Assembly: GCF_002196705.1 (NCBI RefSeq)
Contig: NZ_NADJ01000036.1
Coordinates: forward strand, 62,001 to 126,000
Source: Desulfosporosinus sp. FKB
GTDB taxonomy: Bacteria; Bacillota; Desulfitobacteriia; Desulfitobacteriales; Desulfitobacteriaceae
DNA length: 64,000 bases
Direction: 5' to 3'
Numbering within the stretch: the stretch's first letter is position 1; the number at the start of each line of letters is the position of its first letter. A program made the translations under genes and the position numbers. Below, piece by piece: positions 1 through 64,000 of the stretch. The notes beneath the pieces are model-generated. The model was not told where the DNA came from and ran no database searches. It saw nothing but the letters and a program-made list of their open reading frames with translations.

Positions 1-557
1 TCAATAAAGATGGCTGCCTTTTGAACCTTCAGAGTATTTGCAGCAAATTGCGCAGCCACTTGGCCTTGGAAGGGGTCGATGAAGCAAGCACGGAAGATAT
101 AGGGCTTAACCTGTCCATTCTCTACAGTCACTTTATCCGCCGTTCCGGTCGGTGAAATAAGGGGAACTTTGTTGTCTATGGCAACCTGTGACGCTGCCAA
201 GGTGTTACCGCTGGTCATCGCTCCGATTACGGCAACAACACTGTCTTGGGTAATCAGCTTTGTAGCTGCGTTAGTGGACTCACCAGGATCGGATTTATTG
301 TCAGCGTAATCCATTTTGATTTGTTTGCCTAAAAGGCCGCCGTTGGCATTTTGCTGCTCAACTGCAAGGTCAATAGCTTTCTGGGCAGCCGTACCAAACA
401 TTGCCACGCCACCAGTAAGTTCAAGGTCAGCCCCGATCTTTAGATTACCGCCGGCAGATGAACCGCCTCCGTTAGAGGTGGCGCCCGTGGTACCGCATCC
501 AGCCAGCAGGCTTAGGCTCAATACTGCGGCCGTAGCCATTACAAAAAATTTTTTCAT
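1..557 (-). CDS. ABC transporter substrate-binding lipoprotein, branched-chain amino acid (LivK) type, partial
   Basis: The reading frame is open from the start codon at 557 to the window edge, so the C-terminal half is missing. It begins with a lipoprotein signal: a Lys-Lys start, a hydrophobic stretch and the lipobox LLAGC near residue 20, followed by a Gly/Ser-rich linker. The mature part begins KIGADLELTGGVAMFG and continues with AIDLAVEQQNANGG and VVAVIGAMTSGNTLA, a pattern typical of type 1 periplasmic binding proteins of the Leu/Ile/Val family. Such proteins hand amino acids or related ligands to an ABC permease outside the membrane. A GGGGGAG ribosome site lies 8 bases before the ATG. 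The ligand cannot be read from the sequence. Confidence 0.85.
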   Translation of the reverse strand, partial: MKKFFVMATAAVLSLSLLAGCGTTGATSNGGGSSAGGNLKIGADLELTGGVAMFGTAAQKAIDLAVEQQNANGGLLGKQIKMDYADNKSDPGESTNAATKLITQDSVVAVIGAMTSGNTLAASQVAIDNKVPLISPTGTADKVTVENGQVKPYIFRACFIDPFQGQVAAQFAANTLKVQKAAIFI

Positions 558-1063
558 TTCTACTTCTCCCCCTAAACTCTCTTCTTTAATTGTTGGATAT
601 CGGATAAAAATACTTTTTAAGTGTTGCTCCCACCTCCGCATAAACTTTTTCGGAAAAAACCAAGGTTTGTAGTGTCAAGATTCTCATTTATGCATATTCT
701 ATATTTTATAGATTAACGTGTCAATCACCAAACTGTGTTACAACAAAATTTCGACGTATTTTTCTCTTGGATTACCGCAATTTCTCAACTTCTCAACCTC
801 TTTAACAACAATTGGTCAAATATGTCCTTTTTTTCCACCTATTTTTCGACAAATCTATCTCAATATCTATTCCCAGGTCAAAAATTTCCGATCATTATAT
901 TTACTATACGTTTCTCTCTAGACACAAACTGGTTAGCCCTTTGCAAAATTGTTCATCAAAAACTACAGGAATGCCCCCCTAAAAAAGTTCCCCTGGACAA
1001 AAAGTCCAAGGGATTTTTATCGATATCGGTTAGAGAGCAACCGAAGGGAAACTCCCTTGACTG
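558..1063. other. Intergenic region without a convincing gene
   Basis: About 500 bases separate the binding-protein gene from the GtrA-like gene. The sequence is AT-rich and its short open frames have no ribosome sites or recognisable products. It probably holds the promoter of the binding-protein gene, but no confident -35/-10 pair was picked out. The only clear structure is the hairpin at 984-1018, listed separately. Confidence 0.5.
984..1018 (-). terminator. Rho-independent terminator, probably bidirectional
   Basis: Arms TCCCCTGGAC (989-998) and GTCCAAGGGA (1004-1013) pair with one mismatch. A runs on one side and T runs on the other give a U tract in both directions. It lies about 45 bases beyond the stop of the GtrA-like gene and would end that transcript. 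Confidence 0.7.
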
Positions 1064-1477
1064 CTACTTAAAAACTACTTTACGATAAAGAACGTAATTC
1101 CATATTGTTATACAAGCCATAGTAATTATCTTTGCAAATATTTCAACAAATCCAAAGCTGACCATTATTCGTATTGCATTGGTGCTAAACGTTAAGTTTA
1201 ATGAGAATAAAATAAGATATAATATAAAACTTCGTTTTAAGTTGGAACTAGTGGGAAATGACCATCCTCTATTGACAAAAAAATTAAATAAGGTTGCTAA
1301 AACAACAGCAGCAATATTCGATATCGTAAGATCTATGAATAACATCCTTAAAAAAGAAAATATTAAAAGTTCAATTAACGCTGATGAACCGCCAACAATT
1401 AAGTATTTAACAAATCTTGGTATGGAATAACTTCTTTTATTCTTTAAGCTCAGAGAACCTTCCAACTCTTTATTCAT
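1064..1477 (-). CDS. GtrA family membrane protein
   Basis: The 137-residue protein has four hydrophobic segments and the GtrA-family signature: FVKYLIVGGSSALIELLIF near residue 22 and the motif NFFVNRGWSF near residue 65, ending with a Tyr/Arg/Lys-rich tail. GtrA-like proteins are small four-helix membrane proteins that are thought to help move lipid-linked sugars across the membrane for cell-surface glycosylation. No glycosyltransferase gene is next to it here, so its partner is unknown. A good ribosome site (AGGAGAAGG) precedes the ATG, and a terminator follows the stop. Confidence 0.85.
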   Translation of the reverse strand: MNKELEGSLSLKNKRSYSIPRFVKYLIVGGSSALIELLIFSFLRMLFIDLTISNIAAVVLATLFNFFVNRGWSFPTSSNLKRSFILYLILFSLNLTFSTNAIRIMVSFGFVEIFAKIITMACITIWNYVLYRKVVFK

Positions 1478-1712
1478 TATTAAGTCCTTCTCCTTGTATT
1501 TTTGAAATTGAATACGTACTTATTCTTTTCTTTATGTTGTGTCTTCAGGATGCTTGTTTATAAAAATCACCTTCCCAATAAAATTATAACTTTATGTAAT
1601 AATATACTTATGGTTGCTTTATCATTTGGTGTTTTAGGCTATATTTATGTTGTATTTTAAAGTATATTGAATAGTACATCAATCATATCAACATTACTAT
1701 AATGAATTTAAC

Positions 1713-1760
1713 ATAAGGAAGCCGATCTCGTGAAAATTAGAGACCGGCTTCCTTATTATC
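1713..1760 (-). terminator. Hairpin terminator after trpS
   Basis: Arms AAGGAAGCCGATCTC and GAGACCGGCTTCCTT form a long stem with one mismatch just beyond the trpS stop. The T run on the trpS strand is short, so it may be a weak or factor-assisted terminator. Confidence 0.6.
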
Positions 1761-1783
1761 AACTACGTAAATGTTCGATCAAC

Positions 1784-2797
<1,014 letters not shown>

Positions 2798-2806
2798 CTA
2801 AAATAT

Positions 2807-3060
2807 AAAAGGCCCAATCATCCTAAAAGGGACGATTGGACCGTGGTACCACCCATATTTATTTAATACTACACATATTAAATCACTCTTTCCGTATTAA
2901 AAATAATACGGCATCTTTTGTAACGTGTGGATTATCACGTCAACTCCTACTACCATTTCGGGTTGCTGCTCAAGAGGCCATTCAATATTTATTCCACACT
3001 GATTCTCACCAGCCATCAGCTCTCTGACGCTTCCTAAATAGTTACTCTTCTCTATCATCG
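2807..3060 (-). promoter_or_regulatory. T-box riboswitch leader of trpS (tRNA-Trp responsive)
   Basis: Read on the minus strand, the leader contains the T-box core GGGTGGTACCACGG (2829-2856 region). Directly after it comes a terminator whose arms CCAATCGTCC and GGATGATTGG (2811-2842) are followed by CCTTTTA. The upstream part folds into long paired regions compatible with stem I. A UGG triplet at 2980-2978, inside GAATGGCC, sits where the specifier codon is expected and agrees with the downstream trpS. Binding of uncharged tRNA-Trp would favour the antiterminator. Confidence 0.92.
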
Positions 3061-3183
3061 CTTTTAATTACTATTTATATTAACTAGTAGTTTATCAGTT
3101 TAAAATCATTAAATCAAGTTTCATTCGTCAACCGTTCTATACGTCTGTCCCTACAGCAACGGAAAAAACCGAAATTCTCATGA

Positions 3184-3672
3184 TTACTTTTCATTTTTGA
3201 CAATTTCAATTGCCGACTTGCCCGTCATATGCTCAATCTTGACCTCAACCAGACTAACTCTACCCCAGTCTTTTTCAATTTCCCTCTGCCCTTCCTGAAT
3301 ATAGTCCGGGGAATACTTTTTAACAAGGCTTTCAAGAGCGGCTCTCCTCTCACTGTCTTCCGTCAGAATCCTAGCTCTGCCAAAGGCAACGACACTACGA
3401 AAATGGGTCGTGAAGGTTTCCTGGATAACCTTATCCTGGTTAATGACACAGAAGGACACCTTTTCATCCCGCTTGATTGCATCGATCTTGTGGCCTTCTT
3501 TTGCGCAGTGGAAATAAAGTTTACCATCGACATAAGCATAACTTATCGGAACGGTATACGGATAACCATCATCGCCCGTTACAGCCAGCACCCCTGATGA
3601 TTGAGCCTTGATAATTTCTCTTGCCTCTTCCTCAGGCAAGAGCTGTTTCTTTCTTCTCATTTCTCGAAACAT
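3184..3672 (-). CDS. Pyridoxamine 5'-phosphate oxidase-like flavin-binding protein (NimA type)
   Basis: The 162-residue protein fits the split-barrel flavin-binding family that includes the nitroimidazole-resistance protein NimA. Visible landmarks are SSGVLAVTGDDGYPYTVP, the strand YVDGKLYFHCAKEGHK (the KxGHK loop is characteristic) and KVSFCVI. Members bind FMN or a related cofactor, and many are redox enzymes of unknown substrate. The gene is monocistronic by appearance. GAGGTG precedes the ATG by 7 bases. It may detoxify nitro compounds, but the sequence does not show this. Confidence 0.85.
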   Translation of the reverse strand: MFREMRRKKQLLPEEEAREIIKAQSSGVLAVTGDDGYPYTVPISYAYVDGKLYFHCAKEGHKIDAIKRDEKVSFCVINQDKVIQETFTTHFRSVVAFGRARILTEDSERRAALESLVKKYSPDYIQEGQREIEKDWGRVSLVEVKIEHMTGKSAIEIVKNEK

Positions 3673-3748
3673 TAATACACCTCATTTTAATTCTTCTTGT
3701 TTTAGCTATTGTACAGTACACCATCTGCTTCATTAACAGCACTTACTT

Positions 3749-4306
3749 TTACTCAACAAGCCATTGACCCATTTGCCTGGCTTCCTCTAAGAGTTCAGTT
3801 TGATTGACTAAATCCTCAGGCTGACGGGTCCCACCGGCTATGAGAATTTTATACGATCCAAAGCCAAGGAATAAAAGGTTATTCCCTACATGCTCAAAGT
3901 AATGCCGAAATAAAGACGTCTCAGTCCTGCCTTGGGTTACCGCGAGTAAAACCTTTTTCCCTGATTCGAGACTGCTGGTATAGCCAGGACGGAGGTACGG
4001 CAGCAAGCGATCAACTGCAGTTTTTAATTGCGCCGACATCTGCCACATATAGACTGGCGTAGCGAAAACAATCCCATCGGCACTGGCTATCTCATCTAAT
4101 ATTTCCTGCATATCGTCCTGCTGCACACATTGGCCTTTCTCTGTACAAGCACGACATCCCTGACAGGCTTTAATATTCATACCACTCAGATGGTAAGACT
4201 TGACCACAGCTCCTAGGCTGCCAGATCCTTTAATGACCTCATCAGCCAGAGCTGCCGTACACCCATGTTCATGGGGACTTCCGTTAAGGACTACAATTTT
4301 TTTCAC
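3749..4306 (-). CDS. Flavodoxin-fold NAD(P)H-dependent oxidoreductase with a compact cysteine motif
   Basis: The protein starts KKIVVLNGSPHEHGCTAAL, the phosphate-binding loop of FMN reductase/iron-sulfur flavoproteins. It continues with CQGCRACTEKGQC, a C-x2-C-x2-C-x5-C cluster like the compact 4Fe-4S motif of iron-sulfur flavoproteins, then ADGIVFATPVYMWQMSAQLK, usual in this family. The frame is open 84 bases further upstream, but the GTG at 4306 is chosen because GAGGGGG lies 9 bases before it and the protein then starts exactly where the fold does (185 residues). It probably transfers electrons through FMN; its partners are unknown. Confidence 0.85.
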   Translation of the reverse strand: MKKIVVLNGSPHEHGCTAALADEVIKGSGSLGAVVKSYHLSGMNIKACQGCRACTEKGQCVQQDDMQEILDEIASADGIVFATPVYMWQMSAQLKTAVDRLLPYLRPGYTSSLESGKKVLLAVTQGRTETSLFRHYFEHVGNNLLFLGFGSYKILIAGGTRQPEDLVNQTELLEEARQMGQWLVE

Positions 4307-4414
4307 AGAAAATAACCCCCTCACTAAATTTGGTTTTAGATAATTACACGAAGTAACCCAAAAGCTTAGAGCAAGGAGGACTATAGCCAACGCTCCTAAC
4401 GTAGTTCAATAGCT

Positions 4415-5566
4415 TTAAAATTCCTCCGTACTTAATTCAAAGCCTTCCAGAATTGCAGGGTCATCAATCTCAATCAGCAAATACTGTCGTCCATTCCTCT
4501 TGACTTGTTTAATGCGCTTTAAGTCCTCATGACGAATCTTAATTTGTGCGACATTGCTTTTAATTTCAATCACTTTACTGCTTGGTAACAGGTTGGTCGC
4601 CTTAAATTCATAATTTGCCTTTTCAGTATTGACCAAAAATGAACTTTCTAATTTACGTGTATCTTCAATTCCGCTTTTGACAAGAATTTGTTCAATAGCT
4701 TTGACGCCAAGGGTAGGGATCTCGCCGTCTTCATCTGCATCAAGGATGCATTCACTTATCTGTTCATAAACATTGGCAATTACCTCAGGTTCAACCTGAT
4801 CTCCTGCGACGTCTTTAATAATTGTTAAAAACCGTTCTTTATCATCTTGAGCTGTTGGGACTAGCTCACAATTTAAAACATGGTGAATAAAAGATTCACT
4901 AGGTTGATTATCTTTTTTGGTATAATAAATGACTTTATTCGTATCTGCATACCCATCACTCATGGAAGGAAACACAAATCCCTCTTCAGGTGATACGGCA
5001 TTGATATAAACATTCATCGGGATGTCAACTCTAAAGTTCTTTTCCTCAAAATCAAACATCAAGGCCCGTTTGGGACTGGACACCAAGTTGACGGTACCCA
5101 TCATAAATTGAAAAGCATTAACAACATCGTTTTTGGCTGCGTCATCTTCGCCCACTTCGTTTTTTGCAGGAATCCAAAATTCCCCACGGGTAAATGAAAT
5201 CATATAATCCGATTCGTAGGATTCACTGTGATCTATGATTTTTTTCACAATGTGCCCAATCTGTTCTTTGAAATCCGAGTTTAGGGCCTCAAACAGGACC
5301 TTTTGCTCCGGGTTTTCACCGAGTTTGTTGTCCGCAAAACTTAGTTCAAATATTTTACTGTCCAGTTGACCTGTAATAAGCTTTTTAAATCCTTTGAGGT
5401 AAAACTCCTGTTTTAATTCGTCCATTTGCTCAAAATATTCAGTTTCTACCCCAAGAATTTGTGCATTATCTTTTTTGATATAAACACTGCAAATTTCCCC
5501 TAATTTTAGCCCGTCATTGCCTGCCTTAAATTCTTTTCTAAGCTTGGCGAGATCATTTTTGTCCAT
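4415..5566 (-). CDS. DUF4317 family protein
   Basis: The 383-residue soluble, acidic protein starts MDKNDLAKLRKEFKAGNDGL, followed by GEICSVYIKK and KKLITGQLDSKIFEL. This pattern is recalled from the DUF4317 family, which is widespread in Clostridia and has no known function. There is no signal peptide or membrane segment. AAGGGGAT precedes the ATG. The gene is not clearly co-transcribed with a neighbour, so context adds little. Confidence 0.75.
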   Translation of the reverse strand: MDKNDLAKLRKEFKAGNDGLKLGEICSVYIKKDNAQILGVETEYFEQMDELKQEFYLKGFKKLITGQLDSKIFELSFADNKLGENPEQKVLFEALNSDFKEQIGHIVKKIIDHSESYESDYMISFTRGEFWIPAKNEVGEDDAAKNDVVNAFQFMMGTVNLVSSPKRALMFDFEEKNFRVDIPMNVYINAVSPEEGFVFPSMSDGYADTNKVIYYTKKDNQPSESFIHHVLNCELVPTAQDDKERFLTIIKDVAGDQVEPEVIANVYEQISECILDADEDGEIPTLGVKAIEQILVKSGIEDTRKLESSFLVNTEKANYEFKATNLLPSSKVIEIKSNVAQIKIRHEDLKRIKQVKRNGRQYLLIEIDDPAILEGFELSTEEF

Positions 5567-5626
5567 TCTTAATCCCCTTAGTCAGTATAATTTCCAATGT
5601 CTTAAATGTTAACATAGTTGGATATG

Positions 5627-5680
5627 AAAGTGAACTCATTCAGCTAAAGCTGAACATCGGAGCTTCGGTGGGGAGTCATT
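5627..5680 (-). repeat. Dispersed palindromic repeat, copy 1 (IS200/IS605-end-like relic)
   Basis: On the minus strand this reads GACTCCC, a short variable stretch, GATGTTCAGCTTTAGCTGAA, then GAGTTCACTTT. The core TTCAGCTTTAGCTGAA is a hairpin. The same order of blocks occurs at 60151-60222 on the plus strand and in part at 41745-41783. The layout (subterminal hairpins without long inverted ends) suggests the decayed right end of an IS200/IS605-type element, but no transposase gene is nearby. Confidence 0.55.
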
Positions 5681-5993
5681 TTAGGACAGTTAAGCGTTGC
5701 AAACTGGTTGGAATAAATGGCACCATGGGGCCCATATCTGTTATGTAAGGGCATAGAAAAAAAGGGCCATTAACCATAATAAGAATGAACATGATAGTCT
5801 GAAGTTATCAAAAAATCCCCCCCTTTTATCTATCTTACATCCAATAATGGACTGGGGTGACAAGAAGTTATCGGGACAAAATTATTATTTTAAGAAAAAA
5901 GCAGTTTTACAACGAAATTCACTTACCACAATGTGGCAAGATCTTGGGACAAAGCATATCATGTACTATCTTTTAGGATAACGGGGGTAACTA
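5681..5993. other. Intergenic region, nothing clear
   Basis: About 310 bases contain no frame with a believable ribosome site. A short palindrome around GGGGCCC near 5730 and a T-poor C run near 5818 are the only features that stand out. The region probably includes the promoter for the tiny genes that follow. Confidence 0.4.
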
Positions 5994-6116
5994 ATGGCGT
6001 TAGGTGTTGTTGATGGGACTTTAGGCCATCCTCGTTTTCTAACTGGCATCTCGATCGTAGTCGTTCATTCTTTTGCTCATCGCAATGGGCATCATATTTT
6101 AAGGCTAAAATTATAG
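5994..6116 (+). CDS. Possible 40-residue small protein
   Basis: An ATG 6 bases after GGGGG opens a 40-codon frame whose product starts MALGVVDGTLGHPRFL and has a hydrophobic middle (ISIVVVHSF) and a His-rich end. It ends 15 bases before the next small gene. It resembles nothing recognised, and the only support is its ribosome site and its place at the head of a cluster of tiny genes. It could equally be leader sequence. Confidence 0.3.
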   Translation: MALGVVDGTLGHPRFLTGISIVVVHSFAHRNGHHILRLKL

Positions 6117-6131
6117 GAAGGAGACAAATAA

Positions 6132-6224
6132 ATGGGCGGATTTCTCTTTAGTGGGACTGGCATCGGCGCTGGTATTATTGCTATTGCCATTTTAATTCTT
6201 ATTGCTTTGGGTGTGATTTTTTAA
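6132..6224 (+). CDS. 30-residue hydrophobic small protein (YjcZ-like)
   Basis: AGGAAGGAGA lies 8 bases before this ATG. The product is MGGFLFSGTGIGAG followed by a single run of Ile/Ala/Leu ending LGVIF, so it is almost certainly one transmembrane helix with a Gly-rich head. Short Gly-rich, single-helix proteins of this type in spore formers are often annotated as sporulation protein YjcZ-like. That assignment rests on general resemblance only. It is followed 76 bases later by another tiny gene with an equally strong ribosome site. Confidence 0.6.
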   Translation: MGGFLFSGTGIGAGIIAIAILILIALGVIF

Positions 6225-6300
6225 AGCCTGCAGTGAAACAGTTGGTTGATAACCTAATTAACATTTCAATGTAGTACGGTTGAGAAAGGAGGAAATCTAA

Positions 6301-6405
6301 ATGGTCGGTTTCAGACGTTTTGGATTCTTTAACCCATTCTTTAACCCATTCTTTTTCCCGTTCTTCCCATTCTTCCCATTTTTCTTCTTCGGACGGAGGT
6401 TTTAA
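6301..6405 (+). CDS. 34-residue Phe/Pro-rich small protein
   Basis: A near-perfect ribosome site (AAAGGAGG) 8 bases before the ATG drives a frame encoding MVGFRRFGFFNPFFNPFF and then repeated PFF units, ending FFGRRF. Eighteen of 34 residues are Phe. It has Arg at both ends and Asn-Pro/Pro spacing every three or four residues. No function is known to me. Such a peptide would be very hydrophobic and could insert in a membrane or pack into a spore-coat-like layer. The hairpin at 6473-6517 may end its transcript. Confidence 0.6.
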   Translation: MVGFRRFGFFNPFFNPFFFPFFPFFPFFFFGRRF

Positions 6406-6472
6406 CATTAAGGTTGGTCCTTAAACTCCATGTATCCATTTTAGTTTTATGTTTTAAGAACAAATAATTTTA

Positions 6473-6517
6473 CCCAATTGAAGGCTACTAACATTAGTGA
6501 TTCAGCTTTCAATTGGG
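6473..6517 (+). terminator. Hairpin after the small-protein genes
   Basis: Arms CCCAATTGAAGGCT and AGCTTTCAATTGGG form a 14-bp stem with one mismatch around a 17-base loop. No clear T run follows, so it may be a weak terminator or an RNA-stabilising hairpin. Confidence 0.5.
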
Positions 6518-6572
6518 CTATATATCTTAGATGGTTCGTGAAAATTACTTATCTTATCGATATTCTAATATG

Positions 6573-7031
6573 TTATAACTGTAAATTCCGTTTTGCCCTA
6601 TTTAATATTCTAAGGTAATGATTGGCTTCTCTTAATACATGATCCGCCAAGAGCGGAATTAGAATTGATTTTATCTTGCATGTCAGCAGCCCTTCCGTAC
6701 CAGCTGCTTTAAAATCCCTAAATGACCGGGTTGCCGTAATAGTTTCCCGTGTTAACTGTCCAAGAGTTGTGCCTTGTCCTTTTCCCTGCGCTACAAGCTC
6801 AAGCCTATCAAACTGGTCCGCAAAATTATTTGCTTTAATTATTAGACCGGATTCAGTTGGATCTAATAAGTGAGTGATAAACTGTGCATGTTCCGCCATT
6901 TGCCGATTCCAAAACTTTTCTTCTTCGAGAGCTTCCTGAACAAAGCCAACTACCATGTGCCGTTGCAATCGTTCTAAATGATGAATGTAGAAAAGCGCTT
7001 CTCTCTGGATATGAATTACAAAAATGGGAAA
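6573..7031 (-). pseudogene. DUF2935 family gene, N-terminal half missing
   Basis: The protein-like frame is open from about 7031 to the stop at 6573. It contains REALFYIHHLERLQ, then QEALEEEKFWNRQMAEHAQF, ESGLIIKANNFADQFD, FRDFKAAGTEGLLTCKI and LLADHVLREANHYLRIL. These are landmarks of the second four-helix unit of DUF2935 proteins, which normally have two such units in about 270 residues. Here the first unit is reduced to its last helix, an in-frame stop lies just upstream at 7034, and there is no ribosome site. A TTG at 6968 could start a 131-residue product, but a truncated gene is more likely. Confidence 0.7.
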
Positions 7032-7053
7032 TTAAACGTGAACAGTCAAGCAT

Positions 7054-7158
7054 ATGATTTTAAATCCGCTGGCGATGCCCTTGTTAGGTGATCATGTCAT
7101 CCGGGAAGCGAATCATTATCTAAGAATTTTGAGTACATTTCTCAGACGTTTAAAGTGA
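7054..7158 (+). pseudogene. C-terminal fragment of a second DUF2935 gene
   Basis: On the plus strand a 34-codon frame ends in PLLGDHVIREANHYLRIL and then STFLRRLK before the stop. This closely matches the C-terminus of the opposing DUF2935 fragment (LLADHVLREANHYLRIL) but is a different copy. Nothing recognisable precedes it, so it is the tail of a broken gene, pointing away from the minus-strand fragment. The head-to-head junction lies around 7031-7054. Confidence 0.65.
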
Positions 7159-7221
7159 AAACCCCACCCTGAACTATTGTATTATAAAAGTTTCTAAAAC
7201 TTATTCAAATGAAAGATAGTT

Positions 7222-7266
7222 AAGTAGTATGTAATCTAAAGCCAAAGATTAACATACTACTTTTTA
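7222..7266 (+). terminator. Rho-independent terminator
   Basis: Arms AGTAGTATGTAATCT and AGATTAACATACTACT pair with a single bulged base and are followed by TTTTTAG. It is positioned to end transcription coming from the DUF2935 fragment on the plus strand. Confidence 0.75.
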
Positions 7267-7490
7267 GTTACAAATCAAGGAACTATGCTAAAATAATCAT
7301 TGCATTTTTATAACAAGGATATATTGTAGACACAAAATCTTCGTAAATTAAGAAGGAACGAAAGTAAAAAAATAGTACAAACTAAATAATACGGGTGGTA
7401 AGGATGGTTCTTATTGACTATCTTTTTATAATTCATTGCGTCTAAATATGGAGATAATGAATCTAACTTCGTTTGGGAAGGACTGATAGA
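7267..7490 (+). other. Upstream region of the ECF sigma gene
   Basis: About 220 AT-rich bases lie between the terminator and the sigma-factor start. The gene start at 7491 is set by GGGAAGGA ending 8 bases before the ATG. No promoter was called with confidence. Confidence 0.4.
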
Positions 7491-8075
7491 ATGAAAGCGA
7501 ACATATACCAATCAGGATTGACAGATGCCAATAGTTCCTTTGAGTCAATCGTCGAGAAGAACCAGGATAAAATTCTGAACCTTATATATGGAATGATCGG
7601 TGATTACCATTTAGCTCAAGATTTAACCCAAGAAGTCTTTTTAAAAGCATTTCAGTCATTAGGCACATTTCATGGCGAATCAAAATATTCTACATGGCTT
7701 TACAAAATTGCGGTCAATCATACGATTGATCATCAACGTAAAGCCTGTGTACGTCATGAAAATAGTACACCTGATGACCAATTTGAAAAGACCCCGGCAG
7801 GTACTGACCCTGACTCGTCCTGTCAGAAAACAGCGATTCGTAATATCCTATTCAAATCAATAGCTGAACTACCCGATCAACAAAAAGAGGTCTATATTTT
7901 GCGAGAAATCAACGGTTGTACCACGAAAGAAGTCGCCGAAATTCTTAATTGTTCCAACGAGTTAGTAAAATGGCGATTACACAAAGCAAGATCATTATTG
8001 AGGAAAATCCTGTCATCTAAAAACCAATACGGTAGCACTGGAACATTTACTCTCACTGCCAAAGGCCTTGAGTAA
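7491..8075 (+). CDS. ECF-type RNA polymerase sigma factor
   Basis: The 194-residue protein has sigma region 2 (GDYHLAQDLTQEVFLKAF, then YSTWLYKIAVNHTIDHQRK, residues about 35-80) and region 4 (LPDQQKEVYILREINGCT and VAEILNCSNELVKWRLHKAR, about 125-175), with no regions 1 or 3, as in the extracytoplasmic-function group. It would direct RNA polymerase to a specific set of promoters. No classical membrane anti-sigma gene follows. Instead a 44-residue Cys/His protein lies 79 bases downstream. The trigger is unknown; the iron operon just downstream is a possible target. Confidence 0.92.
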   Translation: MKANIYQSGLTDANSSFESIVEKNQDKILNLIYGMIGDYHLAQDLTQEVFLKAFQSLGTFHGESKYSTWLYKIAVNHTIDHQRKACVRHENSTPDDQFEKTPAGTDPDSSCQKTAIRNILFKSIAELPDQQKEVYILREINGCTTKEVAEILNCSNELVKWRLHKARSLLRKILSSKNQYGSTGTFTLTAKGLE

Positions 8076-8154
8076 ACAAGATTTTTGGAACCACTATCTT
8101 TTTCCCTCACTACTTCGTCAAATAAATGAAGTCATTGTGAGGGGAGGAAATTTA

Positions 8155-8289
8155 ATGTTTGATGCTGCTAAAAAGGAAAAGGCTCTTGCGGCTCTCATCG
8201 AACTTTGCCATCATTGCGGAGAAAATCATTCTGATGAATGTCCGTTGGCAAAAGCTATGATTGCAGTAAAAGCTATTCCCACTGAATAA
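8155..8289 (+). CDS. 44-residue Cys/His-rich small protein
   Basis: GAGGGGAGG lies 8 bases before the ATG, which is preferred over an in-frame start further upstream that overlaps the sigma gene. The product is MFDAAKKEKALAALIEL, followed by CHHCGENHSDEC and a short helical tail. Three Cys and three His in 12 residues suggest a zinc or iron site. Its place after the sigma factor recalls small zinc-containing anti-sigma proteins, but it lacks the usual H-x3-C-x2-C pattern, so that role is only a guess. A terminator follows. Confidence 0.65.
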   Translation: MFDAAKKEKALAALIELCHHCGENHSDECPLAKAMIAVKAIPTE

Positions 8290-8315
8290 TTAGATTCGTT
8301 TGAAACTCTCCGAAA

Positions 8316-8352
8316 TGACTCACCCGCTTAAACAAACGGGCGAGTCTTTCCA
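8316..8352 (+). terminator. Rho-independent terminator after the sigma operon
   Basis: GACTCACCCG and CGGGCGAGTC form a GC-rich stem around a short A-rich loop, followed by TTTCCACTTTTT. Confidence 0.8.
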
Positions 8353-8432
8353 CTTTTTAAGGGCTAGTATGAATAAATGATTATATGAATTGATTTAAGG
8401 GCGTAATAATAAAGCATTTCCAACTAAAACCA

Positions 8433-8482
8433 TTGACATTATCAGAATTTAAATGTATTTTTTTAATTGAGAATAGTTATCA
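8433..8482 (+). promoter_or_regulatory. Putative promoter with overlapping Fur box
   Basis: A perfect TTGACA (8433-8438) is followed after 17 bases by TATTTT (8456-8461). At 8468-8482 lies TGAGAATAGTTATCA, which agrees with the 7-1-7 Fur box TGATAATNATTATCA at 12 of 14 informative positions. A Fur-type repressor there would cover the start of transcription and switch on the iron-uptake operon when iron is low. Confidence 0.65.
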
Positions 8483-8510
8483 TATTCGATTGCAAAGAAG
8501 GAGGTACATA

Positions 8511-9971
8511 ATGGCTCGGACAATCAAGACAATATTACTCATTGCAGCCATTCTAGTTACGTTAAGCCCAAGCAAAGTTTGGGCGGCATCTACTCAAGCT
8601 TCTGATAATATAACTCGTGCCGAAGTCTTTATCGATCATGCGTTAACGGCCTCGGCTCAAGGGCACTTGTCCGAAGCGAAACAAGATTATCAACAATTCC
8701 ATGATATCTGGGGGCAAATCGAAGATAGCGTAAAACAGGAATCGGGAGAAGCGTACAAAGAAGTTGAGTCCAACATGGGTCAAGTGGATTATGCCTTCAT
8801 GCAAAAGAAACAAAATGCCATTACTCAGGCATTACAAGGACTTAAAACCGTTAATTCGAAGGTAATCCATGGCGATTTTCCCAAGGGGCAACAGTTTAAA
8901 CAAGAATCTATCTCATTACGTGATTTCATCGTTCTTTTACAACAAACTAAGCTCAAAGCTCAGAATCAGCAACAACAAGAAGCGCTCGCTGAAATTTCTA
9001 AAGTAAGAGATTCCTGGCTCAGTGTGGAAGGCGATGTCGTTGCACAGTCCGCATCTGTTTATGCCGATTCGGAAAGGGATATGGTCACGGTCAATGCAAT
9101 GCTTTCGGCAAATCCGCCAAATTATCAAAGTTCGATTCAATTACTGAATCAGATGATCAACTATTTAAGTCCACTAACAGGCAAATCTGGGTATACGTTT
9201 TGGGATGCTGCTATGATCCTAATCCGCGAAGGTCTTGAAGCGCTATTAGTGATCGCTGCTTTACTAGCCTTTGTAAAGAAGTCGGGGCAAACCAAGGGGA
9301 GCACCTGGGTTTGGCTTGGAGTTATAGGGGGACTCATACTTAGTATTTTGGTGGCTATTATCGTTAAGTTTGTTTTCTCTTCAGGTGCATTTGGTAACAA
9401 CAATGCTTTGATCAATGGCTGGACGGGTATTTTTGCGGCTTTGATGCTCTTATACATGAGCTATTGGCTTCATAGTCAATCTAATGTTTCTGATTGGCAG
9501 AAGTACATTAGGGAAAAAAGCACGTCCGCTCTGGATACCGGAAAAATGGTTTCGTTAGGGGTTCTCTCGTTTCTGGCAGTCTTTCGCGAAGGAACTGAAA
9601 CTGTCTTGTTCTTTATCGGAATGGTAAATCAAATAAGCATGAAAGAACTTATTCTAGGCTTGGCCCTTGGATTTGGTTTTCTTGGCACTCTGGCTTATTT
9701 GATGATTCGTTTAGGCTTGAAGCTTCCCATTCGGCCCTTTTTCCTGGTATCTAGTGTCATTGTATTTTACCTATGTATTAAGTTCACTGGAATGGGGATT
9801 CATGGGTTACAACTCGCTGGTACGATACCATCCACAACGTCTTCAAGTATACCCAATCTGGACTTCATAGCACTTTATCCATCATGGCAAAGTGCTATAC
9901 CTCAGATGGCTCTGATTGTCATTGCTCTTCTCGTGATCCTATGGAAACGGTTAAAACCCATAGGAAACTAG
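8511..9971 (+). CDS. FTR1 family iron permease with extracytoplasmic N-terminal domain
   Basis: The start at 8511 follows AAGGAGG by 7 bases and gives a 486-residue protein. Residues 1-26 are a signal peptide ending AWA-A. Residues about 30-240 are outside the membrane and hold two similar helical units (HDIWGQIEDSVKQESG and VRDSWLSVEGDVVAQSA). The C-terminal half has about seven membrane segments with the two iron-handling motifs REGLEALLVIAAL near 252 and FREGTETVLFF near 368. This is the FTR1/EfeU fold, which moves iron across the membrane. A lipoprotein sharing the outer-domain motif follows in the same operon. An iron-dependent promoter is likely. Confidence 0.9.
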   Translation: MARTIKTILLIAAILVTLSPSKVWAASTQASDNITRAEVFIDHALTASAQGHLSEAKQDYQQFHDIWGQIEDSVKQESGEAYKEVESNMGQVDYAFMQKKQNAITQALQGLKTVNSKVIHGDFPKGQQFKQESISLRDFIVLLQQTKLKAQNQQQQEALAEISKVRDSWLSVEGDVVAQSASVYADSERDMVTVNAMLSANPPNYQSSIQLLNQMINYLSPLTGKSGYTFWDAAMILIREGLEALLVIAALLAFVKKSGQTKGSTWVWLGVIGGLILSILVAIIVKFVFSSGAFGNNNALINGWTGIFAALMLLYMSYWLHSQSNVSDWQKYIREKSTSALDTGKMVSLGVLSFLAVFREGTETVLFFIGMVNQISMKELILGLALGFGFLGTLAYLMIRLGLKLPIRPFFLVSSVIVFYLCIKFTGMGIHGLQLAGTIPSTTSSSIPNLDFIALYPSWQSAIPQMALIVIALLVILWKRLKPIGN

Positions 9972-10005
9972 TTCAAAAATGCGAAATTGTAGGAGGAATA
10001 TTTCA

Positions 10006-10434
10006 ATGAAATCAACTCGATTATTATTAGCATCAACTCTAGTTATCAGTTTAACTGTTATTGCTGGATGCGCAAACAGCACTTCGTCCTCGACACAAAG
10101 CACTACCTCTCAATCAACATCAAATCAGACAGCAACACCATCGGCAATTCATTCAGGTGTAACAAAAATGCTCAGCATTACAGATACTTTAAAGTCAGCT
10201 ATTAATTCTGGAGATGAAGTGACCGTCAAGAAAACTGGACCCCAGTTAGAAGATGCATGGAGTCCCTTTGAAGACAGTGTAAAACAGAAATATCCTGATC
10301 TCTATAAAAAAATCGAAGACTATCTTGATCCAACGATAGCAGGCTCTAAAGCAAGCCCAATGGATAAACAAACTCTCGGAACATTGAATGGAGAATTGAC
10401 TCAAGCCTTGAAAGAATTATCAACTAAGGAATAG
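10006..10434 (+). CDS. Lipoprotein accompanying the FTR1 permease
   Basis: The 142-residue product starts with a lipoprotein signal (lipobox VIAGC at about residue 22) and a Ser/Thr-rich linker. Its mature part contains EDAWSPFEDSVKQKYPDLYK, strikingly like the repeat in the N-terminal domain of the permease encoded 34 bases upstream. AGGAGGA precedes the chosen ATG. It is probably an outer-face partner that presents iron, comparable in role to EfeO-type proteins. A terminator follows. Confidence 0.8.
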   Translation: MKSTRLLLASTLVISLTVIAGCANSTSSSTQSTTSQSTSNQTATPSAIHSGVTKMLSITDTLKSAINSGDEVTVKKTGPQLEDAWSPFEDSVKQKYPDLYKKIEDYLDPTIAGSKASPMDKQTLGTLNGELTQALKELSTKE

Positions 10435-10487
10435 TAACAAAGAATTTTAACAACAGAAACCAATTACCCAAAACTCTTATACTCCCT

Positions 10488-10522
10488 AAGAATCCCGTTT
10501 AGCTTTTCTAGGCGGGGTTCTT
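10488..10522 (+). terminator. Terminator of the iron operon
   Basis: AAGAATCCCGTTTAG and CTAGGCGGGGTTCTT pair around a 6-base loop, followed by AATATTT. Confidence 0.75.
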
Positions 10523-10672
10523 AATATTTCCACCCAGTTAATGATAAATACATATCCAATCGATCTGCTCATTTTACCACTTCCCCAACTTCATACGCCG
10601 GAACTTACTTCTGCAATTCCCGCAGAACACCTTTCCGGAAAAAGCATAGTCACTCGTGAACTTGCTCATCCA

Positions 10673-10999
10673 CTAGGACGATTGGATTAATAAATTACTA
10701 CTTTTAGGCCGAAACAATTCTCCAAATGCTGCCCCTCCCAAAATCAATACAGCTCCGGCTATTTGCATAAGACTTAACTTTTCTCCTAATATGGCAGCTA
10801 AAAAAATCAATGCCGAAAGTGGCTCCAAATAACCGCAGATTGACACAGTCTGCACAGGCAGACTACCGATGGAAGAAAAATAAAAATAGCAACCAAATTC
10901 CAGTATTAACAACCTTTTAAACGATTCCATACTTCTAAACGAAATGGGGGGTGCATCTTTTAACGAAGAAGATGCAAGAAACATAAAAAGCACCGCCAT
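10673..10999 (-). pseudogene. C-terminal remnant of an EamA/DMT family transporter
   Basis: The frame encodes hydrophobic segments, including a stretch VQTVSICGYLEPLSALIFLA, then ILGEKLSLMQIAGAVLILGG. This is the usual end of EamA (drug/metabolite) transporters, which have ten membrane helices and about 300 residues. Only about 108 codons remain, without a ribosome site, so this is a truncated remnant. The transposon boundary lies 71 bases upstream, but the remnant itself is outside the element. Confidence 0.65.
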
Positions 11000-11026
11000 T
11001 AACGATGCTAACTTAGCCTAAAACGT

Positions 11027-11053
11027 CGAAAAGCCCAGCAATGCTGGGCTTCT
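11027..11053 (-). terminator. Hairpin AGCCCAGCA/TGCTGGGCT, probably the displaced terminator of ssrA
   Basis: The perfect 9-bp stem with a 1-base centre (11032-11050) is followed on the minus strand by TTTTCG. No minus-strand gene ends directly upstream of it apart from transposon cargo, which has its own terminator. If the transposon is removed and one target copy kept, this hairpin lies about 40 bases beyond the 3' end of ssrA on the same strand, the expected place for the tmRNA terminator. Confidence 0.65.
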
Positions 11054-11064
11054 TATGTTCATAA

Positions 11065-11069
11065 AAAAT
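11065..11069. repeat. Target-site duplication AAAAT, distal copy
   Basis: AAAAT immediately precedes the TGTGGCA terminus and is matched by AAAAT at 26841-26845 directly after the other terminus. A 5-bp duplication is what Tn7-type transposases make. Confidence 0.85.
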
Positions 11070-11211
11070 TGTGGCAGAACCCATTTCTTTTCCAACAAAG
11101 GAACTATATCTTTTCCAAAAGCCCCCCTTTATAGGGAGGCTTTTAGATTACGATTTGTTATTATGGAAGCATAAAGTTTCCTTTAGAGCAAAAAGGAAAC
11201 ATATAACTTCC
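11070..11211. repeat. Transposon end distal to ssrA with repeated transposase-binding-like sites
   Basis: After the terminal TGTGGCA there are three spaced 17-bp repeats: GGAACTATATCTTTTCC (11100-11116), GGAAGCATAAAGTTTCC (11165-11181) and GGAAACATATAACTTCC (11195-11211). A matching site, GGAAGCATATCTTTTC, lies in the other end. Repeats of this kind in Tn7-like ends are bound by TnsB; here that is an inference. Confidence 0.75.
11117..11144 (-). terminator. Terminator of the two-gene cargo operon
   Basis: AAAAGCCCCCC and GGGAGGCTTTT form a GC-rich hairpin with flanking A and T runs about 105 bases past the stop of the nuclease-like gene. It lies within the transposon end between two of the repeats. 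Confidence 0.75.
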
Positions 11212-11248
11212 ATATGATATATTTGTTGTTAGCTTCACTTATTAGTTA

Positions 11249-12673
11249 TTAATCCCCATAAATTTGTTTTCTGGGAATTAATCTAGTATCTATACGAGTT
11301 GTCTTTTCAACAAAATCAAACAAATCAAACATTAATTTAGTAGTTAATTCATTAAAATCATTTCCAAGTACCTCTCTAATTGACTTCTTTTCACTTTTTT
11401 GTGGTAATAACGTTGAATAAATAATAATGTCCATATATCTTAAAATATCTTTAGCTTCATTTGGTCTTCTTAATAAGGTAATACAAAGTTCTACTAAATT
11501 ATCAAAAAATCTTGGTTTAGTATCAATCATCTTTCTAATCTGGTCATAGTTCCGAGCAGTTTTTTCAAATATTTTATCTACTATAGCTAACACTGAACTA
11601 TATTTATCCAAATTGTAAATACCATTATAAAGAAAAAGTAATACTCCATGTTTAACATCACTTAAACTAGTACGTATTACATAACTACAGGCCTTGAAAA
11701 TAGAAATAGTTAATAAAATAATTAAATCCATTACAATAATTTGATGATTTTTATTTAACGGGTTTAACTTATCAGCATATTTAGATAATAACGAAAGAAT
11801 ATTATGAAGATTAGTATGGTCTTCACTTATCCAATAGTGATATTTACGGTAGTTAAGTAATTCAGCAATTTGTTTTTCGGAGATTTGTTCTTGTTTTAAA
11901 AATAGTTCCTCAGAAAATATATTAATGCCATCTAATTCATTTATATTATATATACGTTCTAAAGCAACTAAATTTTTTCCATCCATTAATGAAACATTGA
12001 GCTTATTAGCGACTTCTCTCAAATGAGATGGAATTGTCTTTTTCCCCATAACTAAATATCCCCGAGTACTATCGAGGCTTTCCATTACTCCTTTTAACCA
12101 GTATAAACGATTTGATGGGCTAACATTTTCTCCATTTTTGCAATCCACGATTATCGGTTCTATTTGAAAGTCATCATGAACATTTATCCCAAGGACATCA
12201 ACATCGGTAAGTTCACCAATACCATCCCGTCTACCTGATTGCTCCTGTTCACCGTAACCCGCAATTTTTACGTCTATTCTTGCATAATGGCCCATTTGCC
12301 ATAAAATCTGTTTAAATTTAATTTTTAATTGCATATCCAAATCTGTGGATTTCTTGAACTCTTTTATCATTGACGAAGCAGGTCTTCCAATATTACCGTT
12401 TTCAAGTTTATCTTCCTTATTCTTGATGATATTAGTTTTATTTTCTGCCATTTTGGGATTTTCCTTAAACATAGAAATTTGTGTTTTGGGAGTATCACTT
12501 TCAATTTCTATACTATTTTGTTTCTCCTCATTCATGATAGAAGGTGCGTCAGGCAGTATGGGGTTTTCTATTTTAGTTTGGTCATAATTGGAGGTGTATG
12601 ACTCTTTATTTGAATCAAGCGGAGTGTTTTCATTTTGTGCCTTTGTTTGATCATTATCACTTTTAATTTCCAA
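11249..12673 (-). CDS. PD-(D/E)XK nuclease-like cargo protein
   Basis: A TTG at 12673, 7 bases after GGGAGG, gives 474 residues. Residues 1-110 are polar and probably disordered. Then come QILWQMGHYARIDVKIAGYG and GELTDVDVLGIN, with IIVDCKNG about 15 residues later. D159, D177 and K179 fit the D...(D/E)-x-K core of the restriction-endonuclease fold. The next stretch, RGYLVMGKKTIPSHLREVAN, resembles the helix-strand that follows in Mrr-like nucleases. The C-terminal half (about 240-474) is helical and unrecognised. The gene starts one base after the stop of its partner, so the two are translationally coupled. A role in DNA restriction or defence is likely but unproven. Confidence 0.7.
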   Translation of the reverse strand: MEIKSDNDQTKAQNENTPLDSNKESYTSNYDQTKIENPILPDAPSIMNEEKQNSIEIESDTPKTQISMFKENPKMAENKTNIIKNKEDKLENGNIGRPASSMIKEFKKSTDLDMQLKIKFKQILWQMGHYARIDVKIAGYGEQEQSGRRDGIGELTDVDVLGINVHDDFQIEPIIVDCKNGENVSPSNRLYWLKGVMESLDSTRGYLVMGKKTIPSHLREVANKLNVSLMDGKNLVALERIYNINELDGINIFSEELFLKQEQISEKQIAELLNYRKYHYWISEDHTNLHNILSLLSKYADKLNPLNKNHQIIVMDLIILLTISIFKACSYVIRTSLSDVKHGVLLFLYNGIYNLDKYSSVLAIVDKIFEKTARNYDQIRKMIDTKPRFFDNLVELCITLLRRPNEAKDILRYMDIIIYSTLLPQKSEKKSIREVLGNDFNELTTKLMFDLFDFVEKTTRIDTRLIPRKQIYGD

Positions 12674-12674
12674 G

Positions 12675-13943
12675 TCATTTCCTCCCTTTAAATGTATAAA
12701 CGCCTTGAATAACATTGAGAAGTTCTGTTGCCATCTCTGGTGTTACATCTTTCTTTTTGTTTGCTTCCTTTATTGATTTGAAAGCACTAACACTTTGGCC
12801 CTGAGTACCTATAAACCTTTTTATTTCATCATCATTTTCTTTTCCACCCTCTACCTTTTCTCCATAGAGAATGAGTTCCTTTGCTAATTTTACAGCCCTA
12901 ATATTCGCTTCAGTATCAATCAATCTGAAGGAATACCAGTTTCCCCCAGTACTATCCAATGCTCCTATACCCTTCGAAGCCAGCAAGAAATACTGTTCTT
13001 TTGCTACTGTGGTTGAACGAAGTCTATATCCTATTGTGGAATCCATAAGAGCATTAAGTATATAAACTGGATTCGTTATTGGATATTTTGCAAAATTCTC
13101 TCCTGTTCTAACACAAGCAACTATGTCCCTTGCTTTCTCAAGTATAATCTTTTCTGATGGGTCCGTATTATATGGTGTAAATAAAAACGGGTGGTCAATA
13201 CCTTCCATTCTAACAACAGGAGTGGGGAGGATTGCTTTAGCAACCAAGGCTTGCATCACTGGGTTTTTAGATATTTCGACAGGAAATCCTTGATACACTT
13301 TTATCTTTGTCATTGCTTCTTTGAACTCAACAGAAGAAAATTGTTCGATAATCGCGTGTGCCGAAATAGCATTTTCGTCCCAATACATAGGGGTACTTAT
13401 AAGATGTATATTATCTTCAATAGTAGTAAATTGAAGTAGTTGCGATTCACGTCCAAAATACATTAATCTCCTAAGTTGTTCTTCGTCTAAATTATAACGC
13501 TCTTTTACATCTTCTGTTGTAAGAGGCGCAGTTGACAATTCTTGTAAAATATCAATAGTTCCCAACTCAATTTCCTCTGGAGACATCTCTTCAGTTAAAT
13601 ATTCCGAAAGAGTTTCATAATTGCTTTTTAAGTATTTAGATTTTATATAAATCTTCTCTGGTTTATTCTTCTTACCCATAAGTTGAACAAGGCCACAGTC
13701 CTCTAATACATTAAACACTTGTTTTAACCACATAACATCAACTCCGTATTGATGAGCGGCTATTGGCTCGAAACGCTGATAGTCAACTACATCCATACCA
13801 TGTAAGGTTGATATAACCTGCCCAGCCATCCCAATAGTCCTAGTGGCTGTATAATCGGTCAAATACCCACTTGTTGGATCAACATTTGCAGATACAGCAT
13901 TATGCAAATCCTGACATCTCAATGAATATAATTCGTTCTCCAT
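12675..13943 (-). CDS. Unrecognised cargo protein with winged-helix-like segments
   Basis: This 422-residue soluble protein is not recognised. Residues about 55-100 (VMWLKQVFNVLEDCGLVQLM followed by a basic turn) and 130-180 (ILQELSTAPLTTEDVKERYN, then a second helix pair) look like two winged helices. The remainder contains mixed strands and helices, including HPFLFTPYNTDPSEKIILEK and NPVYILNALMDSTIGYRLRS. The C-terminus is a charged helical tail. It is the first gene of an operon with the nuclease-like protein. AGAGGTG precedes the ATG, and a promoter overlapped by a palindrome lies upstream. It may be a DNA-binding or sensor partner. Confidence 0.7.
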   Translation of the reverse strand: MENELYSLRCQDLHNAVSANVDPTSGYLTDYTATRTIGMAGQVISTLHGMDVVDYQRFEPIAAHQYGVDVMWLKQVFNVLEDCGLVQLMGKKNKPEKIYIKSKYLKSNYETLSEYLTEEMSPEEIELGTIDILQELSTAPLTTEDVKERYNLDEEQLRRLMYFGRESQLLQFTTIEDNIHLISTPMYWDENAISAHAIIEQFSSVEFKEAMTKIKVYQGFPVEISKNPVMQALVAKAILPTPVVRMEGIDHPFLFTPYNTDPSEKIILEKARDIVACVRTGENFAKYPITNPVYILNALMDSTIGYRLRSTTVAKEQYFLLASKGIGALDSTGGNWYSFRLIDTEANIRAVKLAKELILYGEKVEGGKENDDEIKRFIGTQGQSVSAFKSIKEANKKKDVTPEMATELLNVIQGVYTFKGRK

Positions 13944-13977
13944 TTTGAAACACCTCTTGTTTATCTAATCCCCTTGA

Positions 13978-14008
13978 CTATTGTACAATAGTTACAATTT
14001 TCGAACAA
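13978..14008 (-). promoter_or_regulatory. Putative promoter and operator palindrome of the cargo operon
   Basis: On the minus strand TTGTTC (14008-14003) and TACAAT (13985-13980) are 17 bases apart, 37 bases before the first cargo start codon. The -10 lies inside the perfect palindrome CTATTGTACAATAG (13978-13991), which could be an operator for self-regulation. Confidence 0.5.
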
Positions 14009-14158
14009 TACAAAGGGGGAAATAATCAAAAGGTGTTGAATTTATTCTATATCCCTAAATGATTAGCGTATTTAGTCTCAGTGATTAATTATGCGGAAGC
14101 AAAAATCGTTAGTTTTTACCTATTATCACCTCAAACCAAGTTCTATTAAAGCATCTAT

Positions 14159-15418
14159 CTATACCTTATTTTCAAAGCTATTGCTATAAAAATTCTTATT
14201 TATTAAAATACCCACTTTTTCTTTACTTGGGTATATTCCCTTCTCATAGAGGTCGAATACAATTCGTTTTATTTGTAAATATCTCTGTTCTCTCCTTTTC
14301 TCCAATAAAATGCTTTGCTGGGTATCTCGAACTTCTTGCAATTCTTTTGTTTCATTTGGAAATGCGGTTTTGATTGTTTGTCTAGATAGATGAAACATCT
14401 CGGCTACCTTTCCAATTGGAGGAATTTCAACATTATCTTTAGCCATATTTAATAATTCCTGTAGCCTTTGTTTTAGCTGTACGTTATCTTTCGCTTTTAT
14501 ACGATTACCTTTTTTAATTTTCCTTTCTAATTTAGTTTGTGCCGACGTTATATCATTTTCAGAAAGAATTTTAGAATACATCCTTTTAATGGGAATATTT
14601 ATCGAATAACATAATTTAAGTAAAGTTTCCCCATTAGGAATTTCCTCTCCATTTTTCCAATAATTTAGCGTATTAACACCTACTCCTGATTGACGACTTA
14701 TATAATCCATACTTTTTAGTTTATTTTTTAACATGATTAGATTTTGGGATAAATTATTTAAACTCATTTTACCTTCATATTTTAGAAATTCACTAATGTT
14801 TGAAACTACCCACTTTGACCAGTCCTCATCTTTTACCCCTGTTATGTTATTTTCTTGTCCTAACCATTTTGAACAGTAAAGGCAAAATCCAAGCCTAGAG
14901 CGGCCTGAGATTTTTGGATTTTTCTTTCCACAATGTGGGCACTCAGAAACTAAAGATATTTTATGTTTGGGGCAATAATCAACCATTAATAAGTACCATA
15001 GTAAAGGTTCGTATATAATCTCATTTCTATCATGCCATTCTGTGTAGCATTTTGGGCACCAGGCTTTATGGCCTTTAAGGGGAACTAATATTAAATCCTT
15101 TGTGTTCCAGGTAGTTAACAATTTCATATTTTTTAACCCTGTGAATTCCTCTAGAATAGCAATTAAATCTTGACCCGCCTTTGAGAAACCATTTATATTA
15201 CCTAGTGTTCTGTAGTCTGACTTTAAATTCAATGCTTTTTCAGATTTTAAAATAATACCATATAATAAAGTCCCAACTTTTAAGTGGTGAGCATCGGCTA
15301 AACGGTTGATGTGACTTGTTAAACTTTCAACATAATATCTTGTACCTATACCCCTTGGTTTTAATGAATAGAGCTTAGTTGGAACACATTGAACAAAACA
15401 CCTATTGCTTTTTAACAT
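14159..15418 (-). CDS. tniQ: TniQ/TnsD-family target-selection protein (copy 1, intact)
   Basis: From the ATG at 15418 (after AGAGGAGAAG) the product has 419 residues. The N-terminus has the TniQ pattern (YYVESLTSHINRLADAHHL near 29-45). Cys pairs at 121/124, 160/163 and 179/182, with C149 and H152, form the usual TniQ zinc sites (WCPKCYTEW, SECPHCGKK, GFCLYCSKWLG). Residues about 235-275 look like a repressor-type helix-turn-helix (YISRQSGVGVNTLNYWKNGE), and a further helix-turn-helix-like segment follows (AEMFHLSRQTIKTAFP). In Tn7-like elements such proteins bind the attachment site and recruit TnsC. The stop of tnsC is 31 bases upstream. Confidence 0.88.
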   Translation of the reverse strand: MLKSNRCFVQCVPTKLYSLKPRGIGTRYYVESLTSHINRLADAHHLKVGTLLYGIILKSEKALNLKSDYRTLGNINGFSKAGQDLIAILEEFTGLKNMKLLTTWNTKDLILVPLKGHKAWCPKCYTEWHDRNEIIYEPLLWYLLMVDYCPKHKISLVSECPHCGKKNPKISGRSRLGFCLYCSKWLGQENNITGVKDEDWSKWVVSNISEFLKYEGKMSLNNLSQNLIMLKNKLKSMDYISRQSGVGVNTLNYWKNGEEIPNGETLLKLCYSINIPIKRMYSKILSENDITSAQTKLERKIKKGNRIKAKDNVQLKQRLQELLNMAKDNVEIPPIGKVAEMFHLSRQTIKTAFPNETKELQEVRDTQQSILLEKRREQRYLQIKRIVFDLYEKGIYPSKEKVGILINKNFYSNSFENKV

Positions 15419-15449
15419 TATCTCTAAATCTTCTCCTCTTAAAAATACT

Positions 15450-16314
15450 CTACATAACCGCATCTCTTTTTGGGCTTCTGTTAAATGGTTTGGTACTGTC
15501 CTTTGTTGTATTGCTCTTTTCTGAATTATCCTGTGACTCATCTTCGGATTTTGCATAAACTAACTTCGAATCAATATCTCCTCCCGATTGTACTTCCTTC
15601 ATTTTTCGCTCTCCTTCCTCTATACTCTGATACATCCCGTCAAGTCTGTACCCTGAAAATTTTGCTTCTTCTAAATGCTCCCGAGTTAAGGTTTTAGCAT
15701 CTGAATCTAAAGCAAGTGCATAAGCGTCCATGAGCCAAAGTTTTAATGTCCCAATGCACCCCAAAGAATTTTTGTAAAAATACTTCCAGTCTTGTTTATT
15801 AATTAAATCTTCTGCCTTTTGTTCAAGTGGCATATTTTGAAGAAGCTTTTTGGCTGTTTTCCCAAAGATATTGACCTCACTTGTAACTTCTGAGCGATAA
15901 CGCGGAAAATCTACAATTCTAGTTCTTTGATTAATCTGGTCTGTTGACTTAAGGTTTAAATCCACTAAAAGCGAAAGTAAGTCATACGTCCCAACCAGTA
16001 TAATCGAAGTTTCGCTCAAGTTGGTTAGAGATTTAATTAAATCAACTGACCAGTTAGATTCTTTTCCACTTACTACTCGCAATATATGGTGTGCTTCATT
16101 AATAATAAGAGCCATTACGTCCCTGTACCCCCGATGGTCCACATATAAAAACTATTCTTTCAGGTACGTCATTTGTAATAAGCCTAATTGTCTTATTAAT
16201 TGCTTCATCTAAGAACTTGTGGGATACAATGCAATCTGCAAAGTACTTTTTACGTTCTTCCTTAGTTTTATCTAACAACTCTACTGGGAATTTATTTTTC
16301 CCTTCTTCGCCCAT
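15450..16314 (-). pseudogene. tnsC: tnsC/tniB transposition ATPase, internally deleted and frameshifted
   Basis: The gene starts normally (GGAGG, then ATG at 16314) and reaches the Walker A motif, reading VFICGPSGV. The expected GKT and about the next 60-100 residues are absent. After a frame change the sequence resumes as RDVMALIINEAHHILRVV, the Walker B region. The rest (ETSIILVGTYDLLSLL, VDFPRY, then a helical C-terminal part) is typical of TniB/TnsC. The ATP-binding lysine is gone and the two parts are in different frames around 16130, so no working ATPase can be made. This should block target selection by the transposon. Confidence 0.85.
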
Positions 16315-16439
16315 TTAATAAAATCCTCCATTACCAGGTAAACAAACGATTAACGGGCCTTAATTTGAAAGCTCCCTTAGTCATGTAAGCAGTCAAGCAA
16401 AACCAGCAACTTTTCGCCACAAACCATACAACATTTTTG

Positions 16440-17144
16440 TTACTGTGTAATGGTCTTCCTATGTTGGAGTCTGTAGCTGTTTCCTGTCATGTTTAAAATC
16501 TCGCAGTGGTGAATAAGGCGGTCTAAAATCGCCGTTGTAATTGTGGCATCCCCTAAAAAGTCAGCCCATTCATCGAATCCTTTGTTTGAGGTAATGATGA
16601 GTGATGTTTTCTCGGACATTGAAGACACGAAACCGAAGAACAAATTGGCTTCTATTGTAGAAAGTGGCATGAAGCCAACTTCATCAATAATAACCAGTGA
16701 TGCCGAGTTGAGTATTTTTATTCGTCTCTTACTGGCGGTCGAGATTTGCGAGGTTTTTAGTGTAATTATGAGTTCATCCAAGGTTGTAAAAGCTACGGCA
16801 TAACCTAGGTTTAAAGCCTGTACCGCTAAGGACAAGGCCAAATGCGTTTTCCCAATACCAGGTGGTCCCAGGAAACAAATGTTGAACGCTTGCTCAACCC
16901 AAGTCATATCGGACAACCTTAACATCTGTTCCTTGGATACGCTGCGTTGGAATCCGAAGTCGAAGGTTTCCAGAGTCTTTTCGGCCGGTAGATTTGCTCT
17001 TCTTCTGCGAATTAGATTTTGCTTTTCCGTCCGAAGACGTTGTTGCTCTGAAAGGAAAACTTCAACACTTTCGAGAGGCGTGAGATTATTCTTTTTAGCA
17101 TAAAGGTTTTCTAAATCAACAGGGACCAAATGAAGTCCCGACAC
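16440..17144 (-). CDS. istB: IS21-family helper ATPase IstB
   Basis: The 234-residue frame has the Walker [14 protein letters not shown] near residue 93, Walker [13 protein letters not shown] near 151 and the IstB sensor region [12 protein letters not shown]. These are typical of IstB, the AAA+ regulator that acts with the IstA transposase. The frame extends a little upstream of the GTG at 17144 through [11 protein letters not shown], so the true start may be a few codons earlier, close to the istA stop as usual. It appears intact. Confidence 0.9.
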
Positions 17145-17172
17145 TAATGCATTGACACGTTCAATTCGTTCA

Positions 17173-18679
17173 TTAATGGCTGCTACCTACCTTTGCATAC
17201 ACATCCAGAGAGCGTTTCTCAGTGGTCACATGATACTTGTTGTTGCTAACCGGAATAGCATTCAGGACGATGACTTGTTTTGGTTTAGCACTGTGCTCTA
17301 AAAAATCCTTTACATAGGTTATTCCGAAGAGTTTGCTCACCTCACAATATCTGATGGCATTGAGTACGTCATCAATCCCATAGTTATCGCATAATGTTTG
17401 CAACAACCGGAACTGATCACGGGCATAGCGTGCTTTTTCTGTTCGAATTGTCTGCAGAAAACCGGTTGCCTTGAATAATAACAGCTCATCAACAGTAGTT
17501 TGAGCTTTATCCATCGAGTCTGTAATATCTCTGGAATGACTGGTGCTCTTAATTAATTGACCTCTGCCGGTTGAGATTGGATGTTCACAGATAAATTCAC
17601 CGAATACGGTCATAATCGTTAATTTTTCATTCTTCGCTTCAATGCTGACCTCTTTTTGGTTGTTGTATGTACCAAGAGGTAAAGAGTACCGATTGCTGTC
17701 GTAGACGATCGTGTTATCTTTCCGAACGTTTCTGCAGATGGTTACATCACCGTTTAATCGGATGTCCAGCAGGGGTCTTAGGTGTTCACGTTCATCTTCA
17801 AACACCTTGGCTGGTATCTTTTTGGTAGTGCCGTGAACTTTCGCATTACCGGTTCTATCCAACCATTTTAGGAACGAACTGTTGAGAACTTCCTCATCAG
17901 CAAAAAGTCTGTTTTCAAGGAAATTATACTTGATGAATTTAACCACATTCTCGATCTTACCCTTCCTTTCCGGATCAGCTGCGCGGCAGAGGTATTCTTA
18001 AATTGCATTCTTGCCGGAACTTCTCAAACTCAAAGGTATGAATAATATCTCCATAGTTTTCTGAAACGCTGACGATACTATCCTGATCAAATACCATTTC
18101 TAGCGGCATCCCACCTATATATCTAAAGCACTCATGACAGCTTGAAACCAGATCGCTTGTTGTGAAGGGCCGAGTTTGAAAGAATGCCCATTTGTAACGT
18201 GCATGAGCGAGTACAAAGGCTGCAAAGCGAATCTTTACACGCTGCCCATCAATGGATTGCATCCACTTTTCACCAAAGTCCACCTGTAACTGCTGCCCCA
18301 TGGGGAGCTCTTCTACAGCCTCATAATCTCTGGGATGATTGGATTTTTTAAGATTATATTCCTCTCGTAACCCTTTGACATAACGGCTGACAGTTCGTTC
18401 CTTGATATCCTCTTTATAATGCTCCTTAAGCCAGTCGCATACTTGGGCGGCTGTCATTGTTGGATATTGTGTCAACCAACTAATGATAATTTCCTCATAT
18501 TTTGAAAGTAGCAGTTCTCGGTTAATGCTATACAGCTGTTTGGCGAATTCATCCGCTGTCATGTTCCAATATCGTGTTACGGTTTCCCGATTTATGTTCA
18601 GCTGCTTGGCAGCCCGAGACCGAGTGAATCCAATCTCTTTAAGTTGCTGTATCTGTTTATACATCTTAAATCCTTTCAT
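17173..18679 (-). pseudogene. istA: IS21-family transposase IstA, frameshifted
   Basis: The upstream part (18679-17975) has the N-terminal helix-turn-helix (GFTRSRAAKQLNINRETVTR) and the rve core (LQVDFGEKWMQ, FDQDSIVSVS). The downstream part (17946-17173) has the C-terminal domain (NRYSLPLGTYNNQKEVSIEA). They are in different frames. In the other frame the junction near 17990 reads LCRAADPERKGKIENVVKF, the expected continuation, so a single extra base splits the gene. The insertion sequence is therefore probably inactive by itself. Confidence 0.85.
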
Positions 18680-18836
18680 TCTAACAGCTCCTGACCTCTT
18701 TGCTAGCCCCTATTCTAACAAAGTCCGATCGCTGTATTTGATTTAAGTTGTATGGTTATTGGCAAAAAGTTGTATGGTTTGTGGCAGAAACTTGTATGCT
18801 TTCATTGGCGTAAATGTGTATGGTTTAGTTTACCAT

Positions 18837-21506
18837 TCACAAGTCATCATCCAAATCAAAGTTTATTTCTTCATCTTCGTTAAAGTCATGCTCATTGACG
18901 TATTCGGGTTCATCAATCTTATGAACTTCAAAACCACCTTGGATAACATGTAACTGAGGTGCCATTTCAGCATTTAGTATTCTTTGATTTAAAATTTCTT
19001 CGTTAACTTCCGCACGAGAAAGAAAATCTGCTAATTTCCTTGCTGATATACCTGACTTCCCTGCATTATCTCGTTTTTGTTTCATCAATTGTTCAGAAGC
19101 AATTTGAATTTCAGTTTCCGTTCTGTTCTTGAACACCGAGTAGTATTGTGAATAACACATGACCCAACGCTTGCGAACAAAGCAATAAACAATACCCACA
19201 TTCCATGGGTCATATCGGACAGGTACTCTTGTTCCTGAAACATCAGGTTTATAAAAATCGTCACAGTAATAATAAAGGTAATTAACTTTTACACCTCTTT
19301 GAGGGTCAACTTTAGCCGTACCATTACCTCTCTTTACTGGTGGAAGTGTCATAATCATAAAATCTTTGTTGTATGGAATAAACCGAAAACGTCTTTTGCC
19401 CGAAATCACTATCCCACGCTCAAATGTTTCCCTTGGAGATTCTCCAAGAGCTGAATGCTCTTGAGTATCATAAAACTCATAGAAATACTCCTTAAGTAAT
19501 TCATAAAGAGCTGGCAGAGTCCAAACCGCATGGTTTTTGGGGTTAACCGACTTAGAAACTTGACGGACATTTTTCATGATTTTCGTATTTCCCTTCAAGT
19601 TATGAATGAGTTGCGACATTGTCGTGCCAAAAAGTCGTTCCCCAATCGAACCAAAACGTGCCTTATGGGCAGGTCGAATTTTATGTGTTACTCCAAACAT
19701 TGCCAAAAGCGACTGAAAATAGATACTTTTAAAATCTTTGCCGTTATCTGTCACAATAATTTGCGGAAGCCGATTAACTCGCCTGACGCATTCCCTTAAA
19801 ACCATCATGTCACTTCGATAGGATGGGGCGTCATAGGTAATATAAAATGCCAGAACTCTTCTTGAGAAAGCATCTACTAATAACGTAAGCCAAACCTTCC
19901 CTAAGTTCTTACCAGTTACTGAGTGATTTGTTTCCAAATCCATTTCGGTATGGTCAAGATGAGCAATTTCGAATGGACGTTCTCCATGCCTTGGAGTATC
20001 TGGTTCAAGTACCCAGTAAAATGGTTCATTTTGATAAGCAGTTCTTGGTCCCTCTGTATTCAGTACATGTTCATATCTGTGTCTACACTTAATCATTTTT
20101 TTAAAGGTCTTTGAACTTGGTACAATAATACCATGTGTTTTGCAATACTCTTGAAGCTTTCCATAAAGAACTTTCATGCTTTGGTTCGTTACTGTTTCAT
20201 TTTCTTCAATAAATTGAACTGTCTTGGATAACGTTTCCTCTGGGAGATGAGGGTCCCTGTTACCACGTAAATTTGTTCTTGGAATTAACCCAATGAATCC
20301 CGAACCATATTGGTTCTCAGCTTCCATGTAAGCATTTATCCAGTTCCTAATTGTACGAGATGTTAGCCCGACTACACAAATATCTTTAATCTTCTTACCC
20401 TCTAAAGCTGGCAAGATGGTTTTATATCTGTAATTGGCTTCCTGAAGTTCTTTCTCACTAGCTTGGGCAATTTTTTCGTTTATTACGGCATTAGTGTTCT
20501 TGATAATATCAGTATCAACGCCTTTTATTCGCCCTTCACTAACCATGTTGTAAAATTGGTCTTTGGGTATGTGGATAATATCTTCTTCAGATAAGAGCGA
20601 AATGCTCTTTTCTCCCACGTTTATTATCGTCCATAATTTACCTTTCCAAATAACTTTCACACCAGGAGCAATTTCAAGCGTATGGTCCTCAAACATGGGA
20701 CTCTTCTTACGATAAGTCATCGTTTTATATGCTAAAGCAGTTTGTTCGTCGATAAATACGTGGGTATATTCGGGTTCGCTTAATACCTCTTCCTCTAAAT
20801 TTATATAAATTTTACTTCTTGCAATTAGGTAGTAAATATCATCTGCCTCAACTCCATCAGTTCTTAAAAGGTCAGCCAAAGGAATTCCAGGATTTTCACG
20901 AATATAAGCTAAAATTTTCTTAATAACTTCTGGCAAGACTTCTGTTTCGTTATCCAATAGATAATCTTCAAGAAAAACTATATTTCGTTGAATTTGCACG
21001 TTAATTTCATCTGAAGATTTTACCCAGTATTGAAGTCCAAACTGCTTTGCATATTCTTCTCCAGGTGGGCAATGCCATTTACCGTTAATTTTAACGTAAC
21101 GATTAGGGGAATCCTTTGCTAATTGAACTAACTCTTCCTCTGTTTTCCATTCCTCCCAGCCAGCTTTATCCTCATGTAGCACAAAGTAGTCAGCTGTATG
21201 ATATATCGTGATAACCTTTTCTTTGAGTGATTTATAGGATAATTTTATTTTGGGAGGCTGGTCATAGAATTCTTTAACAGAGTTATCATGCTCTTTAAGA
21301 TACACCCCTGGAAGTTCGACTTTATTGCTTTCAAATTGAATAGACATACCCATTTTCCGACTAGGGTAGGACCCTACAACATTTGTTCTTCCTCCCCCGA
21401 CTCTCCGCGAGGGTTCGCTTTCCCTGACCCTACGAATTATTTCAATTGCCGAGTCAGATAATCCAAGCTTTTTATTCCATTGTTTAAACTCATCTTCAGT
21501 GAACAT
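18837..21506 (-). CDS. tnsAB: Fused TnsA-TnsB transposase of the Tn7-like element
   Basis: The 889-residue protein joins two enzymes. Residues about 40-170 fit a TnsA endonuclease: E59, D106 (TADYFVL) and K121 (EEWK) have the E-D-K spacing of TnsA, and VKEFYDQPPKIKL is a typical strand. Residues about 370-480 look like helix-turn-helix DNA-binding domains. Residues 510-630 are the rve transposase core with D518 (HLDHTEMD), D587 (VTDNGKDF) and E623, 35 residues between the last two. A Mu-type C-terminal region follows. TnsA cuts the 5' ends and TnsB the 3' ends, giving cut-and-paste excision. All catalytic residues are present. GGAGGG lies 6 bases before the ATG. Confidence 0.88.
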   Translation of the reverse strand: MFTEDEFKQWNKKLGLSDSAIEIIRRVRESEPSRRVGGGRTNVVGSYPSRKMGMSIQFESNKVELPGVYLKEHDNSVKEFYDQPPKIKLSYKSLKEKVITIYHTADYFVLHEDKAGWEEWKTEEELVQLAKDSPNRYVKINGKWHCPPGEEYAKQFGLQYWVKSSDEINVQIQRNIVFLEDYLLDNETEVLPEVIKKILAYIRENPGIPLADLLRTDGVEADDIYYLIARSKIYINLEEEVLSEPEYTHVFIDEQTALAYKTMTYRKKSPMFEDHTLEIAPGVKVIWKGKLWTIINVGEKSISLLSEEDIIHIPKDQFYNMVSEGRIKGVDTDIIKNTNAVINEKIAQASEKELQEANYRYKTILPALEGKKIKDICVVGLTSRTIRNWINAYMEAENQYGSGFIGLIPRTNLRGNRDPHLPEETLSKTVQFIEENETVTNQSMKVLYGKLQEYCKTHGIIVPSSKTFKKMIKCRHRYEHVLNTEGPRTAYQNEPFYWVLEPDTPRHGERPFEIAHLDHTEMDLETNHSVTGKNLGKVWLTLLVDAFSRRVLAFYITYDAPSYRSDMMVLRECVRRVNRLPQIIVTDNGKDFKSIYFQSLLAMFGVTHKIRPAHKARFGSIGERLFGTTMSQLIHNLKGNTKIMKNVRQVSKSVNPKNHAVWTLPALYELLKEYFYEFYDTQEHSALGESPRETFERGIVISGKRRFRFIPYNKDFMIMTLPPVKRGNGTAKVDPQRGVKVNYLYYYCDDFYKPDVSGTRVPVRYDPWNVGIVYCFVRKRWVMCYSQYYSVFKNRTETEIQIASEQLMKQKRDNAGKSGISARKLADFLSRAEVNEEILNQRILNAEMAPQLHVIQGGFEVHKIDEPEYVNEHDFNEDEEINFDLDDDL

Positions 21507-21553
21507 ATAACGCCCTCCATTTTTTGTAAATTATTTTTTACCATAAAACAAGT

Positions 21554-21587
21554 AAAGACCGCCTAGTCAAATGACTAAACGGTCTTT
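21554..21587 (-). terminator. Hairpin between tniQ copy 2 and tnsAB
   Basis: AAAGACCG and CGGTCTTT, with inner TAGTCA and TGACTA, form a stem with small internal mismatches, flanked by A/T runs. It lies between the stop of the second tniQ gene and the tnsAB start on the same strand and would partly insulate them. Confidence 0.7.
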
Positions 21588-21742
21588 AAAAAATATCTTA
21601 TGTATTTATCTGTTTTCATTCTTTCCTTAAAATGTTTTAAGGCTTTGCCAACGAACTCATAAATCCTCATGTCTTCCCCTTATTTTTACACTATTCAACT
21701 TTCTAAGTTTAACCCTAGGCTGAAAATGAGTCAACAACTAAA

Positions 21743-23124
21743 TTACTCACCTTGGTTAGTTAAGCCTGAGTTTCTAATACTCTCTTTCCACGCCTTTTGA
21801 TAAGCTTTTTCCCGTAGTAAAATATTAGGTGGAAGAAGACTTTCAATTTTACGTCGGCTTGGATAGATACCCGAGTCGTATAAGACCTTTATTACTTCGT
21901 TTATTCTTTGGCAACCTTCATCAATACGTTTTATTTTCTGAGCATGAACAAACGCCGAGTGTTTTTTAGCTATCTCTTTACATAAATTCGGGAAATGTCT
22001 ATAGAGTAATTTTTTATCGCATCCGATCTTCATAGCAACTTCATGAACAGAAGGATAAGTTGTATCATCATTAGATATAAAACTTCTAAGAATATTTTCG
22101 ATTATGTTCCAATCATAGCTCCTTTTCACTAAGGATACTTTGATATGTTTTTCTGGTAAGATATAAACATTATCGTAACTCGCTGAATTTAAATCTATTT
22201 TATTAACTCCGAAGATTTCCCTTATATCTATACCTACCATATAGCAAATTTCCAAGAATGTTCTTAGAAAGGGAATATGCCTCCCCTCATACCAATATCT
22301 TGCGGTTGTTAACGGAACATTAAATTTCTTTGAAAAAGCAACCCTCCCGCCAGCCTTGTCAATTATCGCTTTTAAAAAGATATACATTTCTTCGACTGAT
22401 GGACGGAATCCAGGGTTATCCTTCATCTCAAGAAGTTCTTCAATATTCTTCGCTATAAAGTAATCTAGTGAGGCTTGCCCCACGGTTGTTTCTCTGTCGA
22501 GTTCCAACTCGGTGGAACCCAACCAACAACCACAAAACGAGCAAAAGCCGTTTCTCGATTTACGTGATAGCATAGGGATTTCCTTTTCACATTGGGGGCA
22601 TTGAGTTTTAAGCGTTATCCCATGAGTTCTACATATATTAACTGCTTTGATACTCCAAAGCAAAGGTTCATAAATATCTTTGTTAGAACTTTTCCATTCC
22701 TCAAAACACATTGGACACCATGCTTTAGTCTGTCGAAGAGTCCCTCTATTCGTTAATATATCGTGTAATGGTAACAATGACAGATTTCTAAGGGTATTGC
22801 ATCCTGTTAACTTTGATAATACCCGAGCAAAATCCTCTGATACAATTCCAAACCCATTTAATTCAAACCCATTACCGTAGAATCCACTACCACCAGCTTC
22901 ACTGCTGTTTGTTAGATAGGTTTTTCCCAGTATTGGTGCAATTACTTTCCCAATCAGAGTTCCAACTGAGACAGAATGGGCTTCTGCCAGTCTTGATAAA
23001 AAGCTTGTTTGGCTCTCACCTAAACCTGTATATAGCCCGAGGGGAGGTAAGGTATAAAGTCGTGGACTAATAATAACACCCCATGAATACCGACTTGAAT
23101 TACTTAATCTTCACCTATAATCAT
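21743..23124 (-). pseudogene. tniQ: TniQ/TnsD-family protein (copy 2), frameshift near the start
   Basis: The main frame carries all TniQ landmarks: PPLGLYTGLGESQTSFLSRL and AEAHSVSVGTLIG at the N-terminus, then the zinc clusters (WCPMCFEEW, TQCPQCEKE, FCSFCGCWLG) and a C-terminal helix-turn-helix (MKIGCDKKLLYRHFP). This frame has no start codon at its head. A perfect GGAGG site precedes an ATG at 23124 that lies one frame away and reads only MIIGED before a stop. A single-base deletion around 23107-23113 explains this exactly. Internal starts (TTG at 22777) would remove the TniQ core, so the gene is probably dead. Confidence 0.78.
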
Positions 23125-23197
23125 TCTAAATACCTCCAAGACGTACTTTACTCAGTCCCAATATTACACACATTGTAAATTTTTACAAAAAACAACA

Positions 23198-23242
23198 TAC
23201 TAATAAATAAAGACGGGAGTAATCCGTCTTTATTTATTAGTA
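23198..23242 (-). terminator. Long near-perfect hairpin, bidirectional terminator
   Basis: Arms of about 20 bases (TACTAATAAATAAAGACGGG and its complement at 23223-23242, one G-T pair) surround a 5-base loop, with A/T-rich flanks in both directions. It lies between the remnant frame at 23292 and the second tniQ gene. Confidence 0.7.
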
Positions 23243-23291
23243 TATGTAATTAATCAGGTTCAGCGATTTTAGCATAAAATATTCGCTTTGG

Positions 23292-23489
23292 CTACTTTAT
23301 TCCTCTTAGTTCATCCTTTTGAATTTTGAGGTTTTGTTGTATTAAGTTAATATTTGATTGTAGCATAGTAAATTCTGGAGTATTTTCGCACTCTATTTGA
23401 CCCCCGATAATTCTGTCAATATAATCTATTGGTACTCCCACAAACCCATGATTATTGGCGTATAAACATGCTAACCACGCAGTAACATA
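23292..23489 (-). pseudogene. Remnant of an unknown gene
   Basis: A 65-codon frame bounded by stops has coding-like composition: WLACLYANNHGFVGVPIDY, then IDRIIGGQIECEN and a helical end (IQQNLKIQKDELRGIK). It has no start codon apart from an internal ATG and no ribosome site, so it is probably the tail of a deleted gene. I do not recognise it. It sits between the restriction-modification genes and tniQ inside the transposon. Confidence 0.4.
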
Positions 23490-23702
23490 TTACCATATTA
23501 TACTATTGATTCCAACATTATATTCCCATATTTAGCAGGATTCCCTTTCTTTCTGTCTAATATCATAAGTAGCTATACTATATTAATTAAATATAATAAT
23601 TAAATAAGAACTTTGTCAGGGGTTAATAGCAATATTTAACTAGTCTATTTAGGAGATTAGTCCCTCCTAATCTAATTTATGGAAATGAAAGGAGAATCTC
23701 TC
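23490..23702 (+). other. Upstream region of the restriction-modification operon
   Basis: The region is AT-rich. It contains an inverted repeat AGATTAG...CTAATCT (23654-23660 and 23667-23673), which ends about 17 bases before the ribosome site of the methylase gene and could be an operator or translational control element. No confident promoter was found. Confidence 0.4.
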
Positions 23703-25655
23703 ATGGCAAAGAAAGAAGTAAAAACCGATTTATGGGTCAGAGACTTACTCAAAGAAGCTGACCTCAATTTAGAACCACAAGGAAGTTCTATCAAAGAGCT
23801 TAATGAAGCACTTAAAACGGCTTCCAAAAATGGCACTGGAAACGTAGGATTTCCAGAGTATATTGGAACAGTCAAAGATTTTATTATTGTAATTGAAGAT
23901 AAAGCTGACCTTAATAAGCATGTAAAAATGGATGGTAAGGTCATCAGCCTTGAAGTTCAAGCCGTCAAGGACTATGCCGTGAATGGAGCCTTATTTTATG
24001 CACAACATTTAATTAAAAATACTACTTATAAAAAAGTGTTGACATTTGGTGTGTCTGGTAATGAGAAACGACACAAAATCAGTCCAATCTATGTGGATGA
24101 TACAGAGTACTACAGAGAGCTTCCAGAAGTGGAAACCTTTATTTCATTTAACGAGAAAAACATTGAAGAATACTATGTCAAAGAGGTGTTGCAGGAGAAA
24201 ACTGATATTGAGAAAGAAACTGCCGAGATATTAAAGGATGCGGCTACTCTACATGAAGACTTGCGTAACTATGGCAACCTGAAAGATATTGATAAGCCAC
24301 TGGTAGTATCTGGAATCCTACTTGCATTAAATGAATTAGAGCATAAGAACTTTAGTGTAGAGAGTTTAAATGCTGATACCTTAAAGACAGACGGACAAAA
24401 GATATACGAAGCAATCGAAGCCAACTTAAAGAGAGCCCATGTTGCACCAGATGTTAAAAGGGATAAGATATTAAGCCAGTTTTCAATAATCAAAGACACT
24501 ACGATATTGAATGAGGTCAATTCTACACTTGGCAAAACCCCACTTAGATATTATACAGATTTTTTATATGAACATATATATAAGTGCATCAAATACACTC
24601 GTTCTGCCGAGGACTATCTTGGACGGTTCTATGGTGAGTTCATGAGCTACAGCGGTGGCGATGGTCAGACACTTGGAATAGTTCTTACTCCAAAGCATAT
24701 TACAGAGCTGTTCTGCGACCTGCTTGATTTGAAGCCTACAGACATTGTGTTAGACCCATGCTGTGGTACAGCAGGATTTCTTATTGCTGCTATGCATAAT
24801 ATGTTCAATCAGATTATCGGAGCAAAAGAATTGAGAACCAAAGAAGAAATTACATCCGACCCAGACATAAAGAACATCCGTAAAAATCAGCTTCATGGAT
24901 TTGAGTTGCAGTCTTATATGTTTACTATTGCAACTACTAATATGATTCTTCGTGGCGATGGAAAGAGCAATCTAATCAATGCTGATTTCTTAGCACAAGA
25001 GCCAGACAAGATACAGTTGAAAGGGGCAACTGTTGGAATGATGAACCCACCTTATTCGCAGGGGTCAAAGAAGAATCCAAATCTTTATGAGATTTGCTTT
25101 ACGGAACATTTACTTGATTCATTGGGAGAGGGTGCACGCTGTGCAGTGATTGTTCCTCAATCTTCTATGACTGGAAAGACTAAAGAAGAACAAGCCATCA
25201 AGACTAATATATTAAAGCATCACACATTAGAGGGTGTAATCACTTTGAACAAGGACACTTTCTATGGTGTAGGTGTAATGCCATGCATTGCCGTATTTAC
25301 AGCAGGAGAACCGCATCCACAATCAAAAGAGTGTAAGTTCATAAACTTTGAAGATGATGGCTTTAAAGTTGCCCCACATATCGGATTAGTAGAAACAGAA
25401 TCTGCTAAGGATAAAAAGCAACATTTGCTTGATGTTTGGTTTAGTAGAATAGATGCTGAAACAAATTTCTGCGTACAATCAACAGTTGAAGTTTCTGACG
25501 AATGGTTGCATAGCTTTTACTTTTTTAACGATGAAATACCAACAGAAGACGAGTTTGATAAGACCATAGGTGATTATTTATCATTTGAATTTTCCATGAT
25601 TATGCAAGAAAGACAGAACCTTTTTGGTGGAGGTAATTCCAATGTTAAGCCTTAA
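23703..25655 (+). CDS. BcgI-like restriction-modification enzyme (nuclease plus N6-adenine methylase)
   Basis: From the ATG at 23703 (AAGGAGA 7 bases before) the product has 650 residues. The N-terminus (about 40-130) looks like a PD-(D/E)XK nuclease: GFPEYIG, then DFIIVIEDKAD with D59, E65 and K67. A helical linker follows. The methylase core has motif I VLDPCCGTAGFL near 350 and motif IV NPPYSQG near 447, the N6-adenine class of HsdM/BcgIA proteins. A specificity subunit overlaps the end of the gene. Such enzymes methylate their own sites and cut foreign DNA, in BcgI on both sides of the site. It is the ssrA-proximal cargo of the transposon. Confidence 0.85.
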   Translation: MAKKEVKTDLWVRDLLKEADLNLEPQGSSIKELNEALKTASKNGTGNVGFPEYIGTVKDFIIVIEDKADLNKHVKMDGKVISLEVQAVKDYAVNGALFYAQHLIKNTTYKKVLTFGVSGNEKRHKISPIYVDDTEYYRELPEVETFISFNEKNIEEYYVKEVLQEKTDIEKETAEILKDAATLHEDLRNYGNLKDIDKPLVVSGILLALNELEHKNFSVESLNADTLKTDGQKIYEAIEANLKRAHVAPDVKRDKILSQFSIIKDTTILNEVNSTLGKTPLRYYTDFLYEHIYKCIKYTRSAEDYLGRFYGEFMSYSGGDGQTLGIVLTPKHITELFCDLLDLKPTDIVLDPCCGTAGFLIAAMHNMFNQIIGAKELRTKEEITSDPDIKNIRKNQLHGFELQSYMFTIATTNMILRGDGKSNLINADFLAQEPDKIQLKGATVGMMNPPYSQGSKKNPNLYEICFTEHLLDSLGEGARCAVIVPQSSMTGKTKEEQAIKTNILKHHTLEGVITLNKDTFYGVGVMPCIAVFTAGEPHPQSKECKFINFEDDGFKVAPHIGLVETESAKDKKQHLLDVWFSRIDAETNFCVQSTVEVSDEWLHSFYFFNDEIPTEDEFDKTIGDYLSFEFSMIMQERQNLFGGGNSNVKP

Positions 25656-26721
25656 TGATAAAAGGTGGGAGTCATTCTTCATATCTGGGGATGAGGGCAT
25701 ATTTCATATTGAAGCTACTCAAAGTGGAATTGATAAGAATAAATTGTTCTTCGATGGAGCTTCTGAAATTCCTTATGTGACACGAAGTGCGTCTTCTAAC
25801 GGAATAAATATGTTCATTCCGTCAGTCCAACCCGACAAATATGCTATTGATAGTGGGAACTGTATTACAATCGGATTGGACACACAAACTGTGTTTTATC
25901 AACCACATGATTTTTATACAGGACAAAATATTCAAGTCTTAAACTACGATGATATGAATAGGAATTCTGCTCTATTTGTTAGTGCTATGCTAAAGGTACA
26001 AATGGAGAAATTCAACTGGGGTGGAAATGGTGCAACATTAGGTAGGCTCTCACGTACAAAAATAATGCTTCCAGTAAATGATTTTGGAAGTCCAGATTAC
26101 AAATTTATGGACGATTATATTAAAGATCGGATAAATCAAAAGCAAGAGCAATGTGTTAAATATTGTAAAAAACAGCTTAGATTGCTAGGAGAACAGGTTT
26201 CAATCCCAAAAACATCAGCTATAGATTGGCAACCATTTTATATCAATTCCATTTTTGATAAACCCAAACGCGGAAAGCGCATTGTAGATAAAAACCATAT
26301 TTCAGGCAATACACCGCTTGTATCTTCATATGGTCAAGAAAATGGTGTAACTCATTTTATCGGCAATGAAGACAAGGTTAGAAAATTTAATGTATGTCTT
26401 AGTATTGCAAATGGTGGTTCATCTGCGGGAAAGACTTTCTATCATCCATATACATTTGTTGCCGCAGACCATGTTACCCAATGTTGGAACAGGAATCTGA
26501 ATCAATATCAATACTTGTTTCTAGCAACAGTTATGACAAAAGCTCTAACTGGTAAGTATAGTTTCAGCCATGAAATCTCTGACCCACGATTAGCAAAAGA
26601 ACGCATCATGTTACCCGCTACAGATTCTGGCGAGCCAGATTATAAATATATGGAGCAATACATAAAAAATATGATGATAAAAAAATATAATAGTTATTTG
26701 AACAATTTAAAACAAAATTAA
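25642..26721 (+). CDS. Restriction-modification specificity subunit (BcgIB/HsdS-like)
   Basis: The ATG at 25642 follows GGAGG and overlaps the methylase gene by 14 bases, so the two are coupled. The 359-residue protein has two similar halves. Each is a target-recognition domain ending with a strand and a helical spacer: RTKIMLPVNDFGSPDYKFMD near 145 and KERIMLPATDSGEPDYKYME near 325. These two spaced copies are typical of S subunits that read a split recognition site. The site cannot be deduced from the sequence. Confidence 0.85.
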   Translation: MLSLNDKRWESFFISGDEGIFHIEATQSGIDKNKLFFDGASEIPYVTRSASSNGINMFIPSVQPDKYAIDSGNCITIGLDTQTVFYQPHDFYTGQNIQVLNYDDMNRNSALFVSAMLKVQMEKFNWGGNGATLGRLSRTKIMLPVNDFGSPDYKFMDDYIKDRINQKQEQCVKYCKKQLRLLGEQVSIPKTSAIDWQPFYINSIFDKPKRGKRIVDKNHISGNTPLVSSYGQENGVTHFIGNEDKVRKFNVCLSIANGGSSAGKTFYHPYTFVAADHVTQCWNRNLNQYQYLFLATVMTKALTGKYSFSHEISDPRLAKERIMLPATDSGEPDYKYMEQYIKNMMIKKYNSYLNNLKQN

Positions 26722-26757
26722 AAAAATAGGGCTTCCTTCTCGGAAGTCCTATTTTTA
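26721..26757 (+). terminator. Bidirectional terminator after the restriction-modification operon
   Basis: AAAAATAGGGCTTCC and GGAAGTCCTATTTTT form a strong stem with a 5-base loop and T runs on both strands. It also faces transcripts coming from ssrA and could now serve as their stop. Confidence 0.85.
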
Positions 26758-26795
26758 TTTGAGGTGTTCTCTTAAACTTTTGATTTAACAAAAGT

Positions 26796-26840
26796 GGAAG
26801 CATATCTTTTCAAAACGGAAATTTTATGGGTATTGCCACA
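26796..26840. repeat. Transposon end proximal to ssrA
   Basis: Read inward on the minus strand from 26840 this end starts TGTGGCAATACCCAT. The 17-bp repeat GGAAGCATATCTTTTCA lies at 26796-26812, matching the sites in the other end. Fewer copies are visible here than at the distal end. Confidence 0.8.
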
Positions 26841-26845
26841 AAAAT
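26841..26845. repeat. Target-site duplication AAAAT, ssrA-proximal copy
   Basis: AAAAT follows directly after the terminal TGCCACA and equals the copy at 11065-11069. It is immediately followed by TGTGGCAAT, an inverted copy of the transposon end lying in flanking DNA. Confidence 0.85.
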
Positions 26846-26869
26846 TGTGGCAATTATTGAGTGCTTATT

Positions 26870-27221
26870 TGGCGGAGGCGAGGGGACTTGCACCCCTGTA
26901 TCGAAGAACGACCACAAAAGCGTCTACGCGTGTGTCCTTTAATTTAAGTTTCGCCTTTCGTGCCTCCTAAAGGCAAGGATTCATTTCAGGCTAGCTCGAT
27001 AATCTTAGCTAATATCTCCGAGCATTGACATTAGAGCGTCCTACTAATTTGACACCCTGGACCCTTCACCGTAGGTCAGAAGGCAGGATGCTAGCGGCAC
27101 TTAGGCAGCTAGAGCGAAATTATCTTCGTTAACTATTTTTGTCCACCGTTTAACGAGACCAGGTGGAATCTCGACGCGCAACTTTTGCCACCGCTTCCCC
27201 GAGCGAGTCTAAAACGCCCCC
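26870..27221 (-). ncRNA. ssrA: Transfer-messenger RNA (tmRNA)
   Basis: The minus strand reads GGGGGCGTTTTAGACTCG at the 5' end and ...AAGTCCCCTCGCCTCCGCCA at the 3' end. The 7-bp acceptor GGGGGCG/CGCCTCC pairs with one G-U, CCA is encoded, and the T arm (GGGGTGCAAGTCCCC) is intact. Inside is a tag frame ending AACGAAGATAATTTCGCT...GCC then TAA, i.e. NEDNFALAA. tmRNA rescues stalled ribosomes with SmpB, whose gene lies 280 bases upstream on the same strand. The transposon begins 30 bases past the 3' end, so the native terminator has been displaced. Confidence 0.96.
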
Positions 27222-27500
27222 GAATTAATTACATGATTAGTATATCATATTTAAGCATAAAACAAACTGATTTTCTTTGGAATATGAGGATTATCATGGC
27301 AAGAATTTACTTTGAAAAAAAAGAACTATAAGATAGGATTCCAAAGTTTGTTTAAATAAATCTATAGTTCACAAATTGTTTTCAATAATCATAAGTAATG
27401 GTATCGTTATTGGCAAAAATCCCCTAAACAAATTAAGTTTAAAATTCGCTTATCAGGAATTATGAAGTTAATTCAATAATGAAATAGCGTAATTACTCCA

Positions 27501-27968
27501 TTAACTTCTATTCCGATCCTTTAATGCTCGTTCAATATCTCGTTTACTTTCCTTTTCGGCCAGGGCTTGACGTTTATCATAATTTTTCTTCCCTTGAGCA
27601 ACTCCTAATTCAACTTTTGCCAAGCCCCTTTTTAAATATATTTTAGTTGGGATTAGGGTTAAGCCTTGCTGCTGAATCCTTCCAACCAATTTATTAATTT
27701 CAGATCGGTGCAAGAGCAGCTTTCGAGGCCTTAAAGGATCATGGTTAAAGCGGTTCCCTTGTTCATAAGGGCTGATATGCATTTGATAAACCCAAATCTC
27801 GCCATTATCTAGATGAGCATAACTGTCTTTTAAGTTTACACGTCCATTCCGGATTGATTTTATCTCAGTTCCTGTAAGGATTATTCCAGCTTCGATTCGG
27901 TCCTCTATGAAATAATCGTGGAAAGCTTTGCGGTTTTCAGAGACAACTTTAATCCCTTCAGAAGGCAT
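27501..27968 (-). CDS. smpB: SsrA-binding protein SmpB
   Basis: The start at 27968 follows GAGGAGG by 8 bases and gives 155 residues. The sequence has the SmpB pattern: [20 protein letters not shown], then [38 protein letters not shown] and the basic tail [20 protein letters not shown]. SmpB binds the tRNA-like part of tmRNA and delivers it to stalled ribosomes. Its placement upstream of ssrA on the same strand is the common Firmicute arrangement. Confidence 0.97.
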
Positions 27969-28076
27969 ATGAGTTCCTCCTCTCATCTTTATTATACAAC
28001 AAATCATTATACAATTAATCGCATTATTTTCCTATCTTATCCATATCAAAGGCATTTCCAGTCTTCAATGAAACTA

Positions 28077-28856
28077 TTATAAAACCTCATTATATCTCTG
28101 CAGAAACTCGTGAACCTTGAGAGCAACCTCTTCTCGTTCAATCCCCAGCGTCAATATATGTCCGGAATGTTCCCAATAAAGGACTTCGGATTCACAAGCC
28201 TGTATGTTCTTACGAATAATTTGAACACTGATTGGGTCAACGGTAAAATCTTTGCGGCTTTGCATCAATAAAGCAGGGCATTTTATATGTTTAAGTTCGC
28301 GGCGAACTTTGTGAATGGCTTTATTCAAGGATATCAGAGAATCAATAGGAATTTTATCGTAGACAAAACGTTCTGGTTTCGATTGAGTTAACCGAGAATC
28401 TGAAGGGACATGGGCAGCAATTTGCGATTTTGGCTTTGTGACAAATTTCCGGAAGGGGCGGATCAGCCGAACATACCGTGTTCTCCGGTCAGCCAGCAGC
28501 ATCGGAGAATTCATAGATACCAGGCCATCAATTAAATCTAGTGTTGCCAAATGCAGAGCTAATAACCCTCCCATTGAAAGTCCCATTCCAATCACTTTGG
28601 AACATGACTTTCTTAACTCAGCCACACCTGCTTCAGCGTCCTTAACCCAGTCCTCCCACCGGGTCTTTGCCATTTGTTCCGGTGTAGTCCCGTGCCCTGA
28701 AAGTCGGATTCCCAGAACCGTCCAGCCGAGACCAGCCAATTGTTCGCCTAAATAACGCATTTCAGAAGGTGATCCTGAAAAACCATGAATAAGCAAACAG
28801 CCTACAGGATTTCCTGGAAAATAAAATGGGTCCACCAACCGTTTTTGCGGTTTCAC
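28077..28856 (-). CDS. Alpha/beta hydrolase, carboxylesterase/monoacylglycerol lipase type
   Basis: The 259-residue cytosolic protein has CLLIHGFSGSPSEMRYLG (oxyanion loop), the nucleophile elbow IGMGLSMGGLLAL with Ser near residue 94, the acid in SRKDFTVDP near 203 and the catalytic His in EHSGHILTL near 231. This matches the Est30/YvaK group of carboxylesterases found next to secG, smpB and ssrA in many Firmicutes. Its natural substrate is unknown. In those genomes an rnr gene often lies between it and smpB; none is present here. Confidence 0.88.
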   Translation of the reverse strand: MKPQKRLVDPFYFPGNPVGCLLIHGFSGSPSEMRYLGEQLAGLGWTVLGIRLSGHGTTPEQMAKTRWEDWVKDAEAGVAELRKSCSKVIGMGLSMGGLLALHLATLDLIDGLVSMNSPMLLADRRTRYVRLIRPFRKFVTKPKSQIAAHVPSDSRLTQSKPERFVYDKIPIDSLISLNKAIHKVRRELKHIKCPALLMQSRKDFTVDPISVQIIRKNIQACESEVLYWEHSGHILTLGIEREEVALKVHEFLQRYNEVL

Positions 28857-28950
28857 CCAAATCCCTCCCGTCGTATCTCGGATTTAGACACCCAAAACAT
28901 AGCACGAAAGGGGCACCTCATACGAAGTGTCCCTCTTGTATCATAACTTG

Positions 28951-29175
28951 TTACTGAATCATTGCTAATCCCAGAGAGCTTAAGAGGAAGACAGCCGCCA
29001 AAACAGCTGTAACTTTAGCAAGTAATTCATCCATGCCCTTCTTTTTCCCAAAGATGGAATCGCCGGCACCAGAGATTGCTCCGGATAACCCCGCACTTCT
29101 TCCCGATTGGAGAAGGACAGTTGCAATCAGTCCTATAGAACTAAGAACCAAAACCACAATCAAAGCAATTTTCAA
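28951..29175 (-). CDS. secG: Preprotein translocase subunit SecG
   Basis: The chosen TTG at 29175 follows a GGGGGG ribosome site and gives 74 residues starting KIALIVVLVLSSIGLIATVL. Two membrane helices flank the conserved LQSGRSAGLSGAISGAGDSI loop and the FGKKKGMDELL segment. SecG joins SecY and SecE in the protein-export channel. It follows eno by about 120 bases and may be part of the glycolytic transcript. Confidence 0.93.
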   Translation of the reverse strand: MKIALIVVLVLSSIGLIATVLLQSGRSAGLSGAISGAGDSIFGKKKGMDELLAKVTAVLAAVFLLSSLGLAMIQ

Positions 29176-29293
29176 GTAAACACCCCCCCAATACAACACT
29201 CTGTTGTATCGCTACCGTAAATAGTCAGTAGGACTATTTTAGCACAAGCAGCCTGAAAACTCAACAAACATTAAAGGATGTCGTCCGGAGTAA

Positions 29294-32144
<2,851 letters not shown>

Positions 32145-32166
32145 TTCCAGTTTCCTTCCCGCGTGC

Positions 32167-32931
32167 CTAAACTGAAGCAGCGTTATGTATTAATTTGGCA
32201 AATCCCTGAGGATCAAGGCTAGCTCCTCCGACGAGAGCCCCGTCGACATCGGGTTCCGACAATAATTCGGCAATATTGTCCGCCTTAACACTCCCTCCAT
32301 AAAGAATCGGCACCTTTTCGGAAGCTGTTCCCATGAACCTGGCAAGTGTGGAACGGATGGCGGCACACATTTCTTGGGCATCTTGACTCGAAGCCGTTTT
32401 TCCCGTTCCGATAGCCCATATCGGTTCATAAGCAATAACAACTCGGTTAAGATCTTCCGGAGAAATACCTTCCAAGGCCTTGGACACTTGACCCTGCACT
32501 CGCTCGACAGCTTTTCCCTCTTCACGAACGCTGAGATTTTCTCCTACGCAAAGAATAGGAGTCAGCCCTGCAGCCAAAGCCTTGCTGACCTTCTTGGCAA
32601 TAGTTTCGTCGGTTTCACCAAACATTTCTCTGCGCTCCGAGTGTCCTAAGATTACGTAAGTACAAGCAGCTTCTAACAGCATCTGGGCCGATATTTCACC
32701 TGTATAGGCACCTTGATCAGCCCAGGACATATTTTGTGCCCCTAAATGGACAATACTTTCTTCCAGCTCATTTTTAAGCGTATAGAGGGCAGTAAAAGGA
32801 GCGCATAGAATGATATCAAGGGCAGTGACGTCTTTAATTTCCTCTAAAAACGTTACTGCATAATCTTCAGCTTCCTTTACGGTTTTGAACATTTTCCAGT
32901 TGCCCGCGATGACAGGTCTTCGCTTTGCCAC
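32167..32931 (-). CDS. tpiA: Triosephosphate isomerase
   Basis: The 254-residue TIM-barrel enzyme interconverts dihydroxyacetone phosphate and glyceraldehyde 3-phosphate. Landmarks are AGNWKMFKT (Asn/Lys), ILGHSERR (His), IAYEPIWAIGTG (catalytic Glu) and ILYGGSVK. The start is GTG after GGGAGGA. In this window it also links glycerol breakdown, which yields dihydroxyacetone phosphate through GlpABC, to glycolysis. Confidence 0.98.
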   Translation of the reverse strand: MAKRRPVIAGNWKMFKTVKEAEDYAVTFLEEIKDVTALDIILCAPFTALYTLKNELEESIVHLGAQNMSWADQGAYTGEISAQMLLEAACTYVILGHSERREMFGETDETIAKKVSKALAAGLTPILCVGENLSVREEGKAVERVQGQVSKALEGISPEDLNRVVIAYEPIWAIGTGKTASSQDAQEMCAAIRSTLARFMGTASEKVPILYGGSVKADNIAELLSEPDVDGALVGGASLDPQGFAKLIHNAASV

Positions 32932-33033
32932 AGTACAATTCCTCCCGCAATCAATTGAAACTTTGCCTCTTAATCAAATTTATATTATAGTTTGATTTTC
33001 CAAAGACGAAAGTTTTAGCTGCAATTCCGTCTT

Positions 33034-34218
33034 TTAAGCGTCCTGTAAGGCCGCAACACCCGGCAGAACCTTCCCTTCCAAAAATTCGAGAGATGCTCCC
33101 CCACCGGTAGAAATATGTGTCATCCGCTCTGCTACACCAGTCTTTTCGACAGCCGCTACAGAGTCTCCGCCCCCAACAATCGTGGTACCTTTACAATCCG
33201 CAACTGCCTTGGCCACCCGTTCAGTTCCTTTAGCAAAAGCATCCATCTCAAAAACTCCCATAGGACCGTTCCAAACAACAGTTTGGGCTGAAGAAATGAT
33301 AGTGCTAAACCGTTCAGCGCTTGCCGGACCGATATCCAAGGCCATTTCGTCATCCTGAATATCTGATAAAGCAGCAATGCGATGGGAAGCCTGAGCGGCA
33401 AATTCCTTGGCTGCAACAACATCAATGGGCAATTCTAAAGCGACGCCTTTGCTCTTTGCCTTCTCGATCAGCTGTTTCGCCAGGCCGAGCTTATCCTCTT
33501 CCAGCAAGGATTTACCAACCTTATAGCCTTGGGCTTTAAGAAAAGTGTTAGCCATTCCCCCGCCGATAATCAAGGCATTAACCTTATCCAAGAGGTTTTC
33601 AATAACTCCGATCTTATCACTTACTTTTGCTCCGCCAATAATTGCCACAAAGGGGCGTTCAGGCCGTTCCAAAGCATTCCCCATGAACTCCACTTCTTTT
33701 TGCATCAGCAGCCCTGCCACCGCCGGAATATAGTGCGTTACTCCCTCCGTCGAAGCATGGGCACGATGGGCTGTTCCAAAGGCATCATTGACAAAGATAT
33801 CTGCCAGGGAAGCCATTTCACGAGCAAACTCCGGATCATTCTTTTCTTCTTCTTTGTGGAAACGAACGTTTTCCAACAAAAGAACCTGACCATCTTGTAA
33901 TTTTTCAGCGGCCTCTTGAGCCGCTTCCCCAATACAATCTTGAACCAGGGCAACATTTTGCCCCAATCGTTCACTCAGACGTTTAGCAACAGGTGCCAAA
34001 GAATATTTCGCATTGACCTGGCCCTTTGGACGTCCCAAATGAGAAGCAAGAATGACCCGGGCACCCTCTTTAACGAGATATTCAATGGTGGGGAGGGAAG
34101 CACGTATGCGCGTATCATCGGTTATCTGCCCTTGCTCGTCTAACGGCACATTAAAATCCGCTCGGACTAATACTCGCTTTCCTTTAACAGTGACGTCTTT
34201 GACACTTTTTTTGTTCAT
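33034..34218 (-). CDS. pgk: Phosphoglycerate kinase
   Basis: The 394-residue enzyme transfers phosphate from 1,3-bisphosphoglycerate to ADP. It shows [59 protein letters not shown] and the C-terminal GGGDSVAA loop. It appears to be the first gene of a pgk-tpiA-gpmI-eno-secG run. The gap gene that often precedes pgk is absent here. Confidence 0.98.
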
Positions 34219-34547
34219 AAAAAATCCCCTTTCTATGGCTCAAGGGTTTGGTGTTTCTTAGCGTTTTAGATAACTTTAATAATATATCCTAGTATACCGA
34301 GAAAAGAAACTTCCTACTCTCCCAAACTCCAGATTCATAAACAATTGATGCTATCTTCTCCAAAGGAGTTTCAAATTAATTCTTCATTAAAACATGAGAT
34401 TCCTGCCTGACCTATTATGTTTCTCGTTATTAACAAGATCTTAATCTCTATTTAACTTTAAGGGTACCTATCAAAATACCTCATTCAAAAAAATAAAGCA
34501 AAAATAATCCTGATTATCTGTTTCACTAACCATTCAAAAAGATAAAT
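34219..34547. other. Intergenic region between pgk and glpP
   Basis: The 329 bases are AT-rich and probably contain the promoter of the glycolytic operon. AGGGGAT just before pgk is its ribosome site. No strong hairpin terminator for glpP and no clear -35/-10 pair could be assigned. Confidence 0.4.
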
Positions 34548-35123
34548 TTAATCGAAGTTTATATCCCACAAATGGCGCAGGCTTGTAGAAACAGCATCAA
34601 TTCCCTTGGCTAAAGCAGTCCTGACGTCTTCTTCAGTTCTTAATAATCCCCCGCCAAGAACGGGTATGCCTAAGGAATCTTTCATTTCCTGGATAACAAA
34701 ACGCGGGATCGTGGCCGGTAAGATTTCCACGGCATTTGGTTTGACAGCGGCAGCCATTTTTATCCCTGTCTTAACAGACTCCGAATCCAAAACAAACAGG
34801 CGCTGAATCACCACCATACCTTCGTCAAGCGCATATTTAACCAAGTTTGGCTTCGTCGTGACAAGGCCGCGCAGTCCCATTCTTGCCAACAAATGTATCC
34901 CCGCCTTGTCCTTACCGGCACCTTCCAGCATATCGAGATGGACCATCAAAACTTTATTATCACCATGAACCTTTTTCACTATGGAGGGCAGGAGATTAAT
35001 GTTTGCACCTAAAAGAAAGACAGCGCCAATGTTGGGATGAAGCATGGCTTCACTTAAATCCTCAACTCTCCGAATGGTTGCGCCAACCTTTTTTCCCTGC
35101 ATAACAGTACTTAAAAAATCCAT
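34548..35123 (-). CDS. glpP: Glycerol-3-phosphate-responsive antiterminator GlpP
   Basis: The start at 35123 follows GGGGGAT and gives 191 residues, the usual GlpP length. Landmarks include GAVFLLGANINLLPSIVKKV, VMVHLDMLEGAGKDKAG, GLRGLVTTKPNLVKYA, IQRLFVLDSESV and ILPATIPRFV followed by GGGLLRTEEDV. In Bacillus, GlpP bound to glycerol 3-phosphate prevents termination in the leaders of glp mRNAs. Here it closes the glp cluster, and a hairpin in the glpA leader is a likely target. Confidence 0.93.
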   Translation of the reverse strand: MDFLSTVMQGKKVGATIRRVEDLSEAMLHPNIGAVFLLGANINLLPSIVKKVHGDNKVLMVHLDMLEGAGKDKAGIHLLARMGLRGLVTTKPNLVKYALDEGMVVIQRLFVLDSESVKTGIKMAAAVKPNAVEILPATIPRFVIQEMKDSLGIPVLGGGLLRTEEDVRTALAKGIDAVSTSLRHLWDINFD

Positions 35124-35149
35124 ATTGCTATCCCCCAAGGTTTAATTAA

Positions 35150-36397
35150 TTATTCGTGTATTATATTATATGCTTTTGCCAAAATACGCAAAGGATGTTC
35201 AGTGGGAATAGAAGTACCATGTTGAATCTGAACTTTACAGACCCCGCATTCCGTTAACATTTCCTGAAAATCTCCCTGTTCAACTCCGACATTGACTGCC
35301 TCAAAAAGGGGGCTGCCGATTTTCATTGCTTTATCATACTTTTCAGCTTTAAATCCATAGCTCCCGGATACGCCGCAGCAGCCGGCATCAAGATTGCGTA
35401 TTTTTACACCGGGGATTAAGCGCAAAATGCGCAAAGCCGGGGTTCCAATCCCTTGAGCTTTTAAGTGGCACGGCAGATGGTAGCCAAAAGAAGCATTGAC
35501 CTGTTGAAAATCCAGAGGCAATTCTCCCTTTTCATAAAGCAGCCACAGAAATTCAAACAAATCGTAGGTCTGAGCCCCGATCATCTGGGCCGCCGAGGCT
35601 GACAGCTTAGGATAGTCTTCTTTCAAGGTTAAGCCACAGCTGGTACAGGAGGCTATAACAGGCACTCCGGCCTCCAGATAGGGGCGCATTAATTCCAAGT
35701 TATAAAGTCCATTCTTGCGGGCCTTGTCGAACTGACCATTAGCCTCTAAGGGTAAACCACAACAATGAAAATTAGGCACAATGGTTTTATAGCCAATATG
35801 CTCTAAAACTTTAATCATGATTCGGCCTGTCTCCCCTTCATTATAACGTGTATAGCAACCTGGGAAGTAGACAACTTGCTTGCCGGACGTGACTCCAGCT
35901 CTTCCGGCCTTATCTTCGATTACTTCTAAAGGTTTACCATAAGCAGGCAAGGGACCTTTTTGACTGATCCCAAGTCCTTTCTCAAGAGCCCACCGTACTA
36001 AGTTTAGTTTCAAGGCTTGATTGGCCATCCCGGGCCATAAAACTCCGAGCTTGCCAAGATATTCTGCCCGGCCCAGGACGTACCCTCTTAAGCGTAATTT
36101 GACGCCGGGCATCGTTTTATGGGGCCCTTTACGGGCTGCCCTCCGGGCATCAAGAATCATCTCCGTTATTTTTACCCCTGAAGGGCAGGTTACTTCACAG
36201 GTTTTGCAATTTGAACAATCATCCAACGTTGTTTCACCTGGAATAAACTGCCCCCTGCGGAATCGTTCCATATCCGGTCCTAAACCTTTCGGTCCCGGAA
36301 AATGAGGATTTACTTTGGCCACCGGGCACTGAGCTGTACATACATTACATTTTTGGCAAGCATCCAACCGTGCCGTCAATTCATTTCTTACATCCAT
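35150..36397 (-). CDS. glpC: Anaerobic glycerol-3-phosphate dehydrogenase subunit C
   Basis: The start at 36397 follows AAGGAGG. The 415-residue protein has two 4Fe-4S motifs (CQKCNVCTAQCPV near 13 and CSNCKTCEVTCPSG near 60) and two CCG domains (FHCCGLPLE near 214 and AGCCGVSGSYG near 340) of the type found in heterodisulfide-reductase-like electron carriers. GlpC anchors the GlpAB dehydrogenase at the membrane and passes electrons to quinone. The gene is downstream of glpA and glpB in one operon. Confidence 0.93.
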   Translation of the reverse strand: MDVRNELTARLDACQKCNVCTAQCPVAKVNPHFPGPKGLGPDMERFRRGQFIPGETTLDDCSNCKTCEVTCPSGVKITEMILDARRAARKGPHKTMPGVKLRLRGYVLGRAEYLGKLGVLWPGMANQALKLNLVRWALEKGLGISQKGPLPAYGKPLEVIEDKAGRAGVTSGKQVVYFPGCYTRYNEGETGRIMIKVLEHIGYKTIVPNFHCCGLPLEANGQFDKARKNGLYNLELMRPYLEAGVPVIASCTSCGLTLKEDYPKLSASAAQMIGAQTYDLFEFLWLLYEKGELPLDFQQVNASFGYHLPCHLKAQGIGTPALRILRLIPGVKIRNLDAGCCGVSGSYGFKAEKYDKAMKIGSPLFEAVNVGVEQGDFQEMLTECGVCKVQIQHGTSIPTEHPLRILAKAYNIIHE

Positions 36398-36435
36398 CGT
36401 CAAGGATCCTCCTTCCCGTCTCAAGTGCATGGGCC

Positions 36436-37683
36436 CTAAATTATTTCAGCCGCAGCGCAGCCTGAGGTTACCGATACACCTCCGCCGCACCGTTGAGTCC
36501 AAGGATCCCAATGGGCCAGCATTCTTCCTACGACATGGACATTATCCCAGATAACTTGTCCCTGATTAGTGTCCAAGGGGCGCAGACAGTTATCCGTTTC
36601 CACGCCAATTTGGGCAAAAGGCTGAGGAGCAAAGAACCGGGAAGCGCTCCATTCCTGCGGCACAAATAAGGGCAGATCGAAAACGTCTTCATGAATCGAT
36701 TTTCTTTCTATGCCTACTTTAATTCCGCCGCCTAAGAGTCCGCCGGTAGCCAGAATAAACTTCTTGGCTTTTAAGTGCAAAACCTTACCCATACTATGGA
36801 CTATTATTTCCTGACAGGACTTAGGCTGCTTATCCGATACCGGCTCTCCAGTCAGAGCAGCCGCACGGGCTCCGATCATTAATTCACCGCCCAAATCTGT
36901 AAATTGATGCTTCAAATATTCCGCAAAATAACGGCCATGAGGACTTGGTATAAAAGAACTCATTTCTATGACAGGCAAGGAATAATCCTTTCCATAAATT
37001 TTAGTGCGCGAAGCATCAAAGTACTCGCTTACCAGACTGGGCAAAACCACAGCGATTCTTTCCGATTTGCTGCCTGCTCCTTGCTGCTCTCGTTTAATCG
37101 TTTCAATTTCCTGGGCGAGAAGGTTCTGCCCTTCCTTTGATCTCCAGATAGCTGCATAATCAATACCGGATGCACTCTTGCCTATTCGTTCCCATTCTCC
37201 AAGAATCTCCGCGTGTACTCTCTTTACCTTCACTTGCCATCCGGGGAATTCCCGGGCCATGTTCGACACTACGATTTCCGGAAAGAAGTCCTTCAATCCT
37301 TCAGGCACTAACAGTACGAAAATTCCCTGCTCCTGTCGATCCGGAAGAACCATGCTGCGGGGCATAAGATCACCTTGGCGGACCGTCCCTAATACCGTTA
37401 AGGCATGCCGGGACTTGTTATTTTCTATATATTCCGGGCAAAGTTCCTTGATAAATTGTTTGCCGCGGTCAATTGTCTCAGCGTCAAATAAGGAATAGGG
37501 GTGTTTCGGAAAATGGCGCAAACCCGCTACATCCCCATAATCAAAAATCCCTGAAAAATAATAGAGGGTACCGACTCCTTCTGTCACAATAAGCACCTTT
37601 TTGCCCCGTTGTGCGGCACGAATTCCTGCTGTCCAACCTGCTAAACCGCCCCCCACCACTATGGCATCCCACATTTTGCTCAT
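36436..37683 (-). CDS. glpB: Anaerobic glycerol-3-phosphate dehydrogenase subunit B
   Basis: The 415-residue flavoprotein starts WDAIVVGGGLAGWTAGIRAA, the FAD-binding Rossmann motif. It contains KFILATGGLLGGGIKVGIE and ends with GGGVSVTSGCAAAEII, as GlpB proteins do. Its start overlaps the glpA stop by four bases, showing translational coupling. With GlpA and GlpC it oxidises glycerol 3-phosphate to dihydroxyacetone phosphate under anaerobic conditions. Confidence 0.92.
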   Translation of the reverse strand: MSKMWDAIVVGGGLAGWTAGIRAAQRGKKVLIVTEGVGTLYYFSGIFDYGDVAGLRHFPKHPYSLFDAETIDRGKQFIKELCPEYIENNKSRHALTVLGTVRQGDLMPRSMVLPDRQEQGIFVLLVPEGLKDFFPEIVVSNMAREFPGWQVKVKRVHAEILGEWERIGKSASGIDYAAIWRSKEGQNLLAQEIETIKREQQGAGSKSERIAVVLPSLVSEYFDASRTKIYGKDYSLPVIEMSSFIPSPHGRYFAEYLKHQFTDLGGELMIGARAAALTGEPVSDKQPKSCQEIIVHSMGKVLHLKAKKFILATGGLLGGGIKVGIERKSIHEDVFDLPLFVPQEWSASRFFAPQPFAQIGVETDNCLRPLDTNQGQVIWDNVHVVGRMLAHWDPWTQRCGGGVSVTSGCAAAEII

Positions 37684-39299
37684 TCCTCACTTTCAACTGC
37701 CTTAAAATCCAAAACGTTTAGATACAAAGCTCGTGCCAATTCGCTCTCACGCAGCTGATCTCCCCAAAGCACCGGGGTTATCCCCCGCCATCGTTCGCTT
37801 AATAATATCCGATATTCCTTCAGGGTTCTCTCCCAACTGCCAAAGGTATCTTTAAGCATAGGCGTCGAGCGATAGGTACAATAGGTTCCTTGACAGGTCC
37901 CCATTCCCAGTCTTGTCTTACGGCGCAGATCGTCAAGGGAATGAACCGCAGGATCTTGGAGCGCATGGAGAACTTCGGCCTGCGTGACCATTTCGCATTC
38001 ACAGATAAATTGTCCAAGTTCGGGCTGTTTTTCGATGGCTGCAATGACGGAAGCGGCTTCTTCGTTCAAACGTTCCATCATCTTATCCGCGGCCGCTGCT
38101 CCTATCAGTTGGCGCGCCTTATTCCAGACGTCTGCCGGGGGTTCATGATGCAATGGCTCCTCAGCTGTGCGGCAGGCGGTCGTGACATTTAATTTGGCGG
38201 CCACCCAATCCGTCACTTTTTCAGCCATTAAGCGATAAGTTGTTAATTTGCCGCCCACAATACTTACCAGTCCGCGAACCCCGTCTCTTTTCTCATGGTC
38301 AATGAGAGCGAAGTTGCGGCTTACCCCTCGGCCTTCATGCTCTGAGGCATCTTCGCTTTCATACAAGGGACGAATGCCTGCAAAGGCACGCAAAACACGG
38401 TGCAGTTCAATTTCTTCTGCGAGATCTTTGCCCATTTCCAACAAATACGAAACATCTTGTTCCTTAACCTGATTATCATCCGGTAGATCGACCATCTGTG
38501 AGGTTGTCCCCAGGATCGTTACGGTTTCATGGGGCACAAAGATATCCCCATCACCCGGAGTTCGCAAACGATTAATTACTCGATTGAACATCCGCTGATT
38601 GAACACCAGGAGAGAGCCTTTATTTTTCAGCATATGGACATCAAAACCGGACATAGCGGCAATCTCAGCCGACCAAGGACCCGCGGCATTGACGACAATT
38701 TTACTGCGGATTTGTATTATTTCCCCGGTAATAAGATCTTCGGCATACACGCCTTTGATGTCTTTATTCTCTAACCACAGGGATTTCACTTTGCAATACG
38801 TGCGATACGTTCCTCCGTATTTTTCCGCTGATTTCACATTGGCCCATAACAATTTAAAACCGTCGACCGTAGCATCCGGCACTTCGAAAACCCGTGCTGC
38901 TTGTCGTGACAGTAAAGGTTCGAGGCGAAAGGCTTCTTCAAGGGGAATCTCCTTCACCGGTATTCCTGCCTGGTCACATCCTTGAAGCCAGAGCTGCAAA
39001 TAACCCGGATCATCCTCGTTTAAATATACAAACCAGCCGGAGGTATCCTCGATACAATGAGCCGCAATGTGTTTCACAATCTTATTTTCCTCGATACACT
39101 CTTGGGCTGCTTTAGCATCTTTAACCGCATAGCGCGCGCCGCTGTGCAAAAGCCCATGAAAGCGTGAACTTGTCCCATGTGCCAGATCTCCTTGTTCCAA
39201 CAAAAGCGCCGGGATACCACGCATACTCAAGTCTCTTAATATTCCAACCCCTGTCGCTCCTCCGCCGATTACTACAACTTGGGTCTCAATCTCACGCAT
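37680..39299 (-). CDS. glpA: Anaerobic glycerol-3-phosphate dehydrogenase subunit A
   Basis: The ATG at 39299, 8 bases after AAGGAGG, gives a 539-residue FAD enzyme. It shows VVVIGGGATGVGILRDLSMR, the substrate-side motif SSRFHGLLHSGARYAV and the family motif VGGKLTTYRLMAEKV. The C-terminal BFD-like 2Fe-2S domain has FICECEMVT and GMGTCQGTYC, which distinguishes GlpA from aerobic GlpD. It is the catalytic subunit, and the leader before it carries a terminator-like hairpin. Confidence 0.95.
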   Translation of the reverse strand: MREIETQVVVIGGGATGVGILRDLSMRGIPALLLEQGDLAHGTSSRFHGLLHSGARYAVKDAKAAQECIEENKIVKHIAAHCIEDTSGWFVYLNEDDPGYLQLWLQGCDQAGIPVKEIPLEEAFRLEPLLSRQAARVFEVPDATVDGFKLLWANVKSAEKYGGTYRTYCKVKSLWLENKDIKGVYAEDLITGEIIQIRSKIVVNAAGPWSAEIAAMSGFDVHMLKNKGSLLVFNQRMFNRVINRLRTPGDGDIFVPHETVTILGTTSQMVDLPDDNQVKEQDVSYLLEMGKDLAEEIELHRVLRAFAGIRPLYESEDASEHEGRGVSRNFALIDHEKRDGVRGLVSIVGGKLTTYRLMAEKVTDWVAAKLNVTTACRTAEEPLHHEPPADVWNKARQLIGAAAADKMMERLNEEAASVIAAIEKQPELGQFICECEMVTQAEVLHALQDPAVHSLDDLRRKTRLGMGTCQGTYCTYRSTPMLKDTFGSWERTLKEYRILLSERWRGITPVLWGDQLRESELARALYLNVLDFKAVESEE

Positions 39300-39329
39300 C
39301 CATATCTCCTCCTTGCCCGAAATTAAGAA

Positions 39330-39370
39330 CCACCAAAGAAACCGTTGTTTCGCAATGGCCTCTTTGGTGG
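39330..39370 (-). promoter_or_regulatory. Terminator-like hairpin in the glpK-glpA spacer, likely GlpP target
   Basis: Arms CCACCAAAGA (39330-39339) and TCTTTGGTGG (39361-39370) are perfectly complementary. The 21-base middle has its own CCGTTG/CAATGG pairing. On the glp strand TTCTTAATTT follows, then the glpA ribosome site. A terminator just upstream of a dehydrogenase gene with a glpP gene in the same cluster matches the Bacillus glpD leader arrangement. Confidence 0.65.
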
Positions 39371-39426
39371 CTTCACTTATTCTCAAGCCGCCTTATCTAT
39401 TTTTATCGAAGTTCACAAATCGTAAC

Positions 39427-40935
<1,509 letters not shown>

Positions 40936-40967
40936 TCATCTAATTATAGTCAAGTTTTTATGAGTTT

Positions 40968-41687
40968 CTAGCCCAAGTACACGATTTTATAGAGAAAAGC
41001 CCCGAGTATTCCACCGATAATCGGGCCGACAACAGGTACCCAGGAGTAGGCCCAATCCGATTTTCCTTTTCCAGGTATCGGTAATATGAAGTGAGCAATT
41101 CTAGGTCCTAAGTCACGAGCCGGATTGATAGCATAGCCTGTCGGACCGCCGAAGGATACTCCAAGACCCCAGATTAAGAAGCCCCATAACAGGGGATTAA
41201 GTCCCGTCGTTGTTGCAGATTTAGAAATTCCGATTGCCAGTCCGACAAAAACTAAAACAAAAGTGCCAATAATTTCTGTTAATAGATTTGCTCCATAACT
41301 GCGGATTTGGGGAGCCGTACTAAAAACCCCCAACTTTAATCCCGGATCATCAGTAACTTCCCATTGCTTCAGATACGCAAAATAAACAATAACTGCACCG
41401 AGAAAAGCTCCTATGAACTGAGCCGCGATATATAAGGGAACTTCCGACCAGGGGAACTGTCCGATAACCGCCAAAGCTATGGTAACAGCCGGATTCAAAT
41501 GTGCTCCGCTGATTGGTCCTGTAGCATAAATTGCCAGAAGAACGCCAACCGCCCAACCTAGTGTAATCATAAATGTGCCGCCGTTATTTCCATTCGTCTT
41601 CTTCAGCAGAACGTTGGCAACTACCCCCGAACCAAAGAGAAGAATGATCATCGTACCTATCATTTCAGCTATAAATTTTGCTTCCAA
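40968..41687 (-). CDS. glpF: Glycerol uptake facilitator (aquaglyceroporin)
   Basis: The TTG at 41687 is preferred because AAGGAGG lies 8 bases before it; a TTG six bases upstream is too close. The roughly 239-residue protein has six membrane segments and the two MIP half-helix motifs GAHLNPAVT and YAINPARDLGPR. The second carries the Asp and Arg of glycerol facilitators. It lets glycerol diffuse in, where GlpK traps it. Confidence 0.95.
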   Translation of the reverse strand: MEAKFIAEMIGTMIILLFGSGVVANVLLKKTNGNNGGTFMITLGWAVGVLLAIYATGPISGAHLNPAVTIALAVIGQFPWSEVPLYIAAQFIGAFLGAVIVYFAYLKQWEVTDDPGLKLGVFSTAPQIRSYGANLLTEIIGTFVLVFVGLAIGISKSATTTGLNPLLWGFLIWGLGVSFGGPTGYAINPARDLGPRIAHFILPIPGKGKSDWAYSWVPVVGPIIGGILGAFLYKIVYLG

Positions 41688-41744
41688 ATTCAAGTCCTCC
41701 TTAATCTTAACGCCATTTTTTATGTTTACTCAAGAGTGAACTCT

Positions 41745-41783
41745 ATGGGAACCCCTCCCACTTCTAGAAGTGGGAATCTTACG
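41745..41783 (-). repeat. Dispersed palindromic repeat, copy 2 (partial)
   Basis: On the minus strand it reads CGTAAGATTCCCACTTCTAG, then AAGTGGGAGGGGTTCCCAT. The block CCCACTTCTAGAAGTGGG is a perfect palindrome. The same blocks in the same order occur in copy 3 at 60151 (GTAAGACTCCCGCTCCTA, then AAGTGGGAATGGTTCCCGAT). The second hairpin of copies 1 and 3 is not preserved. It lies in the glpF leader and might act as an attenuator. Confidence 0.5.
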
Positions 41784-41982
41784 ATTGGATAAAATAGTCT
41801 ATATATTAATGCCTATTTAATTAAATTATTGGAACAGCCTATGCCCCCTTTCATTTATAGTTAATTTCCAAATATCATCGCCATCACTCGCTTCTCCTAT
41901 CTGGTTGGTCGGGCCCGATAACCAATAGGCAATTCGCGCAAAATTCTTTAATGTTGGAATTTTCCACCCTTATAGAACAAAA

Positions 41983-42036
41983 TAAAAAGCCCAATTACAC
42001 TAGTCATTCTTAGGAACAACTAATATAACTCGGCTT
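41983..42036 (-). terminator. Terminator of rpoN
   Basis: On the minus strand AGCCGAGTTATATTAGT and ACTAGTGTAATTGGGCT pair over 17 positions, mostly with standard or G-U pairs, and TTTTTATTTTG follows. It lies about 220 bases past the rpoN stop. Confidence 0.75.
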
Positions 42037-42254
42037 CTCTAATACTCTAGCCTCAATCTTAAATTGTCTAACGAATCGTTGAATTCCAGCGACGTTTTTT
42101 TGTCGGTGATATCAGTATATTCTTTCTTTTGACCTTTTTCAAGACTAAAATAACAAAATTTCCGATAATTCTTATTCCTTTATTCTCCTGAACTAGAAAT
42201 ATTAACGTTCAAGCAACTGTTCTTTTGGTTATTCTCAAGATTGAAGAATTTTCA

Positions 42255-43655
42255 TCAATATCGTTTTCTTACCGTTGCCGTAGGTATTCCCAATTCATCC
42301 CGATACTTAGCTACCGTCCGCCTGGAGATTTCCATACTTTTGACTTTGAGCAGATCCGCTAATTTCTGGTCAGAGTAAGGATTCTTAGGGTTCTCTGAAG
42401 AAATGATCTCTCTCAGGGCGAGCTTGATTTCCTCCGTTGTGATGCTTGACTCACTGCTATGACCACGCCCCATGCCGTTGGCGAAGAAAAACTTGAATTC
42501 GTAAATTCCTCGCGGCGTCTGAACATATTTATGAGAGGTTGCCCGGCTGACCGTCGACTCGTGGACCCCGATTTCCTCAGCAATGTCTCTTAAGGTGAGT
42601 GGTTTCAGATGGTGAATACCAAAGCGCAGAAAATCGGTTTGCCATTTCACAATGGCATTAGCAACTTTATAGAGTGTTAAGCGCCGCTGTTCAATGCTGC
42701 GAATCAACCAAGCAGCTGCGTTGAGTTTCTGTTCCACAAACTTGCGGGTATCCGTTTCTTCCTCATGTCTGAGAGCTTCACGGTAGGTTTTGTTAATCCC
42801 CAGGCGAGGAACAGTAACATCATTAACCAAAATAATAAACTCTCCGCCAATTTCTTCTATGACAACATCGGGAACAATATAGCGCACATCTCCAGGCCCA
42901 GAAAAACGCAGACCAGGCTTAGGGTCTAATTTTCGAATCATATCTGCAAGTTCTTGAACACGAGTAATAGACAATTTCAAAGCATGGGCAATCTTTTGCA
43001 GACGCCCTGCCGCCAGATCTTCAAGATGCTTTAATAATTCAGACAATTCCGGAGGACAATTAGGAATAAGCGGAAGCTGAAGTCTCAGGCATTCTTCAAG
43101 GCTTCGTGCTCCTACGCCTAATGGGTCCAGAGTTTGCACGGCCGCCAAGGCCATTTCCGCTGTTTCCAGGGGAACATGAGTCTCCCGGGCTATATCTTCC
43201 GAGGTCAAGGTCAAACCGCCATTATCATTAAGGTTCCCAACAATATACTCAGCGACGTTTAAAGGGGCAGAAATTTTTTGAACATGAAGTTGTTCCAGCA
43301 AATGCTCCTGAAGGGTCGGAGCAGCCGCTATAAAAGGATCAAATCGCTGTCTTTCGTCTGGAGTTACCCGTTCCTGCCGAGAGCGATTTTCATCTTGATC
43401 ATGAAAGTAATCCTGCCAATCAACATCCCATTTATCATCTGAAGGACTTTCTTCCGTACTGTTGTGCTCCGGTTCTCCTTTAACATCCAAATTTTCTTCC
43501 TGTGTTTCCAGTAAAGGGTTCTCTAACAGCTGTTCCTCAACATATGTGGACAATTCAAGTGCGGACAATTGTAAAATCGTAATCGCCTGTCGCAATTCCG
43601 GAGTCATAATTAGTTTTTGAGTCTGCTCTAAACTTAAGCCATATCCTAACCGCAC
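42255..43655 (-). CDS. rpoN: RNA polymerase sigma-54 factor
   Basis: The start is GTG after GGGGGG. The 466-residue protein has the activator-interacting region I (LEQTQKLIMTPELRQAITIL), an acidic linker near 60-90, the core-binding region, a helix-turn-helix near 360 (IAEEIGVHESTVSRATSHKY) and the RpoN box region ISRRTVAKYRDELGIP at the C-terminus. Sigma-54 directs transcription that needs an enhancer-binding ATPase. It is followed by a strong terminator. Confidence 0.97.
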   Translation of the reverse strand: MRLGYGLSLEQTQKLIMTPELRQAITILQLSALELSTYVEEQLLENPLLETQEENLDVKGEPEHNSTEESPSDDKWDVDWQDYFHDQDENRSRQERVTPDERQRFDPFIAAAPTLQEHLLEQLHVQKISAPLNVAEYIVGNLNDNGGLTLTSEDIARETHVPLETAEMALAAVQTLDPLGVGARSLEECLRLQLPLIPNCPPELSELLKHLEDLAAGRLQKIAHALKLSITRVQELADMIRKLDPKPGLRFSGPGDVRYIVPDVVIEEIGGEFIILVNDVTVPRLGINKTYREALRHEEETDTRKFVEQKLNAAAWLIRSIEQRRLTLYKVANAIVKWQTDFLRFGIHHLKPLTLRDIAEEIGVHESTVSRATSHKYVQTPRGIYEFKFFFANGMGRGHSSESSITTEEIKLALREIISSENPKNPYSDQKLADLLKVKSMEISRRTVAKYRDELGIPTATVRKRY

Positions 43656-43695
43656 CTAATCCCCCCATCTCCTCTTAATGTCGCGGGATCAAAAT

Positions 43696-44655
43696 TTAAA
43701 CCATTAGCTTAGAATTTCCTGTCTTTGCGCTCCTAATTCGCTCGGCTAATTCTTCAATTTTGCGCATTCGATGATTAACACCTGATTTGCCGACTTTAGG
43801 CTGGAGCATTTCACCAAGTTCTTTTAAACTGGCATCCGGATATTCCAAACGCAGTTCAGCCATACCTTTCAGGGTAGGCGGCAAGGCCTGAAGCCCAATT
43901 GTATTTTGAATAAGCTGAATATTTTCCAGCTGTCTTACTGCAGCATCAACAATTTTATCCAGATTTGCCGTTTCGCAATTGACAAGACGGTTAACTTGGT
44001 TGCGAACATCTTTAAGAACCCGGACATTTTCAAATTCCAAAAGGGCGTGATGTGCTCCAATAAAGCCGAGAAACTCCACAATTCGTTCACTTTCTTTAAT
44101 ATAAACGACATACCAATGCTTCCGCATACTAACTTTGGCCCCTAATTTAAAGCGATTAACCAACTGGCATAATGCTTGGGCATGTTCTTCGTCATTACTG
44201 ACGATTTCCAAGTGATAGGTTCCTTCAGGATTATTAATGGAACCTCCGGCCAAGAAAGCCCCCCGCAAGTAAGCCTTTTGATCACAGCGTTTCTTGATTA
44301 AATCCGGCGAAATGCCATGGTATATTTGCCCATCTTCATTAAGCAAGCCGAGATTCTGCAAGTCTTCTGCTCCCCGGGGATAAATTCGAACCATATAGGA
44401 GTTATTCTTGCGCAGCCTTAATTTACGCCGGACAACAATATCTACGGGCCGCTTAAGGACATCTTTGGCTAAGCGATAAATTTTACGGGCTACAGGAGCA
44501 CTTTCCGTGATAACATTCAGGGTGTATTGTTGATGAGCACTGATTTGAAGGGTACCATCCATGCGAACTAAGGCAGCTAATTCTGCCAGCTCACAACACG
44601 GTTTTTGTTCGGACAAGCGTGCCAACTCTTCTTTGGTTACAGCACTAAAGGACAA
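43696..44655 (-). CDS. whiA: DNA-binding protein WhiA
   Basis: The start is TTG after GGAGGG. The 319-residue protein has a LAGLIDADG-like N-terminal fold ([40 protein letters not shown]) and a C-terminal helix-turn-helix ([20 protein letters not shown] followed by [13 protein letters not shown]). WhiA regulates division and, in actinomycetes, sporulation genes. It follows rapZ and glmR in the order conserved across Firmicutes. Confidence 0.96.
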
Positions 44656-44723
44656 TGATCAGCCCTCCTTCATCGAGGTTTGAACACCAGGATAGAAGCT
44701 TGACTCACTTAATTATAAAACCT

Positions 44724-46097
44724 TTACGAATTTTTACGGAGCTTCTGGGATAATAAATAAGCATCGACAAGAGCAATACGTTCACCCATAGGTTTTAAGC
44801 GAAACAGTAAACGGATGAGCTCTTTCGCCAGGAGATCGGGATCATGACGAACGACATTTCTCTCCTGTACAAGGTTGGCTTCAAAATACCTGGCACCTAA
44901 CCGTTCCACTTCTTTAGGGTCCGTGGCAACAGGAACAGCGTCTTCCTCAACGTATCGCTGCAGAATTGAGGCTGTGATTTCTCCTTTGGTGGCCAATACT
45001 GCATCCACAAAGCCAGGTCCGCAGTGATCCAAAATCGCTTTCAAATGGTCAGACACACTGTAGCCATCAGTTTCCCCTTTTTCAGTCATAACATTACAGA
45101 CATAAACACAGGGAGCATTAACCTTTCGTATTTTATCGCGAAGACCGTCAACTAAGAGATTCGGCAAAACGCTGGTATAGAGGCTCCCGGGACCTAAAAC
45201 AATAAGGTCGGCCTCTTCGAGAGCCTGCAGAGCACCGGGTAAAGGAGCGCAGCTGCTGGGACTTAAAGAAACCCGACAGATCTTACCATCAGTTTCCCGC
45301 ACGGAAGTCTCGCCTCTTACATGCCGCCCATCTTCGAAATCTGCCATTAACTCGACTTGTTCCAAGGTCGAAGGAAAAACCTTGCCGCGCAGAGCAAAGA
45401 CTTTACTGACTCGTTCGATTCCCTTTTGAAAATCGCCAAAGGTATCGGTCAGCCCTGCCAAAAGCAAGTTTCCCAGGCTATGGCCTTCGAGAGTACCACT
45501 TTCAAAGCGGTAGGAAAACAACGTATCCATAATATCCTCGGTGTCCGCGAGAGCCACTAAACAGTTGCGCACATCACCCGGCGGCTGAATGCCCATTTCT
45601 TCGCGTAAGCGTCCGGAACTGCCGCCATCATCCGAAACCGTTACGATCGCTGTGAGATTGCGCGTATAGTGTTTTAAACCGCGCAGAAGCGATGACAGCC
45701 CCGTTCCCCCTCCTACAACAACAATCTTGGGACCTCTCATTAAATGCTGCCGGGCATAAATCACATCAACAATTTTACCTTCATTTCCCGGTAAAACACC
45801 GGAAATAATCGAATACAGCATGCGTTTAAAACCGATAGCAATTGCTAAAACTCCAAGGACACTTATAATCAAACCTGTCGGTATAGCTACGTGTTGAGTG
45901 CTTCCTGTAAGATGATAAATTATCTCTCGAAATTGCAATTCCGCATATCCCAAGGCTACCCCATCATTCATAACGGCAAAGCCTGTAGCAAATAGAAAAA
46001 TCCCAAAGACCGCTACCAGGAACCATCGTTTCACTTTCAAGTTTGGATAAAGCCATTTCAGATATTGAGCAATCTTCTCATGTCTTACACTTCTCAT
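44724..46097 (-). CDS. glmR: GlmR/YvcK family UDP-GlcNAc-binding protein with N-terminal membrane anchor
   Basis: The 457-residue protein has the YvcK signature VVVGGGTGLSSLLRGLKHYT near residue 128, TVSDDGGSSGRLREE, GDVRNCLVALAD and LGPGSLYTSVLPNLLV. Unlike the roughly 320-residue Bacillus protein it has an N-terminal extension with two membrane helices (about 24-42 and 76-95). In Bacillus the protein binds UDP-N-acetylglucosamine and supports cell-wall precursor synthesis. Its start overlaps the rapZ stop by four bases. Confidence 0.93.
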   Translation of the reverse strand: MRSVRHEKIAQYLKWLYPNLKVKRWFLVAVFGIFLFATGFAVMNDGVALGYAELQFREIIYHLTGSTQHVAIPTGLIISVLGVLAIAIGFKRMLYSIISGVLPGNEGKIVDVIYARQHLMRGPKIVVVGGGTGLSSLLRGLKHYTRNLTAIVTVSDDGGSSGRLREEMGIQPPGDVRNCLVALADTEDIMDTLFSYRFESGTLEGHSLGNLLLAGLTDTFGDFQKGIERVSKVFALRGKVFPSTLEQVELMADFEDGRHVRGETSVRETDGKICRVSLSPSSCAPLPGALQALEEADLIVLGPGSLYTSVLPNLLVDGLRDKIRKVNAPCVYVCNVMTEKGETDGYSVSDHLKAILDHCGPGFVDAVLATKGEITASILQRYVEEDAVPVATDPKEVERLGARYFEANLVQERNVVRHDPDLLAKELIRLLFRLKPMGERIALVDAYLLSQKLRKNS

Positions 46098-46984
46098 CGA
46101 GGGGTTCCGCCCTTTCGATTTTTTGCGGCATCCCGATGTTTAATACTAATTGCATAATTGCGTTCCCTTAAAAATTGTCCAACCCGTTCAGCGATGGCCA
46201 CGGAACGGTGCTGCCCGCCTGTACAGCCTATACCGATGACTAAATGAGTTTTTCCTTCTTTCACATAGTTAGGGAGAATATATTCAAGCAACGCTAAATA
46301 TTTTTCCATAAATTCCTGAGCCATTTGATTGCCAAAAACATAATCCTGTACTAACTTATCTTCGCCAGTCAAAGGACGCAATAATTCCACATAAAACGGG
46401 TTAGGCAAAAATCTAACATCCATCAGTAAATCAGCATCGAGAGGTATTCCATATTTGAAGCCAAAGGAAATTACAGATACCGCCATCTGCCTGCCTTGCC
46501 CTTTAGCAAAACGTTCGGCCACCTTAGCCCGTAGCTGCGAGGCCGTCAAATCGGAGGTGTCAATAATTTCATCCGCTCGAATCCTTAACTCTTCGAGTTG
46601 CTGACGTTCTGCCTGGATTCCGTCTAAGACTCTTCCTTGAGGTGACAAGGGATGACGACGGCGAGATTCTTTATAGCGCCTGATCAAGGTTTTATCCGAA
46701 GCATCTAAAAAGAGGACTTGAAGATGAAATCCTTCTATCTCCAAATTAGTTAATGCTTCACTCAGGGAAGAAAAGAATTCCCCTCCCCGCAAGTCGCAAA
46801 CAATAGCCGCTTTGGAAACCTTGCCGCGAGATTGAGCGCACAGCTCAGCAAATTTTACCAAAAAGGTTGGCGGCAAATTGTCGACACAGAAGAACCCTTG
46901 ATCCTCAAGACTCTGCATAGCCTGAGTTCTTCCAGCTCCGGACAAACCGGTAATTACAATAATTTCCAATCCCTCTTTATCCAT
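46094..46984 (-). CDS. rapZ: RapZ family nucleotide-binding protein
   Basis: The ATG at 46984, 8 bases after GAGGGGG, gives 296 residues. Walker A is GLSGAGRTQAMQ (Arg in place of the usual Lys, as in many RapZ relatives). Family landmarks are QGFFCVDNLPPTFL, VLFLDASDKTLIRRYKESRR, HPLSP, FGFKYGIPLDADLLMDVRFL and IGIGCTGGQHRSVAIAE. In E. coli RapZ guides decay of the GlmZ small RNA; in Firmicutes its role is less clear. First gene of rapZ-glmR-whiA. Confidence 0.95.
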   Translation of the reverse strand: MDKEGLEIIVITGLSGAGRTQAMQSLEDQGFFCVDNLPPTFLVKFAELCAQSRGKVSKAAIVCDLRGGEFFSSLSEALTNLEIEGFHLQVLFLDASDKTLIRRYKESRRRHPLSPQGRVLDGIQAERQQLEELRIRADEIIDTSDLTASQLRAKVAERFAKGQGRQMAVSVISFGFKYGIPLDADLLMDVRFLPNPFYVELLRPLTGEDKLVQDYVFGNQMAQEFMEKYLALLEYILPNYVKEGKTHLVIGIGCTGGQHRSVAIAERVGQFLRERNYAISIKHRDAAKNRKGGTPR

Positions 46985-47017
46985 TCTTTTCACCCCCTCT
47001 GCAAATTCATATCAAAT

Positions 47018-48199
47018 CTAAGAACTTTTTGTTAAAGCTTTCAAGGCTTGAGTCTGGGCATTTGTCAAGGCATCCTGCGGACTGAAGCTTCCCGTCAAAG
47101 CACTGCTCCAGGCTGTATCCTGAAGAGAAATCAAGTTCCACTCCTGAGCGTTGCCCGCTAAGGCCCAGGCCTTTGAAAGAGCTCGATAAGCCTGGGGGAA
47201 AACTCCCGTTTGGGCTTCGGGAAGCTTATAATATGCAGTATTTGCCGGCAGAAGAGATCCTGCTTTGACAAGAGCCCCCTCAGCCTCAGGCTGCAGAAGT
47301 GCCCTTTCAACAATTTGGATCTCCGGGCCAAGATCATTCGTCATGATCGCGGAATTCGCAATCCCGAAGGTTAAACCTAAAAGGGGCTCTCCCTGACCCG
47401 CCGTTAAATCGGCCAGGGAAATACATCCCCAGGGAACCTTTTTCTGATTTAAAAGTGCTGCCTGGCTCGCTCCTGCAATCACATAGGGAGTTTGACCATC
47501 TGCAAAGGCAGACATGGCCTGAGGATCAATTCTAAGAGTCTTTGCGCTTTGCCAGGCCATCAGCTGCTGTAAAAACGCAAGATTACTGGGATCATCCAGA
47601 GAGGGTTTACCGGCGTTCATCAACTTTCCGCCTTGCCCATTCCACCAAGCGGAAAGGGTCGCAGTATCCGCCGCCAGGACAGAAGTGCCTCCTTGGGACG
47701 AAAAAAGGTCGGCAAGAGTACTGGGTGCACTAACCATATCTGTTCTGTAATAAAGCAGAGGAACATCTGTTAACCAAGCTAAGGCATATTGGGTATCTCC
47801 AAAGCGAAAACCGGCCGAAGCAGCGGGAAAGCTTTCTTGATCTGTATAAGCCGTCTTGGCTAACGTTCCCTGACCATAAAGCTGACGAATAACCTCCCGC
47901 CGGGCAATGAAAATTTCCGGTCCCTCTCCGCCTGCTTCAGCTTGATAAGAAAAGGCTGCAAACTTCTCTTCGGGAATATATTTAAGTTTAACAATCACCT
48001 CCGGATGAGCTTTCGTTATGGCCTCAGCCTGGGCCTGTAAGGCATCTGCCTGAGTCCCAAGGAGAGAATGCCAAACTTCTATAACGGCGGGAGCCGGACC
48101 TCCGGGCTGTCCTGTCTGAGGTGCCTGAGAGCAGCCGATAACTAAGAAAATGATGATTAATAAGCAGAAAATACTGCGGGGTAGAGTACGGGAAATCAT
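47018..48199 (-). CDS. Extracellular solute-binding lipoprotein
   Basis: The start at 48199, after TGGAGTG, gives 393 residues beginning MISRTLPRSI. A lipoprotein signal with VIGCS near residue 22 is followed by a Pro/Gly linker. VIEVWHSLLGTQADALQAQA and PEVIVKLKYIP mark a family 1 (sugar or oligosaccharide) ABC substrate-binding protein. No permease genes are adjacent, so it is an orphan. It begins 15 bases after the radical SAM gene ends. Confidence 0.8.
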   Translation of the reverse strand: MISRTLPRSIFCLLIIIFLVIGCSQAPQTGQPGGPAPAVIEVWHSLLGTQADALQAQAEAITKAHPEVIVKLKYIPEEKFAAFSYQAEAGGEGPEIFIARREVIRQLYGQGTLAKTAYTDQESFPAASAGFRFGDTQYALAWLTDVPLLYYRTDMVSAPSTLADLFSSQGGTSVLAADTATLSAWWNGQGGKLMNAGKPSLDDPSNLAFLQQLMAWQSAKTLRIDPQAMSAFADGQTPYVIAGASQAALLNQKKVPWGCISLADLTAGQGEPLLGLTFGIANSAIMTNDLGPEIQIVERALLQPEAEGALVKAGSLLPANTAYYKLPEAQTGVFPQAYRALSKAWALAGNAQEWNLISLQDTAWSSALTGSFSPQDALTNAQTQALKALTKSS

Positions 48200-48214
48200 G
48201 GTTCTGCACTCCAT

Positions 48215-49990
48215 TCATACGTGATAGCGATACGTCCTGACTTGGCCCTGCTGATAAAGGAAAAGGAACCAGCCGGGACCAGATTCACCCACTTTTAAGA
48301 CATCTGTCTCGAAATAAGCCACGGCCGTGTTACGATTCCACTGGCGACGATCCATGCCTGCAAACTCAGGAACAACATTGGCCCAGTGACCATCTCGCTG
48401 AATCTCTTCGCCGGTGCCCTTTGATTCCCCGCCGTTGGGCCATTCTTCTTGCCCTTCGCTCCTGACAAAGTAGTCAGGAAGGGTTTTGGGACGTTCCCAT
48501 AAATAATAGTCGAAACGCAGAGCATCCAGAAACGCTTTCCGGCCCGGGGCTGCTAAGTATAATGAACTTTCCCTTTGGGATTGAACCCATTCCATAAACT
48601 CCCACAATTTATCAAATAATGCCTTACCCGGCCATAAGCGCTGAAACCAACCATTTTTTTCCCAAAACTCGGCCAATTCATGGTAGAAGTCAAAGGCCGC
48701 AGGAAACATGTGAAGGGCTTCACGCAAAGCATGAACGAACTTTCCTGAATTATAATATTTGTCAAGAACCTCTTCCATACGCAGCAATTGAAGCATTTCT
48801 TGATGTGATAATACGGCTGTTTCTAAAATAGTATATGGGGGCTCAGGGTTAAACAGAAGGCCATATTTTTGACTGTTCAGACGCAGACCTGATCCTTTAA
48901 GAACTTTCAGAAATCCAAGTTGGAGCATATCCGGTTTGACTGCGTAAACGTCATTGAAGGAATTCCGGAAATTTGACCAATTTTCGAGAGGCAGGCCGGC
49001 AATCAAATCCAGGTGCAAAGGAATTTGCAGGTCCTTCATTATAGGGACATATTTTTTCCAAGTTTCAAAATCCTGATGCCGAGCAACAATTTCTAATGTA
49101 GGTTGATAGGTCGACTGGACACCAATTTCCAGTTGAATCAAACCTCGGGGATAATTCCTGAAAAAATCCATCCATTCGTCATCTAACAGATCCCCTGCTA
49201 TTTCGCAGTGAACCCTCACCTGATTGGATAATCCCAGAGAACTGCACTCTTCGCGAACAACATTTAAAATCTCAAAAGCATGTCGTTTATGGGCATTAAA
49301 GGTACGGTCAACAAACTTAATTGTACGCGCACCTTGACTTATAAGGCGGCGAAACATTCGGCGAAACCCTTCGGGCTCCAAATAACGAACGCCCTGGAAG
49401 GTAGAGGACAGACAATACTGACAGGAAAAAGGACAACCTCGAGTCGTTTCAACATAAACAATGCGGCCGGAAAAATCCTCATCATCCGCATAGGGAAATG
49501 GAAGTTCGTTTAAATCCGGTAATTTCCGACTGGGAGGATTAACAATCACTTTCCCGTTATGCTTCCAGGCTGCGCCCTCAACCTGAGAAAGGTCCTCTCC
49601 CTTCTGCCAAGCTAAAAGCAGATCATTAAAGGATTTCTCCCCTTCACCGATGATTACCGCATCCACCTCTTGATGAGAGCTTAACAGGTCCTCGACGTCA
49701 TAGGATACCTCCGGACCCCCGAGCACAAAACGAACATCAGGGCAGACGGGATGCAGCTGCCGAATGACACTCAAGACTTCCTTGATGTTCCAAATATAAC
49801 ATGAGAAGCCGATGACATCGGCCCTGGTTTTATAGATTTCCCCGGCAATACGATCGGGACGATCATTAATACTATATTCTCGCAAAATTACATCGGAACT
49901 TACGGAACACAAAAGGCCTTCTTTCAAATAGCGAAGGGCTAAATTTGTATGGACATATTTGGCATTAAGCGCCACCAAGAGAACACGCAA
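48215..49990 (-). CDS. B12-binding-domain radical SAM protein (DUF4080 type)
   Basis: The 591-residue protein has an N-terminal cobalamin-binding fold (about 1-145; ADVIGFSCYIWNIKEVL, VLGGPEVSYD, VIIGEGEKSF). A radical SAM core follows with the cluster cysteines C186, C190 and C193 in RGCPFSCQYC, then KFVDRTFN and LIQLEIGVQS. The C-terminal region is of the DUF4080 type. Cobalamin is suggested by domain type, although the classical DxHxxG motif is not evident. The reaction is unknown. Confidence 0.88.
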   Translation of the reverse strand: MRVLLVALNAKYVHTNLALRYLKEGLLCSVSSDVILREYSINDRPDRIAGEIYKTRADVIGFSCYIWNIKEVLSVIRQLHPVCPDVRFVLGGPEVSYDVEDLLSSHQEVDAVIIGEGEKSFNDLLLAWQKGEDLSQVEGAAWKHNGKVIVNPPSRKLPDLNELPFPYADDEDFSGRIVYVETTRGCPFSCQYCLSSTFQGVRYLEPEGFRRMFRRLISQGARTIKFVDRTFNAHKRHAFEILNVVREECSSLGLSNQVRVHCEIAGDLLDDEWMDFFRNYPRGLIQLEIGVQSTYQPTLEIVARHQDFETWKKYVPIMKDLQIPLHLDLIAGLPLENWSNFRNSFNDVYAVKPDMLQLGFLKVLKGSGLRLNSQKYGLLFNPEPPYTILETAVLSHQEMLQLLRMEEVLDKYYNSGKFVHALREALHMFPAAFDFYHELAEFWEKNGWFQRLWPGKALFDKLWEFMEWVQSQRESSLYLAAPGRKAFLDALRFDYYLWERPKTLPDYFVRSEGQEEWPNGGESKGTGEEIQRDGHWANVVPEFAGMDRRQWNRNTAVAYFETDVLKVGESGPGWFLFLYQQGQVRTYRYHV

Positions 49991-50050
49991 ATGAGAATCC
50001 CCCTTCGCCCTAAGTATAGTCTTTTAAACCTTTTAATGCAATTCTTGTGC

Positions 50051-50107
50051 CAGAATGCACGAGGGCCTTCCATTCATTATATTAATGGAAGGCCCTCGTG
50101 CATTCTG
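50051..50107. terminator. 24-bp perfect inverted repeat
   Basis: Two arms of 24 bases (50051-50074 and 50084-50107) are perfectly complementary and surround a 9-base loop. The GC-rich core is GAGGGCCTTCC. It lies between two minus-strand genes, directly after the oxidase-type gene. It is not followed by a clear T run, so it is a terminator or an RNA-processing hairpin. Confidence 0.65.
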
Positions 50108-50126
50108 CTATGCTAGTTTCCCATTT

Positions 50127-51131
50127 TTAAAAAATGACATCCATACTGATATCCTTCAGGGAAGCACATCCTGTCAAGATCATAGCTTGTTTTAATTCGT
50201 TCGTCATCCTGCGCATAGCTAAAGCTACCCCCTCAGCACCTCCGCCATAGGCAGCAATGACAAGAGGACGTCCAATCAGGACTGCATCCGCTCCAAGAGC
50301 CAGCATCTTTAAGACGTCAACCCCTGACCGAATTCCCCCGTCAACGAGGACAGCAATTCGTCCATCGACAGCTGCCGCAATCTCCGGCAGAGTCTCAGCC
50401 GTTCCCGGAGTATGATCAATCATTCGTCCTCCGTGATTAGAAACAACGATTCCCGCTGCACCGGCTTCAATTGCCAATTCGGCTTCATCAACAGTCATAA
50501 TTCCCTTAAGGATCACCGGCAGCTTCGTACTGGATATAATCAATTTCAGATCATCCAGCGGCTTAGGGCCCACGGCCATCGTAATCAAACCTGCAGCATC
50601 AACATCCATGCCAACGGCAACAACGTTCGCTTCCTCAGCACGCTTAAGACATTTAATGACTTCCTCAGGCTCTCTGGGTTTTGTGAAAGGTATACCGCGT
50701 CCTTGAAATTTAGCGATTTGATCCACACCACTGTTATACAGAGCAACGTCCGGGCCGTCACCAGTCGTTCCCAAAGATCCCTCGGCCTGACAACCTCGAA
50801 GAATAGCCTCCGCCCATTCCTCTTCGTTCAAGGCTCCGCCCATATTGAACTTATTGCCTGTTATCGGGGCAGCAATGATCGGGGCAGCCAATTCTTGTCC
50901 AAAAAGCTCCAGCTTTGTATTGGGATTTTTAACCCCATGGAGTGTCCTTAAATTTATCCGATAGGCAGCCAGGGCTTCGACGTTATTCTTAAAGGAAGCA
51001 CCGGTGCCGGCACCGCCCATCCCCGGAACTTCGCCGACACAGGCTTTGCCATTGCATTCGGGACAAATCCGGCAATATCCTTTAAGTTTTTCACGGGCAG
51101 TTTCGCGAACGGTCTTCATCGTCATTTTCAT
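50127..51131 (-). CDS. Alpha-hydroxy-acid oxidizing family FMN enzyme
   Basis: The roughly 334-residue TIM-barrel protein has FMN-enzyme landmarks: APIIAAPITG, LPVILKGIMTVDEAELAIEA, GIVVSNHGGRMIDHTPGT and VLVDGGIRSGVDVLKMLALG, ending GADAVLIGRPLV. These match the glycolate oxidase/lactate dehydrogenase family. A Cys-rich N-terminus (CRICPECNGKAC), common in clostridial members, precedes the barrel. It probably oxidises a small 2-hydroxy acid. The substrate is unknown. The exact start among GTG/ATG codons at 51134-51125 is uncertain. Confidence 0.85.
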   Translation of the reverse strand: MKMTMKTVRETAREKLKGYCRICPECNGKACVGEVPGMGGAGTGASFKNNVEALAAYRINLRTLHGVKNPNTKLELFGQELAAPIIAAPITGNKFNMGGALNEEEWAEAILRGCQAEGSLGTTGDGPDVALYNSGVDQIAKFQGRGIPFTKPREPEEVIKCLKRAEEANVVAVGMDVDAAGLITMAVGPKPLDDLKLIISSTKLPVILKGIMTVDEAELAIEAGAAGIVVSNHGGRMIDHTPGTAETLPEIAAAVDGRIAVLVDGGIRSGVDVLKMLALGADAVLIGRPLVIAAYGGGAEGVALAMRRMTNELKQAMILTGCASLKDISMDVIF

Positions 51132-51214
51132 CACTTATTCCCCACATTCCTTTAATTAATAGTCCCTGTGCATGAGGACCTAACACCCTAACAAATAGAG
51201 ATTAAACATTGCTA

Positions 51215-54070
51215 TTAAGAATTAATAATCTTACCCAAATCTTCCGCATGCGTTCGAGAAAGAAAACGTCCAAGATATTGCCCTGTATATGATGAAGGAA
51301 AAGCGGCCACATCCTCAGGCGTGCCTGTGATAACAACCTCGCCCCCTTTATCGCCTCCTTCAGGTCCAAGGTCGATAAGCCAATCGGCAGTCTTTATCAC
51401 GTCGAGATTGTGCTCAATAATGAGTACAGTATCTCCGACGTCCACTAAACGGTGCAGGACTTGGAGGAGTTTGTCAATATCCGCCATGTGCAGCCCGGTG
51501 GTAGGCTCATCAAGAATATAGATGGTTTTTCCTGTACTGCGCCGGCTTAGTTCTGTGGCCAGTTTAATGCGTTGAGCTTCTCCTCCGGATAAGGTTGTCG
51601 CAGGCTGTCCTAGATGGATATACCCGAGTCCGACGTCCTGAAGGGTTTGAAGTTTCCTCGCTATTTTAGGAACAGCCTGAAAAAACTCTACGGCTTCATC
51701 TACTGTCATGTCCAAAACCTGGGAAATGCTTTTCCCTTTATAGCGAACTTCAAGAGTTTCCCGATTGTATCGCTTTCCTTCACAAACTTCACAAGGAACA
51801 TAAACGTCGGGGAGAAAATGCATCTCAATTTTAATAATTCCATCTCCGTGACAAGCTTCACAGCGCCCGCCTTTAACGTTAAAGCTAAACCGTCCAGGTT
51901 TATAACCTCTCATCTTGGCTTCAGGAGTCAAGGAGAATAGTTCGCGTATCAAATCAAAAACACCTGTATAGGTTGCCGGATTGGAACGGGGGGTTCGTCC
52001 GATAGGCGATTGGTCAATATCAATAATCTTATCCAGGTACTCCAATCCTGCCAAGCTCTCAAAAGCACCGGGGCGCTGCCGAGCTCCGTTAAGCTTTGCG
52101 GCCAGGCCTTTATAAATGATCTCATTAACTAAAGTACTCTTTCCTGAACCGGAAACCCCGGTAACGCAAGTCAAAAGCCCTAAAGGGATCCGTGCTTTAA
52201 TATTTTTCAGATTGTTTTCCCGAGCCCCGGATACTTCCAACCATTTGCCATTGGTTTCTCTCCGTTTCTCAGGTACGGGGATTTGTTTTTTCCCGCTTAA
52301 ATACTGGCCCGTTACCGACTTCTTATTGGCCATAATTTGTTGAATTGTTCCTTCCGCCACAACATAACCGCCGTGGGCCCCGGCCCCTGGCCCAATGTCA
52401 ATAATATGGTCGGCTTCAATCATTGTGTCTTCATCGTGTTCGACAACAATTAACGTATTTCCTAAGTCCCTTAAGCGTTTTAGGGTGGAAAGCAGCCGGG
52501 CATTGTCTCGTTGATGAAGCCCGATACTTGGTTCATCCAACACATAAAGTACACCCGTAAGGCTCGACCCAATTTGGGTGGCAAGGCGAATTCGCTGAGC
52601 TTCTCCCCCGGAGAGCGTACCTGCAGAACGGGCCATGGTAAGATAGTCTAATCCTACATTAATTAGGAAGCCCAATCTCTCTCTGATTTCCTTCAAAATT
52701 TGATAAGCGATCGTTTCTTCTTTCGGCGTTAGTGTCAAGTGATTAATAAAGTCAATGGCCTCCGTAATGGAAAGGCGGGATAAATCATCAATGGAAATCC
52801 CGCCCACCTTTACTGCCAGGGCTTCAGGTTTTAAGCGCTTTCCATGACAGTCAGGACAAGGGCGTTCTGTCATATAACTTTCAATTTCGGTACGTACCAT
52901 GTCGGAGGTGGACTCCCTATAACGCCGCTCAAACAATGGGATTAACCCTTCGAAGTTTGAATGATAGGTTTTTAACTGATCAAAAATATTGTGATATTGA
53001 AAGCTAATAGGTGTTTCTGTACCATAGAGCAGACCCTGCCATTGCTTTTCAGAGAGTTCCTGCAGTGGAGTATCCATCTTAAAGCCAAGATTTTGGGCTG
53101 CGGCCTCCATCATCTTGGGATAGTAAGTCGAGGTCGATTTAGCCCAGGGAGCTATGGCGCCTTCGGACAAGGATTTAGAACGGTCCGGAATAATCAAATC
53201 AATATCTACGATGAGATTAGCACCTAAACCCGTACATGTGGGACAAGCTCCATAAGGGCTGTTAAACGAAAAAAGCCGGGGTGAAATTTCCTCCAGTGCT
53301 ATACCGCAGTCAGGGCAGGCAAAATTTTCACTAAACAGCAGTTCGTTACCCTCTGTGACATCGATAATAACATTTCCTTCTCCAAGCTTAAGTGCCGTCT
53401 CTAAAGAATCCGCTAAGCGCTCAGCACTCTCGGGTTTAAGAATTATTCTGTCGATCACAACTTCAAGAGAATGTTTTTTGTTTTTCACTAATTTAATTTC
53501 TTCACTCAGGTCATGAATTTCGCCATCAACTCGGACTCGCACATATCCGGCCTTGCGGGCCTCCTCGAAAACTTTAAGATGTTCTCCTTTTTTCCCTTTG
53601 ACCAGAGGAGCCAAAACTTGAAGTTTTGTACGCTCCGGCAGCTCCAAAATCTGATCTACCATTTGTTGAACAGTTTGCTGTGTAATTTCACGTCCGCATT
53701 TTGGACAATGAGGGTGACCTATGCGAGCAAATAACAAACGCAAATAATCCGAAACTTCCGTTGCCGTTCCTACCGTTGAACGAGGATTTCGATTCGTTGT
53801 TTTCTGATCGATGGAAATTGCCGGAGAAAGTCCCTCGATGGAATCGACATCCGGCTTGTCCATTTGCCCTAAGAATTGCCGTGCATAGGCAGAAAGGGAT
53901 TCAACATATCTCCGCTGGCCTTCAGCATAGATCGTATCAAAAGCCAGTGATGATTTTCCGGAACCAGACAAGCCGGTAATTACGACCAGTTTGTCCCGAG
54001 GGATATCAATATTAATATTCTTCAAATTATGAGCGCGCGCTCCACGCACACGCAAGTATTCCTGGCTCAT
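51215..54070 (-). CDS. uvrA: Excinuclease ABC subunit A
   Basis: The ATG at 54070 follows TTAGGAGG; the frame stays open further upstream into uvrB, but this start fits the family. The 951-residue protein has two ABC ATPase modules ([15 protein letters not shown] near 31 and [15 protein letters not shown] in the second half), signatures [14 protein letters not shown] and [14 protein letters not shown], and zinc fingers ([22 protein letters not shown] with CEVC). UvrA with UvrB scans DNA for bulky damage. It lies 49 bases after uvrB. Confidence 0.98.
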
Positions 54071-54119
54071 GATTAGCCTCCTAAATTGTATATACGGGAC
54101 AAGAGATCCACTCCCTTGT

Positions 54120-56168
54120 CTAACTTGTTTTCTTTCTCTTTTTATTATTACTTTTAGCTCGGCTGTAACGGCTTCCGCTTCCACGCTGCTGGCTTGTCAT
54201 TTTAAACTTATTCTCTTCACCTTTTAATTCTATCAAGGCATCACGTATTTCTGCGGCTCGTTCAAAATCTAAATTTTGAGCAGCGAGACGCATTTCCTGC
54301 TCTAAGCTTGCAATAAGAGCAGCCAACTCTTCAGGCGGAAGCTGTGATCCGTATGCTTTTTTTGTTTCAGCCACTTTTGTTGCTTCCGGCGCATCATGAA
54401 TTATCTTGTGAATCGTTTGCGGGATGATCCCCATCTTCTCATTATAAGCCATTTGAATTGCCCGGCGTCGATTTGTCTCGTCGAGGGCCACTTGCATCGA
54501 ATGGGTTATCTTATCTCCATACATGATGACCTTTCCTTGGGCATTGCGCGCAGCACGGCCAATGGTCTGGATCAATGAACGATCAGATCTAAGGAAGCCT
54601 TCTTTGTCGGCATCAAGAATGGCTACCAAGGAAACTTCAGGCAGATCCAGTCCTTCCCTCAGGAGATTGATGCCAACGACAACGTCAATCATACCCAGGC
54701 GCAGCTCGCGCAGGATTTCAACACGTTCTAAGGTCTTAATATCAGAATGAAGGTATTTTACCTTTATTTCCAGGTTTTTTAAATAATCGGTCAGATCTTC
54801 AGCCATCTTTTTGGTTAGCGTGGTAATTAGGACTCTTTCACTGCGAGCAATTCTCTCACGAATTTCTCCCAATAAATCGTCAATCTGACCTTGCGTCGGA
54901 CGGACCACCACTTCCGGATCCAGGAGACCCGTTGGACGGATAATTTGTTCAACAACTGTCGGGCAGTGAGCTAATTCATAAGAACCCGGCGTGGCGCTGA
55001 CAAAGACCGTTTGGTTAATTTTCCTTTCGAACTCAGCAAAAGTTAAGGGACGATTATCTAAAGCGGAGGGAAGTCTAAAGCCAAAATCTACGAGCGTCGT
55101 CTTCCGCGAGCGGTCTCCTTCATACATTCCCCTCACCTGAGGGATCGAAACGTGAGATTCATCGACAAAAAGCAAGAAGTCGTCCGGGAAATAGTGGAGC
55201 AAGGTATAAGGCGTCTCCCCTGGTTCACGGAACGTTAAATGGCGGGAGTAATTTTCAATCCCGTTGCAAAAGCCCATTTCTCTGAGCATTTCCAAATCAT
55301 ACCGTGTTCTCTGTTCAAGCCGTTGGGCCTCCAGGAGTTTATTTTGAGATTGCAAAACCTGCAGACGATCAGCTAATTCGAGTTCAATATTCTCCGCAGC
55401 CTTCATGACTTTTTCTTGAGCCGTTACATAGTGAGAATTAGGGAAAATTGCGACATGGTTTCTTTCGCCCAAAATCTCCCCCGTTAACACATTGATTTCG
55501 TAAATGTGTTCAATTTCATCACCGAACATCTCAACCCGAAGAACTTTTTCACTAGATGATGCCGGGTAAATTTCCACAACGTCACCGCGCACACGGAAAG
55601 TTCCCCGAGTAAAAGCAATGTCATTGCGGTCATATTGAATCGAAATCAATTTGCGTAGAATATCATTGCGGTCAATAACTTGTCCCTGTCGCAAAGAAAG
55701 CACCAGGTCACGATACTCCTCAGGTGAACCCAAACCATAAATACAGGAAACACTGGCAACAACCAGAACATCCCGACGCTCGAAAAGCGCGGCCGTAGCG
55801 GAGTGCCGCAATTTTTCTATCTCGTCGTTAATTGAAGCATCCTTCTCAATAAAGGTATCGCTGGAGGGAACGTAGGCCTCCGGCTGATAATAATCGTAGT
55901 AACTTACAAAATACTCTACGGCATTTTCGGGAAAATACTCTTTGAATTCACTGTAGAGCTGAGCCGCCAGTGTTTTATTATGGGCCAGAACGAGGGTCGG
56001 CCTTTGGACTTTCGTGATAATGTTTGCCATAGTAAAGGTCTTACCCGAGCCGGTGACCCCAAGCAAAGTCTGGAAACGCCGTCCTTCCTTCACGCCGGCT
56101 GCCAAAGAATCGACGGCTTGGGGTTGATCCCCCGAAGATTGGTATGGAGCATGCAAATGAAATTCCAT
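54120..56168 (-). CDS. uvrB: Excinuclease ABC subunit B
   Basis: The 682-residue helicase-like protein has Walker [17 protein letters not shown] near 36, the damage-probing hairpin [32 protein letters not shown], helicase motifs [15 protein letters not shown] and [12 protein letters not shown], and a C-terminal UVR motif ([20 protein letters not shown]) that contacts UvrC. The tail is basic. It loads onto lesions with UvrA. GGGGATCGAAGG precedes the ATG. Confidence 0.98.
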
Positions 56169-56510
56169 CCTTCGATCCCCTTTATAAAAGCAAGATAATT
56201 ACAATAAGATAATTCTTACTTACGAATTGGCAAGTTAGTACTTAACTTAATGATGAAGCATATAATTATAATTTTTCTAAGTTTATTTTACCTCTAAGGG
56301 GATGTATATTCAACAATTCAGGCCCCCGTAACTTAAACCACCAATAAAGCCTTATTATTCCAAATCTTTACGAAGCCCCCCTCCAACATTGATACCCTTA
56401 TTTTACTACATGGGGAACAAATTTGGAACTGGTGTTCTGGCAATATTTTGAGACAGCATTCATCTCACTACCTATAGAGGATGGGAGTCTTCTCGCTGCA
56501 CAATGACAAA
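56169..56510. other. Intergenic region upstream of uvrB
   Basis: The region of about 340 bases is AT-rich and without a gene. GAAC-n4-GTTC-type LexA boxes were looked for by eye; a GAACAAATTTGGAACTGGTG stretch near 56409 is only loosely similar and was not called. The promoter of uvrBA should lie here. Confidence 0.4.
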
Positions 56511-56568
56511 AGCCCCTCCTTTTAGTAAATAGTTTTTCACTTTTAAACCGTCTACTAAAAGGGGAGCT
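56511..56568 (-). terminator. Terminator after the sugar-binding-type lipoprotein gene
   Basis: AGCCCCTCCTTTTAGTA and TACTAAAAGGGGAGCT pair almost perfectly around a 25-base loop, and CTTTTGTC follows on the minus strand. It lies about 50 bases past the stop at 56615. Confidence 0.75.
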
Positions 56569-56614
56569 AACCAATATGTTCTCCCTGGCTTATTTTTTTG
56601 TGTGTGTGTTTCTG

Positions 56615-58009
56615 TCAACCTCCGCTTCCGCTGTCTCCGCCGCTGCCTTTATCTTGAGATGACTGATCTCCCTGGGCTTGCGACGAACTTTGTGAGGATT
56701 GAGCTTTTTGTTCTTGCTGCAACATTTCCGGAGGCACTGTTTTTACTTGTTCGTTTGTTGTTTTTTCAGTCCCTATAACTTTTCCCTGTCCATCTAAATA
56801 CTCTCGTGTAGTTTCCGTCTTAACCGTTTCCGTAACTTTTTTAACCCCTGGAGGAACATTTCCTGTATTTTGCCCTTGATTATCGCTGCCGCCGGACCCT
56901 TGCTGATCCCCTCCCTGGTCTTGGCTGCCTCCTTGATTCTTGCTGTCTCCCTGTGTTTTGCTCTGGCTCTGTGGTTTAGCTTTGGCAGTCTGCTGTTTTT
57001 GATCTTGTTGTGCACTCTGCATTGTTTTAACATAACTCTTTTGAATAACAGCCAGATTTTCTGGAGTCACCGTTTTAACCTGAACTATCTTGGCAGGAAT
57101 TTCTCCTTGTTCACTGGTAATAGAATCACTGATATCAAGAGGCTCCTTGTTAAGAATTTTTTGAGCCCACTGAAAGGCGTTAGCGCCTTGGAGATAGGGG
57201 TTGGTATCCACATCGCTCATCTGACTTCCGCCCGCCATCCGTTCCAGAGAAGGGATAGTTGCCTGTCCTCCAATCAGTAAAACCTTCTTATCCAATTGCA
57301 ATTGTTTTAAAGCATCGGCGGCAACCTCCTCCAATTTTGCCGTATGGGCCAAAACAGCCTGAACTTTGCCAGGATTTTTTTGCAAATAATCCGCCAGGCT
57401 TTGCTTCGCTGTTGATTCCGATCCCGGAGGACTGGCAAACGTTTGCAGGGATATTTTGGGGTACTTGCTAAGCACCGATTTATTCCCGGCCAGAAGTTCT
57501 TGTGAACCTGTCTCGCTGGGGTCACCCTGCAAAATAACGACTTGTCCCTCTGAAACTTTGCTTACCAGGGATTGAGCCATAAGTTCACCCGTTTTTTCTT
57601 GATCCGGCGTCACTATTCCCGTAAGATTAATGCCGGCCGGTACTTGACTAAGAGCCAGGACCGGTACTTTATCTGTCTGAGCATTTTTCAGAAGATTGGC
57701 GTTTCCTGCCTGATAAATTAATACTTTAGCCCCATCTAAGGCAGAATTGTCTCCGGATGTGCTGGAATCAAGATAGTTGACTTTAATGTCCTCTTTCTTG
57801 GCCAAATCATCAATACCTTTTGTAATCAGTAATTTATTAGGATCATTATCATTTAACGAAACTGCTATAGTTGAAGTTTTCGATGTGCCGGCTGAAGAAG
57901 TTTTGTTTTTGTTGCCTAAAAGGGCTTGAAGACCACAGCCACTTGTGGTTAAACTAAGACATAAACAAAAACTAAAAAAACTAACTAGGGTTCGTTTTCT
58001 TTTTGTCAT
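56615..58009 (-). CDS. Substrate-binding lipoprotein (sugar type 1 fold) with low-complexity C-terminal tail
   Basis: The 464-residue protein has a lipoprotein signal (LTTSGCG, Cys near residue 25). The periplasmic-binding-protein fold of the ribose/galactose type follows: TIAVSLNDNDPNKLLITKGI, GQVVILQGDPSETGSQELLA, VQAVLAHTAKLEEVAADALK and DTNPYLQGANAFQWAQKIL. From about residue 335 the protein turns into Gln/Ser/Gly repeats, then a conserved-looking KVTETVKTETTREYLDGQGK island and another Gln/Ser/Gly-rich end. No permease genes are adjacent. The tail is unusual for a transport protein and suggests a wall- or surface-associated role. Confidence 0.75.
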   Translation of the reverse strand: MTKRKRTLVSFFSFCLCLSLTTSGCGLQALLGNKNKTSSAGTSKTSTIAVSLNDNDPNKLLITKGIDDLAKKEDIKVNYLDSSTSGDNSALDGAKVLIYQAGNANLLKNAQTDKVPVLALSQVPAGINLTGIVTPDQEKTGELMAQSLVSKVSEGQVVILQGDPSETGSQELLAGNKSVLSKYPKISLQTFASPPGSESTAKQSLADYLQKNPGKVQAVLAHTAKLEEVAADALKQLQLDKKVLLIGGQATIPSLERMAGGSQMSDVDTNPYLQGANAFQWAQKILNKEPLDISDSITSEQGEIPAKIVQVKTVTPENLAVIQKSYVKTMQSAQQDQKQQTAKAKPQSQSKTQGDSKNQGGSQDQGGDQQGSGGSDNQGQNTGNVPPGVKKVTETVKTETTREYLDGQGKVIGTEKTTNEQVKTVPPEMLQQEQKAQSSQSSSQAQGDQSSQDKGSGGDSGSGG

Positions 58010-58115
58010 GGAAACGCTCCTTTCGAACTCCTAATTTTGTCGTTAGTCTTCCCTTGTCCTCTAAAAAAATGCAGTTTGTTCGACCGCTGGTCACTATCTT
58101 AAAGGAGGGCTGAAA

Positions 58116-58958
58116 TTGCCTGTCAAATTGGAACATATTCTTAATCGTGTTAATGCTCTTCCTCCTCTGCCTACTGCTGCCGTACGAATCGTTACCTTAA
58201 CAAAAAATCCTTCAACTACAGTAAAAGAACTGGAAGCTGTTATTGGGCAGGACCCCGCTCTTGCTGCCGGAATGCTAAAACAGGCCAACTCTGCCTACTA
58301 TGGCTACGCCCGCCGTATCTCCTCATTGCAAGAAGCCATTGTTATGTTAGGTTTTCAGTCAATACAAGGATTGGCCATGGCCTCAGCCGTAGCCCCAATG
58401 CTTAAAGCCGGTCTCATCGGCTACGAAATTGAACAAGAAGGTCTCTGGAAACATTCCATGCTCACAGCTATGGCGGCAAAGCGATTGTGTCAATATTTAA
58501 AACTGCCTTTTACTGAAGTTGCCTTTACTACCGGCTTGCTTCATGACATTGGGAAATTAGTTATTTCCATCTATATTCAGGAAGTTAATACCGTTTTGCT
58601 TAAGAAAGTTCAAGAAGCCGCCCTTTCTTATGTTGAACTTGAAGAAAAAGTTATTGGCTATGACCATGCAACGGTCGGCGGATACTTAGCCATCAACTGG
58701 AACCTGCCGGAAGATCTCGTGGAAGGAATCTCCTGTCATCATTCTCCCTTAAAGGCCCAAAACTACATCGATTTAGCATCAGTCATCCATATTGCCAATG
58801 GCCTGGCGAGCTTACTCGGTACCGGCGGTGGTGTGGACAGCTTCTTCAACCCCCTGCAGCAAGAAATTCTAGACCGCTTTAACCTCAAGGAAAAAGATCT
58901 AGAACGTCTTATTGCGGAAGTTGGCGAGTACCTGGTTGATCCTTCTATTTTTGGCTAG
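58116..58958 (+). CDS. HDOD domain protein
   Basis: The start is TTG, 6 bases after AAAGGAGGG. The 280-residue protein has the HDOD pattern: LPPLPTAAVRIVTLTKNPST, VIGQDPALAAGMLKQANSAYY, ISSLQEAIVMLGFQSIQGLA, LLHDIGKLVISIY, YDHATVGGYLAINWNLPEDL and ISCHHSP. HDOD proteins are HD-like signalling domains often linked to motility or second-messenger responses, usually without clear catalytic activity. It is divergent from the binding-protein gene and convergent with the P-loop gene. Confidence 0.88.
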   Translation: MPVKLEHILNRVNALPPLPTAAVRIVTLTKNPSTTVKELEAVIGQDPALAAGMLKQANSAYYGYARRISSLQEAIVMLGFQSIQGLAMASAVAPMLKAGLIGYEIEQEGLWKHSMLTAMAAKRLCQYLKLPFTEVAFTTGLLHDIGKLVISIYIQEVNTVLLKKVQEAALSYVELEEKVIGYDHATVGGYLAINWNLPEDLVEGISCHHSPLKAQNYIDLASVIHIANGLASLLGTGGGVDSFFNPLQQEILDRFNLKEKDLERLIAEVGEYLVDPSIFG

Positions 58959-58962
58959 ACAG

Positions 58963-60009
58963 TCAGACCCGCTTTAAATCCCCCATTAATTTTAGGTCTC
59001 CCAAAATGTTATTGAGTATGGTTTCCCTGTAACCATCGAGCCTTTCAAAATCTACGGTTTCGGTATAATAGGCTTTAAGCCGTGATCTGTGGGTTTGCCA
59101 AGCCGCTAATGTTTCAATAAGTTTTTCCCCAAAAGGCCGTTCTAAACCCTGGTCGGATAAGTTATCCGGATTACCTTGCCAAATAGCTAAATGACGTTCC
59201 GGAAATACAATTCCTATGACTTCATCTGGATTAAGAGGATGTAAGACAATTTCAATTAATTGTCCAAGCTGCTGGGCTTCACTTAAAACCCAATCTAAGG
59301 CATCTAACGTTTCGTCTCCTTCAAGACATATCTGATCGAAGTCCATGAGAAAATAAGGTGCAAGATTAAGCCAGCCTTCTGTCGTCAAACCATGTAAAAA
59401 ATATGGATTAATACTGCTCTTTTGCAGTAGTTTCACAGCATTCTCTGCCAGCGGCCAAGGACCGGTATTTTCTTTCTTAACCTTTAAGCGAGCGGAATTA
59501 CCCAAAATCCAAGACATATCTTCACCTTTATGCTTTCTTGCCGCACTTCTCTCAATTAAAGAACTTAATTCAACCGCCAATTCCTCTTCGACGCTCTGTT
59601 GAAGCAGCTGGAGTTGAGTTTCAAGCTTTAGAATATGTAACCGCTGCTTCTCAAGCTTTTGCTCATCGCAAAAATGGTTGAAGTCTATGAACGTTTCCAC
59701 TACTCCCGGCGCACGCCAGCGCAGCGGTGAGATTTCCATCATATCCAGCATCACCAGTCCCAGGCGCGGCACAATAAAACCTGCCATGGAATCGGGGTCT
59801 CGAGCTGAACGCATAAAATCAATCTCGTATCCGCGATCTAATAATTCCAAACCAATTACTTTAATTAGGGTCGATTTACCTGTTCCGGCCCCCCCTAATA
59901 GTACATAGACTCTTTGCCAATTAGGCATCATATTGGGCAGCAGGGAAATATACCCTCGTGTCGTTATTCCTTCACCAAAGTAATGTCTCACCCCTGTTTT
60001 ATTTCCCAT
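58963..60009 (-). CDS. P-loop nucleotide-binding protein of unknown function
   Basis: The roughly 348-residue protein has Walker A LLGGAGTGKSTLIKVIG near residue 39, then FMRSARDPDSMAGFIVPRLG and VMLDMMEISPLRWRAPGVVE. The middle is a coiled coil (about 113-155), and FLHGLTTEGWLNLAPYFLMD begins a second related half, though without an intact second P-loop. Similar two-unit ATPases occur in spore-forming Clostridia and Bacilli with no known role. The ATG at 60009 is chosen after GGGGG; a TTG six bases upstream is possible. Its end is only 4 bases from that of the HDOD gene. Confidence 0.75.
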   Translation of the reverse strand: MGNKTGVRHYFGEGITTRGYISLLPNMMPNWQRVYVLLGGAGTGKSTLIKVIGLELLDRGYEIDFMRSARDPDSMAGFIVPRLGLVMLDMMEISPLRWRAPGVVETFIDFNHFCDEQKLEKQRLHILKLETQLQLLQQSVEEELAVELSSLIERSAARKHKGEDMSWILGNSARLKVKKENTGPWPLAENAVKLLQKSSINPYFLHGLTTEGWLNLAPYFLMDFDQICLEGDETLDALDWVLSEAQQLGQLIEIVLHPLNPDEVIGIVFPERHLAIWQGNPDNLSDQGLERPFGEKLIETLAAWQTHRSRLKAYYTETVDFERLDGYRETILNNILGDLKLMGDLKRV

Positions 60010-60086
60010 CCTCAACCAACCCCCGTTGTTTTTTATATCAGCGTAGTCTATGCAATTGGGACTGCGGGGGTGAATTCATTGATAAA

Positions 60087-60129
60087 AAACGAGGCTGCGC
60101 AAACATGCCGGTTTGCTGCAGCCTCGTTT
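60087..60129 (-). terminator. Terminator of ctpA
   Basis: AAACGAGGCTGCGCAAAC and GTTTGCTGCAGCCTCGTTT form a strong stem with one mismatched base and a 6-base loop. TTTTTTATC follows on the ctpA strand, about 90 bases past its stop. Confidence 0.85.
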
Positions 60130-60150
60130 AGTTTAGTTTAATTTTATTCA

Positions 60151-60222
60151 GTCGTAAGACTCCCGCTCCTAACAAGTGGGAATGGTTCCCGATGTTCAGC
60201 TTTACCTGAACGAGATCACTTT
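60151..60222 (+). repeat. Dispersed palindromic repeat, copy 3 (most complete)
   Basis: It reads GTCGTAAGACTCCCGCTCCT, AACAAGTGGGAATGGTTCCC, then GATGTTCAGCTTTACCTGAA and CGAGATCACTTT. Two hairpins are present (CCCGCTC..AAGTGGG and TTCAG..CTGAA). Copies 1 and 2 share parts of it. The last blocks run into the 3' end of ctpA, whose stop codon at 60218-60216 lies inside GATCACTTT. It looks like the right end of an IS200/IS605-type element that has lost its gene. Confidence 0.6.
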
Positions 60223-61382
60223 AATTTTCCTTGTAACGTTTGAACCGCTTTTAAAAGCTGAGGATCAAAATTAGTATCTGTCGGCGAAAGAGTGGCCTGC
60301 TGGCCTTTACTCAGTTCTGCCTTCACGTCGGGCTCAATTCCAATTTTATGGATGGAGATCTTTTTAGGAGTGAGATATTTCGCTGTCGTTAGTTTAACGC
60401 TCGTCCCTGCATCAAGAGGAAAAATTGTTTGAACTATCCCTTTGCCGAAAGTTTTCACGCCTACTAACGTTCCAGTCTTATCGTCTTTAATGGCACCAGA
60501 GACAATCTCTGCAGCTGAAGCACTCTCTTCATTGACAAGGACGACTAAGGGCATTCCTAAATACGTCCCGGCAGCCATTTTAGTATCCACGTTCCCTTGT
60601 TTATCGACTATATACACCACAGGACCTGATGGAACAAAATAACTCGCAACCTGAACTGCAGCATTAAGCTCGCCGCCATGATTATATCTCAGATCCAAGA
60701 TGATTCCTTTGTATTTTTTAATATTCATCGTGTTTAATGTGTCTTTCAATTCATCACCGGTATCTGAGGCAAACTGGGTGATATTAATATAAGCCATATC
60801 GGGATGCCCCGGCAATGTTTCTCCATCGACGGTGGGGACAGTAATATCTTCCCTCGTCAAGCTCACCGTATAATTTTTGTTTGTGCTCGCTCGATATAAG
60901 CCTAAGACAACGTTTGTTCCGGGGTCACCGCGCATCAAGTTCACGGCTTTATCCTGGTCCATTCCCGTTGTATCGGTGTTATTAATTTTATTCACAACAT
61001 CCCCCGGCAGAATTCCCGCTTTACTTGCCGGGGAATTTTTGATAGGACGCAAAACCACAAGTTTTTTGGGGTCCTTGAGACTTAGTACGATACCCACGCC
61101 ACCAAACTTACCTTCAAGTACTTGAAACAGTTCCTGATTCTCCTGAGCATTCATATAGGTAGAATAGGGATCCCCTAAAATGTCAACAATTCCCTTCGTA
61201 GCTCCCTCAACCAATTGAGCATTCGAAACATTCTCCAGATAATCGCTGTGAATAAGTTGTACAACATGAACCAAACGCCCGATATTATCGACGTTGGCGA
61301 TCACAATTCCGCCTACGGTGGCGGTTACCAACACACAAACTATAAGTAAGACAACGCCAATAGGTTTTAATGTTCTTTTCAA
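60216..61382 (-). CDS. ctpA: Carboxyl-terminal processing protease (S41 family)
   Basis: The TTG at 61382, 6 bases after AGGAG, gives 388 residues. An N-terminal membrane helix (about 8-28) is followed by a PDZ domain (VLRPIKNSPASKAGILPGDV) and the S41 protease core: LRYNHGGELNAAVQVASYF, VLVNEESASAAEIVSGAI with the catalytic Ser, and GVKTFGKGIVQTIFPLD with the catalytic Lys. It cleaves exported proteins outside the membrane. It lies downstream of the M23 hydrolase activator and ftsEX, a common grouping. The 3' end merges with a dispersed repeat. Confidence 0.95.
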   Translation of the reverse strand: MKRTLKPIGVVLLIVCVLVTATVGGIVIANVDNIGRLVHVVQLIHSDYLENVSNAQLVEGATKGIVDILGDPYSTYMNAQENQELFQVLEGKFGGVGIVLSLKDPKKLVVLRPIKNSPASKAGILPGDVVNKINNTDTTGMDQDKAVNLMRGDPGTNVVLGLYRASTNKNYTVSLTREDITVPTVDGETLPGHPDMAYINITQFASDTGDELKDTLNTMNIKKYKGIILDLRYNHGGELNAAVQVASYFVPSGPVVYIVDKQGNVDTKMAAGTYLGMPLVVLVNEESASAAEIVSGAIKDDKTGTLVGVKTFGKGIVQTIFPLDAGTSVKLTTAKYLTPKKISIHKIGIEPDVKAELSKGQQATLSPTDTNFDPQLLKAVQTLQGKLK

Positions 61383-61469
61383 ATTCCACTCCTGCACTCA
61401 AAGTCAAACCCTTTCCTCAAGTCTTGCTCTATTATATGCTTATCCCCCTGCAGAAATACTGCTTATCCC

Positions 61470-62615
61470 TTAGTGGGGAAAAAATTGCAGCGGATCCGTT
61501 GGGTTTCCACTAACTCTTACCTCAAAATGCAAATGCGGACCAGTGCTCCAGCCAGTGGAACCAACGTAGCCAATCACTTGATTCGCTTCCACGGTTTGCC
61601 CTTCGGTAACATTCAGTCTTGATTGGTGTCCATAAAGTGAGGAAATCCCGTGGCCATGATCGATGATGACCATGTTGCCATAGGCCACATTCCAACCGGC
61701 CATGATAACTACCCCACTTCCAGCAGCGTGAATCTCGGTACCCATGGGAGCCATTATATCCGTCCCCGTATGTAAGCTTTGCTGGTGGGTAATAGGATGA
61801 GTCCGCCAACCATAAGGATCACTGATCTCATAATGCCCCGGCAAGGGCCAAGTTGAGATAGTACCGTCTCCTTTGTTTTTTCCGGCTTGTGCGGCCTGGA
61901 GTTTGCGAATCTTATCATTGAGGGCATTTGCCTCAGTTTGCAGGCGTTCTACTTCGTCATAAGATGCTTGTACTGCTTTCTGATTTTCCGCCAAGGCTGT
62001 TTGCTGCTGAGCTTTTTTGCCATCAAGATCCTCTTTGGCCTTTGCCGCCTGAACTTGCAGCTGAGCCGCTTGATCCCTCTTTTTTTGCAATTCTTGTGTC
62101 TTTTGAGTAATTTTTTCTTTTTGATCCTTAATGTCTGTTAATAACTTGTGATCATTGGCTATCAATTTATTGAAATATTCCAGTCGCGTTATAAAGTCAC
62201 CCAGATTGGCGGACTGAAAGAGCAGTTCAAAATAGCTAATTTGCCCATTCTCATAAATCCCTCTTGCTCGTTTCCCGAGGGCGACTCTGCGATCGTCTAA
62301 CTCTTGTTGTTTCTGTTCCAATTCTTGCTGTGCAGCCTGAACTTGCGTTTGGGCCTGGGTAAAAGCAAGCTGCTTTTGTGCCAGCAGCGACTGAGCATCA
62401 GAAATTTGGGTATCCAACTGAGCAAGCTGAGCTTTCAATTTATCTGCAGAATAGGTCAATTGGTGTAATTGGTTCTGCGCTTGATTCTTTTGACTGGAGA
62501 TTGATTGCTGCTGTTCTACTGCGTCGTTAAGCTCACTGGCCTGAGAGGACACCCTTGAGGTCATAAGCAGCACAAGACATAGTGTCACGATTAGGCTCAC
62601 TTTTTTCTTGAACAT
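61470..62615 (-). CDS. Murein hydrolase activator EnvC-like, M23 peptidase domain
   Basis: The ATG at 62615 follows GGGGGAG and gives 381 residues. A signal peptide (about 1-26) precedes two long coiled coils (about 30-115 and 155-240) rich in Gln/Lys/Ala, then the LytM/M23 domain: PYGWRTHPITHQQSLHTGTD, APMGTEIHAAGSG, SSLYGHQSRLNV and GPHLHFEVRVSG. H-x-D and HLH zinc ligands are present, so unlike E. coli EnvC it may be an active peptidase. FtsEX, encoded directly upstream, typically controls such proteins during division. Confidence 0.92.
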   Translation of the reverse strand: MFKKKVSLIVTLCLVLLMTSRVSSQASELNDAVEQQQSISSQKNQAQNQLHQLTYSADKLKAQLAQLDTQISDAQSLLAQKQLAFTQAQTQVQAAQQELEQKQQELDDRRVALGKRARGIYENGQISYFELLFQSANLGDFITRLEYFNKLIANDHKLLTDIKDQKEKITQKTQELQKKRDQAAQLQVQAAKAKEDLDGKKAQQQTALAENQKAVQASYDEVERLQTEANALNDKIRKLQAAQAGKNKGDGTISTWPLPGHYEISDPYGWRTHPITHQQSLHTGTDIMAPMGTEIHAAGSGVVIMAGWNVAYGNMVIIDHGHGISSLYGHQSRLNVTEGQTVEANQVIGYVGSTGWSTGPHLHFEVRVSGNPTDPLQFFPH

Positions 62616-62648
62616 ACACTCCCCCCTGAGACTCACAGATTCAAAAAC

Positions 62649-62686
62649 GTGCCAAGGAATGCGTTATTACGCATCATCCTTAGCAC
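62649..62686 (-). terminator. Hairpin between ftsX and the M23 gene
   Basis: GTGCCAAGGAATGCG and CGCATCATCCTTAGCAC pair imperfectly around a short AT loop. There is no strong T run, so it is an attenuator-like or stabilising hairpin rather than a firm stop between two genes that act together. Confidence 0.45.
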
Positions 62687-62701
62687 ACAACTCATTTTCG
62701 G

Positions 62702-63592
62702 TCAGGAATGCAGGAATTTCTGCAAAGAAACCCCGCTGCCAACAGCACCCATAGCCATACCGGCAAGTAAAAGCCCTCCCAATACTTGACGAAAGAGGAC
62801 AATATTGCGCACAACCGGCAAAAAGGTAAGGGTTGACTGAACATACATCGTTATCCAATTGTAGCCCATTCCGACAGTCAGCGCTGCCAGCCCGCCTCCC
62901 AGAAGGCCTAAGGTCAGTCCTTCAATAAGAAACGGCCAGCGTATAAATCCATTGCTCGCCCCCACTAATTTCATGATCTGAATCTCCCGGCGTTTGGAAA
63001 AAACATTCATTTTAACATTAATAGAAATAAGCACCACCGACGCAACAGTAAAGGCACCAACAACACCAAAGCCGATCCACCTCAGCCATTTGGTAAATTG
63101 CAAAAGCTTATCCACATATCCTTGTCCATAACGAACAATATCAATTTCCGGTAAGGCCTGGATGGCAGAGGCAAGGTTTTCAACATCTTGAGGATTGGTT
63201 GCTTTAATCGTTAACTTATCCGGGAAAGGATTGGTCCCTCCCAGATCTGTCACAAGATTACTTTGCGAACCTCCCATAGTTTTCCCGAAATTAGCCAGGG
63301 CTTGTTCCTTGGTTACAATAGTCACAGAAGAAACTCCCGTCATTCCTTGAATTCGACTCTGAAGAGTCTGAACTTGGTCCGCGGTTGCATCGTCTTTGAC
63401 AAAGGCAGCAATTTCAAGCTGAGATTCAAAAGATTGGGCCACATTGGTAGCGTTGGCTAAAAAGAAGATGGAAAAACCTAAGATAATGAGGGACACCATA
63501 ACCGTCAGAACGGAGGCAATACTTAGCCAAGGATTTCGTTTCATGGAATGGCCGGTTTCACGCAGAATATAGCGAGGAAAATTAAACGTCAT
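62702..63592 (-). CDS. ftsX: Cell division protein FtsX
   Basis: The ATG at 63592, 8 bases after GGGAGG, is chosen over a much longer open frame upstream that overlaps ftsE. The 296-residue protein has the FtsX layout: YILRETGHSMKRNPWLSIAS, a first membrane helix, an extracellular domain with AAFVKDDATADQVQTLQSRI and FPDKLTIKATNPQDVENLAS, then three helices with VFSKRREIQIMKLVGASNGF. FtsX with the FtsE ATPase activates murein hydrolases. The gene overlaps the ftsE end by 11 bases. Confidence 0.95.
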   Translation of the reverse strand: MTFNFPRYILRETGHSMKRNPWLSIASVLTVMVSLIILGFSIFFLANATNVAQSFESQLEIAAFVKDDATADQVQTLQSRIQGMTGVSSVTIVTKEQALANFGKTMGGSQSNLVTDLGGTNPFPDKLTIKATNPQDVENLASAIQALPEIDIVRYGQGYVDKLLQFTKWLRWIGFGVVGAFTVASVVLISINVKMNVFSKRREIQIMKLVGASNGFIRWPFLIEGLTLGLLGGGLAALTVGMGYNWITMYVQSTLTFLPVVRNIVLFRQVLGGLLLAGMAMGAVGSGVSLQKFLHS

Positions 63593-64000
63593 AACCGTAT
63601 CCTCCCATTTCCTCATCTCGTGCAACTCGACCATTTTCAATAGCAATGACTCGTTTTTGCATTTTATTAACGATAGCCCGAGCATGAGTAGCCATAACGA
63701 CCGTTGTTCCACGTTTGTTAATGTTAAAAAGCAAGTCCATAATCCCCCATGCAGTCTCAGGATCAAGATTCCCTGTCGGCTCATCCGCCACTAATAAAGC
63801 AGGGTTGTTAATTATAGCCCGTGCCACACAAACACGCTGCTGTTCCCCGCCTGACAACTCAGTGGGAAAGGCATTTTCCTTACCCGCCAGTCCAACAAGT
63901 TCCAACATATTGCTGGTACGGGTTCGAACCTCTTTCCTAGAGACACCAATTACCTCAAGGGCAAAGGCCACATTTTCCTGAACAGTTTTATTGGGCAATA
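63582..64000 (-). CDS. ftsE: Cell division ATP-binding protein FtsE, partial
   Basis: The frame runs off the window edge, so the Walker A region is missing. What remains includes TVQENVAFALEVIG, the ABC signature ELSGGEQQRVCVARAI, Walker B LLVADEPTGNLDPETAW, the H-loop MATHARAIVNKM and the end IAIENGRVARDE. These match FtsE. It pairs with FtsX, encoded next. Confidence 0.95.
   Translation of the reverse strand, partial: LPNKTVQENVAFALEVIGVSRKEVRTRTSNMLELVGLAGKENAFPTELSGGEQQRVCVARAIINNPALLVADEPTGNLDPETAWGIMDLLFNINKRGTTVVMATHARAIVNKMQKRVIAIENGRVARDEEMGGYGYDV

What the first reader, a model, noticed from the sequence alone, without database searches (positions are those of the whole stretch)
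11249..13943. Unrecognised two-gene cargo operon: winged-helix-like protein plus PD-(D/E)XK nuclease
The genes are separated by one base, share a promoter overlapped by a perfect palindrome and a private terminator, and sit as cargo at one end of a Tn7-like element whose other cargo is a restriction system. The second protein has a D...D-x-K nuclease core. The first matches nothing I recognise. Position and coupling fit a new anti-phage or anti-plasmid module.
Basis: partly seen in the sequence, partly recalled or inferred. Interest (0 to 1): 0.78.

Follow-up and report, generated by a model that had tools for sequence, protein, structure and literature searches.

The report
Mobile winged-helix plus nuclease gene pair
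Two tightly coupled genes, a probable DNA-binding protein and a probable nuclease, ride at the edge of a transposon and recur as the same pair on plasmids, prophages and chromosomes of distantly related bacteria; they match no named family in the libraries searched and look like an undescribed DNA-restriction module, although no function has been tested.

Summary
The pair is real. Gene A (12675-13943, -, 422 aa) ends one base before gene B (11249-12673, -, 474 aa). They are outermost cargo of a Tn7-like element that I delimited to 11070-26840 (ends matching at 13 of 15 bases, 5-bp duplication AAAAT), beside a tmRNA gene. B carries TD-x-D...DCK, a PD-(D/E)XK/Mrr-like core. A shows weak, convergent evidence for two winged helices.

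Recurrence, the decisive test, is passed. Of 25 loci opened, 23 carry A and B adjacent in the same order; one has A alone, one a B fragment. Five loci left out of the profiles and found through one partner all had the other. A and B distances correlate (r=0.90, 17 loci, 0 of 5000 permutations).

PADLOC, NCBIfam and Pfam (at its cut-offs) name neither protein. Some relatives lie beside known defence genes or in prophages, but I ran no background control.

Best reading: a restriction (type IV-like) module without methyltransferase or NTPase, A reading DNA and B cutting it. Restriction is inferred. The palindrome is not shared by relatives; the proposed terminator overlaps transposon-end repeats. 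Structure prediction failed and was then closed.

The parts
12675..13943 (-). Gene A, 422 aa: probable tandem winged-helix protein with a conserved C-terminal half of unknown fold; first gene of the pair
   Evidence: ORF; relatives; weak wHTH matches
13401..13571 (-). Second probable winged helix of A (about residues 125-181)
   Evidence: Pfam TFIIE_alpha E 0.0016 and Dimerisation E 0.0014, both below cut-off; PDB profile hits MarR 3bdd E 0.0034, NmtR 2lkp E 0.0042
13632..13787 (-). First probable winged helix of A (about residues 53-104, approximate)
   Evidence: profile hits to GntR/MarR/IclR-type regulators, E 0.17-0.85
11249..12673 (-). Gene B, 474 aa (TTG start): probable PD-(D/E)XK (Mrr-like) nuclease with an N-terminal extension of about 110 residues missing from most relatives aligned
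   Evidence: ORF; alignments; Mrr_cat E 0.0011, below cut-off
12137..12208 (-). Probable catalytic motif of B, T156-D157-x-D159 ... D177-C178-K179
   Evidence: alignments and motif scan
13977..13992 (.). Perfect 16-bp palindrome upstream of A; not found upstream of A in 14 other loci
11176..11200 (-). Terminator-like hairpin after B, overlapping transposon-end repeats
11070..26840 (.). Tn7-like element that carries the pair, from end to end (TGTGGCA(G/A)(A/T)ACCCAT at both ends)
   Evidence: 13 of 15 identical, only such combination in the two flanking stretches, 0 of 300 shuffles
11065..11069 (.). Target-site duplication AAAAT, left copy
26841..26845 (.). Target-site duplication AAAAT, right copy
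14159..15556 (-). TniQ-family protein with HTH
   Evidence: Pfam TniQ E 4.2e-12; PADLOC TniQ_IB 6.4e-30
15450..16142 (-). TniB/TnsC fragment; the match begins only at profile position 121 of 189
   Evidence: Pfam TniB E 8.2e-05
18837..21506 (-). TnsA-TnsB fusion transposase
   Evidence: Pfam TnsA-like N, TnsA C, rve, Mu-transpos_C
21743..22777 (-). Second TniQ-family protein
   Evidence: Pfam TniQ E 2.5e-08
23679..25655 (+). Type IIG restriction enzyme-methyltransferase, the other cargo
   Evidence: PADLOC REase_MTase_IIG E 1.9e-162
25624..26721 (+). Specificity subunit of the restriction system
   Evidence: PADLOC Specificity_II E 5e-34

Best explanation
A and B are the two subunits of a small mobile restriction-like module. 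A, with probable tandem winged helices, is proposed to recognise incoming DNA (a base modification, a sequence or a structure). B, a probable PD-(D/E)XK nuclease of Mrr-like make-up, is proposed to cut it through D159, D177 and K179. Shown here: co-occurrence, order, close spacing, correlated divergence, a conserved catalytic-type motif, carriage on mobile elements, and no recurrent methyltransferase, NTPase or other third gene at the sensitivity used. Inferred: that A binds DNA, that B cuts DNA, that they act together, and that the target is phage or plasmid DNA. Without a partner methyltransferase, self-protection would have to come from the kind of DNA recognised, as in type IV (modification-dependent) restriction.
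For: A and B adjacent in 23 of 25 loci, with 5 of 5 loci left out of the profiles and found through one partner holding the other (found). Gap -44 to +10 in the 19 loci measured; distances correlate with r=0.904 over 17 loci, 0 of 5000 permutations. TD-x-D...(D/E)-(C/I)-K motif and sub-threshold Mrr_cat match. HTH regulators are 9 of 10 PDB chains met by the A profile at E<=1. Carriage by a Tn7-like element, prophages or phage contigs and plasmids. Lamassu-type, Nsn-type, ubiquitin-like or restriction genes near some copies. Winged helices are known readers of N6-methyladenine in nuclease fusions, PD-(D/E)XK-wH included (PMC11037411, abstract and section 20).
Against: No function tested and no structure obtained. 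B misses the Mrr_cat cut-off, only 2 of 9 members match at all, 0 of 5 further members match, and hhalign against E. coli Mrr finds nothing. Phage copy L014 has R in place of the catalytic-type K. One plasmid keeps A without B. The defence neighbourhoods lack a background control, and the plasmid-heavy sample reflects the collection searched. Two plasmid copies lie beside mobF, which fits a plasmid-transfer role as well.
Confidence: 0.5

Rival explanations
1. Toxin-antitoxin-like or abortive module: A is made first and restrains (and perhaps represses) the toxic nuclease B; disturbance by infection or by loss of the element frees B to cut cellular DNA.
For: Gene order with A first and close coupling; A persists without B in L009 whereas B without A was seen only as a fragment in L028; palindrome upstream of A in the window.
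Against: A is 393-456 aa in the 19 loci measured, large for an antitoxin; its C-terminal half is conserved; the palindrome is not shared by 14 other loci.
Confidence: 0.2
2. Plasmid or element competition device: the pair serves its carrier by destroying rival plasmids or incoming conjugating DNA, with the target set by plasmid biology and not by phage.
For: 30 plasmid records by hand count; two copies beside mobF and type IV coupling-protein genes (L005, L069).
Against: Also in chromosomes, in phage contigs and in a Tn7-like element; the plasmid collection was the most searched, so the share is biased.
Confidence: 0.2
3. DNA repair, recombination or element-maintenance function that only happens to travel on mobile elements.
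For: No defence label in the libraries; PD-(D/E)XK enzymes include repair nucleases (general knowledge).
Against: Sparse distribution: A absent from the 59 other genomes of a 60-genome sample of relatives that held 28 of the same genus, and from 396 of 398 genomes of the phylum.
Confidence: 0.1

Closest known systems
Mrr / Mrr_cat (PF04471), type IV restriction
   Same: Match from D-x-D to the end of the domain (residues 157-238 of B, profile 35-114 of 115); no partner methyltransferase
   Different: Below cut-off (19.5 against 21 bits), 2 of 9 members match; DCK or ECK where E. coli Mrr reads QAK; the probable DNA reader is a separate protein; no hhalign match to E. coli Mrr
Winged-helix fusion endonucleases (DpnI-like PD-(D/E)XK-wH, N6mA-dependent; PMC11037411, abstract and section 20)
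   Same: Combination of winged helix and PD-(D/E)XK nuclease; methyltransferase genes are rare beside them (section heading in the outline)
   Different: Those are single fused proteins; here two proteins with two probable winged helices and a large extra C-terminal half; homology not tested beyond the library searches
MksBEFG / Wadjet plasmid defence (PMC10123090, passages)
   Same: A nuclease subunit working with DNA-handling partners against plasmids
   Different: MksG is TOPRIM-type and works with an SMC-like ATPase; no ATPase recurs here
Defence cargo of Tn7-like transposons (PMC8649781, passages)
   Same: Defence genes as cargo, restriction-modification the most common; the authors expect unknown systems among the cargo
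   Different: The words Mrr and winged helix do not occur in the main text; COG1715, the Mrr group by recall, is listed among the restriction COGs

Membership tests
PD-(D/E)XK nuclease superfamily (gene B) | Acidic pair plus lysine, D...(D/E)xK, conserved across the family | tested here: met
   Motif in 18 of 19 B sequences as annotated, K in 17 and R in L014; the 19th (L026) has its annotated start inside the motif and shows it in the extended frame
PD-(D/E)XK nuclease superfamily (gene B) | Restriction-endonuclease-like fold | not testable with these tools
Mrr family (PF04471) | Score at or above the curated cut-off | tested here: not met
   19.4 or 19.5 bits against 21; 0 of 5 distant members at E<=0.1
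Type IV restriction | Cuts modified DNA only | not testable with these tools
   Needs biochemistry
Type IV restriction | No cognate methyltransferase gene in the unit | tested here: met
   No methyltransferase family recurs in the ORF clusters of 25 loci (blastp E<=1e-8, so distant families could be missed); the window's own methyltransferase belongs to the separate type IIG system
Winged-helix DNA-binding protein (gene A) | Significant match to a winged-helix family | tested here: inconclusive
   Pfam below cut-off; two PDB profile hits at E 0.0034 and 0.0042, others 0.037-0.85
Known defence system of PADLOC-DB 2.0.0 | Profile match of A or B | tested here: not met
   No match for A or B of the window at E<=1; relatives gave only weak stray hits: Csa3 0.012 (1 of 10 A), TmtA 0.011 and a CARF-PDDEXK 0.047; 0 of 9 B
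Tn7-like transposon (carrier) | TnsA/TnsB, TnsC, TniQ, TGT...ACA ends, 5-bp duplication | tested here: met
   the TnsC ORF is a fragment
Type II toxin-antitoxin | Small antitoxin that neutralises the toxin and autoregulates through an operator | tested here: inconclusive
   A is 393-456 aa in 19 loci; operator-like palindrome only in the window; neutralisation not testable here

The most novel reading that the evidence does not exclude
A and B define a previously undescribed, anciently diverged two-protein immune family, spread over at least Bacillota, Actinomycetota and Pseudomonadota on plasmids, prophages and a Tn7-like element, in which a tandem winged-helix sensor with a novel C-terminal domain licenses a separate Mrr-like nuclease to destroy invading DNA without methyltransferase or ATPase.
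Probability: 0.42. Interest if true: 0.75.

Novelty: new variant of a known kind. Interest (0 to 1): 0.6.

Why it matters
A strictly ordered two-gene nuclease module that no library used here names would add a very compact restriction-type system to those known. It is small enough to clone and test directly, and its lack of a methyltransferase and an ATPase poses a sharp question: how does it tell foreign DNA from self? The profiles of A and B with the order rule can also be used to annotate pairs of 'hypothetical proteins' on plasmids.

Tried and rejected
TnsA-like nuclease of the transposon: rejected, because TnsA is already fused to TnsB at 18837-21506 and B has no TnsA match.

E. coli Mrr as a direct homologue: hhalign of the B alignment against Mrr gave no meaningful match.

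Palindrome as a conserved operator: not found upstream of A in the 14 other loci examined.

Phage-encoded family: no match in 50,697 phage records for window A, L014 A or L024 B. Five viral-contig scans gave three real loci (L014, L022, L023) and one spurious one, L019, which I dropped after reading its ORFs.

Third gene: clustering 820 ORFs of at least 100 aa from 25 loci (blastp E<=1e-8) showed as recurrent only IS transposases, a recombinase in L027 and L070, one gene shared by L020 and the window outside the element (DUF4317-like, name recalled), and opposite-strand shadow ORFs. Clusters made only of the near-identical L022 and L023 were not printed, and distant families would be missed.

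Empty site of the element: at the tmRNA locus of three congeners only the tmRNA side of the window matched; the left flank did not appear beside it, so no empty site was found.

Literature: the listings of nine searches showed no paper on this pair. Six accession numbers of relatives occur in no held main text. Supplements and most subscription papers were not searched.

Full report
OBSERVATION. A (12675-13943, minus, 422 aa) ends TGA, then one base, then the TTG start of B (11249-12673, minus, 474 aa), with AGGGAGG just upstream of that start. The palindrome ACTATTGTACAATAGT at 13977-13992 is exact; of 2000 base shuffles of the same 257 bp, 21 had one at least as long. The promoter scan listed no minus-strand site there. 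The terminator-like hairpin at 11176-11200 overlaps direct and inverted repeats of the adjacent transposon end. GC content is 0.36 for A and 0.30 for B against 0.42 for the window.

THE CARRIER. The other genes are a TnsA-TnsB fusion, a TniB/TnsC fragment, two TniQ-family proteins and a type IIG restriction system. The ends can be placed: TGTGGCAGAACCCAT at 11070 and its inverted partner ending at 26840 (13 of 15 identical), flanked by AAAAT on both sides. This was the only such combination in the two flanking stretches, and 0 of 300 base shuffles gave one. Repeats of about 21 bp just inside the left end resemble TnsB-binding sites (my reading). The right end lies next to a tmRNA gene at 26870-27221 (Rfam; ARAGORN called none). 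The pair is therefore the outermost cargo at the 11070 end. The TnsC match begins only at profile position 121 of 189, and IS21-type genes (16440-18679) lie between it and TnsAB, so the element may no longer move by itself.

RECURRENCE. tblastn in 72,556 plasmid records gave 10 records for A and 19 for B. Queries with relatives gave 6 (L008 A), 9 (L007 B, of which I dropped two weak Rubrobacter records), 5 (L027 B) and 15 (L024 A). By hand count these are 30 distinct records; I opened 17 of them. In genomes, A was found in 2 of 398 of the phylum (one is the window's own), 1 of 60 relatives (its own), 1 of 149 of the order of G335 (G335 itself) and 4 of 299 of the class of G590 (G590 itself; G667, which by its coordinates appears to be G335 again; G856; and a broken N-terminal relic in G806). 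B was found in 2 of 299 (own and G112) and 3 of 299 (G590, G667, G856). A scan of genome contigs with short exact peptides gave L001. Viral contigs gave L014, L022 and L023; phage records gave none. The pair is rare but widely scattered.

THE UNIT. In 25 loci (5 genomic including the window, 17 plasmid, 3 viral), profiles of A and B found both genes next to each other in the same order in 23. L009 has A without B (B also absent from its whole record), and L028 has a B fragment without an A ORF. The G806 relic and the spurious L019 are not among the 25. Five of the 25 were not used in the profiles and had been found through one partner alone: L069-L072 through A, with B downstream (E 5e-29, 1e-28, 1.7e-24, 4.4e-43), and L065 through B, with A upstream (E 1.9e-34). 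E-values are for 820 ORFs. In 19 loci the distance from A stop to B start is -44 to +10 bases, taking an alternative start for L026 (-4; the annotated start is at +242) and, for L006, a frame position upstream of the annotated start. As annotated, L069-L071 overlap by 26 to 35 bases and L072 has a gap of 121. Pairwise distances of A and B correlate with r=0.904 over 17 loci, and 0 of 5000 permutations reached this; that shows co-inheritance, not contact. Beyond A and B, only transposases, one recombinase, one gene outside the element and shadow ORFs recur.

PROTEIN B. The motif TD-x-D...(D/E)-(C/I)-(K/R) is found in 18 of 19 B sequences as annotated (K in 17, R in phage copy L014); the exception, L026, has an annotated start inside the motif and shows it in the extended frame. 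In an alignment of 16, four columns are invariant, two of them the D-x-D aspartates. Pfam Mrr_cat matches from the D-x-D onward at E 0.0011, below its cut-off; 2 of 9 members match at E<=0.1, and 0 of 5 further members. There is no PDB sequence match. One PHROG of unknown function matches the same stretch (E 0.00015). B is a probable PD-(D/E)XK nuclease with Mrr-like features, not a certified Mrr.

PROTEIN A. Pfam gives sub-threshold TFIIE_alpha and methyltransferase-dimerisation matches at residues about 125-181. An 18-sequence profile meets MarR 3bdd (E 0.0034) and NmtR 2lkp (E 0.0042) there, and GntR-, MarR- and IclR-type regulators at about 48-104 (E 0.17-0.85); 9 of the 10 chains at E<=1 are HTH regulators, the tenth is PscE. 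Two tandem winged helices are likely, not proven. The conserved C-terminal half (about 185-400) met nothing in the libraries searched.

CONTEXT. In L001 the pair stands 260 bp after four genes with matches to LmuA, LmuC and LmuB (the first matches Avs1a slightly better). L007 has NsnA and NsnB upstream, with an IS5 gene between. These would be Lamassu and Menshen by recall. L003 has an E1-like gene and a multiubiquitin gene downstream. L004 has a helicase with a type IIG match (5.5e-33) and an ATPase with weak REase_II matches. The one L013 neighbour scanned gave nothing. L022 carries the pair between a phage DNA polymerase and an integrase, and L023 looks alike by its ORFs; L014 carries it between portal and head-morphogenesis genes. 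L027 has an Eco57I-type methylase gene 1 kb away; L072 has annotated restriction endonucleases on both sides; L005 and L069 lie beside mobF. PADLOC was run on neighbours at 6 of 25 loci only, with no control neighbourhoods, so this association is suggestive.

MECHANISM AND RIVALS. The simplest model is that A reads DNA and B cuts it, without methyltransferase or ATPase. Winged-helix domains are known readers of N6-methyladenine in nuclease fusions, DpnI-like PD-(D/E)XK-wH enzymes included (PMC11037411: abstract and section 20 read). Here the two halves would be separate proteins. Rivals are a nuclease toxin held by A, a plasmid-competition device, and a DNA-processing role; the present data do not separate these. 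I put the restriction reading at 0.5.

NOVELTY. PADLOC-DB of 2023 (only weak stray hits), NCBIfam of June 2026 (10 proteins, two of them with weak stray hits) and Pfam at its cut-offs name neither protein. The annotated relatives opened are 'hypothetical protein', except B of L070, called a response regulator (L010 has no annotation). Nine paper searches listed nothing on it, nor did the passages I saw of PMC12839542, PMC12458937 and PMC8649781. A system named since 2023 in a source not held here cannot be excluded.

Noticed in passing
window 26841-27221: The Tn7-like element sits about 25 bp beyond the 3' end of a tmRNA gene. The words tmRNA and ssrA do not occur in the main texts of two surveys of Tn7-like elements (PMC8649781, PMC10293859); three other papers hold Tn7-like, tmRNA and attachment site together (listing only).
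   Followed up: partly
genomes of the window's genus: The tmRNA query matched 29 of 29 genomes, 24 of them more than once, some as near-full copies and many as short matches covering the tmRNA 3' end; the own genome has a second copy at 94% (C3:12053-12403). This looks like an integration hot spot, though split contigs could add to it.
   Followed up: no
window 26846-26857: Just beyond the right target-site duplication the flank itself reads TGTGGCAATTATT, like an element end pointing the other way, perhaps left by an older insertion.
   Followed up: no
window 15450-18679: TnsC appears split: ORF 15450-16142 holds only the C-terminal part of the TniB match, a 71-aa ORF at 16099-16314 precedes it, and IS21-type genes (16440-18679, IstA in two ORFs) lie between it and TnsAB.
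   Followed up: no
L065:7408-9126 and L004:4301-6343: Two distant copies of the pair have a GHKL-type ATPase gene nearby on the opposite strand (L004 by Pfam; L065 by eye only); they did not cluster together at blastp E<=1e-8.
   Followed up: no
window 2825-3067: A T-box leader on the minus strand (Rfam, 133.6 bits), unrelated to the pair.
   Followed up: no
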